64,000 nt of DNA, from assembly GCA_948144175.1 (NCBI GenBank), contig CANXME010000817.1, positions 1 to 64,000 on the forward strand, in the 5' to 3' direction. This DNA comes from Closterium sp. NIES-65. Its lineage: Eukaryota; Streptophyta; Zygnematophyceae; Desmidiales; Closteriaceae. A program made the translations under genes and the position numbers. Below the pieces are notes generated by a model that did no database searches, was not told the origin of the DNA, and saw only the letters and a program-made list of their open reading frames with translations. Shown here one piece after another: positions 1 through 64,000 of the stretch. Position 1 is the stretch's first letter, and every line of letters begins with the position of its first letter.

Positions 1-939
1 ACTTGTCGAGCGCGCTCCAGGAGTGCAAAGTCGACGGCGTGCCAACGTCGCAGGTTGACGGCGTGCCAGCATTGCTCCTGCAGAACAGCAGCGCACCCCT
101 TAGCAGTGCTCGCAGATGATTGGCGGGCTGAGCCTCGTCACCTGCACAACGCACACACCAAGTCATCCTCGTGCTGACGACTCCCAACTTGATCCGCCAT
201 GTCGACCTCGGGATACCACCCCCGAGGTCGGGCTCGCCAACTTCGCCTGGGCGACCGTCGCACTCCTCCGCAGAAGTTTGTCACCCAGGTAACCTGGTCA
301 ACTTGGCAACCACGTCGACCAGCTGCTCCTGTATGTGCCCATCGACCTCCCACGTCGACGAACATCTCCAGTCGACCTCGCTAGGTCGACCATACCCTTG
401 GTCGACCAGCTCCAGGTCGACGTCACTCTTGGCGAGCTCCACGTCGACCAGCATTCGTGGTCGACCAGCTTCATGTCGACCAGCGCAGTTGTCAACCGAC
501 CACCCAAGTCGGCTACCCGAAGTCGGCGTCACCAAGTTGACGCCCTACTACTTCGACGCCCAACTGCTCGGCGTTCTGGGTCGAGGTCGACGTCGGTCCC
601 TCCTTCGTCGACCACCAGGTCAGGTCAACCCCAGCAGGTCGACCAACAGGCCTGGTCGACCAACCACCAGGTCGACCAGCAGTACGCAAGCCGACCACCG
701 AAGTCGGCTGCCCCAAGTTGACATCACCAAGTTGACGTCCTCCGCAGGTCGACTTCCCAGGTCGACCTCCCTGAAGTCGGCGCCACCCCAAAGTCGGCGC
801 CCGTGCAGTGGCTCTCGTGCAGTTCGACCTCCTCTTCAACCAGCTCGCACAGTGCTGCAAGTCGGCTGCTCCCCTCACACCCGACCACGAAGTCGGCTCC
901 GCCCAAGCGAGGACGGGGCAACACACAATTCCCGTGACA
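1..939 (-). repeat. E1 3' LTR (partial)
   Basis: This stretch matches 6587-7544 closely. Similarity stops at TGACA ending at 939 on the left and 7544 on the right, which read on the minus strand gives the expected LTR start TGTCA. Its middle is dense in GTCGAC, AGGTCGAC and AAGTCGGC words. Open frames across it on either strand are low-complexity translations of that repeat and are not called as genes. Confidence 0.85.
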
Positions 940-1068
940 CTCCCCTAGCGCGTTCACGCTTGGGCCCCCAGCCCATACGGCAGTACTCCTCGGAGAATAG
1001 CTCGTCGACGTGCACCCAACACACGACACGTCGTCCCACCGCCCCAGCCATGCAAGAGGGCATAGCAC

Positions 1069-1660
1069 CTACTGCTGCACGTCGTCATCTTCGTCGCCCA
1101 CGTCGGCGAAGCGCACCTGGCCGATGGTGACGGAGCATCGATTAATGGCCAGATAATGCAGCGCCTTCGTCAGGAAGTCGGCCGGCTGCTCAGCGGTCGA
1201 GATGTACTTCAGCGAAAACTTCCCGCGCCTCACTATGCTGCAGCCAGGCCTGCCACCGCTCCATGTGTTGCCTGTCAACCCCATGCCCTCGGCGACTGTG
1301 ATGGCCGACTTGTTGTCCACCCGAAAGACAGTCGGCTTCCCAGCATCCAGCTTCTGGAACTCTGCGAGGAGGAAGCGAAGTCGACATCCCTCCTTCCCGG
1401 CTTCCGTGGCCGCCACGTACTCCGACTCGGTCGACAACGACGTCTCGCACTTGATGCGCTGGCTCGACCAGGAGACTGCGCCCCTTCGTAGACGAACACG
1501 TAGCCACCCGTACTCGTCATGTTCTGCTTGTCACCGGCGTCGTCGGCGTCCACGTACCCGACCAACTTCAGGGACTCGGGTCCACCGTCGAACTCCAGGG
1601 CGGTGTCACGCGTGTTGGCGAGGTAGGCAAGGCAGCGGTCGACCTCACGCTAGTGCTGGT
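1069..1660 (-). pseudogene. E1 RNase H domain (broken)
   Basis: Minus-strand frames encode a copia RNase H. The upstream part has a GYVDAD-like start and TSTGGYVFVYEG, the next part has TESEYVAATEAGKEG, then DNKSAITVAEG, then a QPADFLTKAL end. The first block lies in a different frame from the second, with a frameshift near 1480. RNase H removes the RNA template during reverse transcription. Family assignment is firm; activity is not expected. Confidence 0.85.
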
Positions 1661-1666
1661 CGCTCC

Positions 1667-2896
1667 TCACTGTGAGGCCGCTCCCCAGCTTGCTGCAGGC
1701 GAAAGCGATGTCCGGCCTCGTCGTCGTCGCCGCAAACTGCAGCGAGCCGACCTTCTGCCGGTACTCCTCCTCCTCCTGTCACTCTTGTGCCTCCTCGTCG
1801 TCGAAGGTGAGCTTGGCGTAGGCATCGACCGAGACCGGCGTCTTCGGGGTGCGCCCGGTCTGCTCCTCGTCGATGAAGCGCCTACGCAGCTTGTCGGCGT
1901 AGCCCTGCTGGTGCAGCCACAGCTTCCCCGCCGACCTGTCGCGGACGATCTCCAACCCGAGGTACTTCTGCATCGGCGAGATCTCCCGAAGCTCAAAGGC
2001 GGACTCCAGCAGCTCCTTCAGCTCCTTCAGCATCACGGTGCTGCAGCTGGCGGCGAGTAGGTCGTCGATGTAGACCAGCACCCAGCAGGCCCTCCCATCA
2101 TTGTCGACCTTGAAGTAGAGAGCCTCGTCAACCTGGCTCTTCTTCCACCCGGCGCCGACCAGCACGACGTTGAGCGCCAAGTACCATAGCAGTGGCGACT
2201 GCTTCAGCCCGTATAGGCTCTTCAGCAGCTTGCACACCCGGCCGGTTCCGTCGTTGAAGTAGTCTGGCTGGGACATGTAGAGCACCCGGTCGAGCTTACT
2301 CTGCAGGAAGGCGTTCTTCATGTCGAGCTGCATCAGGTTGAGGTTGAGGATGGCGACGATGCTGAGGGAATCCTCAGTGTGACGTAGCTGCCCACCGGCG
2401 CGAACGTCTCGTCGTAGTCGGCACTATACACCTGCGTGAAGCCCTTCACGACCAGCCTCGCCTTCTCGCGCTCGACAGTGTCGTCGACGTGGTACTTCGT
2501 CGTCAACACCCACCGGTTCTTGATGATGTTGACCCCCGGCGGGCGTTCGACCAGCTCCCAAGTGCCCATGTTGATGAGGCTGCGGATCTCCTCCTCCATG
2601 GTAGCCTTCACCGCCGGGCCCTTCCAGCTCACCAAAGCCTCATTCACCGTCATCGTCAAGATGTCCCAACGGTGCTCGGGGTCGGCCAGCATGTCGGGGT
2701 CGAGCTCCGGAAACTCCTCATCCTCCCCGGCGTCGTCGTACAGTAGGTCGTCATCATCGTCTACGTCATACCCCGTGGTGAAGGCAGCGGGGACGAAGAA
2801 GTCCGGCGGCCTCCGGACTCGGCCTGACTTCCGTGGTTCGGCGAACCTCCACCACGTCACTCTTGGTGGAGACCTCGGCGTCCCCTCCGTCGTCAC
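1667..2896 (-). pseudogene. E1 reverse transcriptase (broken)
   Basis: Two consecutive minus frames carry the copia RT. The frame 2333-2896 has the N-terminal WELVERPPGVNIIKNRWV block and a FTQ..DYDETFAPV block. The frame 1779-2333 continues with LDMKNAFLQ, SLYGLKQSPLLWY, the catalytic LVYIDDLL motif and KYLGLEI. A frameshift near 2333 separates them and another lies near 1780. RT copies element RNA into cDNA inside the virus-like particle. Confidence 0.9.
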
Positions 2897-3156
2897 CGTC
2901 TTGCTCGTCGTCCTGCTGCTCCTCGGTCGACTTACTGGTCGACCTCTCCCCTGTAGTCGGCTTCCCGGGCGACTGCCCGGTTGCCGACTGCTCCGTGGTC
3001 GGCTTCACTACTGCCTGCTCTCCTGTCGGCTGCTACTCATCGACCTGCTCCTCCACTATCAACATCGGTTTCACTCCCACGTCGACTTGCCGCTCTTCAC
3101 GTCGGCCACCGGCGATGCCCTTGGTCGGCGCCGAAGGCGACGTCCCACTACTACCC

Positions 3157-4617
3157 TCATCGCCGGAGGCCGACATAGGAGTCAGCCTGTGCAAGTCGGC
3201 CACGAGGGGAGGGGCAGGGGGTCGTATGGGAAGGTGAAGGAGGACTGACGACCTCGGCGTCTTCATCAGCAAGCTCACCGACCTCAGCGAGCAAAGGCAG
3301 CGTCGCCGTCGAGGTATCGGTCGGCGGGGTGGGTAGCGTCCGACCTGACACCGGCCCGTGCTCCGACTTCCACACCTCCAGCGACATATCCTCGTAGAAC
3401 ACCACGTCCAACGTGGTGACCATCCGGTTGGCGTCGATGTCGAGGAGCTCCCAGCCCTTGCTCTCCCCCGACACGCCAAGGTGAAGGCCCCACCTGGCCT
3501 TCGGCTTCAGCTTCCCACCCGCTGCTGCTCGGGGACAAGAAACTGCGCCATGCAGCCCCACACCCGCGCCATCGTCAAGTCGGGCTTCTGCTCGGTCAGC
3601 AGCTGGTATGGATGTTCCCGGCGGCAGCATCGACCTCTCAAGGGAGTTGCGGACCCAGACTGCCTGCCGTAGAGCGAGGTGCTACCAGTGGTGCTGCACG
3701 CCCATGTGCAGCAGCATCGTCCGCACCGACTCCACCACCGTCCTCATCTCCCGCTCCGCCATGCCGTTCTGCTGCGGGGTGTACGGGCAGGTAAGGTCGT
3801 GGACGATCCCCTTTCCGTCCACAAAGTCGGTGAACTTCTTCCCGAGGAACTCCCCCCCTCAGTCGGAGCGAAGCATCAGCACCGACTTCTTCGTCTGCCT
3901 CTCCACCAGCACCAGCCACTTCTGGAACTTTAGCAGCACATCCGACTTCTTGGCGACCGGCCTCACCCACACGAAGCGGGTCTTGCGGTCCTTCAGTAGC
4001 AGGAAGTACAGGCTGCCGTCCTTGGCAGCCATGCAGAATGGCCCGCATAAGTCGATGTGCACGACGGCCAGCACGTCGTCAGCGTCGGAGCCTTGATTGG
4101 GGAAGGTGTGCCGCGCCAGCTTCCCGCCGACGCACGAGACACACGGTGAGTCAGCGCTCGTCGCCGACTTGATGTCCAGCCCAATGGCGACCTCGTTCTT
4201 CGCCGAGCTCTGAATGGTGTCCATGCCTACATGCGCAAGCCTCGCATGCATCCTCTTCGGCGTCGACTTCGTCTTCGAGACGATCGCCTGCACGGCCACA
4301 ACCTCCGGCGTGGTCGACGTCGACCTCGTTGAGCAGGGACGCAGGTCGGTGCAGAGGACTCGTCCAGAGTACGTTGCCCGACCAAGCACCTCTCCAGCTG
4401 CCGAGACGAGCAGCATTCCGTCTCCGTCCTCCTGTAGCTTCACGCCGTGCTCCTTCAGCTGGCCGGGACGACAGCAGGTTTGCCCGCACACCCAGGACGT
4501 ATAGCACGTCGGGGATGAGCACCTGCTTCCCGGCCTCTCCTTGCAGGGCGACGGTGCCACGGCCCTGGACGTCCTGCAGCGCCCCATTGAAGCCGCGCAC
4601 ATGCTTAATGGAGCCAC
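3157..4617 (-). pseudogene. E1 pre-integrase and integrase (broken)
   Basis: The minus frame 3859-4617 holds an HHCC zinc site (HARLAHVG followed by CVSCVGGK) and the integrase core start VHIDLCGPF. It stops at a TGA (3859-3861) exactly where SD-R-GGEF is expected, consistent with CGA to TGA. Downstream the third catalytic region and PQQNGMAERE follow in the same direction. The frame 3157-3630 carries the C-terminal KARWG..LGVSGESKGWELLD and VVFYED block. The enzyme would insert cDNA into the genome; this copy is dead. Confidence 0.87.
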
Positions 4618-4621
4618 TCGG

Positions 4622-5323
4622 CTACAGGTCGACGAAGACTTCCTTCATCCCCATCAGGTGGTGGGAGCAACCGCTGTCGAGCAGGACCACTGCCGAGTTC
4701 GCCTGCACAGGTGCCGCCACCGCCTGGAAGTCCTCTCCGGCCTCTGGCGCCAGCGAGACGGTCGGCTCCACGACGCCGACCAGCGAGCACGATGCTATCT
4801 TGTCGTCCCGCGCCTTGCCGCTAGTAGAGGAGCCGGCGTCCTTTGCCGAAGTCGACGTCTTGGTCGACTGCTTCTCCTTGCGCGGATGGTTTCCTCCACG
4901 ACGAGGACGACGGCTGCCAGACCTCCCACGGCCTCCCTTGGCGTCGTCTACGTCGGAGTCACTGCGGTTGGGGCACTCGAAGAAGAGATGGTCGGGGTCG
5001 CCGCAGAGCCAGCACTCCCGACATCGACCTCCTCCTCCCCGACCGCTGTCCTTGGTCGACTTCTTCTTGTCGACCTCCTTGGCCGACTTCCAGCCACTAC
5101 TACCACCGCCGCCAGACTGTCCGCGCTGCCCCGGTCGACCTCCTTGTATAGCCGGGCGACAAAGTTCACCTGCGCCAAGAGCTCCTATGACCGCTCTGCC
5201 TCCTGCATCGCCTCGTCTTGTAGGATGTACGAGGTCAAGTTGTCCTCGTTGAGCATCGACCTCGTGCTCGGCGCCATTGACAGCCACTTCAGGAGGTTGT
5301 AGCTTCTTGAGAGTTCCCTGCAT
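4622..5323 (-). pseudogene. E1 nucleocapsid and aspartic protease
   Basis: This 233-codon minus frame contains a canonical zinc knuckle, CWLCGDPDHLFFEC (CX2CX4HX4C), around residues 104-117. A basic Ser/Lys stretch follows, then the protease active-site block VVLLDSGCSHHLMG near the C terminus. The first Met is only the first in frame; Gag continues upstream in other frames. The knuckle binds element RNA and the protease matures Gag-Pol. The frame ends just before the pre-integrase block. Confidence 0.85.
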
Positions 5324-5885
5324 GACATGGGTGACGTACGAACGCTGTCAGTACTTGCGCGCCGGCCGTCCTGATGGTGGCGAGAATTCGCCGGGCCCGG
5401 TTTGCAGTAGTTGGTCGCCGTCCTCCTCGTCGCCCATGACGCAGGTGCGTCAGATGTTCCCTCCACCTGGCGATGAACAAGTCGTCGGTGACTTGGTAGG
5501 TCGACTCGATGAAGTGCCACGCTTGGTGGCATGCGTCGAGGTACTCCCGACACCACTTAAAGGACGATCTGCACGCATGGTGAGTAGCACTGCGAGATGA
5601 CCGTGAAGGTCAACAGCTGCACGGCGCGAAACTCTGCACACAAGTCCGGGTCGTCTGGCGTCGTCACGGTGCCTCGAGCAAAGCTAATCAGCCCGGCCAT
5701 CTCCAGTTGAGGCTCGATGGCCTCCTTCCAGGTGAGAATGTCAGGTCGACACGGGTGAGTGGCGGGTGACCAAGATCTTGTCCGGCGTAAGCTTGAAGTA
5801 GCCGTAGCTTCGGTGCTATCCCGCCTGCCGTCACCTTGTGTCGCCGACATCGGCGACATTCTACTTCGTTAACCTCAGACATCAC
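5324..5885 (-). pseudogene. E1 gag N-terminal region (broken)
   Basis: Minus frames at 5557-5859 and 5289-5556 read as a copia Gag capsid-type region: an LTWKEAIEPQLEMAGL segment, then a block around LDACHQAWHFIESTYQVTDD in another frame, then WREHLTHL. Frames change several times over 500 bp, so the exact start is uncertain; a plausible Met is at 5859 or 5885. Assignment rests on order, since it directly precedes the zinc knuckle, and on general similarity to UBN2/DUF4219-type Gag. Confidence 0.65.
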
Positions 5886-6313
5886 CCTGCAAGGAGCCTG
5901 CAGCCGCCGACGATCGCACCCCTCGCGCCTGAACGCTGCCGACTTTATCGGCGTGTATCACACCACGCTGTCTCGACGTGCTTCCCGCACTGCTGCCGAC
6001 TTGGCCACCTCCGGCGTTGACGCCCACATCGACGCCGCCTTCGTTGGTCACCGGTCGAGGAGAATCTGGTCGGGAAGGGGGATGCTCCGTCGCCCACATG
6101 GAGCGGAGTCTAGCCTCGACGACCGCCCAGGGTATCGCCTCGTACTCCTGGGCCTCATGGCGTCTCCTCGCATCCTCCAGCCGTCCCTCCAGTGTGTCCA
6201 TACCCTTGGCGTCACCTACGCTCACGCTAGGGACCTGTACGGCTGCCGGCCTACGAGCAACTTAGGTAAGTGGCCTCTACGTCCACCTGACTGAAAGGTA
6301 AGTCGTGTGCCGT
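5886..6313 (-). other. E1 leader between primer site and gag
   Basis: About 430 bp lie between the proposed primer site and the first gag codons. Short open frames occur on both strands, but I see no conserved motif. It is probably the untranslated leader of E1. Confidence 0.5.
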
Positions 6314-6330
6314 CCACGCTCACCGCACCA
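6314..6330 (-). promoter_or_regulatory. E1 putative primer binding site
   Basis: On the minus strand, TGGTGCGGTGAGCGTGG immediately follows a CA dinucleotide that would end the 5' LTR. A TGG start is expected of a tRNA 3'-CCA complement. It is not the initiator-Met type used by the other elements here, and the primer tRNA was not identified, so the call is tentative. Confidence 0.35.
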
Positions 6331-7544
6331 TGCGGAGATAACTACTACAATGGGAGCTAGACTACGGGCTAGGCACGGGTGCTCGTGTGATCTATGCGTT
6401 CGTTGGTCCTTAGTTGTTTTCCTAGTGTACACACAGGTTGCTAGTTTACAGGGAGAATAGCAAGAGTTTCACTAAAGAAAGGTGACAACAATGGTACAAT
6501 AGAGTTGGCACGGCTAGACTACATGCAGAGCTAGCATTCAGGTCGGTCGACTGCCAGCGCAGCACGGTCGACCGCGTTCCAGCACGACTTGGTCTAGCGC
6601 GCTCCAGGAGTGGCAAAGTCGACGGCGTGCCAACGTCGCAGGTTGGACGGCGTGCCAGCATTGCTCCCCGCCGAACAGCAGCGCACACCGCTTTGCAGGT
6701 GCTCGCAGATGATTGGCGGGCTGAGCCTCGTCACCTGCACAACGCACACACCAAGTCATCCTCGTGCTGACAACTCCACTTGAATCCGCCATGTCGACCT
6801 CGGGATACCACCCCCGAGGTCGGGCTCGCCAACTTCGCCTGGGCGACCGTCGCACTCCTCCGCAGGAGTTTGTCACCCAGGTAACCTGGTCGACTTGGCA
6901 ACCACGTCGACCAGCTGCTCCTGTATGTGCCCATCGACCTCCCAGGTCGACGACCACCTCCAGTCGACCTCGCTAGGTCGACCACACCCTTGGTCGACCA
7001 GCTCCAGGTCGACGTCACTCGTGGCGAGCTCCACGTCGACCCAGCATTCCTGGTCGACCCAGCTTCATGTCGACCATCGCAGTTGTCAGCCGACCACACC
7101 AAGATCTGCTACCCGAAGTCGGCGTCACCAAGTTGACGCCCTGCTACTTCGACGCCCAACTGCTCGGTGGCCTGAGTCGAGGTCAGACATCGGTCCCTCC
7201 TTCGTCGACCACCAGGTCAGGTCAACGACCAGCAGGTCGACCAACAGGCGTGGTCGACCAACCACCAGGTCGACCAGCAGTCCGTCAGCCGACCACCGAA
7301 GGTCGGCTGCCCCAAGTTGACGTCACCAAGTTGACGTCCTCACGCAGGTCGACTTCCCAGGCCGACCTCCCTGAAGTCGGGCGCCACCCCCAAAGTCGGC
7401 CCCCGTGCAATGGCTCCCGTGCAGGTCGACCTCCTCGTCAACCAGCTCGCCCACTGCTGCAGGGTCGGCTGCTCCCCTCACATCCGATCACGAAGTCGGC
7501 TCCGCCCAAGCGAGGACGGGGCCAACACACAACTCCCGTTGACA
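6331..7544 (-). repeat. E1 5' LTR
   Basis: This repeat matches the left-edge LTR from about 6587 to 7544, including the block around TCGCAGATGATTGGCGGGCT. The boundary at 7544 (TGTCA on the minus strand) is well supported by loss of similarity. The inner boundary at 6331 is inferred from the TG..CA rule and the adjacent TGG primer site. That gives a length of about 1.2 kb, far longer than the LTRs of E2 and E4-E8. It contains many GTCGAC palindromes. Confidence 0.7.
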
Positions 7545-8236
7545 CCCGTCCTCCTCACTTGTTAACAACTATTGGATCTAGAAGGCTCTATACACGGATA
7601 AACACACACTTAATAATCTCTACGGAGTCACCTCCAAGGGTCCTTGGGTGCATGGTAAACCAGCCCCCATCCAAGGGTCCGTGTTTGTAGAGGGAATTAC
7701 TTAGTATATCGTTAATCGAGAGTACTAGAGTAGTCCCACTCTGAGTTGCGCAGCGTTGACGATCGATTGGGTCGTGTGCAGAAAAGGTTCTTCACGTCAA
7801 TACGTTGATAGAGCAAGTTAAGTCGCCAAAGAAATTCAGAAAATATTTTCACTAGAAAGGATTGAGAAAAAATCAAGCACAAGCACACGTTTTATATTTC
7901 GTCTCACATACAAGCAAAGGAAAATAGCGAAACAGTTATTTAACTGCACTCTAGAATTTCGCCTTGCTGTCTTAGAAAACTCTATGCGATTCGGCTTGAT
8001 TCCTCCTCTTGAAAATATCTGTCTTAAAGCCGGCGGCCAAATTGTTCATGCTTTTAAAAGTTGACCAGAGGGAGTTTTTCTGGTGTGGGCTTTGGCCGAG
8101 ATTTTCCGATTTCGTCTAGGTTCGTTTTTTTCGCGAGACCCAGCCAGCCCTCGGTTTTCCCCCTGGTGAGTGAATCTGTCTTCGAAAGTCCCAAATTGCA
8201 AGTGCGTGACTTTCAAAAGCTTGGACACTCAACTTC

Positions 8237-8257
8237 GTCAAGTTTTAAAAACTTGAC
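8237..8257. repeat. Perfect 10-bp inverted repeat
   Basis: GTCAAGTTTT and AAAACTTGAC flank a single A. It may form a hairpin; function unknown. Confidence 0.8.
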
Positions 8258-8879
8258 CCTCGCGGCCCGCAATTTGGGACGCGGGTTTTAAAATTCCACC
8301 TATGACAATTACCTTGCTGACTCAAATGAGTTCCAATGTAGCTCCAATTTGGCATTCATGAATTTCATGCAAGCAAACAGCTGTAAAACGGTTTTTACCG
8401 TTGAGAAAACGGAATAACCGTTTTGTACCCGCGTCGATATTATTCCGCAAAGAGGTGTTACTTTCGTGTGCAATTTCTTGTTCCGTGAGTCAACTCCGAA
8501 AACAGTTTTTCAGCAGTAAATTCCGAGCACCCTTCGGAATCCCGCAGCACCCACTCGAACACACGCGCACCCCTCAAGTGCGCAATCATTCACGACCAGA
8601 CAAACCCGTCGTTGTGTACTGCGCGTGTGCAAGGCGATCATTCACGCTGTCTTGTTGTGATCGTGGGCCCTGCCACGCTCGTAAACAGTTCGTGAGCACA
8701 CGCTCGGATCCTCAGGGCCCACACGTGAAATCAGGACCACAAGCGCGGTCAAGATTTTGCGTGCTTGACCAGCGTGAAAGTCAACAGCACCCCCTTTGAC
8801 CAGTCAAAGTATCGAGCCCCACAAACACCCCACGACCACGATACACCACTCGCTCGCATGAGCCATCCATGAAACATTA

Positions 8880-9060
8880 CACCCAAATGAGACTTTCATG
8901 GGAAGCTCATTTGCGGCTCATTGGAGTTTCATGAGAGCTTTCGTTTGAGCTTTTATTTGAGCTTCATTTGAGCGCGTCATGGGAGCCTCATTTGAGCACT
9001 TCATGAGAGCTTCATTTGAGCGCATCATGTGAGCCTCATTTGAGCGCATCATGAGAACAG
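8880..9060. repeat. Degenerate TCATTTGAGC tandem repeats
   Basis: Variants of a unit of about 20-22 bp around CTCATTTGAGCGCATCAT recur about seven times. A related motif in the other orientation (CATGAGACTC / CAAATGAGAC) occurs at 59880-60005. Confidence 0.75.
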
Positions 9061-9289
9061 TGAACACGAAACTTAAAATGCACAAACACAAAATGCAATT
9101 ACAAATGAAAACAGAACACACAAAATGCAAGGACGAATGGCACAGAACACAAACAAAATGCGCACACACAAATGCAAAATGAAATGACATTTCTCACGCC
9201 ACAAATTAACTTCAAAAAAAACTCCCCATTTTCTTTCACCGTCGGCGAATAGGCGGTAGGTTGCCGTGCAAACCATGTATTGCACTCAA

Positions 9290-9616
9290 CATCACTCCCT
9301 ACTACCTTGTCTTCCCCACCCATCACCTCCTTGTCCTCCCTTCCCCCAACCTCCTTGCCCTCCCCGCTCTTTACCTCCCCGTCCTCCCCGCCCTCGGCCT
9401 CCTTGTCCCCTTCGCTCCCTACCACCTTGTCTTCCCCACCCATCACCTCCTTGTCCTCCTCGCTACCCTCAACCGCATCCTCCATTCTCTCCTCCTGACC
9501 TTTCTCCCCTCTCCCCTCCCCTTCATCCTCTCCTCTCCCCTCCTTATTCGACATTCGCCTCTCCTCTTTTCCAGCTTTCCCCTCCTCAACTGCCTGCCCC
9601 TTTCGCTTTTCCTCTT
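9290..9616. repeat. Pyrimidine-rich tract with repeated units, E2 insertion site
   Basis: The plus strand is nearly all C and T. A unit around TACCTTGTCTTCCCCACCC occurs twice, at about 9301 and 9421. The tract resumes at 16967 on the other side of E2, so E2 landed inside it. The minus strand is an open, Glu/Gly/Asp-rich frame (9099-9554) of uncertain reality. Confidence 0.75.
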
Positions 9617-9748
9617 TGTCAGAACATATAGCTTACTTGTTTCTGTAGGCTATAGTGGGGTATCCCATAGGGGGTACAACACAATTAGGGTTTCCTATTT
9701 GTATTCACTTCACTTCATAGTCATTCATTCTCGTTCTTTGATTTCACA
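9617..9748 (+). repeat. E2 5' LTR (132 bp)
   Basis: It runs from TGTCAGAACATA to GATTTCACA. It contains the core TAGGCTATAGTGGGGTA and TAGGGTTTCCTA shared with other short LTRs in the window. One base differs from the 3' LTR (CATAGGGGG versus CATATGGGG). Confidence 0.97.
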
Positions 9749-9763
9749 TGGAATCAGAGCAGG
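9749..9763 (+). promoter_or_regulatory. E2 primer binding site
   Basis: TGGAATCAGAGCAGG directly follows the LTR. It matches the plant initiator-Met tRNA complement TGGTATCAGAGC except at the fourth base. Confidence 0.9.
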
Positions 9764-9889
9764 TTCCCTCCTAGGGACTGCTTCTAGGGCCCACCGAACC
9801 GCGCCCCGAGGCGCGTTTTTTTTTTTTTAGCGACCCGTCGTGTCGCCCCTAGCGGCTCCGCCGCCCTTCCCTAGCGGCCCCGCCGCCCT

Positions 9890-10345
9890 TCGATCGCGGC
9901 CCCGCCGCCCTCTGCTACGCGGCCCCGCCGCCCCCCCTTCGATCGCGGCCCCGCCGCCCTCTGCTACGCGGCCCCGCCGCCCTCTGCTACGCGGCCCCGC
10001 CGCCCTCTGCCACGCGGCCCCGCCGCCCTCTGATACGCGGCCCCGCCGCCCTTCGATTGCGGCCCCGCCGCCCTCTGCTACGCGGCCCCGCCGCCCTCTG
10101 CTACGCGGCCCCGCCGCCCTCTGCTACGCGGCCCCCGCCGCCCTTCGATCGCGGCCCCGCCGCCCTCTGCTACGCGGCCCCGCCGCCCTCTGCTACGCGG
10201 CCCCGCCGCCCTCTGCTACGCGGCCCCGCCGCCCTCTTCGGTCGCGACCCCGCCGCCCTTCGATCGCGGCCCCGCCGCCCTCTGCTACGCGGCCCCGCCA
10301 CCCTCTGCTACGCGGCACCGCCGCCCTCTGCTACGCGGCCCCGCC
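9890..10345 (+). repeat. E2 leader minisatellite, 23-bp unit
   Basis: The unit GCGGCCCCGCCGCCCTCTGCTAC or a close variant (TCGATC or CACGC in place of CTACGC) repeats roughly 20 times between the primer site and gag. The frame 9840-10541 is open only because the repeat lacks stops; it is not called as a protein. Confidence 0.93.
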
Positions 10346-10479
10346 GAGCCGCCCAGCAGCAGCCAACCGCCCGCCAGCAGCCGGGCCGCCGCCGCCGCCG
10401 CCGAGCCGCCGCCACCAGAGCCGCCGCCGAGCCGCCGCCGCCGAGCCGCCGCTGAGCTGCAGCCGAGCCGCCGCCCGAG

Positions 10480-10540
10480 CAGCCCGAGCCGCCCGAGCCG
10501 CCCGAGCCGCCCGAGCCGCCCGAGCCGCCCGAGCCGCCTG
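10480..10540 (+). repeat. E2 leader 9-bp repeat
   Basis: GAGCCGCCC repeats about seven times just after the 23-bp satellite. Confidence 0.9.
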
Positions 10541-10627
10541 AGGAGCCGTGCTGCTGTTCCTGAGCTGTGTTCCTCTGCTGCTGACCTACCCGACTCTCCC
10601 AGCCTGGTGAGACTTTCAGCTGCTGCC

Positions 10628-11990
10628 ATGGCCACCCCCAATGTTCTTACTTTTGACGCTGAGGGGAGGGCCATTGACTTTGCCGTCTGGATTGAAGACC
10701 TGCAGCTGTACTTACTGTGTGATGCGATAGATGAGGTCTCTCTCTTTGACTTTGTCTCTGGCGCTGTCCCTGCCCCACCTGCTGATGCTGACTCTGCCGT
10801 TCGCTCCAAGTGGGCGACCCGCGATGCTGCTGCACGTCTTGCTGTGCGTCGCCACCTCCCTTCCTCTGAGCGTGCCCACTTTAGTCAGTGCAAGACCGCT
10901 CAGGCCTTGTACGACGCTGTAGTTGCACGCTACTCCTCCCCTTCCTCCGCTACCCTTAGCCGCCTCATGCTACCGTTTCTCTTCCCTGACCTCGCTTCCT
11001 TTCCCACTGTCGCTGACCTCGTTACCCACCTCCGTGCTAGTGACACCCGCTACCGCGCTGCCCTTCCTGCTGAGTTCCGCGCTGCGAACCCTCCTCCCAT
11101 GTACATCACTCTCTACTTTCTCGTCACCCGTCTCCCTGAGTCCCTTCGTGTCGTTAGGGACCAGTTTCTCTCTGTCTGTCCCACCACTCTCACTGTCGAC
11201 CTCCTTGAGGAGTCCCTGCTAGCGGCTGAGAAGAGTATTGTCGCTGTAGGGGCCTCTCGGGGTGACCCTCGCACCCCCATCTTTGAGGGGTGTGGTCCTT
11301 CCCCCCTGCTGCCCTCTGTCGCCTCTGCCGCTGCGGCCGACCTCACTGGTTTTGAGTCGGTCGGCGCGGCGTCTGCCCCCAGCGGCAGACGCCGCTCTGG
11401 CAAGGGCAAGGGGGGCAAGGGAGCGGGTGGAGCTAGAGGGGGCGGTGGAGGAGGCGGTGGGGGTGGCGGGGGGAGTGGGGGTGGCGGTGGGGGTGGTGGC
11501 GGGAGTGGAGGTACTGGTGGCGGCGGTGGAGGCGGATGTGGCGGCGGAGGTGGTAGCGGAGGAGGCGGTGGGAGCGGTGGGAGCGACGGTCCTGGTGGGG
11601 GAAGTGGCGGTGGAGACGGGGGTGGCGGTGGAGGTGGGGGTGGCGGTGGAGGCGGGGGTCGGAGTGGCTCGTCCCAGCGGAGCAGCTCTGGGGGTGGTCA
11701 GCGTCAGCAGCAGCAGCAGCAGCAGCCGCAGCAGCAGCCACAGCAGCAGCAGCGCTCTCCGCACCGTCCTCGCCCCTCAGCAGCTCCGTGAGTGGTACTT
11801 GCAGCGTCAGCGTGGGTGGTGCGCTTGGTCCCTGCCCCTACGTTCTTCGCACCGGTGACCGTGCAGGGGAGAGGGTGTGGAGGCGCCCACACAGCCCGCC
11901 GCTGCTTTGGCCGCCTGACCGGCGCCTGGCGTCAGCAGTTTCCGGAGGCCGCTGAGATCCCCCGCTGGGGAGAGCTGTCTAGGGGCTGGT
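10628..11990 (+). pseudogene. gag: E2 gag (frameshifted)
   Basis: The start is the ATG at 10628 (MATPNVLTFDAEGRAID), matching the start of the E4 gag; an in-frame GTG at 10607 is rejected. Residues 1-200 form the capsid-like domain with DLQLYLLCD, WATRDAAARLAVRRHLP and FPTVADLVTHLR. About 110 residues of almost pure glycine and a Gln run follow. The frame ends at 11791, but the next frame supplies PQQLREWY, and further shifts are needed to read the C-P-Y-V..C-G-G-A-H..R-C-F knuckle-like motif (about 11838-11910). At least three one-base shifts separate it from pol. Confidence 0.88.
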
Positions 11991-14900
11991 GTAGCTATTT
12001 ATGATCTTGATTTTGATGCTATTCTCTCTGCTATGTATGCTGTGACTGGTAGTGATGAGGATGACTGTTACCGGTGTTTCCCGCCCGACCCGGGCATTGG
12101 TACTGCCGCGTCAGGTACTAGTGAGGCTGCTGCTCTAGGTGCCAGTGCGTCTGTGCTCTCAGGTGCTGGTGAGTCTGCCCTCTCAGGTACTGTGTCGGCT
12201 TCGGCCTCTCACACCTTCACCCTTGACTCTGGAGCGTCTCGCTCCTTCTTTAGGGACCGCACCACTCTCACGCCGCTGAGTCGGCCGGTTGCGGTGTCCC
12301 TGGCTGACCCCTCTGGGGGGCCTGTCCTGTCTCGCTTCTCCACTGTCCTCCCGTGTCCGGCGGCCCCCTCTGGCACCCTGACTGGTCTCTACCTCCCCTC
12401 GTTCTCGACGAACTTGGTGAGTGGTGCTGACCTCCAGGATGCGGGTGTCCACCAGTTCACCCCTGCTCGTCAGCGGGTGACCCACTGCACGGAGGCGGAT
12501 ACAGGTCGCCACCTGGCTACGTTTACACGTCGACCAGGGTCGAGCCTGTACACACTGACCACTGCTTCTCCTCCAGGTACTACGTCTGGTAGGGTCCCTT
12601 CGTCTGGTCAGGTGTTTGCTGCAGCGTCCAGGTCTGGTCCTGAGTCTGCCCCCTGCTCGTGTCGTCGTCTGTCTCACGAGACCCTCCTCTGGCACCACCG
12701 CCTTGGCCACCCCTCTCTGCTTCGGCTCAGAGGCATGGCCTCGCGAGTCCTTGTGTCTGGTCTTCCCCGGTCTCTCCCTCCCCTTCCTCCGGGCCCTGGC
12801 CCTACCTGTGTCCCCTGTGTCGAGGGGCGCCAGCGTGCTGCCCCTCACTCCTCCCAGTTTCCTCCGACAGAGGCCCCGTTGCAGACGCTTCACATGGACG
12901 TGTGGGGCCCAGCCCGCGTCCGTGGACAGGGTCAGGAGCGCTACTTCCTGCTGGTGGTTGACGACTACTCGCGTTACACCACAGTCTTCCCCTTGCGCAG
13001 CAAGGGTGAGGTCACTGAGGTGTTGATCGACTGGATCCGCGTAGCTCGTCTCCAGCTTCGGAGGAGCTTTGGCTCTAACTTCCCTGTTTTGCGTCTGCAC
13101 TCGGACAGAGGCGGAGAGTTCTCCTCTGGCCTCCTCAGTGCCTACTGTCGTGCGCGAGGCATCCGTCAGACCTTCACGCTTCCGGACTCACCACAGCAGA
13201 ATGGGATTGCTGAGCGCCGCATTGGCATGGTCATGGACGTCGCTCGTACGTCCATGATGCATGCGGCTGCTCCCCATTTTCTGTGGCCGTTTGCGGTCAG
13301 GTACGCTGCGCACCAAATCAACCTCCACCCCAGGGTCTCTCGACCGGAGACCTCCCCAGCCCTGCTGTGGACGGGGAAGGTTGGCGATGCGTCGGCGTTC
13401 CGGGTCTGGGGATCTCGGGCGTTTGTTCGCGACCTGTCTGCGGACAAGCTGTCCCCTCGTGCTTCTCCCTGCGTCTTCCTGGGGTTCCCCCCCGACGCCC
13501 CTGGGTGGCAGTTTTACCACCCCACCTCTCGACGTGTTCTGTCCTCCAAGGACGTCACGTTCGACGAGTCGGTACCCTACTACCGCCTCTTCCCCTACCG
13601 CACTCCGTCCCTCCCCCCACCCCCGCTCTTCTTGGTACCAGGTCCCCCCCCGGTAGTCCCCCTCCCCCCTCAGGGTCCTGCCCCTTCAGGTGTGTCCCAG
13701 GTAGACGCGGTCGAGCCTGTCGAGGTCACTGGTGACTCTGGTGCTGCTGCGGGAGCTGAGCCTGGGGGTGCGGAGTCTAGGGGTGCTGAGCCTGGGGGTG
13801 CTGAGCCTGGGGGTGCTGAGCCTGGAGGTGCCGAGCCTGGGGGTGCTGTGCCTGGGGGTGCTGTGCCTAGGGGTGCTGAGCCTGGGGGTGCTGCGCCTGG
13901 GGGTGCTGTGCCTGGGGGTGCTGAGCCTGGAGGTGCCGAGCCTGGGGGTGCTGTGCCTGGGGGTGCTGTGCCTAGGGGTGCTGAGCCTGGGGGTGCTGTG
14001 CCTGGGGGTGCTTCGTCTCGCCGGGAGCCACTCTCCCCACAGGAGCTGCGTGAGTGGTTTGCCATGCGCTGGAGGCGTGCTGCTGGTACTGGTGGTTCTT
14101 CGGCTGCAGAGGGTACTGCTGCCGCGCGTCCCGCCGGTGCTCGTACTGTGGGTGCTGGAGCTGCTGGGTCTGAGAGTTCTCCTGGAGCTGGTACTGCTGA
14201 GGGTGTTGACGCTGAGCCTGCCGTTGGCGGTCCGACTGACAGTGCTCCTGGTGCTGCTGCTGGAGGTTCTGGAGCTTCTGGTGGTGCTGCTGGAGGTGCT
14301 GCTGGAGTGGGTGCTCCTGCCGGGGCTGCTGGTGCTGTTCCTGCTGTTTCTAGTGTCGCCGCGCGGCCCCGACCGTACTTCGTTCCGCTCCTGCAGCAGG
14401 TTCTTGGTCTTCCACCTCCTCCTCCTCCTCCCTTAGAGGGTCCGCAGCCTGTCCGGTCACAGCCACAGCTACAGCCTGCCTCCCCTTTGCCTGCTCCTTC
14501 TCCCTACACTGGTCCGACTGGAGGTCTTACTGAGCGTCGTGAGCCTGCGTCTCGTCCTGTGTCGCCTGTTCGTACTGAGCGCGCTAGTGGTCGCGGGTCG
14601 CGTCAGCGTCCTCCTCCTGTCCCTGGCACGCACCGGATGTCACTGCGTCCGTCCACTGCTCCTCTGCGTGCCCCTTTGCCTTCTCCTCCTGCTTCCTCTC
14701 TTCCTGCTCTTGCCGACCCGGAGTCGGACTCTCTTCGTGCTGCCAGTCCTACTGTCACGCGTCTCCTTGCTACTGCTGTCACTGACCCTTCCTTCGAGTC
14801 GTCTGCTGCGTCTGCCCTAGTCACTGAGCTTGTCGACTTTGCTGCGCGCTGTCGTCTAGACTACGCTGCTCGTCTTGTCACTGAGTCTGAGTCCGCCTGT

Positions 14901-16622
14901 CCTCCGTCGGTCGGGGGTGAGTGTGCCCTTGGCACGGACGTCCTTGAGGACAGGCAGGAGGAGTTCCAGTGTCTGGCCGCCGCTTCACCTCGTCTCGCGT
15001 CTGTACTGCTAGCCCCTGAGGGAGACCCGGATGCACCAGACATCCCGACTCCGCGCTCTTACGCGGAGGCGATAGAGGGTCCCTACTCCTCTCAGTGGCA
15101 GGCAGCTATGGATGCAGAGATGGCTTCCTGAAAGTCCACAGGCACCTACGTTGACGCTGTTCCTCCTCCTGGGGCGAACATCGTCAGTGGCATGTGGATT
15201 TTCAGGGTGAAGCGGCCGCCGGGTTCTCTGCCTGTCTTCAAGGCGCGTTACGTGGCTCGTGGCTTCAGTCAGCGGCAGGGGGTTGACTACTTTCAGACCT
15301 TCTCCCCCACCCCGAAGATGACCACTCTTCGGGTCCTGCTGCACGTTGCTGCTCACCGTGACTACGAGCTGCACTCTCTCGACTTCAGCACAGCTTTCTT
15401 GCAGGGCAGCCTGCACGAGGAGATCTGGCTGCGTCGCCCACCTGGCTTCACTGGGTCTTTCCCTCCTGGTACCCAGTGGAGTCTCCGGCGTCCAGTCTAC
15501 GGTCTCCGCCAGGCGCCACGTGAGTGGCATGACACACTGAGGACTACGCTCGCGACACTTGGGTTTGCTCCTTCTACTGCCGACCCGTCGCTGTTTCTGC
15601 GCACCGACACCTCTCTGCCGCCGTTCTACATCCTCGTGTACGTCGACGACTTGGTCTTTGCCACAGCTGACACTGCTGGACTCGCCTACGTGAAGTCCGA
15701 GCTGCAGAAGAGACACACGTGCACTGACCTGGGTGAACTGCGCAGCTACCTTGGCTTGCAGATCACCCGGGACAGAGCACGCCGCACCATTACCCTGACT
15801 CAGTCACACATGGTGCAGCAGGTCCTTCAGCGCTTCGGCTTCACGTACTCCTCGCCTCAGGCCACTCCTCTGCCTACTCGCCACTCGCTCTCAGCTCTGC
15901 CTTCGGATGAGTCCGTAGAGTCGAGTGGCCCATTTGCAGAGCTTGTTGGCTGCCTCATGTACCTGATGACCTGCACACGACCTGACCTCGCATACCCTCT
16001 TAGCATTCTCGCACGCTTTGTTGCTCCTGGGAGACACCGACCAGAGCACATGGCTGCAGCGAAGAGGGTGTTGCGCTACTTGTGCAGTACGTCGGGCATG
16101 GGGCTAGTGCTTGGAGGGCGCAGTCCAGTGGTCCTCACTGGGCACGCAGACGCTTCTTGGGCTGACGACCAGGCTACGCAGCGGTCGTCACAGGGTTACA
16201 CCTTCAGCCTTGGTTCCGGCTCTGTCTCGTGGCGAGCTACCCGCTCGTCTTCTGTTCTCGGCTCCAGTTGTGAGGCTGAGATCTACGCTGGGGCTATGGC
16301 TGCACAGGAGTTACGCTGGCTCACCTACCTGCTGACCGACCTTGGAGAGCAGCCTCATTCTCCTCCAGTCCTGTACGTAGACAACAAGGCCATGCTGGCC
16401 TTGTGTCGAGAGCAGCGACTGGAGCACAGAACGAAGCACATTGCTCTCCGCTACTTTCTTGCTCGTGAGCTACAGCAGCGTGGACAGTTGCGACTTGCGT
16501 ACGTGGCCTCTGAGGCCAACACTGCTGATGTCTTCACCAAGGCACTTGCGCCTTGTGATCATCAGCGTTGTTGCACGCAGTTGGGTCTTGTGCCTGTCTT
16601 GCCTCACTTGCTTTCCTCTTGA
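11991..16622 (+). pseudogene. pol: E2 pol: protease, integrase, RT, RNase H with one TGA
   Basis: A single frame runs from about 11991 to 16622, interrupted only by TGA at 15129-15131 where the other copies have TGG (MASW). In order it shows the protease TFTLDSGASRSFF, the HHCC pre-integrase block (HHRLGHPS..CVPCVEGRQ), the integrase core (HMDVWGPARV, LHSDRGGEF, SPQQNGIAERR), a proline-rich end, a pentapeptide AEPGG array, LREWF, a Gly/Ala-rich linker, RT (DYFQTFSPTPKMTT, LDFSTAFLQG, ILVYVDDLVFA) and RNase H (TGHADASWADD, SCEAEIYAGA, YVDNKA, TADVFTKAL). In E4 gag and pol share a frame, so the family probably makes one Gag-Pol. Confidence 0.95.
13750..14010 (+). repeat. E2 15-bp array coding for the AEPGG pentapeptide
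   Basis: GCTGAGCCTGGGGGT and variants (GTGCCT, GCGCCT) repeat about 17 times in frame within pol between integrase and RT. Counterparts occur at the same place in E4, E6, E7 and E9. Confidence 0.92.
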
Positions 16623-16825
16623 CCTTGCTTGTACCTTCGCCTATATATACTCTTGCTCTTGCTTGCTTGACTCTTGTATATCTCTATATATGATCTTGCA
16701 TGTGAACTGGCCTTCTGGCCTTTGAACTTGTGCTCGGAATGCGTGGTGACTTTGTGATCCACCCTGAGCTTTGCTTTGCTTTGCTTGACTGGTCTTGTGA
16801 CCCCTTGTTCTCCCCCACTTTGCCT

Positions 16826-16834
16826 ATGGGGGTG
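16826..16834 (+). promoter_or_regulatory. E2 polypurine tract
   Basis: ATGGGGGTG directly precedes the 3' LTR. The preceding CACTTTGCCTATGGGGG block is also seen before the 3' LTR of E7. It would prime plus-strand DNA synthesis. Confidence 0.8.
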
Positions 16835-16966
16835 TGTCAGAACATATAGCTTACTTGTTTCTGTAGGCTATAGTGGGGTATCCCATATGGGGTACAACAC
16901 AATTAGGGTTTCCTATTTGTATTCACTTCACTTCATAGTCATTCATTCTCGTTCTTTGATTTCACA
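16835..16966 (+). repeat. E2 3' LTR (132 bp)
   Basis: Same termini and length as the 5' LTR, followed by the CTCTT target duplication. Confidence 0.97.
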
Positions 16967-17345
16967 CTCTTGACCCCCTCTTCCCTCCTCTTTCTCCCCT
17001 CGTCCCTCCACTTTAGCCCTTGTACCCTCCACCTCTTTTTTTCCCCTCTTCCCCCTTCCACTTCCTCCCTACTCCCTTCCACTTATTGCCCCACTCCCCC
17101 TTCAACCGCTTCCTGACGTCTCCCCTCCTCCCCTTCCTCCCCTCTCCCATTCTCCACCCGCCCCCCTCTCCCCTCATCCTCTTCTTTTTTGCTCCTCACC
17201 TCTTCCACCCCATTTCCCCCCTCATCTTTCCGTCCTCTTTCCTTCTCTTTCGCCCCTATTCCTTCCTCCTCTTCATCCCCTCCTCCCTCCTCTTCATCGA
17301 CCCCTCTCCCATCTTGCTCTAACTTCGGTCTCCCATCCCCTTCGG
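16967..17345. repeat. Pyrimidine tract continuing from 9616
   Basis: C/T-rich DNA resumes after E2. On the minus strand it reads as a Glu/Gly/Lys-rich frame (17083-17583), similar in composition to the frame left of E2. It could be simple sequence or a disrupted acidic-protein gene. Confidence 0.6.
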
Positions 17346-18133
17346 TCGCAGGAGGCTCGGTAAAAAGGGCGGGGGGCTCGGTACAAGAGACAGAGGGCTC
17401 GGAAAAGGGGGTGGGAGCCTCCGTAAAGGGGGTGGGAAGGTCAGTGGGAGGGGCGAGAGGGACAAGGGAGCAGCGGGTTAGCCCGCGTGGGGGGGGGGGG
17501 GGGGGGGACAGGGCCCAGAATATCAATGTAAAATACCCTTTTTGCCCTATCTGTGGGCCACTTTTTTCAGTTACCCTAATCAAGGCAGGCTAACCGTACA
17601 GTTACCCTTTCTTCAAATTAGTGGATTCTTTTTTACCCTAAAAAAAAACGTAGGATTTTTTGTTCCCTGACTACAAAGTGTAACATATGAGTTACACTTG
17701 TACCGATTCGGAGAAACGCGCATACCTTCCGTAGACCATATTCGTCTACATTAGCGTTCGAACCTGCTGTCTTACCATTCGGAAGAAAATCGCCAACTAA
17801 CTAAGTTAACAACTAACGATATCGATGACATTAAAATTTTTAATGTCTTATTGTCCCTGAATCAGTCAGGCTATTTTTTGTTTTTTAGCCTGTATTTGTC
17901 AGCGTACCCGAAATTTTACCCTAGGCCATCAGGTTGGGACAGGCTGAGACCGTGAGTAGGCAGGGTGGCCTAAGACCAATTTTAAACCTTGGGTGGGGAG
18001 GAGATGAGGAAGCGAGGTAGAGGAAGTTCAATCAAATGAAAGGGCATGATCTTGTTGAGAAGAAACAAGATAACAAAGATGGAGGGGAACTAGAAGAGAG
18101 GAAGAAGAATTGAACGGCAAAAGTTCAGAAGTT
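17346..18133. other. Unassigned AT-rich interval
   Basis: It includes a run of 18 or more G (about 17490-17508) and a perfect inverted repeat GACATTAAAA/TTTTAATGTC at 17827-17847. No gene recognised. Confidence 0.6.
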
Positions 18134-19066
18134 CTTCATATTTTACCCCCCAAACTGTCTTCCTTTGTAGTCCCTATTACTCTGCCATATGCTTTATTTT
18201 TTTGTGACCAATTTGCCCACTTTTGAGGCCTGTAAATACAATTAGCATAAAGGGAACAAGTTGGGAGGAATGTATTTGCTATACCTGTTGCCACCTATGT
18301 GTGTCAATGTCATGGCATATTTGCTCCCATTTGTTGGTGCGAAATGAAAACTTGGTTCGTACATTATGTTGATTTGTATCAATATGAAATGTGCCAGTGA
18401 TTTGTCAGTAGGACATGATTTCCGTATACTACACTGAACGTAGGCATACATTGATCTTCTTATCCACAAAGTGGACCTGCATATGTATGAAGGGGCGAGA
18501 AGGGAAGGGAGGGGAGGGGAGCGGCAGGGAGAGGGGCAGGAGGAGGTGCAGGGGGGTGCATGGGGAGGGGCAGGAGGGGGTGCAGGGGCAAGGGCCCCTA
18601 TTGCTTCATATTTTACCCCCCAAACTGTCTTCCTTTGTAGTCCCTATTACTCTGCCATATGCTTTTTTTTTTGTGACCAATTTGCCCACTTTTGAGGCCT
18701 GTAAATACAATTAGCATAAAGGGAACAAGTTGGGAGGAATGTATTTGCTATACCTGTTGCCACCTATGTGTGTCAATGTCATGGCATATTTGCTCCCATT
18801 TGTTGGTGCGAAATGAAAACTTGGTTCGTACATTATGTTGATTTGTATCAATATGAAGTGTGCCAGTGATTTGTCAGTAGGACATGATTTCCGTATACTA
18901 CACTGAACGTAGGCATACATTGATCTTCTTATCCACAAAGTGGACCTGCATATGTATGAAGGGGCGAGAAGGGAAGGGAGGGGAGGGGAGCGGCAGGGAG
19001 AGGGGCAGGAGGAGGTGCAGGGGGGTGCATGGGGAGGGGCAGGAGGGGGTGCAGGGGCAAGGGCAG
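18134..19066. repeat. 470-bp tandem duplication
   Basis: The block starting CTTCATATTTTACCCCCC occurs at 18134 and again at 18604, exactly 470 bp later. It ends in a GGGGCAGGAGG purine-rich stretch. The copies differ by only a few bases: a T-run length near 18195/18665 and AAATG versus AAGTG. Short frames inside it are duplicated too and show no domain. Confidence 0.93.
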
Positions 19067-19456
19067 GGGCAGGGCAAGGGCATGAACAAAGGCAGTGGCA
19101 GAAAGAGGGGGATTGGGAGGGGGAGAGGGAGCGGAAAAGGGGAGGCGTACAGGGAAAAAGACTGGAGAGCCTCCATCTTGCTCATGGAACAAATTCATTT
19201 GATTAGGGAAAACAAGCTGTAGTGTCGTTGTGTATGGAAGTGGTACACAGTATTAATGAGTGTCTTGACTCTTGACGTACCCTGCAGGGCGTGACATAAA
19301 AACAACCACCAACATGCATACGTAGCACAGTGAGAACTTCAATTCACTCCTTCATTGTTTCCCGATCAGCACATCTTCTGGCATCACCCTGAGAAGAGGA
19401 TTTTTTAGCTCTGATTGATAGAAAACGGAATCATTGTTAAGAAGATCACACAGGCT

Positions 19457-19496
<40 letters not shown>

Positions 19497-19998
19497 CTGA
19501 GGTTACTTTGTTTGAAATGCACGGGCAGAGCCCAAGGGCGAGAGGGAGAAGGGAGAGACACAAGGCGGAATGGGGAAGGTGGACTGGGTACAACCAGGGG
19601 GCGAGAGGGAGAAGGGAGAGACATAAGGCGGAATGGGGAAGGTGCAGCTCCATGCAGACATAAAACCTAAGGCAAAGAGGAAAAAGGTGAAGCCATTGAG
19701 CAACATACATGTGGCTCGAGAGGGTGGGAAGAAGAAACCAAGCTCATGCAGGGTATGGATGGACGTGAAGGGTGCATGCAGCAACAGGAGACTTTAGGGA
19801 ACCTCAGGGATTGACGAGGAAAGGAAAGGAGCCTCAGAGATTGAGAGGGAAAGAAAAGGAGACACAGGGATTGTTGACGGGGAAAGAAACGGTTCCAGTG
19901 AGAGGGATGCGTCTGGGGAAGAAAGTGAGAAGGGAGGTGATTCGGAGTGCGAGGGCGTGGGAGGGAATGGCGAAAAAGGAGAGGCGAGGAGAGATGGA
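19067..19998. other. Unassigned purine-rich interval with T35 run
   Basis: A run of 35 T lies at 19459-19493. A 67-bp purine-rich motif around GGCGAGAGGGAGAAGGGAGAG repeats twice at 19535-19640. A minus frame at 19794-20021 is Ser/Pro-rich and may be low-complexity only. Confidence 0.5.
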
Positions 19999-20003
19999 GA
20001 GTC

Positions 20004-20490
20004 TGTCAGAATCCCAACCACTAGACCATTGGGATAAAAGGGCTTTTTTTCAGTAGCGGGTCAGTGCGCCCATAACCCCCCAGGCAAACGCGCCTGTAAC
20101 CCCCCCTAGGATCGATCGGGGATCTCACAGTGTAGCTCTACTGACACCCCCCCACACTGGGAGGCCCAGGACTGAGCACAGTGGCAACGACCAACATGTG
20201 CATACACCGGGATTCGAACCCGAGACCGCTATGATACCATGTCAGAATCCCAACCACTAGACCATTGGAATAAAAGGGCTTTTTTCAGTAGCGGGTCAGT
20301 GCGCCCATAACCCCCCAGGCAAACGCGCCTGTAACCCCCCCTAGGATCGATCGGGGATCTCACAGTGTAGCTCTACTGACACAAAGGGCTTGTTTCAGTA
20401 GCGGGTCAGTGCGCCCATAACCCCCCAGGCGAACGCGCCTGTAACCCTCTCCAGGATCAATCGCGCATCCACAGTGCAGATCTACTGACA
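20004..20490 (-). mobile_element. TRIM-a: miniature LTR element, TSD GAGTC
   Basis: LTR copies lie at 20004-20146 (143 bp) and 20240-20381 (142 bp), both TGTCAG..CTGACA on the plus strand. They flank a 93-bp interior with no coding capacity. On the minus strand the interior begins with a primer site TGGTATCATAGC right after the LTR and ends with a G8-type polypurine tract. A third, 5'-shortened LTR (20382-20490) abuts the second. The whole array is bounded by GAGTC at 19999-20003 and 20491-20495, so it behaves as one insertion. These are the defining features of a TRIM. Confidence 0.9.
20210..20264 (-). promoter_or_regulatory. tRNA-like Pol III A and B boxes in TRIM-a
   Basis: On the minus strand TGGTCTAGTGG (20254-20264) fits the A-box consensus and GGTTCGAATCC (20210-20220) fits the B-box consensus, with exactly 33 nt between them as in tRNA genes. 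The B box lies in a perfect T-arm (CGGG/CCCG stem). The sequence crosses the LTR end and the primer site. The acceptor stem does not pair, so it is tRNA-like and not a functional tRNA gene. Confidence 0.75.
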
Positions 20491-20495
20491 GAGTC

Positions 20496-20924
20496 GGAGG
20501 GGGAAAGAAGGGGAGGTTGTAAGTTGCGGAGAGAGAGGGGGGGGATGAGGATGAGGAGGGGGATAGGAAGGGGAGTATGGATGAGAACAGTGGGAAGAGG
20601 GAGGAAGGTGTTGGGAGGGAAGGGAAATGGGCGAATGAGGGAAGTAAACAGGGGGGGAGGAGATAAAAGGGGAGAGGAAAGCGGAGGGGAGGAATGGGAA
20701 GGAGGAGTTGCAGGAGGAATAGAGGAAAGGGGAGGGGAGGAAGGGATGCAGGGAAGCAAGGAGAAGAGGTGGACGCAACAAGATACATAGTAGAACTTGC
20801 TTACAGAAGAAAATAAGAAACATATCACTACATGGTGAACCAATATCACATGAGAATTTTGCAAGAAGAATGAATTGAGTGGTGGATATCCAAGTGTCAC
20901 ACACAATCCTTGTGATGTACGTAC
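20496..20924. other. Purine-rich interval, probable intron
   Basis: The plus strand is G/A-rich to about 20790 and AT-rich after. If the exons at 20925-21516 are real, this is their downstream intron on the minus strand. Confidence 0.4.
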
Positions 20925-21516
20925 CAGTTCCCTATAGTGTGACTCCACCCTCTCAATCAACAGTTGGGACGGGATTTTTTGTAGAACACCGCGTGTTATG
21001 ATTCTATTGAGTGACGCCTGCGAATCTCTAAAAGAAGGAGAGGAAAAAAAAGTACAACGAAGAAAAGGTAAGCATGCAGCAACGGTGAAATGAAGTGCCG
21101 ACAAGACGGAAGAGGCCACAAAAGAACAAGCTGGGAGGAGGCAACACGCGTACCTGACGAGCGGAGGGCGTACCTAAGAGGCAAAGACAACACATGAACC
21201 CGAGGGCATAAAACGTTCTCTATGCTGCCCCCCCATCCCCCCCCCCCCCCCCCCCCCCCCCTCCCCCGCCCCTTTTTGCCACACCCCACTTTCTCCCCTC
21301 GTAGAGCTCACCATGACGACAAAAAGCACTCACACTTGGTCGTTTGATCCCAATCGACGAGGATAAGAAGGGCGACCGATCTGAATACGTCATGTAGGTC
21401 CACAGTGTAAATGCCCTTCATGTACTTCTATCTTATTTGCGAGAAGCACCGCTCCACAAAAAAGGGGTCGTGCAAAGATCGCTCGTCCAATACTCGCATT
21501 TGCCCCACCTCCACCT
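20925..21516 (-). pseudogene. Two candidate host-gene exons, unrecognised
   Basis: On the minus strand, 21516-21336 is preceded by a TTGCTGATTGCAG acceptor and reads MRVLDERSLHDPFFVERCF, then KYMKGIYTVDLHDVF, ending at a GTGTGAGT donor. The second exon, 21027-20925, follows a TTCTTTTAG acceptor, reads SLNRIITRGVLQKIPSQLL and ends at GTACGTA. Phases match if the first donor is AA/GTGTGAG. A TAG lies in frame in the first exon, so this is a pseudogene, a mis-modelled exon or a sequencing error. The protein was not recognised. Confidence 0.4.
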
Positions 21517-21843
21517 CTGCAATCAGCAACAAAGAGACAGTGAGAGATGGCGGGGAGGCATGGTTCGGAGGGGGGGGGGGGGGGGGTAGATAGGTGGTGG
21601 AGAGAACCAATGAAGCATGGCAGCTCGCCCTCCATTCTCATAAGACGAACCAGGCGGTGGGCTGGTGGTGATGCCTCGCGCGCTTGGAGGGGGCATGAGA
21701 TTGGCGAGGGTGCCTGGTGGTTGAGGGATGGGGGGAGGAGCGACGCGTGTGTCACACGCGACCATGTGGTGGGTGGCTTGCCACTGCTTGCTGCCTCAAT
21801 TCAATAGCATCTCACCGCCCTACAATCCCCGCCATGGCATCCT

Positions 21844-22575
21844 TTATCCAATCGCCCGCGCACCTTCCATCTTCTCCGCATTGCCATCAACCGCTAGATG
21901 TGAGCACACGCTGCCGCACACGATGTCCACTTTGCCCGTCACCGCGCTCACTTTCGTCGCATCCCTACGTGCGTGTGCTTCTTCCTCCGCCACCCCCACG
22001 CCCGTGGCAATCGCGGCCCGCTTCGTGGCCAGCTTCTTACTCCACATCCTCTCAGGTTTCTTCTTGTAGGCTCGATACGTGCACTTGGCTTCGCCTGGCA
22101 GCGGTGACGGGGCAGCACTAGACGCAGTGCTTGCCTCCGCCATTCCTGTCTGCGTGCGTGCATCCCGTGGTGCCTCTGCCAACTCACCCTTGGAAATTGT
22201 GGCGGTCACATCGGGCACGCTGGCCGAGGGAATGGTAATCGGCACAGAAGGTGTTCGCGGGGCCGAACCGTGCGTTTTAGCACCGGCGCTGCTGCCGTCA
22301 GCTTGATGCGGACTGGGCGGAAGCATCGCATGTGAGGACGACCTCCCGAGGCTGCTGCTGGCTGTGGCTGCAGGTGAGACGTGATCGGCGCGGGTCCATG
22401 GTTGTAAGGGGTGCAGGAAGGTGCCGGTGGAGGAAGGAACGGTGCGAGACGACGAGGGTGGTGATGCCGCTTGTGGGTGAAGCGACTCTGGAGCTTGTGA
22501 CGGTGTGAGGCCTAACGGCCATCTAAAATATGCCAGCCTTAAAAATGGCGATTCACTGCCATTTTCTCCATGCAA
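21844..22575 (-). CDS. Hypothetical ORF, possible upstream exon
   Basis: A 243-codon minus frame. The first 130 residues are Ser/Pro/Ala-rich. Residues 160-215 are basic with a more protein-like composition (YKKKPERMWSKKLATKRAA). It precedes the two candidate exons at 20925-21516 on the same strand, so it may be part of the same gene. No domain recognised; no start context decides the Met. It could also be chance coding in GC-rich DNA. Confidence 0.25.
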   Translation of the reverse strand: MHGENGSESPFLRLAYFRWPLGLTPSQAPESLHPQAASPPSSSRTVPSSTGTFLHPLQPWTRADHVSPAATASSSLGRSSSHAMLPPSPHQADGSSAGAKTHGSAPRTPSVPITIPSASVPDVTATISKGELAEAPRDARTQTGMAEASTASSAAPSPLPGEAKCTYRAYKKKPERMWSKKLATKRAAIATGVGVAEEEAHARRDATKVSAVTGKVDIVCGSVCSHLAVDGNAEKMEGARAIG

Positions 22576-22886
22576 ATGGCAGCATTATGGCTGGGAACTA
22601 GCAGGCTGTACACAGGCTACTTCCTAGGCGTTTATGGCTTATGAATTGCCCGCTTGTATATTGAGCAGAATGGCTGTTTATGACTATATACAGCTATAGT
22701 GAAGTGGCTATTCAAGGCCGTATATGGGGGGTGATTGCCCCAAAATTGGCCCGCCATTCATATGTATTAAAGGCATTCCAATAAATGCCTGCATATTGCA
22801 ACCACGTAAATTGATATTTATTGTCTTCCTGTATTTTATGTATGTCATAAATCACCATAAATTGCCACATAATTTGTAGGTATGCA
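22576..22886. other. Unassigned AT-rich interval left of E3
   Basis: No coding signal seen. GGCTGT/GGCTAT words recur loosely. Confidence 0.5.
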
Positions 22887-23285
22887 TGTGAAGATTGTAA
22901 ATTGAACAAGTGGTTCTATTAGAGGAGAAATCTAGCATACATAGTTGGAAGGAAAGGTTGGATGGGAAGGATGAAGGTGACCATAGGTTGGGTTGACCTC
23001 ACTTGGGGGAGTGAGGCAACCATAGGTCAAGTGGGTTGGGTTTCCCACGCTTTGTAGAAGTGAGGCAACCCTAGGCCCACTTGGCTTGAGGTGACCTCAA
23101 TTGTGGGAAGTGAGGTACCCACAAGTCAAGAGGGTTGCATTTGGGGGCTCCACCACAATTGGGTGGATTGGCACCCCAAAGTGCAAGACTACACCCAAAG
23201 TTGGGTGTAGTCCCAACCCAACTGTACACCACAATTGGTGTACAGTCACAAGTGTTGGCATGCTACACAATATATATTTCTAACA
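22887..23285 (-). repeat. E3 3' LTR
   Basis: 399 bp. An adjacent CAACCCCTTAG on the plus strand (23286-23296) is the complement of an AAGGGG polypurine tract. Internally it repeats GTGAGGCAACC / GTGAGGTACCC blocks. Confidence 0.93.
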
Positions 23286-23318
23286 CAACCCCTTAGCATG
23301 CTAGCACAGGAAGAGAAC

Positions 23319-23747
23319 TGTCAGAATCCCAAACACTAGACCATTGGGATAAAAGGGCTTGTTAAGTAGCGGGTCAGTGTGCCCATAACCCCCCAGGCCA
23401 ACGTGCCTGTAACCCTTCCCTAGGATCAATCGGGGATCACCAGTGGACCTCTGACACCCCCCCGCACTGGGATGCCCGAAGTGCATACACCGGGATTCGA
23501 ACCCGAGACCTTCGCTCTGATACCATGTCAAGACTCTAGCGAGGCTTAGGAGCCATGGTTAGTGAGATCGAGTAAGTTAAGTTCGAGGGTGAGGTGAATG
23601 TCGAGAAAGTTGAGAAGGAGAATGAGTGTTCACTATAGCAAGAGAGTACATATAGCAAACAAGTGAAGAAAGAGGTGCACCACCTATAAAGTTCATATCT
23701 ACACTAAAGCTAGAACTACATGCAGATATAAGAATATAGCTCTGACA
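23319..23747 (-). mobile_element. TRIM-b: chimeric miniature element, TSD AGAAC
   Basis: The left terminal block (23319-23456, TGTCAGAATCCC..CTCTGACA) is a diverged TRIM LTR. The interior (23457-23525) retains the polypurine tract, a B box (23493-23503) and a primer site TGGTATCAGAGC closer to the initiator-Met consensus. The right terminal block (23526-23747, TGTCAAGACTCT..GCTCTGACA, 222 bp) is unrelated to the left one. AGAAC flanks both ends (23314-23318 and 23748-23752), so the chimera inserted as a unit into E3. Confidence 0.8.
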
Positions 23748-23762
23748 AGAACAACCCCTGAA

Positions 23763-25481
23763 TCAAGGGGCGCTTGGGCGAGCGAGACCAATGAGACGGA
23801 GGAAAGCGGAGTGCGCAGGGCGAAGGAGGGCCTTTGTGAAAATGTCGGCCAGATTGGCCTCGGTCCCAATCTTGCAAACGGTAATAAGGCCCTTCTGGAC
23901 AAGCTCGCGGAGGAAAAAATAGCGGAGCTCGATGTGCTTGGAGCGGGCATGATAGACGGGGTCCTCATTGAGATGGATGGTGCTAGCATTGTCGCACCAG
24001 AGAGTGGGGCACATCTGAGGAGCGCAAAGCTTTGCAAGAAGGAAGCAGAGCCAGCGGGACTCCTGAGCAGCCATGGTGCCAGCGTAGAGCTCGGCCTCGC
24101 AGGTGGAGAGAGAGATGGCGGAGGAGCAGGTGGAGCGCCAGCTGATGAGGCCGCTGCCAAGGGTGAAGCCATAGCCCTGGGAGGAGCGGAGGTCCGGCTG
24201 CGTGTTAGCCCAAGAGGAGTCACTGAAGCCCGAGAGAAGAGGAGGGGGAGGGCCGCCAAGGGTGAGGGCAAGGTCCTTGGTCTCTCGAAGGTAGTGGAGG
24301 ACCCGCTTGGCAGCTTTCCAGTGCTCCTCAGTGTGACGACCGGCGCCGACGAAGCAAGCGAGCATGCTGATGGGGTAGGCAAGGTCGGGGCGGGTGCACA
24401 TCATCGCGTACATCAGAGACCCAACGAGCTCGGCATAGGGGTGGGGGGAGGAGGTGGGGGAGGTGGGTGGAGAGAGTTGGTGGCCGAAAGGAAAGGGGGT
24501 GGAGACGGGCTTGGCCTGCGCCATGTCGAACTTCTCCAAGACCTGGCCGATGCAGTGGGATTGGGAGAGGGTGATGGTGCGAGCAGGGCGGTCACACGTG
24601 ATGGTCATGCCCAGGTAGTGAGTGAGGGCGCCAAGGTCTTTGCACTTGAGACGCTGCTGCAGGGACAGCTTCATCTGCTCCATGTCGGCCTTGGTGTCAG
24701 AGAGCAGAATCATATCGTCCATATACACCAGAATGAAGAAGCGGCGGGGGGAGGTGCGGATGAAGAGGCTGGCGTCGGAGTGGGAAGCAGAGAAGCCGAG
24801 AGACCCTAAGGTGGCAGCCAGCTTCGCATGCCACTCATGCGGTGCCTGCTTCAGGCCGTAGACAGGGCAATGCAGCTGCCAGACAGTGTTCTTAGGGAAG
24901 GGTGCGTGGAACCCCAGTGGTCGCCGGAGGAAAATGCGCTCGTGCAGGTCACCCTGCAGGAACGCATTTGAGACGTCCGTGGAATCGATCTCCCTGTTGT
25001 CATGCGCACCAATGTCGAGGGCTGCGCGAAGGGTGGGGGGTTTGGTGGTGGGGGCGTAGGTGGCCCAGAAATGTGTGTGTGTGAAGCCCTTGGCGCACTA
25101 GCGGGCCTTGTAGACCGGTTCCTCGTTCGGCAGCTGCTTTACCCGAAAGACCCACTTGCCCTCAACAAGATTGGCATCGGCGGGGAGGGGGACGTCAACG
25201 AAGCAGTCTTTGCGGTTAAACACCTCGCACTCCTGGAAGATTGCCGCTATCCACTTGTCCGCGTCAGGGCAGGTGATGGCCTCTTGGAAGGTGGAGGGAG
25301 TGAAGATGGTGGGGGTGGAGGTGGCGCCAAGGACGGGGAAGCCAAGGAAGTCAAGAAAAAGGGTGGCTAATGGAGTGTGTTGCTGGATGGTGAGGAACTC
25401 CTTGTGAGAGTCCTCAAGGAGTTGAAGGGAAGGAGGAGGAGGAGGGGTCCCAAGGATGCGATCAAGGGAACGGGTGTGCAT
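23763..25481 (-). pseudogene. pol: E3 RT and RNase H
   Basis: One minus frame spans the domain with a TAG at 25098-25100 in the block that reads KARYVARGF in relatives. Upstream is KWIAAIFQECEVF and EGKWVFRVKQLP. Downstream is the DVSNAFLQGDLHERIFLRR block, PVYGLKQAPHEWH, the catalytic LVYMDDMILLS and the RNase H SGFSDSSWAN, STCEAELYAGTMA, WCDNASTIHL, NLADIFTKALL. The C terminus follows directly on the family's RNase H end. YMDD separates it from the YVDD lineage of E2. Confidence 0.92.
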
Positions 25482-25519
25482 GCGGGGAAGGAGGAAAGGG
25501 GAGGAGCGAGAGGTGGCAC

Positions 25520-25840
25520 GTCGTTGCTGCTGAAGCCGGTGCTGCTGCTGCTGCTGCTACCGCTGCTGCTGCTGCTGATGTTCCAGCTGCTGCTGCTGCT
25601 GCTGATGCTGCTGCAGCGGCTGCTGCTGCTGTTGCCCCGGCTGCTGCTGCTGTTGCCCCGGCTGCTGCTGCCGCTGCCCCGGCTGCTGTTGCTGCTGCCC
25701 CGGCTACTGCTGTTGCTGCCCCGGCTGCTGCTGCTGCCGCTACCCCGGCTGCTGCTGCCGCTGGTGCTGCTGCTCCCGCTGCCCCGGCTGCTCCTGGTGC
25801 TGGTGCTGCTGCACCGGCTGCTACTGCTGCTGACAAGAGG
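25520..25840. repeat. CTG/CAG-rich repeat in E3 linker
   Basis: GCTGCTGCTG runs alternate with CCCCGG on the plus strand, forming units like TGTTGCCCCGGCTGCTGC. On the minus strand this encodes Gln-, Ala- or Pro-rich linker, depending on frame, between integrase and RT. Confidence 0.88.
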
Positions 25841-27523
25841 GAGAGTGATAGGAGGAGGGAGGGGAGGGAGGGGGTGCAGCTGAGTGGGCGGGGGAGATGG
25901 GTGCAGCGGGGTGTAGACGTCGGTAGAGGAGGAAGGCGGGAGTGGAGCGGCGACAGGTGGGAGGAGGGGCGCGGGGGGGAGGAGAGGTGGGAGGACGGTA
26001 TCGGTCCAAGCGAGGGGGCGAGTGGGAGGAGGGAGAGGATCAGGGTGAGGAGTGGAGTAGTAGGGAATTGATTCGTCGAAGACGACGTCGCTGCTGCAAA
26101 TGAGGCGGTTGGTGGGAGGGTGGAGGAACAGGTAGCTTGGGGAGTCGCGGTTGTGCCCAAGGTAAACGCATTCCAGGGCGCGAGGAGCAAGCTTGCCAGC
26201 GGCGCGGGAGCGGTCGGCGGGTGGAATGAGAACGAAGGCCTTGCGGCCCCAAACACGAAGGCCGGCAGCGTCAGGTTTGGCCTTGGACCAAAGGTTTGTG
26301 GGGGAGGAGGAAGGATGCTAAGGGTGGGAGCGGAGATTGAGGAGAAGGGCGGCGTGGAGGAGGGCATAGCTCCAGAGGGAAGGGGGGGTAGAGGCATGAG
26401 CCATGAGGCAGCGCGCAATTTTGGTGATCTCACAAATGCGACTCTTAGCGACGCCATTTTGCTGAGGGGAGTGGGGGAGGGTGGAGGTCTGCTGAATGCC
26501 GTGGGTCATACAGTAAGAGGCGAGTGTGTAATTGATGAACTCACCCCCACCATCAGAGTGAAGGCGGCCGATGGGGCGTTTGAAGTGGTTGCGGTACAGC
26601 TCAGCCCAGTTGATGACCACAGCCGGCACTTGGTCTTTCGTGTGAAGAAAGAAGACGGTGGAGTACTGGCTGTGGTCGTCGATGAGGAAGAGCATGTACC
26701 TGTGCCCCTGGCGGGAGCGGATGGGGTAGGGGCCCCAGAGATCCATGTGCACAAGGTCAATGGGGGCGGCGGCAAAGGTGGGATGACAGTGGTGGGGTGA
26801 ATGTTTGAGCTTGCCGTGGACGCATGAAGGGCATGGGGGAGAGGGGGAGGAGGGGTGAGGGGGTAAGACGGGAGGAAGGCTGCAGAGGAGGCGAGAGGTG
26901 ACTGTGGTGCGAAGGGCGGTGAAGTTGGGATGGCCGAGTCTGTGGTGTAAGAGGACGGCTGGGTGCGAGAGGGTAGTGGAGGAGGAGGAAGATGGGATGA
27001 TGGAAGGGACAGGAGGGGAGGAGGATGATGGGGAGGGGGGGGAGGATACTTGAGGGGGAGGGGAAGGGGGAAGTAAAGGAGGGGGAGGTGGACCGGTGGA
27101 AATGCCGGAACGGGTGGTGACGTGGCAGAAAGATGGGCGAGGTGTGCGGAGTGTGTAGAGGTGAGAGCGAGGGCAAAGCGGAATGCGGAGAATGAAGCGA
27201 CCATAGGAGGTTTGGTAGAGATCACAGTAGTTAGCAAAGCCCGGGTAGATGGCGGTAATACGAACACCTTGAAACTCGCGGTGGGAGATAAGGTTGTTGC
27301 GAAGAGTGGGGATGTGGAGACCTGTGACCTTACCGGAGGGGAAGGCAGTGCAAGGGAGGGTGGAGAGGTGAGTGCATGGAATGGAAAAGCTGGAATCAGC
27401 TCCATGAACCTGAGTGGGAAGTGGTAGGGGGGTGAGAGTGCCAGCGTCTTTCAGTGCGGTTTCAGTGGCCCCACTATCAAGGACAAAGTCTAGGGTGGGG
27501 GAAGAGAGAGGAGGAGGTGGCAC
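25841..27523 (-). pseudogene. pol: E3 protease and integrase
   Basis: The minus frame 26318-27523 contains the protease block DFVLDSGATETALKD, an HHRLGHPNFTAL and CPSCVHGKLKH zinc site, VHMDLWGPYPI, LHSDGGGEFINYT and SPQQNGVAKSRI. After 26318 the frame changes and continues as KAFVLIPPADRSRAAGKLAPR and VVFDESIPYY, the integrase C-terminal block. Beyond about 26000 it becomes a Pro/Ser-rich linker. SDGGGEF replaces the more usual SDRGGEF. Confidence 0.88.
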
Positions 27524-27529
27524 GGGTTA

Positions 27530-29281
27530 CTAAAACGAAGTCTCATTGATAGCAGAGGGATACATGGAAGCGACGGACGGTGCAGCACTGACATTACCAA
27601 GGAAACTACCCGAAGTGTCGGGGACACTGGGGGGGGCAGAGGGGAGGGAACCCCAGGGGGGAGGGGGAGTAAGAGAGGCATGAGCGGCCGTGGCCGCTGT
27701 GCCGAAGGTAAGCGGCTGCTGCTGCCAGTGTGGCGGAAGGAATTGCTGCTGCTGCTGCGGCGGTGGCTGGAAGAACTGCGGCGGCGGCGGCGGCTGCTGC
27801 GGCTGGAGAAACTGCGGCTGCTGCTGCTGGTGGTGGAAGTACTGGTGCTGCTGCTGCTGGCGCTGCTGAAACTGCTGCAGCTGCGAAGGTGGGGAGGGGG
27901 TAACCAGGCGGAGGTGAGCAGGAAGGAAAGAGGGGAGGGTTTGAACATCCACCAAGGAGGGGCGAGGGGTGACAATGTTCCAGCGAGGAGGGGTGCCAGT
28001 GTTACCTCGATCAAACCAGGCGTCGTCGAGCGCCTTGAAGCATGTGGTGGGGGGGTGGTTGGTTTGACCACACAGGGTACCAGCATGGGGACCATGGCGG
28101 CTCACATACGTGCATGGGGGTAGAGTTCCAGGGCGACCGCCTCGAGTCACAGCACCACCAGCACCGGAGGATCCTCCAGCAGGGGTGCTGCCAGCACCAC
28201 CACCACCGCCACCCCGGCCACCACGGCCACGGCCACCACCACCCCCCCCACCACCGCCCCGACCTCCACCACCACCGCCACCAGCGCTACGACCTCCACT
28301 GCTGTTGCTGCGATCACCCTCGTTGCGCGGCTGCGTAGCATTGAGGGAGCTGGAGGAGGAGGACTGAGGGGTGGTAAGGTTGACTATGGGGGTGCGGAGC
28401 TTGATATCCGTGTCAATGATTCACTGGACCACGTCGTCGAGGCCGGCCATAAGGTTGGCCTCAGTGAAGGTGTGGAGGCGGGACTCGTAGTCCGGGGTGA
28501 GGTTGTAGAGGAGGTGATGGATTTGCAGTGGCTCGGGGAGGGCGGCTTGTCGTGCCGCAAGGCGATCAGCGACCTCCTGCATGCGCCCCACGTAGTCAAC
28601 TGTGCTGTCACAGGTGGCGAGGGTGATCGAGAAGTACTGGAAAAGGGCGCCGATAGAGCTGATGTCGCGACACTCAAACATCGCCTGGAGCTTGGCCCAA
28701 ATGAGGGAGGTGTGCATCTCGCGAGCTTGGAAACGGTGCATGAGGGTGTTGGGGAGTGCGCTGAGGAGGATGGTGCAGGCGCGGTTGTCAGCAGTGGCCC
28801 ATGCGATGCTCTTGGGGAGGTAGTCTGCCATGGCCGTGGTATACTCATTCAGTAATGCCAGGCGAGTGGCGCGCTCTGCTGTTGCAAACTCGTGATGATG
28901 CAGCGCAACTTCATGCTCTGCCTTGCGGATGAGGTACTCGCGGCGATTGTGGAGGAAGGTGGTATCGGCGGCAGCCTGGAGCTCCGGGGTAGCGGCGATC
29001 TCCAAGGTAGGTCTAGGAGGAGGAGGGCCAAGGGGAATGGGGGGAGGAGGGGGTTCACCGGGGTGAGTGGGGGCAGTGGGCTGGAGAGCGTGCGGGCGGC
29101 GGAGGAGGACGTCGAGGACGCAGTAGGGTCCGACGAAGGTGTCCTGGAGGACACGGCGGATGCTCCCGACGAATGAGTGTCAATTGATAGCTGAGCGGTC
29201 TGCGGCAAGCTGGACCTTGTCGACGGAGGAGGCGTCGATGGGAGGAGGGAGGGGGAGGGGGGCAGGAGGGTTGGTAGCCAT
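27530..29281 (-). pseudogene. gag: E3 gag
   Basis: The start is ATG at 29281 (MATNPPAPLPLPPPIDASS). TGA at 29180-29182 replaces the Trp of INWHSF. The frame then runs open to TGA at 28421-28423 through YLIRKAEHEVALHHHEF, EYTTAMADYLPKSIAWATA and MQEVADRLAARQAAL, a UBN2-type Gag. Downstream, a Gly/Arg-rich tract (about 28180-28320) precedes the frame 27530-28150. There the knuckle variant C-TYVSRHGPHAGTL-C-GQTN-H-PPTT-C fits CX13CX4HX4C. A Gln/Phe/Pro-rich stretch follows. Confidence 0.87.
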
Positions 29282-29329
29282 GTGGGGGACAGCGGCAGGT
29301 GGACCCGCGGCGGTCAAGGGAGAGGGCAA

Positions 29330-30780
29330 CGGCGGGTGGACCCGCGGCGGCCAAGGAAGGGGGGGGGGGGGGGGGGGGAGTGCTGCTGCTGAGGCTGGCG
29401 CACTCCTCCGACCGCTGCTGCCGGTGCTGCCGCTGCTGCTGCTGCTGCCGTTGCTGCCGATGCTGCTGCTGCTGCCGCTGCTACCGCTGCTGCCGCTGCT
29501 GCCGCTACTGCCGCTGCTCCCGATGCTGCTGCTGCTGTCGCTGTTGCTGCTGCGGCTGCTGAGCTGTCCTAGCTGTTGCTACGTGGGAGGAGAGGAGAAG
29601 GAAAGGGGGAGGGGGGGGGGAGGAAGAGGAAGAAAGTTGCAGCTGTGGGCGGGGCTGTTGCTGCCAAGGCCGCCGCTGCTGCTTGGTGGGGCGGCTGCTG
29701 CGGCGGCGGAATCTGCAGAGGGGTGGTGTGGGCAGGCGGGGACAAGCGGGCGCTGCGGCGGGAAGCGCAGGAGGCGATGGGAGGGTCGCGGTAGCGGAAA
29801 TCGCGGGCGGCTGGCGGTGTAGTCGCGGCGGCGGAAATTGCGGCCGGGTAGTGGGGCAGTAGGAGCAGCGGGATGCGCGGGCGATGGCGCACGACGACGG
29901 CGGCGGGGAGGGGAGGCGACTGGCAGGCGGCGACGAACAGGTCGCGGTGGCGGGATGCACAGGCGGGGACGAGCAGGTCGCAGCGGCGGGATGCGCGGGC
30001 GACGACGAGTAGGTCGCGGCGGTGGGATGCGCGGGCGGCGACGAGTAGATCGCGTCGGCGGGATGCGCGGGCGGCGACGAGCAGGTCGCGGCGGTGGGAT
30101 ACACAGGCGGCGACAGTAGGTCGCGGCGGCAGGAGGTGCAGGCGGCGACGGTAGGTCGCGACGGCGGGATGTGCAGGCGGCGACGAGCAGGTCGTGGCGG
30201 CGGGATGCGCAAGCGGCGACGCGACGTCGCGGCGGCGGGACGTGCAGGCGGCGACGAGCGGGTCGCGGCGGTGGGATGCGAAGGCGGCGGCGAGCGGGTC
30301 ACTGCGGCGGGGCGTGCAGGCGGCGACGCGAAGTCGCGGCGGCGGGATGGGAGGCGGCGACGAGGCGTCGCGGCGGCGGGATGCGCAGGCGGCGCCGAGG
30401 AAGGCGCGGCGGCGGTAAGGGGAGGCGGCGACGTGACGTCGCGGCAGCGGGAGGGGCAGGCGATGACGAGGCGTCGCGGAGGCGGTAAGGGGAGGCGGCG
30501 ACGTGACGTCGCGGCAGCGGGAGGGGCAGGCGATGAGGAGGCGTCGCGGAGGAGGGATGCGCGGGCGGCGCCGAAGAAGGCGCGGCGGCGGGAGGGGGGA
30601 GGCGGCGACGGGGGGGTCGCGGCAGGGGGAAGGGGAGGCGGCGACGAGGCGTCGCAGCGAGATGCGCAGGCGGCGCCGGAGCAGGCGATGCGCTCGCGGC
30701 AGTGGGATTCGCAGGCGAGGAGGGCGCAATCGCGGCGGAGGGAGGGAAGGGCAGCACCGGCGTAGGTCGCGGCGAGGGTA
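29330..30780 (-). repeat. E3 leader satellites
   Basis: From gag toward the 5' LTR there are a G18 run, GCTGCTGC/CGCTGCTGC arrays (29400-29560), and then from about 29840 units of roughly 36 bp built from GGCGGCGACGAGCAGGTCGC and GCGGCGGGATGCGC. Long open frames on both strands are by-products of the repeat. Confidence 0.88.
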
Positions 30781-30878
30781 TGCTAGGTGGAGCCACACGT
30801 AGGAGGGGATGGCTGCGGGGTGGGCCCATGGGAAAGAAAAAACTTGAGGGAGGGAGAGTTAAGGCTTAGGAACAACTA

Positions 30879-30889
30879 GCTCTATACCA
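30879..30889 (-). promoter_or_regulatory. E3 primer binding site
   Basis: On the minus strand TGGTATAGAGC follows the 5' LTR. It equals the initiator-Met complement with one base missing; E4 and E8 share the same variant. Confidence 0.85.
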
Positions 30890-31288
30890 TGTGAAGATTG
30901 TAAATTGAACAAGTGATTACATTAGAGGAGAAACCTAGCATACATAGTTGGAAGGAAAGGTTGGAAGGGAAGGATGAAGGTGACCATAGGTTGGGTTGAC
31001 CTCACTTGGGGGAGTGAGGCAACCATAGGTCAAGTGGGTTGGGTTGCCCACACTTTGTAGAAGTGAGGCAACCCTAGGCCCACTTGGCTTGAGGTGACCT
31101 CAATTGTGGGAAGTGAGGTACCCACAAGTCAAGAGGGTTGCATTTGGGGGCTCCACCACAATTGGGTGGATTGGCACCCCAAAGTGCAAGACTATACCCA
31201 AAGTTGGGTGTAGTCCCAACCCAACTGTACACCACAATTGGTGTACAGTCACAAGTGTTGGCATGCTACACAATATATATTTCTAACA
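30890..31288 (-). repeat. E3 5' LTR
   Basis: 399 bp, matching 22887-23285 with a handful of substitutions. It ends at TTCTAACA on the plus strand. Confidence 0.93.
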
Positions 31289-31504
31289 ATGCGGGGGTCG
31301 TTTTTCACTATGTAAAGCACTGACATTTACTACATTTCCCATTGATATTCCCACCCAGCCATACACCAGTACGAATTGGAATGACTATTTATTCCAGTTA
31401 GCAGTTACAACAAATTTGTACACCTGTGTTGCTGCTCATGATACTAACACTTTATTACACTAACCCAACTAACTCTCTAATCTAGACTGCTAATGATTCT
31501 TGCA
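31289..31504. other. AT-rich flank, probable 3' side of host gene
   Basis: No gene or repeat seen. It lies immediately downstream of the stop codon of the candidate host gene on the minus strand. Confidence 0.4.
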
Positions 31505-32284
31505 CTAGAGGATCAACCCATCAAAAGCAGCCTCAAAACCTTCAATAAGAATCTTGATTGCACCACTGCCCACGACAAACCATGCAGGGGCTTTGTTGGT
31601 GTAGATGGCTTCACATGCTTCTGGAAGTGCCTTGATCCATGCAACAATGACCAGGAGTTTTGCAGCTACTGCAGCCCTGTTGTTCTCGTCAGATGCATCA
31701 AGGGGCGGGTTGGCACGACCGTTGTGGTTTGCCATGGGCAATTCCACCTGTAGAGCAGCACATTGGCATGAGTTCATATGTTTTACACGTTCACACGTTT
31801 TCATATTTGGAGGGGAGAACTTTCACAAACATACCACGTGGCAGATTGTGGCGACATCTGGGATTTTGACATTGATCCTATTGCATCGCTTGTCGCCAAG
31901 TCCCTTGCACAAGACAAGCTCAAAAGAGCGGTTGGCGAAGGGGCAGCCAAATCCGTCGCAGTGCCGATTCGAGCCGTACACCTCTGCCACGGGCACGAAA
32001 ATAAGGATTTATATTACTCGGACAGTAGGAAGTGTAAACTACTTCCCTAAATACAAGCCAAACTCACCCTCACGAAAATATGTGTACCACACTGAGGTAG
32101 TGCGTCGTCTAGTGGGCGCAATGTTCTCACCCGCGAGCAGCGCCACTTTCTCTCACTAACAAAGCCACCAGGGCCATGGGCGAATGGCATGATCGCCAAA
32201 CAAATGTTGCAGCAGCGCTCCGACATTTTCTGTAGAAGAATTTAATCACGCTCCAGATTGTAGGCCATCACACGGTTGACATGT
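31505..32284 (-). pseudogene. Candidate host gene, 3' half (exons 3-5), split by E4
   Basis: Three phase-0 exons are proposed on the minus strand. Exon 3 is 32229 to 32131 or 32068 (acceptor CTTCTACAG, donor GTGAGA or GTGAGT) with Cys-rich SERCCNICLAIMPF. Exon 4 is 31981-31835 (acceptor GGCAGAG, donor GTATGT) with NRHCDGFGCPFANRSF. Exon 5 is 31747-31505 (acceptor CTCTACAG, stop TAG) with AAVAAKLLVIVAWIKAL. Positions 32274-32284 are the last bases of exon 2, cut off by E4; the intron joining it to exon 3 would be only about 44 nt. The Cys/His pattern hints at zinc binding, but the family was not recognised. Confidence 0.45.
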
Positions 32285-32409
32285 TGTGAAAGAACAAGGA
32301 ATGGAATGACAAGGTGAAATGTGGGTACAAGTAGAAAACCTAGAAATGTTGTACCCTATATTATCTACCCCACTACAGCCTGGATAGACCATAGCATATA
32401 AACTTGACA
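32285..32409 (-). repeat. E4 3' LTR
   Basis: On the minus strand it runs TGTCAAGTTTATATG..TTCTTTCACA. The adjacent CAACCCCATAGGC on the plus strand is the complement of the polypurine tract. Confidence 0.93.
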
Positions 32410-32608
32410 CAACCCCATAGGCAAAGTGGGGGAAAACAAGAGGTTACAAGACCAGTCAAGCAAAGCACAGCAAGCTCAGGGTGGATCACAACGTCACCAC
32501 ACATTCCGAGCACAAGTTCAAGGCTACAAGGCCAGTTCACATGCAAGATTATATATATAAAGGTAAACAAGCAAGTGCAGGTATAGATAGATCACAGTAC
32601 AAGCAAGG

Positions 32609-33913
32609 TCAAGAAGTGAGCAAGTGAGGCAAAGTAGGCACAAGACCTAGCATTGTACAAAAGCACTGATGGTCACAAGGCTGAAGTGCCTTGGTAAAGA
32701 TCTCAGCAGTGTTGGCCTGAGAGGCCACGTAAGCAAGGCGCAGCTGACCACGCTGCTGCAGCTCACGAGCAAGGAAGTAGCGAAGAGCAATGTGCTTCGT
32801 TCTGTGCTCAAGTCTGTGCTCTCGACACAAGGCCACAATGGCTTTGTTGTCTACGTACAGAACTGGAGGAGAACGAGGCGGCTCTCCTAGGTCAATCAGC
32901 AGGTAGGTGAGCCAGCGTAGCTCCTGTGCAGCCATGGCCCCTGCGTAGATCTCAGCCTCACAGCTGGAGCCAAGAACAGAGGACGAGCGGGTAGACCGCC
33001 ACGAAAAAGAGCCGGAACCAAGGCTGAAGGTGTAACCCTGTGACGACCGTTGCGTAGCCTGGTCGTCAGCCCAAGAAGCATCTGCGTGACCAGTGAGGAC
33101 CACTGAACGTCGCCCTCCAAGCACGAGCCCCATGCCCGACGTACTGCACAAGTAGCGCAACACCCTCTTCGCTGCAGCCATGTGCTCTGGTTGGTGTCTC
33201 CCAGGAGCAACATAGCGTGCCAAGCTGCTAAGAGGGTATGCAAGGTCAGGTCGAGTGCAAGTCATCAGGTACATGAGGCAGCCAACAAGCTCTGGGTACG
33301 GGCCACTCGGCTCTACGGACTCATCCGAAGGCAGAGCTGAGAGCGAGTGGCGAGTAGACAGAGGAGTGGCCTGAGGCGAGGAGTACGTGAAGTCGAAGCG
33401 CTGAAGGACCTGCTGCACCATGTGTGACTGAGTTAGAGTAATGGTGCGCTGTGCTCTGTCTCGGGTGATCTGCAAGCCAAGGTAGCTGCGCAGTTCACCC
33501 AGGTCTGTGCACGTGTGTCTCTTCTGCAGCTCGGACTTCACGTAGGCGAGTCCAGCAGTGTCAGCAGTAGCAAAGACCAAGTCGTCGACGTACACGAGGA
33601 TGTAAAACGGCGGCAAAGAGGTGTCGGTGCGTAGAAACAGCGACGGGTCAGCAGTAGAAGGAGCAAACCCAAGAGCCGCAAGTGTAGTCCTCAGTGTGTC
33701 GTGCCACTCACGGGGCGCCTGGCGGAGACCGTAGACTGGCCACCGGAGGCTCCACTCGGTACTAGGAGGAAACGACCCAGTGAAGCCAGGAGGGCGGCGC
33801 AGCCAGATCTCCTCGTGCAGGCTGCCCTGTAGGAAAGCAGTGCTGAAGTCAAGAGAGTGAAGCTCGTAGGCGCGCTGAGCGGCTATGTGTAGCAGCACCC
33901 GAAGAGTGGTCAT
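32609..33913 (-). pseudogene. pol: E4 RT C-terminal part and RNase H
   Basis: 434 codons from the KMTTLRVLLH block to the normal C terminus. It shows LDFSTAFLQGSLHEE, PVYGLRQAPREWH, the catalytic ILVYVDDLVFA, YLGLQITRDRA, TGHADASWADD, SCEAEIYAGAMA, YVDNKAIVAL and TAEIFTKAL. The frame is intact here. A deletion of about 14 bp near 33925-33950, inside the FQTFSPTPKMTT block, disconnects it from the upstream RT. Confidence 0.94.
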
Positions 33914-33951
33914 CTTTGGGATGGTGAAAGTTGTCGACTCCCTGCCGCTGA

Positions 33952-35684
33952 CTAAAGCCTCAAGCCACGTAACGCGCCTTGAAGACAGGCGGAGAACCCG
34001 ACGGCCGCTTCACCCTGAAAATCCACATGCCACTGACGATGTTCGCCCCAGGTGGGGGAACCTCGTCGACGTAGGTGCCTGTGGATTTCCAGGAAGCCAT
34101 CTCTGCGTCCATGGCTGACTGCCACTGAGAGGAGTAGGGACCCTCTATCGCCTCTGCGTAAGAGCGCGAAGTCGAGATGTCTGGTGCATCCAGGAAAATC
34201 AGCAACAAGATACCGGAACTCCTCCTGCCTGTCCTCAAGGACGTCCGTGCTAAGAGCACACTCACCCCCGACGGACGGAGGACAGACAGACTCAGACTCA
34301 GCAACAAGACTAGCAGCGTAGTCTGGAGGACAGCGAGCAGCAAAGTCGACAAGCTCAGCTACTAAGACAGACGCAGCAGTGGACTCAAAGGAAGGGTAAG
34401 TGACAGCAGTAGCCAGGAGACGCGTGACAGTAGGAGTGGCAGCACGAAGGGAGTCAGACTTCGGGTCAGCAAGAGCAGGAAGAGAGGACTCTGGAGGAGA
34501 CGGCAAACGGACACGCAAAGGAGCAGTGGAAGGACGCAGTGCCATCTGGTGTATGCCTGGGACCGCACGAGGACGCGGACGCGGAACACGACGACTAGTG
34601 CGAGCAGCACAAACAGGCGACGCAGGACGAGACGCAGGCTCACGACGCTCAGCAAGACCTCCAGTAGGACCAGTGTAGGAAGAAGGAGCAGGTAGCAGGG
34701 AGGCGGGTTGTAACTGCGACTCAGACTGGACAAGCGGCTGACACTCTAAGGAAGGAGCAGGACCAGCAGAAGGCGGGAGACAAAGAACTTCCTCATGTAG
34801 CGGAATGAAGTACGGCCGCGGCCGTGTTCCGCCTCCAGAGCCAGCAGGGAGAGCACCAGCACCCCAAGCGGCAGCACCAGCACCAGTAGCACCCCCACCT
34901 GCAGCATCGCCAGCTCCAGCACCCTCAGAAGCACCAGCGCCAGCAGCAGCGCCAGCTCCAACACCCCCAGCAGCTCCAGCTCCAGCCGGACCACTGGAAG
35001 ACTCAACAGCCCCATCTCTAGCACCTCCAGCAGCACCTGCTCCAGAAGCAACGTCAGCTCTAGCAACGACAGCAGCTCCAGCACAAGGATAACCCCCAGG
35101 CCCAACAGCTCCAGTACCTCCAGTACGAGCACCTCCGGGACCCGTGGCACCAGCACCCTCAGCAGTATTAGAACCTCCACCTCCTGCAGCACCTCCAGCT
35201 CCAGCAGCACAGCTCCAGCGCCGAGAAAACCACTTGCGCAGCTCCTGTGGAGAGGGTAGCTCCCGCCGGGACGAAGCACCCAAAGGACCTCCAGACCCAA
35301 TACCGCCAGGCTCCACACGAGCAGGCCCAGCACCCTCAGGCTCCGCACCCCGTGTCTCAGCACCCCCAGACTCAGCACCCCCAGGCTCAGCACCCCCAGG
35401 CTCAGCACCCCCAGACTCAGCACCCCCAGGCTCTGCACCCCCAGACTCTGCACCCCCAGACCCCGCACCCGCAGGCTCAGCACCCCTAGCAGCACCAGAG
35501 TCAACAGCTACCTCGACAGGCTCGATTGCGTCTATCTGGGACACACCTGAGGGGGCAGGACCCCGAGGGGGAAGGGGGTCTACCGGGGGGGACCTGTCAC
35601 GAGGAAGAGTGGTGGCGGGGGGAGGGGCGCAGTGCGGTAGGGGAAGAGACGGTAGTAAGGAACCGACTTGTCAAACGTGACGTC
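33952..35684 (-). pseudogene. pol: E4 integrase-RT linker and RT N terminus
   Basis: The frame 33952-35544 begins with the VEVAVDSG stretch, then an [10 protein letters not shown] pentapeptide array, then SPQELRKWFSRRW, then a long Gly/Ala linker, then LPALADPKSDSLRAATPTVT, the family's pre-RT region. A deletion near 34185 shifts frame. The real RT start (AEIEGPYSSQW-type block, then GTYVDEVPPPGANIVSGMW) is then read in the frame 33960-34352. A further shift separates it from the integrase upstream. Confidence 0.88.
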
Positions 35685-38057
35685 CTAGGAGGACAGAACA
35701 CGGCGCGAGGTGGGGTGGTAAAACTGCCAACCAGGCGCGTCAGGGGGGAAGCCAAGGAAGACGCAGGGAACAGCACGGTGTGACAGCTTGTCCGCAGACA
35801 AGTCGCGGACAAAAGCCCGAGATCCCCAGACACAAAACGCTGACGCATCGCCAACCTTCCTGGTCCACCGCAGAGTAGGGGAGGTCTTCGGCAAGGAGCA
35901 CCGGGGCTGAAGGTTGATCTGATGCGCCGCGTACTGAACCGCGAACGGCCACAGAAAATAGGGAGCAGCCGCATGGATCATGGACTTACGAGCGACGTCC
36001 ATGACCATGCCAATGCGGCGCTCATCAATCCCATTTTGCTGTGGAGAGGCTGGAAATGTGAAGGTCTGGCGGATGCACTGTGCACAACAGAAGGCTCCCA
36101 GACGGGCAGAGGAAAACTCCCCGCCTCTGTCAGAGTGCAGACGCAGAACAGGAAAGTCCGAGCCGAAACTCCGCCTGAGCTGGAGACGAGCTGCGCGGAT
36201 CCAGTCGATCAACACCCCTGTGACATCACCCTTGCTGCGCAAGGGGAAGACTGTGGTGTAACGCGAGTAGTCGTCAACCACCAACAGGAAGTAACGCTCG
36301 TGACCCTGGCCACGGACGCGGGCGGGGCCCCACACGTCCAGGTGAAGTGTCTGCAGCGGAACCTCTGTCGGAGGAAACTCGGAGGAGTGAGGAGCGGCGC
36401 GCTGCCGCCCCTCGACGCAGGGAACGCAGGTAGGGGCAGGCCCCGGAGGGAGGGGAGGGAGGGACCGGGGGAGACCAGAGACAAGGTAACGAGAGGCCAT
36501 GCCTCGGAGACGAGGCAGGGAGGGGTGACCAAGGCGGTGGTGCCAGAGGAGAGCCTGGTGAGACAGGAGACGACACGAGCAGGGGGCAGACTCAGGACCA
36601 GACATGGACGTTGCAGCTAACACCTGACCCGACGCAGCTACCTGACCTGACTCAGCAGCCGGAGGAGACTTAGTAGTCAGTGTGTACAGGCTCGACCCCG
36701 GCTTACGGGTAAACGTGGCCAAGTGTCGGCCCGTCTGAGCACACGTACAGTGGGTCACCTGATGACTCGCAGGAAAGAACTGGTCAACCCCACCATCCTG
36801 TAGATCAGCACCACTCACCAAGTTCGTAGAGAACGAGGGGAGGTTAAGACCTGACAGGGTGCCAGAAGGGGTCGCCGGGCACGCTAAGACAGTGGAGAAG
36901 TGGGCAAGGACAGGTTCCCCGGAGGGGTCCGCCAAGGAGACCGCAACTGGCCGACGAAGCGGCGTCAGTGTGGTGTGGTCTCGAAAGAAGGAGGGGGAAG
37001 CACCCGAGTCAAGGGTGAAGGTGTGGAAGGCTTGAGCCGACGTGGTACCTGAGAGAGCAGACTCACCAGCACCTGGGGCAGCACACGCGCTAGCACCTAG
37101 AGCAGCAGCCTCACCAGCACCTAGAGCAGTAGCCTCAATGCCCGGGTCAGGCGGAACATATAGGTAACAGTCACCCTCATCACTAGTAGACACAACATAC
37201 ATGGCAGCAAGAATAGCATCATAATCCAGATCAAAGATAGCAACCCCCGACCTAAGCAGCTCGCCCCAGCGGGGGATCTCAGTGGTGTCAGGGAACTGGA
37301 GGCGCCAAGCGTCTGTCAGGCGGCTGAAGCAGCGCTGGGTGGTGTGTGGGCCACCGCACGGCTCACCAGTATGGTCGCCGGTACGCAGGACGTAGGCACA
37401 GGGACCAGCACCCCCACCCCGCTGACGCGCAGCGTACCACTCACGAAGCCGCTGGGGGGGTGGGGTCTCACGAATGCGCAGCTGTTGCTGGCGCTGACCA
37501 CCACCGAAGCCGCCCCGCTGCGCAGAGCCACCCCGACCAGCTCCACCGCCGCCGCCGCCACCTCTTCCACCGCCGCCACCGCCTCCTCCTCCGCTCCTAC
37601 CGCCACCGCCGCCGCCGTCTCCGCCTCCACCGCCGCCACCGAAGCCCCCATCCCCGCCACCACTCCCACCGCCACCCCGACCCCCTCCGCCGCCTCCACC
37701 GCCACCTCCACCGCCCCCGCCAGCTCCTCCAGCGCCCTTGTCCCCCTTGCCCTTGCCGGTGCCTCGTCTCCCGCTAGGGGCAGACGCAGCGCCGACCGAC
37801 TCGGTGCCAACAAAGTCAACGGCAGCAGCTGAGGCAACAGAGGGCAAAATGGGGGAGGGGGAGCACCCCTCAAAGAAGGGGGAACGAGGGTCACCACGAG
37901 AGGCTCCTACAACGACTACACTCTTCTCAGCTGCCAGGAGGCGCTCCTCGAGGAGGTCAACGGTGAGTGTGGTGGGGCAAACAGAGAGGAAGTGGTCCCT
38001 GACCGGGCGAAGGGAGTCAGGGAGCCGGGTGACTATGTAGTAGAGGGTGATGTACAT
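35685..38057 (-). pseudogene. pol: E4 Gag C-terminus, protease and integrase in one frame
   Basis: 790 codons show that Gag and Pol share a frame in this family. In order: end of capsid domain, Gly-rich tract (about residues 95-180), QRLREWYAARQ, knuckle variant C-AYVLRTGDHTGEP-C-GGP-H-TTQR-C, protease TFTLDSGASPSFF (about 345), HHRLGHPS..CVPCVEGRQ, HLDVWGPARV, LHSDRGGEF, SPQQNGIDERR and the integrase C-terminal block. TAG at 35685-35687 replaces the Lys of SSKDVTF. Confidence 0.93.
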
Positions 38058-38536
38058 GGGGGGGGGGGGGGGGGGTTCTTGGCGCAGAACTCAGCAGGAA
38101 GCGCAGCGCGGTAGCGGGTGTCACTAGTGCGAAGGTGCGTAATGAGGTCAGCGACTGTGGGAAAGGCGGCGAGGTCAGGGAACAGGTACGGCAGCATGAG
38201 GCGGCTAAGGGCAGCAATGGCAGGGGAAGAGTAGCGTGCAACCACAGCGTCGCACAAGGTCTTTGCACTCTTGTACTGACTAAAGTACGCGCGCTCAGTG
38301 GACGGCAGGTGACTACGCACAGCAAGACGGGCAGCACCATCGCGTGTGGCCCATTGTGAGCGAACAGTGCTGTCAGCATTGGCAGTAGGGGCAGTAGAGG
38401 TGCCTGACGTAAGATCGAACAGTGAGTGACCGTCTTTCCTATCGCACTGCAAGAAAAGCTGCAGATCATCGACCCAGACCTCAAAGTCGACAGCGCGACC
38501 CTCAGCATCAAAGGTGAGAACGCTAGGGGTAGCCAT
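38033..38536 (-). pseudogene. gag: E4 gag N-terminal domain
   Basis: The start is ATG at 38536 (MATPSVLTFDAEGRAVDFEVW). The capsid-like domain is clear: DDLQLFLQCDRKD, WATRDGAARLAVRSHLP, LFPDLAAFPTVADLITHLRT. A C-run on the minus strand (about 38058-38077) shifts the frame at the NPPPP segment, after which Gag continues in the 35685-38057 frame. Confidence 0.92.
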
Positions 38537-38554
38537 GACAGCAGCAGTAGCAGG

Positions 38555-39430
38555 CTAGCAGCAGTAGCAGCAGGCTATGAGTTGCTCAGTAGCAGAGGCG
38601 CGGCTCGGCGGTGTTCTTACCAGGGCGGGTGGGTAGAGGTCAGCAAGTGGTGGGGCAGGGCTGAGGCGCGCCGGCAGGGACAGGGCCGCGACAGGGCGGT
38701 AGAGGAGTGCCGCTCCTCTCTGGAGGGAAGGGCCGGGACGGCGGCGGCGGCTCCTGCTGTCGGCAGCGGTGGCGGCCGTGGCCCCGGCAGCGGCGGCGGC
38801 GGCTGTCACGGGAGCGGCGGCGGCGGCTGGTGCTGGCGACGGCGGCGGCGGCTGCGGCTGTGACGGCAGCGGCGGCGGCTCCTGCTGTTGGCAGAGGCGA
38901 CGGCTGCTGCTGCAGGGGCGGCTACGGCGGGGCGGCAGGGCCGTGAAGGAGCCGAGAAGGGGCCGCTGAGGAGCCGAGAAGGGGCCGCTAAGGGCGGCGA
39001 AGGGGCCACGAAGGGCCGTGAAGGGGCCGCGAAGGGCGGCGACGGGGCCGAGAAGGGGCCGTGAGGGGGGGCCGCGAAGGGCGGCGACGGGGCCGAGAAG
39101 GGGCTGTAAGGGGCCGCCAAGGGCGGCGACGGGGCGGAGAAGGGGCCGTGAGGGGCCGCCAAGGGCGGGGACGGGGCCGAGAAGGGGCCGTGAGAGGGGC
39201 CGCGAAGGGCCGCGGAGGGGCCGAGAGGGAGCCGCGAAGGGGCCACGAGGGGCCGTGAGAGGGTCCGCTACGGGGCCGTAAGAGGGCGCGACGGGCCGCT
39301 AAGGGCAGGGGACGCGACGGTAGGGCAGGCAGACGGGGCGCGACTCGGGCAGGAGTGAAGCGCACTCTGGGCAGGAAAAAAAATCGATTTTCCGTGGTGG
39401 GCCCTAGGAAACGTTCCCACTAGGGAACCT
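38555..39430 (-). repeat. E4 leader satellites
   Basis: From about 38940 to 39290 units near 33 bp (GGGCGGCGACGGGGCCGAGAAG and shorter GGGGCCGTGAAGG versions) repeat about ten times. A GGCGGCGGC-rich stretch lies at 38730-38900. No protein called. Confidence 0.88.
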
Positions 39431-39441
39431 GCTCTATACCA
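39431..39441 (-). promoter_or_regulatory. E4 primer binding site
   Basis: TGGTATAGAGC on the minus strand, adjoining the 5' LTR and followed by AGG. Confidence 0.88.
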
Positions 39442-39946
39442 TGTGAAAGAACGAGGAATGGAATGACTAGGTGAAATGTGTGTCAGAATCCCAACCACTA
39501 GACCATTGGGATAAAAGGGCTTGTTTCAGTAGCGGGTCAGTGCGCCCATAACCCCCCAGGCGAACGCGCCTGTAACCCTCTCCAGGATAAATCGGGTATC
39601 CACAGTGCAGATCTACTGACACCCCCCCCACACTGGGAGGCCCAGGACTAAGCACAGCGGCAACGACCTACATGTGCATACACCGGGAATCGAACCCGAG
39701 ACCACTATGATACCATGTCAGAATCCCAACCACTAGACCATTGGGATAAAAGGGCTTGTTTCAGTAGTGGGTCAGTGCGCCCATAACCCCCCAGGCAAAC
39801 GCGCCTGTAACCCTCTCCAGGATCAATCGGGCATCCACAGTGCAGATCTACTGACAATGTGGGTACAAGTAGAAAACCTAGAAATGTTTTACCCTATAGT
39901 ATCTACCCCACTACAGCCTAGATAGACCATAGCATATAAACTGACA
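39442..39946 (-). repeat. E4 5' LTR, interrupted by TRIM-c
   Basis: The LTR parts are 39442-39480 and 39857-39946, after allowing for the ATGTG duplication. Joined, they match the 3' LTR at 32285-32409. Confidence 0.93.
39481..39856 (-). mobile_element. TRIM-c: complete miniature LTR element, TSD ATGTG
   Basis: Two 141-bp LTRs (39481-39621 and 39716-39856), TGTCAG..CTGACA, enclose a 94-bp interior. ATGTG flanks both ends (39476-39480 and 39857-39861). On the minus strand the interior starts with primer site TGGTATCATAGTGG and ends with a CAGTGTGGGGGGGG polypurine tract. A box TGGTCTAGTGG (39730-39740) and B box GGTTCGATTCC (39686-39696) are again 33 nt apart. The B box differs from TRIM-a at a degenerate position only. 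Confidence 0.93.
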
Positions 39947-40323
39947 CATGTCAGCTAACACGCCGACATCTTCGTACAGCTCTTGAACCTTGCACCTAGG
40001 CTTTGCATGGGTGGGGTAAAAGGACTGCTCACCCGCCAGAGTACCCGCAATGATATAGTTCACTGAATCGTTGCACTTTGCTGCACGCACGACGACAGTG
40101 AAAAAAGACATAAGTTGTTACGATGAAACACTATGTGTCAAACACGCACGAGAGCGGGTGTACAGGAAACAAAGATACGGTACCCAAGAAATCAGAAACA
40201 ATAATATCTGGAAAGAGACTTACCTTGAAAAACAAAAGATCCAGGAGCACAGGCGGGATGGGCGCAACATCGCGCACCACTGGTGCCATCGCGAGCCCAG
40301 TGGCGCTGGTGGTCGCCAACGGG
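39947..40323 (-). pseudogene. Candidate host gene, 5' half (exons 1-2), split by E4
   Basis: On the minus strand, exon 1 (40323-40224) ends at a perfect AAG/GTAAGT donor and carries a Cys-rich GARCCAHPACAPGSF. Exon 2 starts at 40080 after a CGTGCAG acceptor, reads KCNDSVNYIIAGTLAGEQSF and KPRCKVQELYEDVGVLADM, and is then interrupted at the E4 target site. The phases of exons 1 and 2 match (1 nt plus 2 nt). Removing E4 and one CATGT restores the frame into the sequence at 32274-32284. Protein family not recognised. Confidence 0.45.
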
Positions 40324-40342
40324 CTGCGCTCAGGGCTAATTT

Positions 40343-40381
40343 TATCAGGGTGAATCACCCTGATACCCTGATAATCAGGGT
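40343..40381. repeat. Nested ATCAGGGT inverted repeats
   Basis: TATCAGGGTG, AAT, CACCCTGATA form a perfect 10-bp inverted repeat at 40343-40365. ACCCTGAT, A, ATCAGGGT form a second at 40365-40381 that shares its edge. Confidence 0.9.
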
Positions 40382-41134
40382 GGTTTTTGGCTGTCACACT
40401 GATGCCTTAGGGTAATTTTTTTAGGAGCTTGTATTTTCCTAATAGGCCAAGGTTTACGTTTAAGATACACTGACGGCCCAGGGTTACCGATCTTTGTAAC
40501 GAGTTTTACCTTGAATCGAGTACATACCCTCCCCCCCCCCCCCCCCCCCCCTCTACCCCACCCCCCCTTTCCAGTAACCCGAAGTCTTCGCGTGCCAACT
40601 GTCGAAACTGAAATTTGGCAAAGGCATTATCTGAGCTGGCACGAGGGGGGCCTCCATTGGCCAGAAATACAGTTTCGTTATTGCCTGCCAACGATAATAT
40701 CAATACACCAGGGTTTGCAAAAATGGTACACTGATCCTACAAGGTATAATTTTCAAAAACTAGGAAAGCCCTGATGGATTAGGGATTGAACAAGGTGTCA
40801 CACTGATAATAAGGTATTTGGACTTGTGCAACACTGATCACAAGGGTTGCTGAAAACAAAAGATTAGCCCTGGTTGCGCTGTGCTGTTGCGTGAAGCACA
40901 CCAACACCAGCTGCGGTAGTCTGGCGGTTGGATGATGATGGGCCGGGACTGCCGGTCGTTGCTGGGGTAGGCGGCTGGCGGGCAGCAACAACTGCTCGCA
41001 TTTGTGCATCCTCCTGTATCTGCTCTTCCAGCTACCGGCAAAGGGCCGCGACTGTGTCGGCCTGATGCGCGATAGTCCATTCCTTATCGTGGTTCTGTGC
41101 CACCTGGTCGTTAACAGGAGTTGCTCGCGCTACA
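40382..41134 (-). other. Interval with possible further upstream exon
   Basis: A C20-type run lies at about 40531-40552. Between about 41130 and 40880 a minus frame reads NHDKEWTIAHQADTVAALC, then TAG, then LEEQIQEDAQMRAVVAARQ, an amphipathic coiled-coil-like stretch. It may be another exon of the split host gene or an old transposon fragment. E5 is inserted at its upstream edge. Confidence 0.3.
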
Positions 41135-41257
41135 TGTGACAAAGTAGGAAACTAGAATGCCTAGAACCAGGACAGTACAAGGTTTGTATAGGCAAAACCT
41201 AACAGTACTGTACCCCATAAGGAGTGCCCCACTACAGCCTACAATATAGTTCTGACA
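41135..41257 (-). repeat. E5 3' LTR
   Basis: On the minus strand TGTCAGAACTATATTG..TACTTTGTCACA, with the family core TAGGCTGTAGTGGGG. Confidence 0.85.
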
Positions 41258-41514
41258 CACCACCATAGGCAAAGCGGGGGACAAGCAAGAGAACAAGGCA
41301 AGTTCAAGCTCAGGGTGGATCACAACATCACCACGCAATCTGAGCACAAGTAAATGGCCACAAGGCCAGTTCACATGCAGAGTTAAAAATCAAGGTGAAC
41401 AAGCAAGACTGAGATCTCAACCTAGCAAGGGTAAGCATGCAGGTGCACGTATTTATAGCTCACAGTACAAGCAAAGTCAAGAGGTAAGCAAGTGAGGCCA
41501 GGTAGGCACAAGAC

Positions 41515-42528
41515 CTAACATAGTACAAAAACGCTGATGATCACAAGGCTGAAGAGCCTTGGTAAAGATATTAGCAGTGTTGGCCCGAGTGGCCACGTAA
41601 GCAAGACGAAGCTGACCACACTACTGCAACTCTCGAGCAAGGAAGTAGCGCAGAGCAATGTGCTTCTTTCTGTGCTCCAGCCTGCGCTTTTGACACAAGG
41701 CAAGCATGGCCTTGTTGTCGTCGTACAAAACTCAAGGAAAACGAAGCGCCTCTCCCAAGTCGGTCAACAAGTAAGTGAGCCAGCGTAACTCCTGTGCAGC
41801 CATGGCCCCAGCGTGGATCTCAGCCTCACAACTGGAGCTGAGAACAGAAGACGAGCACGTAGACCGCCACAAAACAGAGCCGGAACCAAGGCTGAAGGTG
41901 TAACCCTGTGACAACCGCTGCGTAGCCAAGTCGTCAACCCAAGATGCGTCTGCGTGACCAGTGAGGACAACTCGAGCCCGTCCTCCAAGCATGAGCCCCA
42001 TGCCCGACGTACTGCACAGGTAGTGCAACACCCTCTTAGCTGCATCCATGTGCTCTGGTTGGTGTCTCCCAGGAGCAACATAGCGTGCCAGGATGCTAAG
42101 AGGGTCTGCCAGGTCAGGTTGAGTGCAGGTCATTAGGTACATGAGGCAACCCACAAGCTCTGGGTACGGGCCACTCGGCTCTACGGACTCATCTGAAGGC
42201 AGAGCTGAGAGCGAGTGGCGAATAGACAGAGGAGTGGCCTGAGGCGAGGAGTACGTGAAGTTGAAGCGCTGAAGGACCTGCTGCACCATGTGTCACTGAG
42301 TCAAGGTAATGGTGCGCCTTGCTCTGTCCCGGGTGATCTGCAAGCCAAGATAGCTGCGCAGCTCACCCAGGTATGTGCACGTGTGTCTCTTCGGCAGCTT
42401 CGACTTCACGTGGGCCAGTCCAGCAGTGTCTGCAGTAGCAAAGACCAATTCGTCGACTTGCACGAGGATGTAGAACGGCGGCAGCGAAGTGTCGGTGCGT
42501 AGAAATAGCGACGAGTCAGCAGTGGACG
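41515..42528 (-). pseudogene. pol: E5 RT fragment and RNase H
   Basis: Minus frames 42293-42538, 41732-42289 and 41515-41703 carry TADSSLFLRTDTSLPPFYILV, a VQVDELVFA block where the catalytic YVDD should be, HTCTYLGELRSYLGLQIT, TGHADASWVDD, SCEAEIHAGAMA and an RNase H end. A stop at 42290-42292 and several missense changes are present. Loss of YVDD alone would abolish activity. Confidence 0.88.
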
Positions 42529-42664
42529 TGTCAAACATTATACATGTCTATATTGTGTAGGCTATAGTGGGTTTAGCCTTAGGGGGTACATCCTTGCTAG
42601 GGTTTCCTAGTTGTATCACCCTGTTGCCTAGTCTCATCCATTCTCGTGCAGTACTAGATTCTAA
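42529..42664 (+). repeat. E6 5' LTR
   Basis: 136 bp, TGTCAAACATTATAC..AGATTCTAACA, with core TAGGCTATAGTGGG and TAGGGTTTCCTAG. Confidence 0.88.
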
Positions 42665-42678
42665 CATGGTATCCGACG
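42665..42678 (+). promoter_or_regulatory. E6 primer binding site
   Basis: TGGTATCCGACGCC follows the LTR. Only the first seven bases match the initiator-Met complement. Confidence 0.75.
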
Positions 42679-42719
42679 CCTAGGTCAGGACCTAGGACCC
42701 ACGTTGGTTAGGGCCCACC

Positions 42720-43270
42720 GTTCCGCCGCGCCGTCGAGCGCCTCGCTACTAGCGCCGTCGAGCGCCCCTTCTCCTAGCGCCGTCGTGCGCCCCTCCTCCT
42801 CGCGCCGTCGAGCGCCCCACCTGCTAGCGCCGTCGTGCGCCCCTAGGACAGCCGCACGCACCGCCCGTCAGCCGCACGCGCGGCCGCCCACTTCGTCGCA
42901 CACGCAGCTGCACGATAGGCCGCACGCGCAGCCGCACGCACGACACCACGCGCAGCCGCCAACGCAGCCGCACGCGCAGCCGCCTGCACAGCCGCACGCG
43001 CAGCTGCACACTCGGCCGCACGCACGACCGCACGTACGGCCGCCCGCTAGGCCGCACGCACAACCGCACGCGCAGCTGCACGCGCAACCGCACGCGCAGC
43101 CGCACGCACAGCTGCAAGCACGGGCCGCCCGTGCAACCACACGCGCAGCCGCCCACGCAGCCGCACGCGCCGCTGCACGCTAGGAGGCACGCACAACCAC
43201 ACGCGCGGCTGCACGAGCAAGCCGCCGCGCCACCCTGCCCGAGCCGCGCCGCGCCGCCCTGCCGGAGCCG
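42720..43270 (+). repeat. E6 leader satellites
   Basis: A 30-bp unit around GCGCCGTCGAGCGCCCC repeats about four times (42725-42845). Then GCCGCACGCGCA-type 12-bp units repeat about 25 times to 43210. No protein called. Confidence 0.88.
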
Positions 43271-43329
43271 CGCTGTGCTGTCTAACTGCTGCTATTGCTG
43301 TAGTTGTTCCTACTGCTCCTACTGAAACT

Positions 43330-43841
43330 ATGGCTAGTCCTGCAGTTCTAGCCTTCGATGCTGAGGGCCGCCCGCTCTGTTTTGACACCTGGCTCGAGGA
43401 CCTCCACCTCTTCCTCCAGCTCACTGCTAAGGAGGATATTTCGTTGTATAACCATGCGCTAGGCCTCGCTCCTGCCCCTTCTGCGACTGCTCACAGTACT
43501 GCCCGCTCCGAGTGGCAGACTCGTGACGCCCATTCTCGCTTCGCCATTCGCAACTCCCTGCCGGTAGATGAACGTGAACACTTAAGCCAGCAGAAGACTG
43601 CTCATTCACTGTACAAAGCTGTAGTTGCGCGCTACTCCTCGCCTGCCTCTGCTTGGCTTGGTCGCCTCTCGTTGCCCTACCTGTTCCCAGACCTGTCCAC
43701 CTTCTCTACCGTTGCTGACCTCATTACTCACCCCCGCACTACTGAGATTCGCTTCTGTGCTGCCATGCCCGCTGAGTTTCTTGCCAAGAACCCCCCCCCA
43801 CTGTGGCTCACTCTTTACCACCTGGTCACCCGTCTCCCTGA
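43330..43841 (+). pseudogene. gag: E6 gag, N-terminal part (cut by E7)
   Basis: The start ATG at 43330 gives MASPAVLAFDAEGRPLCF, the family start. The capsid-like domain shows EDLHLFLQLTAKED, WQTRDAHSRFAIRNSLP, LFPDLSTFSTVADLITHPRT and ends LVTRLPD at the E7 insertion. The residues after this point in the translated frame come from the E7 LTR. Confidence 0.92.
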
Positions 43842-43971
43842 TGTCAAATGTTATGTCTACTACAGTTTGTTTAGGCTGTAGTGGGGTAGTCACTATGGGG
43901 TACAGTAAGTTTAGGGTTTCCTACTTGTACCCAACTCTTTCCTAGTGCAATCACTCTTATTCATTCTGACA
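43842..43971 (+). repeat. E7 5' LTR
   Basis: 130 bp with core TAGGCTGTAGTGGGGTAG and TAGGGTTTCCTAC. It is followed by primer site TGGTATCACGAGCC (43972-43985). Confidence 0.92.
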
Positions 43972-43985
43972 TGGTATCACGAGCC

Positions 43986-45283
43986 TAGGTTGCCACCTAG
44001 GACCGCTTACTACTACGGGCCCACTATTCCGCTAGAAGCGCCCTCGTGTGCCCTACCTTACAAGCGCCCTCGTGCGCCTTTCTCTGCTCGTGCGCCCTCG
44101 CGCGCCCCACCCTTCGTTCTGCCTGCGCGCCGTCCTGCAGCCCTCGCGCTGCCTTCTGCTGCCCTAGGCCAGTGCGCCGCCCGTGCAAGCTAGTAGGGCC
44201 CACGAGCCGCCCCTGCAAGCTAGTAGGGCCCTCGAGCCGCCCCTGCAGGTCCGTCAGGCCCCCGAGCCGCCTCTGCAGGCCCGTCACGCCCCTGAGCCGC
44301 CTCTGCAGGCCCGTCAGGCCCGAGAGCCGCCCCTGCAGGCCCGTCAGGTCGGCGCGCTGCCCCTGCAGGACCACGCCGCCCGCGCGCAGCTTCTGCCCGA
44401 CCGCGCGCTGCCCCTACAGGCCCTCGCCACCCGCACGCAGCCTCTGCAGGCCCGTCAAACCAGCACGCGACCCCGTCAGGTCGCAGTCGCAGCCCCGTCA
44501 GGCCGCAGTCGCGGCCCTGTCATGCTGCAGCCGCGGCCCCGTCAGGCCGCAGTCGCGGCCCCGTCAGGCCGCAGTCGCGGCCTCGTCAGGCTGCACTCGC
44601 GGCCCTGCCCTGCCGTGACGCGGCCCCGCCAGCCCTGCAGCTGACGCGGCCGCGCCCTCTTGCTGACGCGGCCGCACCCTGCTACTGACGCGGCCGCGCC
44701 CAGCTGCTGACGCGGCGTCGCCCCTGCCCGCCGCGTCGCTCTGCTCGCCGCGTCGCCCCTGCCCGCGGCGTCGCCCCTGCCCGCTGCGTCGCTCTGCTCG
44801 CCGCCTCGCCCCTGCCCACTGCATCGCCCTGCCCTACCCCGCGCCGGGCCCCTAGAGCAGCCGCCCCTGGAGTAGCCGACCCTGCAGCAGCCGCCCCTGG
44901 CCCTTGGAGCAACCGCCACTGCAGCAGCCGCCCCTGCCCCCTGGAGCAGCCGCACCTGCAGCCGACCCTGGTCCCTGGAGTGGCCGCCCATGCAGCAGCC
45001 GCCCCTAGCTACTAGAGCAGCCGCCAGTGCAGGAGCTGCCCCTGGCCCCTGGAGCAGCCGCCCCTGCAGCAGCGAGCGTCGCGGCCCTGTCCCTACCCTG
45101 CACCAGCTGCCGCGGAGCTTCATGCCGCGGTCGCGGCCCCGCCCTGCTGTTGTAGCGGCCCCGCAGCTGCCTCCGTCGTGCGCCTGCCCTTCCCACCACT
45201 GGTGAGCACTGCCCTGCCCCTGCTGCTACTGCTACTGCTGCTCCTGCTGCTCCTGCTTCTACTACTGCTCCTGGCGTGGTCAG
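43986..45283 (+). repeat. E7 leader satellites
   Basis: GAGCCGCCCCTGCAGGCCCG-type units of about 30 bp occupy 44190-44370. CCGTCAGGCCGCAGTCGCGG units of about 22 bp occupy 44455-44610. GACGCGGC and GCAGCCGCCCCTG variants continue to about 45090. The capsid half of gag expected after the leader is absent. Confidence 0.87.
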
Positions 45284-45652
45284 ATGCAGCTCCAGGGCCG
45301 TCCGCGTGTGTCCCTCACGCCCCAGCAGCTTCGTGAGTGGTACGCCAGTTGGGGTTGTCGGGGTGGCAGTAGTGGGAGTCGTCCTAGAGTGGGTAGTTCG
45401 GGAGCTTTTTGTAGTGGCCTTGTGCAGCAGCAGCGTCGTCCGCGAGAGACTCTTTCTCCCCAGCAGCTTCGTGAATGGTACGCTCAGAGTAGAGGGTCGC
45501 TGAGTAGTGCTCGCTGCCCGTACGTTATTAGCACGGGTGTCCGGACTGGTCAGCCTTGCGGGACGCGTGGTCACACAGAGTCCCGCTGCTTCGCCCGTCT
45601 GAGCGTTGCTTGGCGTACAGAGTTTGGCGACGACGCTGGGCTCCCCGACTAG
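45284..45652 (+). pseudogene. gag: E7 gag remnant: two LREWYA motifs and knuckle
   Basis: 123 codons contain TPQQLREWYASW, then SPQQLREWYAQS, then the knuckle variant C-PYVISTGVRTGQP-C-GTRG-H-TESR-C (CX13CX4HX4C). The frame ends in TAG at 45650-45652. The N-terminal capsid domain is missing, so this is the C-terminal Gag end only. The first Met is probably not a real start. Confidence 0.85.
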
Positions 45653-47385
45653 GTGGAACTGCTTAGGCAGAGGGTAGATATCTTTGCTCTTGACTATGAT
45701 GCTATTCTTACTGCAATGTATGCATTGTCTACTAGTGCCGAGGGAGCCTGTCACCTGTGTGTGCCGCCTGACCCCGGTATCCAGTCTGCTGCTCCAGGTG
45801 CCGGTGAGGCTGCCGCTCTAGGTGCTAGTGCGTCTGCTGCCCCTGGTCCTGGTGAGGCTGCTGCTCTAGGTGCAGGTGTGTCTGCTGCTTCAGGTGCTTG
45901 TGAGTCTGCGCCTTTAGGTACTGCGTCTACTGAGGCACTGCACACCTTCACACTGGACTCAGGTGCTTCCCGCTGTTTCTTTCGCGACCGCACTGCCCTC
46001 GAGCAGCTCCCTAGGCCGGTTGCTGTCTCCCTGGCTGACCCCTCCGGGGGTCCGGTCCTTGTGACCTCCACCACTGCCCTCCCTTGTCCTGCTGTCCCGT
46101 CTGGCACACTGTCGGGCCTTTACCTCCCCTCGTTCTCTACGAACTTGGTGGCGGGTTCTGCGCTCCAGGACGCAGGTGTTCACTAGTTCACCCCTGCCTA
46201 CGAGCGTGTGACACACTACACGTGTGCCCAGACAGGTCGTCACCTGGCTACCTTCACTCGGCAGCCTGGGTCGGACTTGTACACACTGACCACCGAGTCC
46301 CCTCAGGTAGCGGCGTCTGCGTTTGCGTCAGGTCAGTTGTCCGCCCCCTGCTCGTGTCGCACCCTGTCGCACCAGACGGTCCTCTGGTGGAACCGCCTTG
46401 GGCACCCTTCGATGCAGCGCCTTCGTGGCATGCACTCTTGTTTCCTTGTCTCTGGTCTCCCCAGGTCACTACCTCCCCTGCCACCGTCCCCTGCCCCTCC
46501 TTGCCTTCCCTGTGTCGAGGGGCGGCAGCGTGCCGCTCCTCACTCCTCTGAGTTCCCCCCGACGGATGCTCCTCTGCAGACCCTTCACATGGACGTGTGG
46601 GGCCCAGCCCGCGTCCGTGGACAGGGCGGAGAGCGCTACATCCTGCTGGTAGTTGACAACTACACGCGTTACACCACAGTCTTCCCCTTGCGCACCAAGG
46701 GAGAGGTCCCTGCTGTATTGATCCCTTGGATCCACGCTACTCGTCTCCAGCTGGAGGGGCGCTTTCGCACGGACCTTCCCATCCTGCGACTGCACTCTGA
46801 CAGAGGTGGTGAGTTTTCCTCTGGCCTCTTGGAGGCCTTCTGTCAGGGGGAGGGCAATGAGCAGACGTTCACGCTTCCGGCCTCTCCTCAGCAGAATGGG
46901 GTTGCTGAGCGCCGCATTGGCTTGGTCATGGAGATCGCTCGTACCTCCTTGATCCATGCGGCTGCCCCCCATTTTCTGTGGCCGTTTGCAGTCCGGTACG
47001 CCGCGCATCAACTCAACCTCTGGCCCCGTGTCTCCGTTCCGGAGACCTCGCCGACACTGCGTTGGACGGGAGCGGTTGGCGATGCGTCTGTGTTCCGTGT
47101 CTAGGGATCTCGTGCCTTTGTCCGCGATACATCCGCGGACAAGCTCTCCTCCCGTGCCGTTCCTTGTGTCTTCCTGAGCTTTGTCCCTGACGCGCCTGGC
47201 TGGCAGTTTTACCACCCCACCTCGCGCCGTGTCTTCCCCTCTCAGGACGTCACGTTTGACGAGTCGGTCCCCTTTTACCGTCTCTTCCCCTACCGCACTG
47301 CCCCGCTCCCCCCTCCGCCGCTCTTCTTTACGCGAGGTGCTGCTTTGGTAGACCCCGTGCCTCCCTAGGGTCCTGCTCCCTCAGG
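45653..47385 (+). pseudogene. pol: E7 protease and integrase
   Basis: One frame holds FALDYDAILTAMYALS, the protease TFTLDSGASRCFF, an HHCC block starting at VLWWNRLGHPS (H to N change), HMDVWGPARV, LHSDRGGEF and SPQQNGVAERR. It is broken by TAG at 46184-46186 (Gln in VHQFTP), 47102-47104 (Trp before GSRAFVRD) and 47366-47368 (Gln). The frame is otherwise continuous, so decay is by point mutation. Confidence 0.93.
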
Positions 47386-47386
47386 T

Positions 47387-49735
47387 GTGTCCCAGGTAGA
47401 CCTGGTCGAGCATGTCGAGGTAGCTGTCGACTCTGGTCCTGCGCGAGGTTTTGAGCGTGCTGAGCCTGCGCGTGCTGAGCCTGAGCGTGCTGAGCCTGGT
47501 GGTGCTGGGTCTGGGGGTACTGCGACGAGGGGTGCTAAGCCTGGGGGTGCGGAGACTGGGGGTGCTGAGGCTGGGGGTGCGGAGACTGCGGGTGGTGAGC
47601 CTGGGGGTGCTGAGACTGGGGGTGTTGTCCCTGGGGGTGCTGAGTCTGAAGGTCCTGAGCCTGGGGGTGCTGCACCTGGGGGCGTTCTCACTTCCCAGCA
47701 GCTGCGTGAGTGGTACTCTCGGTATTGTCGCCGCCGCAGTGGTGCTGTGGGAGCTGGAGGTGCTATTGGAGCTGGAGCTGAGGGCGCTAAGCCTAATGGA
47801 GTTGGTGTTGCTGCTGACCCTCGGGTTGGCGCTGGAGGTGCTGGAGCCACTGGTCTTTCAGGTGCTCGTACTGGCGGAACTGGAGCTGCTGGGACTTGGG
47901 GTGCTACTGGAGCTGCTGGAGCTGGTCCTGCTGGAGGTGCTGCTGGTGCTGCTGGAGGTACTGGAGCTACTGGAGCTGCTGGTGGTGCTGCTGGTACTGG
48001 GGCTGGTGCTGCTGGAGGTACTGGTGTTGCTGGAGGTGCTGCTAGTGCTGGTCCTGCTGGAGGTGCTGCTGGTGCTGCTGGAGGTACTGGAGCTGCTGGT
48101 GGTGCTGAGCGAGTTGGAGCTGCTGCTGGAGGTTCTGGTGCTGTCTCTGCTGGTTCTGGGGGCACTTCACGGCTACAGCCGTACTTCGTTCCCCTCCTTC
48201 AGCAGGTTCTTGGTCAGCCGCTTCCTCCTTGTCCTGCTCCCTCCTTAGAGTGTCCTCCTCCTGTCTAGTCGCTGTCACAGCTACCACCTGCCTCGCCACT
48301 CCCTGGTCCTTCTCCCTACACTGGTCTGACAGGCGGTCTTATCGAGCGTCGTGAGCCTGAGTCTCGTCCTGTGTCGCCTGTGTCTCGGCCTGCGTCACCT
48401 GTTCATTCTGCTCGCACTGGTCGTCGTGTCCCGCGTCATCGTCCTCCTGCTGTCGCAGGCACTCACCAGATGGCGCTTCGTCCTTCCACTGCTCCACAGC
48501 GTGTCCCGCTGCCTTCTCCTCCTGCGTCCTCTCTTCCTACCCTTGATGACCCAGACTCTGACTCTCTTCGTGATGCTAGTCCTACTGTTACGCGTCTCCT
48601 GGACACTACTGTCACTGACCCTTCCTTTGAGTCAGCTGCTGCGTCTGCCTTAGTTGCTGAGCTTGTCGACTTTGCTGCTCACTGTCGTCTAGACTACGCT
48701 GCGAGTCTTGTTGCTGTGTCTGAGTCTGAGTCTGTCTATCCTCCGTCCGTCGGGGGTGAGTGTGCTCTTGGCACGGACGTCCTTGAGGACAGGCAGGAGG
48801 ACCTTGAGTGTTTTGCAGCTGCTGCACCTCATCTCGTGTCCATGGTACTTGCCCCTGAGGGAGACCCGGATGCTCCAGACATCCCGACACCGCGCTCTAA
48901 CGCTGAGGCGATTGCGGGTGAGTACTCCTCACAGTGGCAGTCAGCCATGGACGCAGAGATGGCATCATGGAAGTCCACTGGCACTTACGTCGCCGAGGTT
49001 CCCCCTCCTGGGGCGAACATCGTCAGTGGCATGTGGATTTTCAGGGTGAAGCGGCCGCCAAGTTCTCCGCCTGTCTTCAAGGCTCGTTATGTTGCTCGAG
49101 GCTTCAGTCAGCGAGAGGGAGTAGACTTCTTCCAGACCTTCTCCCCCACCCCGAAGATGACCACTCTTCGGGTGCTACTGCACATTGCCGCTCAGCATGA
49201 CTACGAGCTTCACTCTCTTGACTTCAGCACAACTTTCTTGCAAGGCAGCCTGCACGAGGAAATCTGGCTGCGCCGCCCTCCTGGCTTCACTGGGTCGTTC
49301 CCTCCTTGTACCCAGTGGAGCCTCCGGCGGCCGGTCTACGATCTCCGCCAGGCGCCACGTGAGTGGCACGACACACTGCGGACTACACTTGCGGCTCTTG
49401 GGTTCGCGCCTTCTACTGCTGACACGTCGCTGTTTTTGCGCACCGACACTTCGCTGCCGCCGTTCTACATCCTCGTGTACGTTGACGACTTGATCTTTGC
49501 CACTACTGACACTGAGGCTCTCGCCCTGGTGAAGTCGGAGCTGCAGAAGAGACACACGTGCACAGACATGGGTGAACTCCGCAGCTACCTTGGCTTGCAG
49601 ATCACCCGGGACAGAGCACGCCGCACCATCACACTGACTCAATCACACATGGTGCAGCAGGTCCTTCAGCGCTTCGGCTTCACAGGCCACTCCTCTGGCT
49701 ACAGGTCACTCGCTCTCAGCTCCACCTTCGGATGA
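47387..49735 (+). pseudogene. pol: E7 linker and RT
   Basis: Same frame as the integrase: VEVAVDSG, an AE-x-GG pentapeptide array, TSQQLREWYSRYC, and a Gly/Ala linker to TAG at 48266-48268. Then come the pre-RT block, ANIVSGMWIFRVKRPP, FFQTFSPTPKMTT, LDFSTTFLQG, PVYDLRQAPREWH, the catalytic ILVYVDDLIFA and YLGLQITRDRA. A deletion of about 16 bp at 49683 shifts the frame just before the RNase H connection. Confidence 0.93.
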
Positions 49736-50441
49736 GTCCGTAGAGCCGACTGGTCCTTACCCAGAGCTATTTCGCTGTCTCATGTACCTGATCACTTGCA
49801 CTCGTCCCGAACTCGCGTACCCTCTTGGCCTTCTGGCTCGCTACGTGGCACCTGGTCGGCACCGAAAGGTGCACATGGATGCTGCTAAGAGGGTACTGCG
49901 CTACTTGTGCAGTACATCAGGCATGGGACTCGTGCTTGGAGGGAGGAGCTCAGTTGTCCTCACTGGGCACTCAGACGCTTCTTGGGTTGACGACCAGGCT
50001 ACGCAGCGGTCGTCACAGGGTTACACCTTCAGCCTTGGCTCTGGTTCAGTTTCTTGGCATTCTACACGTTCGTCTTCAGTTCTCAGCTCCAGTTGTGAGG
50101 CTGAGATCTACGCCACAGCCATGGCTGCACAGGAGTTACGCTTGCTCACCTACCTGCTGAGTGACTCGGGAGAGCGGCCTCGTTCTCCTCCAGTGCTGTA
50201 CGTCGACAACAAGGCTACCATTGTCTTGTGTGAGGAGCACAGACTGGAGCACAGAATGAAGCACATCGCTCTGCGTTTCTTCCTGGCTCGAGAGTTGCAG
50301 CAGCGTAGTCAGCTTCGTCTGCGTTACGTGGCCACTCGGGCCAACACTGCTGATATATTCACCAAGGCACTTCAGTTTGGTGATCATCAGCGTTTCTGCA
50401 CTATGCTAGGGCTTGTGCCCACTTTTCCTCACTTGCTGTAG
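49736..50441 (+). pseudogene. pol: E7 RNase H
   Basis: The shifted frame continues to the normal end: MYLITCTRPELAYPLG, TGHSDASWVDD, SCEAEIYATAMA, YVDNKATIVLCEEHR and TADIFTKAL. About 220 bp of 3' UTR with TATATATATACC and the CTTTGCCTATGGGGGTG polypurine block follow before the 3' LTR at 50668. Confidence 0.93.
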
Positions 50442-50667
50442 GCTTTGCTTGTACTGTGATCTATATATATACCTGCATGCTTGCTTTGCTAGGGAGAGAT
50501 CACTCTGCTGTTTGTGTTGCATATATGCCTCTGCATGTTGCCTGGCCTTGTGGCCCTTTGCTTGTGCTCAGAGTGTGTGGTGACATTGTGATCCACCCTG
50601 AGCTTGCTTTGCCTTTCTTGACTGGTCTTGTGACCCCTTGCTCTCCCCCACTTTGCCTATGGGGGTG

Positions 50668-50797
50668 TGTCAAATGTTATGTCTACTACAGTTTGTTTAG
50701 GCTGTAGTGGGGTAGTCACTATGGGGTATAGTAAGTTTAGGGTTTCCTACTTGTACCCAACTCTTTCCTAGTGCAATCACTCTTGTTTATTCTTACA
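50668..50797 (+). repeat. E7 3' LTR
   Basis: 130 bp, matching the 5' LTR with a few substitutions, including TGACA to TTACA at its end. Confidence 0.92.
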
Positions 50798-50802
50798 ACT
50801 CA

Positions 50803-51613
50803 CTCCCTTCGTGCGGTCAAGGACACCTTCTTTGCTCAATGCCCCACCGAGCTCACCATTGACCTGCTTGAGAAGCACCTGCTGGCAGCCGAGACTAGTA
50901 TAGTAGCTGTCGGTGCGTCTCGCGGCGACCCCCGCACCCCTTTCTTCGAGGGGTGTTCCCCCTCCCCTCTTCTCCCGTCTGTCGCCTCTGCTGCTGCTGT
51001 CGACCTTCTTGGTGCTGAGAAGGTCGGGACCGCGTCCACTGCAAGTGCAAGGCGCCGCAGCGGCAAGGGCAAAGGGGGCAAGTGCAAGGCGCCGCAGCGG
51101 CAAGGGCAAAGGGGGCAAGTGCAAGGCGCCGCAGCGGCAAGGGCAAAGGGCGGCGGTGAGGATGGGGGAGGCGGTGGTGGGGGAGGTGGCAGCGGTGGGG
51201 GTGGTGGCGGGGCTGGAGGGGCCACTGGCAGCGGCGGGGGTGGTGACGGCAGCGGCGGTGTAGGTGGCCGGGGTTGGGGCGGTGGTGGTGGCGGTAGTGG
51301 ACGCGGTGGCGGTGGTGGCGGTGGTGGTCGTGGTGGCGGCGGCGGCGGTGGAGCTCGTGGAGGCTCTAGCGGTGGCCAGTGCCAGCAGCAGACCCTGACG
51401 CCCCAGGAGCTTCGTGAGTGGTACTCTCAGCGTGGGGGGGGAGGTCTTAGCTGCCCGTATGGCATCCGCACAGGTGAACGCACTGGTCAGACGTGTGGGA
51501 GGGCACCCACCCTGCAGCACTGCTTCTCCCGCCTCGACGACCCTTGGCGCACCCAGTTTCCGGCTGCTACTGAGCTGCCCCGCTGGTTTGATCTGATAGA
51601 AAAAAAACATTGA
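50803..51613 (+). pseudogene. gag: E6 gag, C-terminal part (after E7)
   Basis: It resumes with SLRAVKDTFFAQCPTELTI, then DLLEKHLLAAETSIVAVGAS and FFEGCSPSPLLPSVASAAA. A basic segment with the 42-bp-spaced KGGKCKAPQRQGQ repeat and a long Gly-rich tract follow. Then come TPQELREWYSQRG and C-PYGIRTGERTGQT-C-GRAP..C, a knuckle lacking its His. An A8 run at about 51600-51607 shifts the frame where FDLIxKNIDVYALDFDAIL should continue. Confidence 0.9.
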
Positions 51614-52888
51614 TGTCTATGCTCTTGACTTTGATGCTATCCTTGGTGCCATGTATGTATTGTCTCCTAGTGGAGAGGGTGACTGTTACCTGCGTGTCCC
51701 GCCCGACCCGAGCATTAGGACCAGTGAGGCTGCTGCACTTCATACTAGTGTGTCTACTGCCCCAGGTGCTGTGAGCCTTCCACTCTAGGTACTAGTCTAT
51801 CTGCTGCCTCAGGTACTGGTGAGGCTGCTGCTCTAGGTGCTCGTGAGTCTGCGCCCGCTGCGTCTACAGAGGCACTGCACACCTTCACACTGGACTCAGC
51901 TGCTTCCCGCTGTTTCTTTCGTGACCGCACTGCCCTTGAGCAGCTTGCTCGGCCGGTTGCAGTCTCCCTCGCTGACCCCTCTAGGGGTCTGGTCAGTGCG
52001 ACCTCCTCCACTGTCCTTCCTTGTCCTGCGGTCCCGTCGGGCACACTGTCAGGCCTCTACCTCCCCTCGTTCTCTACGAACTTGGTGGCGGGTAGTGCGC
52101 TCCAGGATGGGGGTGTCCACCAGTTCACCCTTGCCTACGAGCGCGTGACACACTGCACGTGTGCTAGGACGTGTCGCCACCTGGCTACTTTTACTCGGCA
52201 GCCGAGGTCGGACCTATACACACTGACCACTGAGTCACCTCGGTAGCTGCGTCTGCGTCTGCATCTAGTCAGCTGTCGGCCCCTTGCTCGTGTCGCTCCC
52301 TGTCGCACCAGATCGTCCTCTGGCACCACCACCTTGGTCACCCGTCAGTGCAGCGCCTTCGTGGTATGCACTCCCGGTACCTTGTCTCTGGTCTTCCCAG
52401 GGTTCTCCCTCCCCTACTACCCTCGCCTGCTCCTCCCTGTCTTCCCTGTGTCGAGGGGCGGCAACGCGCCGCTCCTCACTCCTCCTCGTTTCCCCCGACG
52501 ATTTCTCCCCTGCAGACGCTCCACATGGACGTGTGGGGCCCAGCCCGCGTCCGTGGACAGGGCCACGAGAGGTACTTCTTGATAGTTCTTGACGACTACT
52601 CGCTCTACACCACGGTCTTCCCCTTGCGCACCAAGGGTGAAGTCCCTGATGTTTTGATCCCTTGGATCCGCACTGCCCGTCTCCAGCTCAGCGAGAGGTT
52701 CCAGTCGGACTTTCCTGTCCTGCGTCTGCACTCTGATAGAGGTGGGGAGTTTTCCTCCGACCTCTTGAGGGCCTTCTGTCAGGGGGAGAGCATTGAGCAG
52801 TCGTTCATGCTCCCGGCCTCTCCACAACAGAATGGGGTTACTGAGCGCCGCATTGGCTTGGTCATGGAGGTCGCTCGTACCTCCTTGA
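51614..52888 (+). pseudogene. pol: E6 protease and integrase, first part (cut by E8)
   Basis: After DVYALDFDAILGAMYVLS the frame shifts near 51780. The protease block reads TLDSAASRCFF, with the catalytic DSG changed to DSA (GCT at 51899-51901). After a TAG near 52243, 52348-52888 encodes the integrase core: HMDVWGPARV, LHSDRGGEF, SPQQNGVTERRIGLVMEVAR, ending at E8. Confidence 0.9.
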
Positions 52889-53020
52889 TGTGAAACAAGG
52901 AAAACAGGAATGAAATGACTAAGGAAAGATTGGGTACAAATACAACCCTAGAAACCCTGTACCCCATATGTGCTACCCCACTATAGCCTACAAACATGCA
53001 TCAGCTATAATACTCTGACA
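52889..53020 (-). repeat. E8 3' LTR
   Basis: On the minus strand TGTCAGAGTATTATAG..CTTGTTTCACA. The adjacent CACCCCCATAGGC on the plus strand is the polypurine complement. Confidence 0.95.
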
Positions 53021-53233
53021 CACCCCCATAGGCTAAGTGGGGGAGAACAAGGGGTCACAAGACCAGTCAAGCAAAGCAAAGCAAAGCAAGCTCAGGGTGG
53101 ATCACAAAGTCACCACACAGTCCGAGCACAAGAGCAGGGCCAGAGGCCAGTTCACATGCAGGAGTACAGACATATATATAAAACTAGACAAGCAAGAGCA
53201 GGTATATATATATATGTCTCAGTACAAGTGAAG

Positions 53234-54205
53234 TCAAGAGGAGAGCAAGTGAGGCAAGACAGGTACAAGACCCAGCTGGGTGCAAAAGCGCTGATGGTCA
53301 CAAGGCGCGAGTGCCTTGGTGAACACATCAGCAGTGTTGGCCTCAGAGGCCACGTACGCAAGTCGCAACTGACCACGCTGCTGCAGCTCACGAGCAAGGA
53401 AGTAGCGGAGAGCAATGTGCTTCGTTCTGTGCTCCAAGCGCTGCTCTCGACACAAGGCCAGCATGGCCTTGTTGTCTACGTACAGCACTGGAGGAGAACG
53501 AGGCGGCTCTCCAAGGTCAGTCAGCAGGTAGGTGAGCCAGCGAAGCTCCTGTGCAGCCATGGCCCCGGCGTAGATCTCAGCCTCACAACTGGAGCCGAGA
53601 ACCGAAGACGAGCGAGTAGACCGCCACGAGACAGAGCCGGAACCAAGGCTGAAGGTGTAACCCTGTGACGACCGCTGTGTAGCCTGGTCGTCAGCCCAAG
53701 AAGCGTCCGCGTGGCCGGTAAGGACCACTGGACTCCGCCCTCCAAGCACTAGCCCCATGCCCGACGTACTGCACAGGTAGCGCAATACCCTCTTCGCTGC
53801 AGCCATGTGCTCTGGTCGGTGTCTCCCAGGAGCAACATAGCGTGCAAGGATGCTCAGAGGGTATGCAAGGTCAGGTCGTGTGCAGGTCATCAGGTACATG
53901 AGGCAGCCAACAAGCTCTGCATACGGACCACTCGACTCTACGGACTCATCCGAAGGCAGAGCTGAGAGTGAGTGGCGAGTAGGCAGAGGAGTGGCCTGAG
54001 GCGAGGAGTACGTGAAGCCGAAGCGCTGAAGGACCTGCTGCACCATGTGTGACTGAGTCAAGGTAATGGTGCGGCGTGCTCTGTCCCGAGTGATCTGCAA
54101 GCCAAGGTAGCTGCGCAGTTCACCCAGGTCTGTGCACGTGTGTCTCTTCAGCAGCTCGGACTTCACGTAGGCGAGTCCAGCAGTGTCCGCTGTGGCAAAG
54201 ACCAA
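53234..54205 (-). pseudogene. pol: E8 RT C-terminal fragment and RNase H
   Basis: 323 codons starting just after the YVDD catalytic motif (VFATADTAGLAYVKSE), then YLGLQITRDRA, TGHADASWADD, SCEAEIYAGAMA, YVDNKAMLALCREQR and TADVFTKAL to a normal end. The frame is fully open and very close to E2, so the deletion is recent. The Met at its start lies at the deletion junction. Confidence 0.94.
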
Positions 54206-54214
54206 GTCGTGTAG

Positions 54215-55216
54215 ATATGCAGAAAGGCGGCTCAGCGACCGGGCGGCTCGGGTGCACAGCGGCTCGGCTCCCGGGCGGCTCGGCGGCTGGGCGGCTCGGG
54301 CGCAGGGCGGCTCGGCTCCCAGGCGGCTCGGTGGCTGGGCGGCTCGGGTGCAGGGCGGCTCGGCAGCAGGGCGGCTCGGGTCCCGGGCGGCTCGGCGTTG
54401 GGCGGCTCGGCTGCTGGGGCGGCTCGGCCGGCAGGAGCAGCGGCGGGCCGGCAGGAGCAGCGGCGGGCCGGCAGGAGCAGCGGCGGGCCGGTAGGTGCAG
54501 CGGCGGGGCCGTCAGGTGAGGCGGCGGGCCGGCAGGAGCAGCGGCGGGCCGGCAGGAGTAGCGGCGGGCCGGCAGGAGCAGCGGCGGGCCGGCAGGAGCA
54601 GCGGCGGGCCGGTAGGTGCAGCGGCGGGGCCGTCAGGAGTAGCGGCGGGCCGGCAGGAGCAGCGGCAGGCCGGCAGGAGCAGCGGCGGGCCGGAGGGTGC
54701 AGCGGCGGGGCCGTCAGAGGCGGCGGGCCGCTGGGTGCTGCGGCGGGCCGGCAGGTGCAGCGGCGGGCCGCCAGGAGCAGCGGCGGGCCGGCAGGAGCAG
54801 CGGCGGGGCCGTCAGGTGAGGCGGCGGGCCGGCAGGAGCAGCGGCGGGCCGTAGGGTGCAGCGGCGGGGCCGTCAGAGGCGGCGGGCCGTGGCCGCGGCA
54901 GTAGAGGCGGGGCCGCGTCAGGGGAGGCGGCGGGGCCGCGTCAGGGGAGGCGGCGGGGCCGCGTCAGGGGAGGCGGCGGGGCCGCGTCAGGGGAGGCGGC
55001 GAGGCCGCGTCAGGGGAGGCGGCGAGGCCGCGTCAGGGGAGGCGGCGGGGCCGCGTCAAGCAGGCGGCGGGGCCGCGATCAGGAGAGGTGGCGGGGCCGC
55101 GTCTGAGGGACAGCGGGGCCGCGAGGGAAAAGGCGACCCGAGGGGTCGCTAAAAAAAATGCGCGCCTCGGGGCGCGCTTCGGTGGGCCCTAAGAAAACGG
55201 TCCTAAGGGAGGACCC
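54215..55216 (-). repeat. E8 leader satellites
   Basis: On the plus strand GCGGCTCGG-type units occupy 54230-54420, GGGCCGGCAGGAGCAGCGGC 20-bp units 54425-54890, and GGGGAGGCGGCGGGGCCGCGTCA 23-bp units 54915-55065. Open frames here are repeat artefacts. Confidence 0.92.
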
Positions 55217-55227
55217 GCTCTATACCA

Positions 55228-55359
55228 TGTGAAACAAGGAAAACAGGAATGAAATGACTGAGGAAAGATTGGGTACAAATACAACCCTAGAAACCCTGTA
55301 CCCCATATGTGCTACCCCACTATAGCCTACAAACATGCATCAGCTATAATACTCTGACA
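55228..55359 (-). repeat. E8 5' LTR
   Basis: 132 bp, identical to the 3' LTR except ACTGAGG versus ACTAAGG on the plus strand. Confidence 0.95.
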
Positions 55360-55364
55360 CTTGA

Positions 55365-56680
55365 TCCATGCGGCTGCCCCCCACTTTTTGTGGCCGTTTG
55401 CGGTCCGATACGCTGCGCATCAGCTCAACCTCTGGCCCCGTGTCTCCGTTCCGGAGACTTCGCCGACATTGCGTTGGACGGGAGAGGTTCGCGATGAGTC
55501 GGTGTTCCGGGTCTGGGGATCTCGTGCTTTCGTCCGCGATACGTCCGCGGACAAGCTCTCCTCCCGCGCTGTTCCTTGTGTCTTCCTTGGCTTCGTCCCG
55601 GACGCGTCTGGTCGGCAGTTTTACCACCCCACCTTGCGCCATGTCCTGCCCTCTCAGGACGTCACTTTCGACGAGTCGGTCCCCTACTACCGCCTCTTCC
55701 CCTACCGCACTGCCCCGTTCCCCCCCCCCTCCTCTCTTCCTCGCACCAGGTGCTGCTGTGGTAGACCCCCTCCCCCCTCAGGGTGCCGCTCCCTCAGGTG
55801 TGTCCCAGGTAGACCCGGTTGAGCCTTTCGAGGTAGCGGTCGACTCTCGTCCTGCTAGGGGTGCTGAGTCTGAGCGTGAGGAGCCTGGGGGTGCGGAGCC
55901 TGGGGGTCCTGAGCCTGAGCATGCGGAGCCTGGGGGTGCTGGGCTTGAGGGTGCTGAGTCTGAGGGTGCTGAGCCTGAGGGTGCTGAGTCTGGGGGTGCT
56001 GAGCCTGAGGGTGCTGAGTCTGGGGGTAATGAGCCTGGGGGTGCTGCGACTGACCGTGGTGGGCCTGGTGGCGCTCCCTCCTCACAGCAGCTGCGGGAGT
56101 GGTACTCGCGGTACTGCAGCCTCAGGAGGGGCGCTTCTGGGGCCAGGGGTACTACTGGAGTTGGTGCTCGTGGTTCCCCGCCTACGCGGGAGCTGCCCTC
56201 TCCCCAGCGGCTCCGAGAGTGGTACGCTCGGCGCTGCAGTCTCCGGAGTGGTGCTACTGGTGTTTTGGACCCTGGAGTTGGTGCTGGAGCTGCTGGAGGC
56301 ACTACTCGTGCTAGAGGTGCTGCTGGTGCTGGAGCTTCTGGAGGCACTACTGGTGCTAGAGCTATTGGAGGTGCTGCTGGTGCTGGAGCTGCTAGAGGTG
56401 TTGCTGGTGCTGGTGCTGCTGGAGCTGCTGGAGACGCTGCTGGTGCATGAGCTGCTCGAGTCGCTGGTCCTGGAGGTGCTCGTACTAGTGGTACTGCAGC
56501 TGCTGGGACTGGAGCTGCTGCGGGAGTTGGAGCTGGAGGTGCAGGAGCTGCTGGTGCTTCTGGTGGTGCTACGGGAGTTGTAGTTGGAGACCCTGGAGCT
56601 GAGGGTGCTGGGGCTGTCCCTGCTGGTTCAGGAGGTGCTGCGCAGCCGCGGCCGTACTACGTTCCGCTCCTTCAGCAGGT
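55365..56680 (+). pseudogene. pol: E6 integrase end and linker (after E8)
   Basis: It continues IHAAAPHFLWPFAVRYAAHQ, WGSRAFVRDTSADKLSSR and VTFDESVPYYRLFPYRTAPF. A C-run at 55720-55731 shifts the frame to the one holding VDPVEPFEVAVDS, an AEPEGAES pentapeptide array, SSQQLREWYSRYC, SPQRLREWYARRC and a Gly/Ala linker to about 56450. Two LREWY motifs lie about 40 residues apart. Confidence 0.88.
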
Positions 56681-58141
56681 TCTTGGCCTTCTGCCCTCTA
56701 CTGGTCCTACTCCTCCCCTACTGAGTCCACCGCCTGTCCAGTCACAGTCACAGTTACAGCCTGCCTCTCCGCTGCCTGGTCCTTCTCCTTACGCTGGGCC
56801 GACTAGAGGTCTTACGGAGCGACATGAGCTTGAGTCTCGTCATGCGTTGCCTGAGTCTTGTCAAGAGTCGCCTGTCCGCGCTGGTTGTTGTGTTCCGCGC
56901 GAGCGTCTTCCTCTTGTCCCTGGCACTCACTACATGACGCTGCGTCCTTCTACAGCTCCACAGCGTGTCTCTCTGCCGTCTCCTCCTGCGTCCTCTCTGC
57001 CTGTCGGTCCGGACCCGGAGTCTGACTCCCTCCTCGCCACTGTTGTCACTGACCCTACCTTTGAGTCCTCTGCTACGTCTGCTCTAGTTGCTGAGTTTGT
57101 TGACTTTGCTGCTGCCTGTCGTCTAGACTACGCCGCTAGCCATGTTGCTGAGTCTGAGTCTGTCTGTCCAACATCCGTCGGGGGTGAGTGTGCTCTTGGC
57201 ACGGACGACCTTGAGGACACGCAGGAGGAGTTCAAGTGTTTTGCTGCTTCTTTACCTCATCTCGTGTCCATGCTGATTGCCCCTGAGGGGGACCTGGATG
57301 CACCAGACATCCCGACCCCGCGCTCTTACGCAGAGGCGATAGAGGGTCCCTACTCCTCTCAGTGGCAGACAGCCATGGACGCCGAGATGGCTTCCTGGAA
57401 GTCCACAGGCACCTACGTCGGCGCGGTTCCCCACCTGAGGCGAACATCGTCAGTGGCATGTGGATTTTCAAGGTGAAGCGGCCGCTGGGTTCTCCGCCTG
57501 TCTTCAAGGCGCGTTACGTTGCACGAGGCTTCAGTCAGCGAGAGGGAGTTGACTTCTTCCAGACCTTCTCCCCGACCCCGAGGATGACCACTCTTTGGGT
57601 TCTGTTGCACGTCGCCGCTCAGCGTGACTACGAGCTTCACTCTCTTGACTTCAGCACAGCTTTCCTACAGGGCAGCCTGCACGAGGAGATCTGGCTATGC
57701 TGCCCACCTGGCTTCACTGGGTCGTTCACTGCTGGTACCCAGTGGAGCCTCCGGCGGCCAGTCTACGGTCTCCGCCAGGCACCCCGTGAGTGGCACGACA
57801 CACTGAGGACTACTCTTGCTGCTCTTGGGTTTGCTCCTTCTACTGCTGACCTGTCGCAGTTTCTACGCACCGACACCACTCCGCCGCCGTTCTACGTTCT
57901 CGTGTACGTCGACGACCTGGTCTTTGCTACTGCTAACACTGAGGCACTCGCCCACGTGAAGTCGGAGCTGCAGAAAAGACACACGTGCACAGACCTGGGT
58001 GAGCTGACAAGCTATCTTGGCTTGCAGATCACCCGGGACAGAGCACAGCGCACCATCACCCTGACTCAGTCACACATGGTGCAGCATGTTCTTCAGCGCT
58101 TCCGCTTCACGTACTCCTCGCCTCAGTCCACTCCTCTGCCT
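56681..58141 (+). pseudogene. pol: E6 RT (3'-truncated)
   Basis: The frame 56847-57476 holds the pre-RT block and MASWKSTGTYVGAVP. A one-base loss near 57435 shifts to 57362-58219 with ANIVSGMWIFKVKRP, FFQTFSPTPRMTT, LDFSTAFLQG, PVYGLRQAPREWH, VLVYVDDLVFA and YLGLQITRDRAQ. Family homology ends after the STPLPT block at about 58141; the last 25 codons of the open frame are unrelated DNA. RNase H is absent. Confidence 0.9.
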
Positions 58142-58214
58142 ACCGGTCGTCCTGCTCCTCACCCTCGCCAGGCCCTTTGCCCTCGTCGAGTAGAGCGTCG
58201 AGTGTATTTTTGGG

Positions 58215-58720
58215 TGTAAACATCTGCAAAAGTTTTGGCCGAGAGGTATCGGCGGAGCCGACTTCGTTGGCGGGTTTGCGGGGAGCGCAAGCCGACTTGC
58301 TGTAGAGGGGGGCGCCGTCCTAGGCGCCTGGAAGACGTCTTGGGCGTTTAGACGCCGTTTTGGGCGCCTGGATGGCATCCTGGGCACCTGGAACGCCGAC
58401 CTGGGCGCCTGGATGGCGTCGTGGGTGCCTGGACGCCGACTTGGGTATCTAGACGCCGACCTGGGCGTCCTGGACGCCGGCCTGGGTGAATGGTTGCCAG
58501 GTCGACCAAGTTACACAGGCGACGAAGTACTGCGGAGTGCGCGAGAGAGTCGCCCAGGTGTTTTTGGCGAAGCCGACCTCGGTGTGGTATCCCGAGGACG
58601 ACGTAGGGGATCAGGTGCAGACGTGGGCACGTTGTCGGTGTGGCGCCCGCGCTGTGCACATGACAGGGCACAGGACGCCAACCAGCTGCGAGCACCTGCA
58701 TTGCTCGTGCCAACTACTCC
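58215..58720 (+). repeat. Divergent LTR of the E1 family
   Basis: It is related to the E1 LTR in the opposite orientation: shared blocks include CGGAGCCGACTTCG, TGCGGAGTGCG, GTCGCCCAGG, CCGACCTCGG..GTGGTATCCCGAGG and CTGCGAGCACCTGCATTGC. Between them the GTCGAC-rich array of E1 is replaced by a different repeat of about 24 bp (GACGCCGACCTGGGCGCCTG, 58320-58480). The 5' TG at 58215 is a guess and the 3' end is unclear. No internal region accompanies it, so it is a solo LTR or a fragment. Confidence 0.6.
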
Positions 58721-60429
58721 TCCTGCTCGTGCTGCCGCCACCGTTGTGTTGTGCGCCTGCATTGCTTCTCTCCGCTTCTCCCGCCCCATGCATCGCTGCG
58801 ACGCCTGCACGCTTCACCTCATCGCTGCACCTCCCATCCCCCCGACGTCCGCCACCTCCTTCTTCCCCACGTGGCCGCCCCTCCCCTAAGCATTACCCGC
58901 ACTGCTCCCCTGGTCGGCTCCCACCACGCTCGTGGTGGAGGGCGCGTGCGGGGCGAGGAGGTGACGTGCGGACAGTTACGGTAGTATGGGGGAAGCGGCG
59001 CGTAGGGAGTCGCGGCCAGCGAGCCACGAGAGAGGGCGACAGGCGTGCTTCTCGAGGCGTGCGGCATGGTCGGCAATGCGGGCAGCAGCGGTTGCAGCAA
59101 GCGAGGCAACGGAAGGGCTGCGCGCGACGCTGCGAGGGGCAGGTGACGGAAAGGCAGGCCAAGTTGAGGGGGTGGAGGGCATTGGCATGGCGCGCAGGGC
59201 GGGCGCGGGGGGCAAGGTGTTGCAGAGCGGTGGCGGGGGGGCGGGGCAGTGCATGGTGAGGGGCAGGAACGCGGTGAGGAAAGAGCGTGCGGGAAGGCGA
59301 AGAGGAGGAGGTTAAAGGAGCAGTTTGGAGGTGGAGTGCGCGTAGAGTGGGGCCCTGCGCGCCTCATCGACCTCGCCTCGATCGCGCTCTGCTGCCCGTT
59401 GGAGTGGTTCGCGGAACCACACTCAAGAAACGGTGGAAATTCGTACCGATGACGACTTTAAGGCAGTGGCGTGTGGAAAATAATATACGAAAATACTACA
59501 AAGTTCCTAAGAGGCTAAGGCGGGAAGACTATGGCATGGGAAGAAACTAGGATGTTTGGAAGAATCTAGCAAGTAGTCAAATTGACGGTGGAAGGGATGA
59601 AATGGGAGTAGAATCTATTGCTTGTTCAACAAGGGTCCGATTTCGGACTCGAGGGTTGTTTGACAAATTGTGTGTTTGGTTGCGTGTGCGACGCGACATG
59701 AAACGTGCGCGACAAGTTACACGAATCGCGCATGTCGAGTCTCATTTTGGGGTGTGTTTGTTTGAGACAAAGCTTGTGGGTTTGTCAGCTGAACCATAAC
59801 CTATTTCGATATTGTGAAGTTGGAGACTCAAGTTCGAATCTTGCTGGTGACATTTACTTCGTGCTCCTGTGAGGCTTGCATAAAAGCTCACATGAAACTC
59901 TAATGAGCCATGAGACTCACATGAGACTAGTGATCCCATGAGACTCCCATGAAGACTCAAATGAAGCTCAAATGAGACTCACATGAGACTCAAATGAGAC
60001 TTGCAGTATACTTTAAAGAGGCCTTTCCAAGGCTTTTAGTAAGAGTTCTTTACAGTTTTGCTTAAGACTATTATAAGGCTTCTGCGCGAATACGATACTG
60101 GACCAACACCGTCTCCTCTGCCCCACATGCCCCAACCGCTGCCCTGCTCATATCGCGGCGAAAATTCACAGCTGGCTTGGGAAGAAGTTCGCACCGCGCG
60201 ATCTGAACTGGGAACTTCTTGCAGCGCCCGTTGGAGCTGATATTGTGTTGGCAACGAGGTAGCTCGATTTAGGCTTTTCTATATAAAATATCAAACTAAA
60301 TCGTATATCTGATTGAAATATAGATTTGGCTGTCATTTACACAACTACATAAGTTGAAATCGAAGGATATTCATGCGTGAGATATTCATGTTGACTCTGT
60401 TCTCATGCTGAAATTATATATACAAAATT
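58721..60429. other. Unassigned interval
   Basis: 58721-59450 is GC-rich and open in several frames on both strands (for example plus 58986-59315, Ala/Gly/Arg-rich), but none has a recognisable domain. 59450-60429 is AT-richer and includes the tandem repeats at 59880-60005. Confidence 0.5.
59880..60005. repeat. Degenerate CATGAGACTC tandem repeats
   Basis: About nine variants of CACATGAGACTCAAATGAGA occur. They resemble the reverse orientation of the array at 8880-9060. Confidence 0.75.
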
Positions 60430-61305
60430 TCCCCAATAAGATTCAACAAGAAAATAGCGCACTTCGCAGCATGTCGTACAACAATCGCAGCCGAACTGCG
60501 CGCCTCTTCATCTCGACCGTCGTGCGACTGCACGGAATCCCCTTGGCAAATCAGCGACAAGGATCAGAAGTTCACGTGAAAGTTTTGGAAGGAAACGTTG
60601 GCACAGTACGTCACGAAGCTACATTTCTCGTCGGCCTACTACCCGCAAACCGACGGCCAGACCGAGTGGACCAATCAGACGATGGTGCAATTGATTAGGA
60701 CAAACTGCCCCGACCCCGCTCGCTGGGAAACTGTGCTTGCCATGCTGGAGTTTGCGTTCAACAACGCTCCGTCTAGCACGACTAATCACTCCCCGTTCTT
60801 CTTGAATTACTGGATGGACCCAGCGGTGCCTACAACGTCCACACTCGAAAACCCGGTCCCGAGATCACAAACATTTGTGACAAAACTTCAGGAGATTCGC
60901 AAAAAGGCCGTAGATGCATTTCGCAAGACGAATACCATTTCCAAAAAATGCACTGACCTTCTGCGACGGAACATCATTATGACAGTTTGGCAACTACTAC
61001 TGCTCGACACGAAGAACATTCACCTATCTGGCTCGTCGAAATTACGGCCACGATTTTGTGGGCCTTTTAAGATCATCCAGATGGTGACACCTGTCACCGC
61101 AAAGCTGCTGCTACCCGACGACTTGCGTATACATGACGCCTTCCATGTCAGCCTACTTCGAAAGTTTGTGCCTGCCACGACAAACATCGCGCGCCAGAAC
61201 GTTGCCCCGACAGCCCGGTACTTGATCCGTCCAAAATTATGGCGCATCGTGTTCGGCTCAATGCTTGTGGACGCCACGTGGATTTCATTCATAGTTGAGT
61301 CATAG
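60430..61305 (+). pseudogene. Ty3/gypsy integrase remnant
   Basis: The frame 60598-61305 reads KLHFSSAYYPQTDGQTEWTN, MLEFAFNNAPSSTT, HSPFFLNYW, SSKLRPRFCGPFKI and HDAFHVSLLRKF, the gypsy integrase core end and its GPF/Y C-terminal module. Upstream, RTARLFISTVVRLHGIP is in another frame and the SDKDQKFT block is cut by TGA (about 60577). No RT, protease or LTR of this element is seen, so only an orphan fragment remains. Confidence 0.9.
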
Positions 61306-62749
61306 TTCATTCATTGCTCAGTTCATTCATAGTTCAGTCATTCTCATTTCTTCTCACAGTTCACCCAGGTCTGTGCACGTGTGTCTCTTCTGCAGCTCGG
61401 ACTTCACGTAGGCGAGTCCAGCAGTGTCAGCTGTGGCAAAGACCAAGTCGTCGACGTACACGAGGATGTAGAACGGCGGCAGAGAAGTGTCGGTGCGTAG
61501 AAACAGCGACGGGTCGGCAGTAGAGGGAGCAAACCCAAGAGCCGCAAGCGTAGTCCTCAGTGTGTCGTGCCACTCACGCGGTGCCTGGCGGAGACCGTAG
61601 ACTGGCCGCTAGAGGCTCCACTGGGTGCCAGGAGGAAAAGTCCTAGTGAAGCCAAGTGGGCGGCACAGCCAGATCTCCTCGTGCAGGCTGCCCTGCAGGA
61701 AGGCAGTGCTGAAGTCAAGAGAGTGTAGCTTGTAGTCACGGTGAGCAGCTACGTGCAGTAGTACCCGAAGAGTGGTCATCTTCGGGGTGGGAGAGAAAGT
61801 CTGAAAGTAGTCAACTCCCTGCCGCTGACTGAAGCCACGAGCCACGTAACGCGCCTTGAAGACAGGCGGAGAACCCGGCGGCCGCTTCACCCTGAAAATC
61901 CACATGCCACTGACGATGTTCGCCCCAGGAGGGGGGACAGCGTCAACGTAGGTGCTTGTGGACTTCCAGGAAGCCATCTCTGCATCCATAGCTGCCTGCC
62001 ACTGAGAAGAGTAGGGACCCTCTATCGCCTCCGCGTAAGAGTGCGGAGTCGGGATGTCAAGTGCATCCAGGTCTCCCTCAGGGGTAAGCAGTACGGACAC
62101 GAGATGAGGTGAAGCAGCGGCCAAGCACTGGAACTCCTCCTGCCTGTCCTCAAGGACGTCCGTGCCAAGGGCACACTCACCCCCGACGGACGGAGGACAG
62201 ACAGACTCAGACTCAGCGACAAGACTAGCAGCGTAGTCTAGACGACAGCGAGCAACTAGGGCACATGCAGCAGTGGACTCAAAAGAAGGGTCAGTGGCGA
62301 CAGTAGCAAGGAGATGCGTGACAGTATGACTGGCAGCACGAAGAGAGTCCGACTCAGGGTCGGGAAGAGCAGGGAGAGAGGACTCAGGAGGAGAAGGCAA
62401 AGGGGCACGCAGAGGAGTAGTGGACGGACGCAGAGACATCCGGTGCGTGCCAGGGACAGGAGGAGGACGCTGACGCGAACCGCAACCACTAGTGCGAGCA
62501 GTACGGACAGGCGACGCAGGGCGAGACGCAGGCTCACGATGCTCAGCAAGACCTCTAGTAGGACCAGTGTAGGGAGAAGGAGCAGGCAGTGGGGAGGCGG
62601 GCTGTAACTGTAACCGTGACTGGACATGCTGTGGACACTCTAAGGGAGGAGGAGGACCGAGAGAAGGCGGGATACCAAGAACCTGCTGAAGGAGCGGAAC
62701 GAAGTACGGCCGCTGCCGTGCAGCGACTCCAGAACCAGCAGAGACACCA

Positions 62750-63010
62750 GCGCCAGGGTCCTCCGCACCAGCAGCAGCTCCAACGCCCGACTCCACTGCA
62801 CCAGCAGCAGCACCAGCTCCAGGGTCCTCAGCACCAGCAGCAGCTCCAACGCCCGGGTCCTCAGTACCAGCAGCAGCTCCAACGCCCGGGTCCTCAGCAC
62901 CAGCAGCAGCACCAGCGCCCGGGTCCGCAGCACCAGCCGTAGCTCCAACGCCCGGGTCCGCAGCACCAGAAACAGCTCCAACCTCTGGGGCCGCAGCACC
63001 AACAGAACCA
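62750..63010 (-). repeat. E9 30-bp array in linker
   Basis: A unit around CCAACGCCCGGGTCCTCAGC plus CAGCAGCAG repeats about eight times on the plus strand. On the minus strand it encodes repeats of GAEDPGVGAAA. It lies between the second LREWY-type motif and RT. Confidence 0.88.
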
Positions 63011-63239
63011 GTAGAGTCTCCAGCACCAGTAGCACCACCAGCACCAGCGGGGTCCGCGACACCAGGCGCGCCACTCTGAAGAGTGCAGCGCCGCTCGTAC
63101 CACTCACGGATCCGCTCACGGGAGGGGAGCTCCCGGCTAGGAGGAGAAGCACTAGCACCAGTCCCAGTAGTACGCCTAGCTCCAGAGGTACCTCTCCTGA
63201 GGCTGCAGTACTGGAAGTACCACTCACGCAGCTGCTCCG

Positions 63240-63530
63240 AGGAGAGGGCTCCGCCAGGTGTAGGACCCTCAGGCTCAGGACCTCCAGACTCAGAACCCCC
63301 AGACTCCGGACCCTGCGGCTCAGCACCCCCAGGCTCAGTACTCCCAGGCTCAGCACCCCTCGGCTCCGCACCCCAAGGCTCAGCACCCCCAGGCTCCGCA
63401 CCACCAGGCTCCGCAAACCCAGGCTCCGCACCCCCAGGCTCCGCACCCCCAGGCTCCGCACCCCCAGGCTCAGCACCCCCAGGCTCCGCACCCCCAGGCT
63501 CAGCACCCCCAGGCTCCGCACCCACAGCAG
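63240..63530 (-). repeat. E9 15-bp array coding for the AEPGG pentapeptide
   Basis: CCCCCAGGCTCCGCA and variants repeat about 19 times, in frame in pol on the minus strand. Confidence 0.92.
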
Positions 63531-64000
63531 GACAAGAGTCGACAACTACCTCAACAGGCTCAACCGGGTCTACCTGAGACACACTTGAGGGAGCGGCACC
63601 CTGAGGGGGGAGGGGGTCTACGACAGCAGCACCTGGCGCGAGGAAGAGAGGCGGGGGGGGGGAGCGGGGCAGTGCGGTAGGGGAAGAGGCGGTAGTAGGG
63701 GACGGACTCGTCAAAATTGACGTCCTGAGAGGGCAAGACTCGGCGCGAGGTGGCGTGGTAAAACTGCCAACAAGGCGCGTCCGGGACAAAGCCGGGGAAG
63801 ACGCAGGGAACAGCATGGGAGGAGAGCTTGTCCGCATACGTATCGCGGACAAAAGCTCGAGATCCCCAGACCCGAAAACGCGACGCATCGCCAACCTCCC
63901 CCGTCCACAGCAGTGTGGGCGAGGTCTCCGGCAAGGAGACACGGGGCCAGAGGTTGAGCTGATGCGCAGCGTACCGGACCGCAAACGGCCACAGAAAGTG

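Follow-up and report, generated by a model that had tools for sequence, protein, structure and literature searches.

Our analysis supports the existence, in Closterium sp. NIES-65, of a family of TRIM elements that keeps a tRNA-type pair of A and B boxes spanning the junction between the LTR and the primer site. Members of the family lie in the stretch of DNA analysed here (64,000 nucleotides, contig CANXME010000817.1, hereafter the window), and further copies were collected from the genome (874 Mb, 2400 contigs). The anatomy of the elements, their target-site duplications, their copy number, the persistence of both boxes at two spacings and the joints formed with other LTR elements at the primer site were all observed directly. 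On balance, we favour the reading that this is a TRIM, probably moved by Copia, that would be transcribed by Pol III only when it is full length. If this is true, the range of Pol III-driven LTR elements (Cassandra, Helenus, Ajax) would be extended to transcription that depends on LTR and interior together, and solo LTRs would be transcriptionally harmless.

The minus strand of the window carries the TRIM elements copy a (20004-20490) and copy c (39481-39856; Table 1). From the 5' side, copy a consists of a truncated LTR, the 5' LTR, the interior and the 3' LTR, and copy c has the order LTR-interior-LTR (39856-39481). In both copies, a primer site of the initiator-Met type, TGGTATCATAG, directly abuts the 5' LTR, and a G-run PPT precedes the 3' LTR. 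LTRs of the family are about 140 bp long and interiors about 70 or 94 bp. Two short LTRs, a tiny interior, a total length below about 1 kb, a primer site, a PPT and 5-bp duplications are thus all present, as in TRIM elements. The unit of copy b (foreign LTR, interior, TRIM LTR) is bordered on both sides by AGAAC (23314-23752), which marks either an insertion with two different LTRs or a 1-in-1024 coincidence. Much of the window is filled by other repeats, found in both orientations (11983-16650, 32581-37252, 41449-42536, 46327-50450, 53207-58143 and 61357-64000), the longest pairs of which are 74-94% alike. Three GC-rich minisatellite arrays, at 9859-10396, 29937-30687 and 54209-55112, have repeat periods of about 23, 35 and 16-23 bases.

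Table 1. Features of TRIM copies a, b and c in the window; roles given to T4 runs are proposed
Feature	Positions	Strand	Remarks
Copy a, target-site duplication GAGTC, left	19999-20003	.	identical to 20491-20495
Copy a, 3' LTR	20004-20146	-	A box 20018-20028, T4 20036-20039, no B box
Copy a, interior	20147-20239	-	G-run PPT 20147-20153 at its 3' end
Copy a, B box GGTTCGAATCC	20210-20220	-	in interior
Copy a, primer-binding site TGGTATCATAGC	20228-20239	-	complements initiator tRNA-Met 3' end with one change (by eye, CCA added)
Copy a, 5' LTR	20240-20381	-	
Copy a, A box TGGTCTAGTGG	20254-20264	-	inside loop of U5 hairpin
Copy a, T4 run	20272-20275	-	7 nt upstream of A box; putative R end
Copy a, extra truncated LTR	20383-20490	-	joined head to tail; ends at T run
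Copy a, target-site duplication GAGTC, right	20491-20495	.	identical to 19999-20003
Copy b, TRIM LTR	23319-23456	-	A box with one mismatch 23333-23343
Copy b, interior	23457-23525	-	primer site 23514-23525, B box 23493-23503, spacer of the 36-nt-subfamily type
Copy b, foreign LTR upstream of interior	23526-23747	-	no A box; after 3' end of Copia-like frame
Copy c, target-site duplication ATGTG, left	39476-39480	.	identical to 39857-39861
Copy c, 3' LTR	39481-39621	-	A box 39495-39505, T4 39513-39516
Copy c, interior	39622-39715	-	primer site 39704-39715, PPT 39622-39629
Copy c, B box GGTTCGATTCC	39686-39696	-	in interior
Copy c, 5' LTR	39716-39856	-	A box 39730-39740 (TGGTCTAGTGG), T4 39748-39751
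Copy c, target-site duplication ATGTG, right	39857-39861	.	identical to 39476-39480

In copies a and c, the A box is exactly TGGTCTAGTGG and lies 14 nt inside the LTR end, and an exact GGTTCGANTCC B box is found in the interior after a gap of 33 nt. The coordinates confirm what a sequence-only reading of this DNA had reported, namely both boxes exactly 33 nt apart on the minus strand: A in the LTR, B in the interior and the primer site between them. The A pattern occurs 6 times within the window (1.48 expected), which is above chance. The A-box string recurs letter for letter in a tRNA-Gly-like gene of this genome, and TGGTCTAGTGGT and the T-arm match such a gene. The gene in question (locus L004, 1490-1566) has an unusually long anticodon arm and is called tRNA-??? 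or Gly(gcc) by ARAGORN, depending on the mode. The pairing T-arm noticed earlier is present in copies a and c, although 8 of 17 distinct rows have a non-standard pair at one T-stem position.

A functional tRNA was rejected: ARAGORN detected no tRNA within the window, no acceptor stem was seen in the A-B stretch, and the Rfam tRNA model gave copy a 16 bits, below its 29-bit threshold. For copy c, the matches listed by the Rfam scan are of the T-arm, to tmRNA families and to a plastid UTR family, with no RF00005 row among them (one lower-scoring match of the clan is omitted there). No Rfam family reached threshold within the window. Folding of three 76-nt window segments was no better than that of their shuffles (z +0.42, +0.14 and -0.47). 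The A-B stretch is tRNA-like in its boxes and is not a tRNA.

Exact A-N22..50-B matches number 3293 (1598 + 1695) in the whole genome, compared with 0 for the reversed pattern. By this count the B segment is hardly the unrelated chance match that had been named as a possible refutation. Exact B boxes alone occur 6432 times (942 for the reversed pattern) and LTR cores, with up to 3 mismatches, 11195 times (4 reversed). Among the A-B matches listed, one is a tRNA-Gly-like gene (C9), and the others belong to the TRIM family as judged by eye.

We then compiled a mixed sample of 132 context-distinct LTR-core instances from the collected loci and the window, in which overlapping loci may have left a few duplicates and part of which (L001-L078) was fetched by the boxes themselves. 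The primer site comes next in 63 of these LTRs. Allowing at most one mismatch, an A box is present in 62 of the 63 (50 exact) and a B box in 58 (50 exact). The single case without an A box has a damaged one; of the five without a B box, four are LTRs leading into a different interior, and in the fifth the B box has decayed. In the 57 cases with both boxes, the spacing is 33 nt (33 cases), 36 nt (20), 34 nt (2) or 35 nt (2). A second sample comprised 76 LTR instances from loci fetched by the LTR core alone (L079-L128); since the LTR-core places listed were exact matches, old decayed LTRs are under-represented in it. Here, 35 of the 76 LTRs are followed by the primer site, with an A box in 34 (28 exact), a B box in 32 (27 exact) and both in 31, again at no more than one mismatch. 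Loss of a box in most copies had been set in advance as a reason to abandon the idea, and these loci show the opposite. The 33-nt spacing reported for copies a and c holds in part: it does not vary freely, as 27 of 31 pairs stand at 33 or 36 nt (33 nt in 16, 36 in 11, 34 in 2 and 35 in 2), but it is bimodal genome-wide rather than 33 nt alone.

Complete LTR-interior-LTR units (n = 43) are 342-381 bp long, and 28 of them are flanked by exact 5-bp target duplications. Eleven of the 15 without an exact duplication adjoin another LTR or interior in arrays, and the remaining four show no match. Tandem LTR-interior-LTR-interior arrays were seen at L008, L013, L035 and L128. All 28 duplication-flanked units have two A boxes (at most one mismatch), and 27 have one B box. 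Their LTR pairs are 88-100% identical, four of them at 100%, which suggests recent activity of the family. Two subfamilies, differing in U3 and interior, keep both boxes in nearly all sampled full copies.

With regard to transcription, a tRNA-type Pol III promoter would be assembled from the A box at the U5 end and the B box in the interior past the primer site, and TFIIIC would bind the pair in the full element only. Pol III would start about 17 nt upstream of the A box, at CAA in the LTR, transcribe both boxes with the primer site between them, then the rest of the interior with the PPT and the 3' U3, and terminate at the T4 run that precedes the A box in the 3' LTR. With these limits, the two RNA ends would share a short R, about AAGCCCTTTT. 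An autonomous element (most likely Copia) would supply the enzymes that make and insert the DNA, with initiator tRNA-Met as primer. Because a solo LTR or a 3' LTR has the A box only, it should be silent. In its strictest form, which we put forward tentatively and with less than even confidence, the promoter would exist only across the LTR-interior junction, the Pol III start and the LTR T-run terminator would set the RNA ends and R, full elements would be transcribed and solo LTRs promoter-dead, annealing of the primer tRNA would take place within the promoter, and reverse transcription would restore the promoter in every round. This model predicts the two limits of R for a Pol III-type LTR element, a question left unaddressed by the portions of the Cassandra and Helenus accounts drawn on here.

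Upstream CAA triplets mark the transcription start of plant tRNA genes, and T runs terminate it (PMC11700998). A CAA lies 18 nt upstream of the A box in 23 of the 28 duplication-flanked units and is missing in five; the 5' LTR of copy a also has none at -18. Of the 132 LTR instances, 121 contain the T4 run, which precedes the A box by 7 nt (113) or 8 nt (5). In 36 of 42 units, T4 is found only at the R sites of the two LTRs, and two units have other T4 runs; shuffles of the downstream stretch predict about 0.86 runs per unit, and since the units are related, the pattern amounts to fewer independent observations than it appears. A T4 run also lies a few nt past the proposed start, and Pol III would need to read through it. 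At 20382-20490 of the window and at L125, in two subfamilies, an LTR breaks off at the T run and is fused to the start of the next LTR. Joints between R and an LTR start number six genome-wide, five of them at the T run, and two control sites gave 2 and 9 with patterns of equal length. These joints are not enriched at the T run, so an RNA 3'-end footprint there was dropped from consideration, which leaves the Pol III start, the stop and R as putative.

The block that contains the boxes could instead be conserved as RNA. On this explanation, the stretch from U5 to slightly beyond the primer site would be a module for packaging, dimerisation or priming, the box letters would be kept for that purpose, and Pol II would make the genomic RNA. 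Retroviruses have a U5 hairpin beside the primer site. Here, the 7-bp inverted repeat ATCCCAA/TTGGGAT, which had been reported to flank the A box and does so (the 5' LTR of copy a reads ATTCCAA, giving a G-U pair), pairs around it so that the A box forms the loop. An ungapped hairpin segment was obtained from 123 of the 132 instances (9 were dropped), with 44 distinct rows; these are related and hence not independent, and in them 297 of 308 cells pair, compared with a maximum of 296 in 2000 shuffles, and changes on both sides occur at two pairs. Longer rows (76 distinct) pair in 521 of 532 cells and contain six both-sided cells, and when the partner strand was slid by 1-3 positions, at most 301 cells paired and 0 to 2 were both-sided. 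The U5 hairpin thus looks like a real RNA structure, and compensatory changes in a hairpin whose loop is the A box offer a rival reason for conservation of that box.

Conservation, measured as the mean share of the commonest letter in 63 aligned stretches, is also even across the block. The share rises from 0.854 in U3 ahead of the core to 0.976 in the proposed R and 0.980 in the A box. It then declines through 0.965 between the A box and the primer site, 0.962 within the primer site and 0.932 ahead of the B box to 0.925 in the B box (0.75 at its N position) and 0.667 after it. The last value is due mainly to a stretch absent from one subfamily, with the first twelve bases and the PPT end remaining high, so that the conserved block extends from the LTR core to some twelve bases beyond the B box. 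Within this block, neither the A nor the B box exceeds its neighbours in conservation, and the measure therefore does not single them out, which argues against a promoter-only reading. CCAAT, which could serve Pol II, occurs in 41 of 43 units, its LTR instance being CCCAATGG at the A box; AATAAA is found in 1 of 43. However, TATAAA is absent from the LTR in all 43 units. Furthermore, the B region looks like a DNA motif: it keeps the sense T-loop while the T-stem pair is often broken. Neither a loop equal to the A box of a host tRNA over 12 nt nor a B box at tRNA-like spacing would be expected of an RNA module. We regard conservation for RNA functions as possible, yet rather unlikely.

Another explanation concerns the past of the family. 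The boxes might be relics of a Helenus-like or SINE-bearing ancestor that are no longer used, and some units that lack an A box fit this. In a survey of loci L001-L048 and the window, 38 of 60 B-box matches have GGTATC upstream, and two of these are tRNA-Gly genes. Upstream of the other 36 units of primer site and B box lie an exact A box (24), a one-mismatch A box (6) or a foreign or recombinant LTR without A box (6; L005, L010, L011, L021, L044 and copy b). However, two subfamilies with different U3 and interior retain both boxes in almost every full copy sampled, which makes disused relics improbable.

The same joints bear on the mobilising partner within the favoured reading of a Pol III-transcribed TRIM. 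At L005 and L010, a TRIM LTR and primer site lead into another interior, and at L011, a TRIM U3 is fused to a foreign U5. The TRIM LTR end is joined to TGGTATCAGAGCT at 21 places genome-wide; the sequence beyond was viewed in one of them (L116), so some of the others may be point changes. The foreign LTR of copy b adjoins the 3' end of a Copia-like frame, and letters nearby match Copia copies of the window (for example 16272-16333), one of which sits in a frame with an RVT_2 domain. By these matches, the partner of copy b appears Copia-like, and it is the sole foreign LTR with such support. Nine window frames were tested, and five encode Copia-type domains. An exact TGGTATCAGAGC forms the primer site in 43 of 63 cases of the mixed sample and in 22 of 35 of the LTR-only sample, and it is the complement of the initiator tRNA-Met genes of this genome (two genes, compared by eye). 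A plant-type initiator-Met pattern has matches in this genome, and contig C20 looks plastid-like by eye, judging from the tRNA genes at L027/L028. The case for Copia as the probable mobiliser draws on copy b and the common primer site. Strand transfer between co-packaged RNAs at a shared initiator-Met primer site would explain the joints, and recombination after insertion may also have produced them; joints of this kind with other LTR elements may point to the mobilising partner. Truncated TRIM LTRs at L009/L055 and L054 stand directly after ...TTCTGACA, which by eye is a foreign LTR start in reverse complement (head to head).

It is also conceivable that the B-like stretch extends the primer site and is complementary to the T-arm of the primer tRNA, the A box being coincidental. 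Extra boxes extend primer complementarity in Ty1, and because T-arms are near-palindromic, the T-arm of initiator tRNA looks like a B box when reverse-complemented. The alignment scores led us to reject this source: the 18-letter T-arm stretch scores 14 (copies a and b) or 16 (copy c) against the sense T-arm of the tRNA-Gly-like gene, compared with 8 or 9 against the reverse complement of the initiator T-arm, which leaves the explanation very improbable. Given the shared A string and this T-arm alignment, both halves read as sense tRNA sequence. A chance match or an assembly artefact can draw on the window-level B count alone (3 found at no more than one mismatch, 3.72 expected) and is hardly credible in view of 3293 A-gap-B pairs against none reversed and the presence of target duplications.

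Among known systems, tRNA-derived SINEs (SINE2) are likewise short and multicopy and carry A and B boxes at tRNA-like spacing (partly PMC10886601), whereas the Closterium TRIM has LTRs, a primer site, a PPT and 5-bp duplications, which indicate LTR-type replication. Other plant TRIMs, including those of algae and a lycophyte, are also short LTR elements (PMC4717578); the words polymerase III, pol III and tRNA are absent from the main text of that article. Cassandra shares with the Closterium family the state of a non-coding TRIM, the primer site TGGTATCAGAGC, tandem LTR-interior arrays and a Pol III-type promoter, and differs in that its promoter is of the 5S type (boxes A and C) and lies within each LTR (PMC7215508, PMC10853983). 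No 5S rRNA sequence was recognised in the window, where Rfam reported no family at threshold. The mobilising partner of Cassandra is called unknown in PMC10886601 and PMC7215508.

The sequence-only reading had known of no described family with this layout. This does not hold in kind, since Helenus, as described in the portions of Kojima 2024 (PMC10886601) drawn on here, is a TRIM with a tRNA-like sequence (Pol III boxes A and B) in its LTR, a tRNA-type counterpart of Cassandra for which an origin by SINE capture was also proposed. As for the split layout, in the open-licence literature, the full Helenus family supplement aside, we found no described element with its boxes split across the junction of LTR and primer site. 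The pattern of A end, primer site and B box has 0 matches in viral contigs and 0 in bacterial/archaeal contigs.

Helenus and the Closterium TRIM are both non-coding and have A and B boxes, a primer site and a PPT. Helenus makes 5-bp duplications in fungi and plants, as the Closterium TRIM does, and some of its members use the 3' end of initiator-Met, with Copia as the likely mobiliser in fungi (PMC10886601). Its one plant example comes from Selaginella, and the size is similar (Helenus-1_SMo, LTR 120, interior 85; PMC10886601). Of the letters that most Helenus elements have, TRGCY and YGG in A and GGTTC in B (PMC10886601), GGTTC of the B box and TGG at the A-box end are present here; the A box starts with TGGTC, not TRGCY, and equals the A box of the host tRNA-Gly-like gene. 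Helenus has both boxes in each LTR, whereas the Closterium TRIM has A in the LTR and B in the interior with the primer site between, and in copies a and c and the sampled units the two boxes never lie together inside an LTR. As its tRNA-like sequence is not confined to the LTR, the Closterium TRIM is not Helenus as written, though it would work alike. Helenus-type elements are grouped by their author as TRIMp3 (PMC10886601), TRIMs with a Pol III promoter, and, given a functional promoter, the split layout would be a variant of the TRIMp3 kind that differs from Helenus in box placement.
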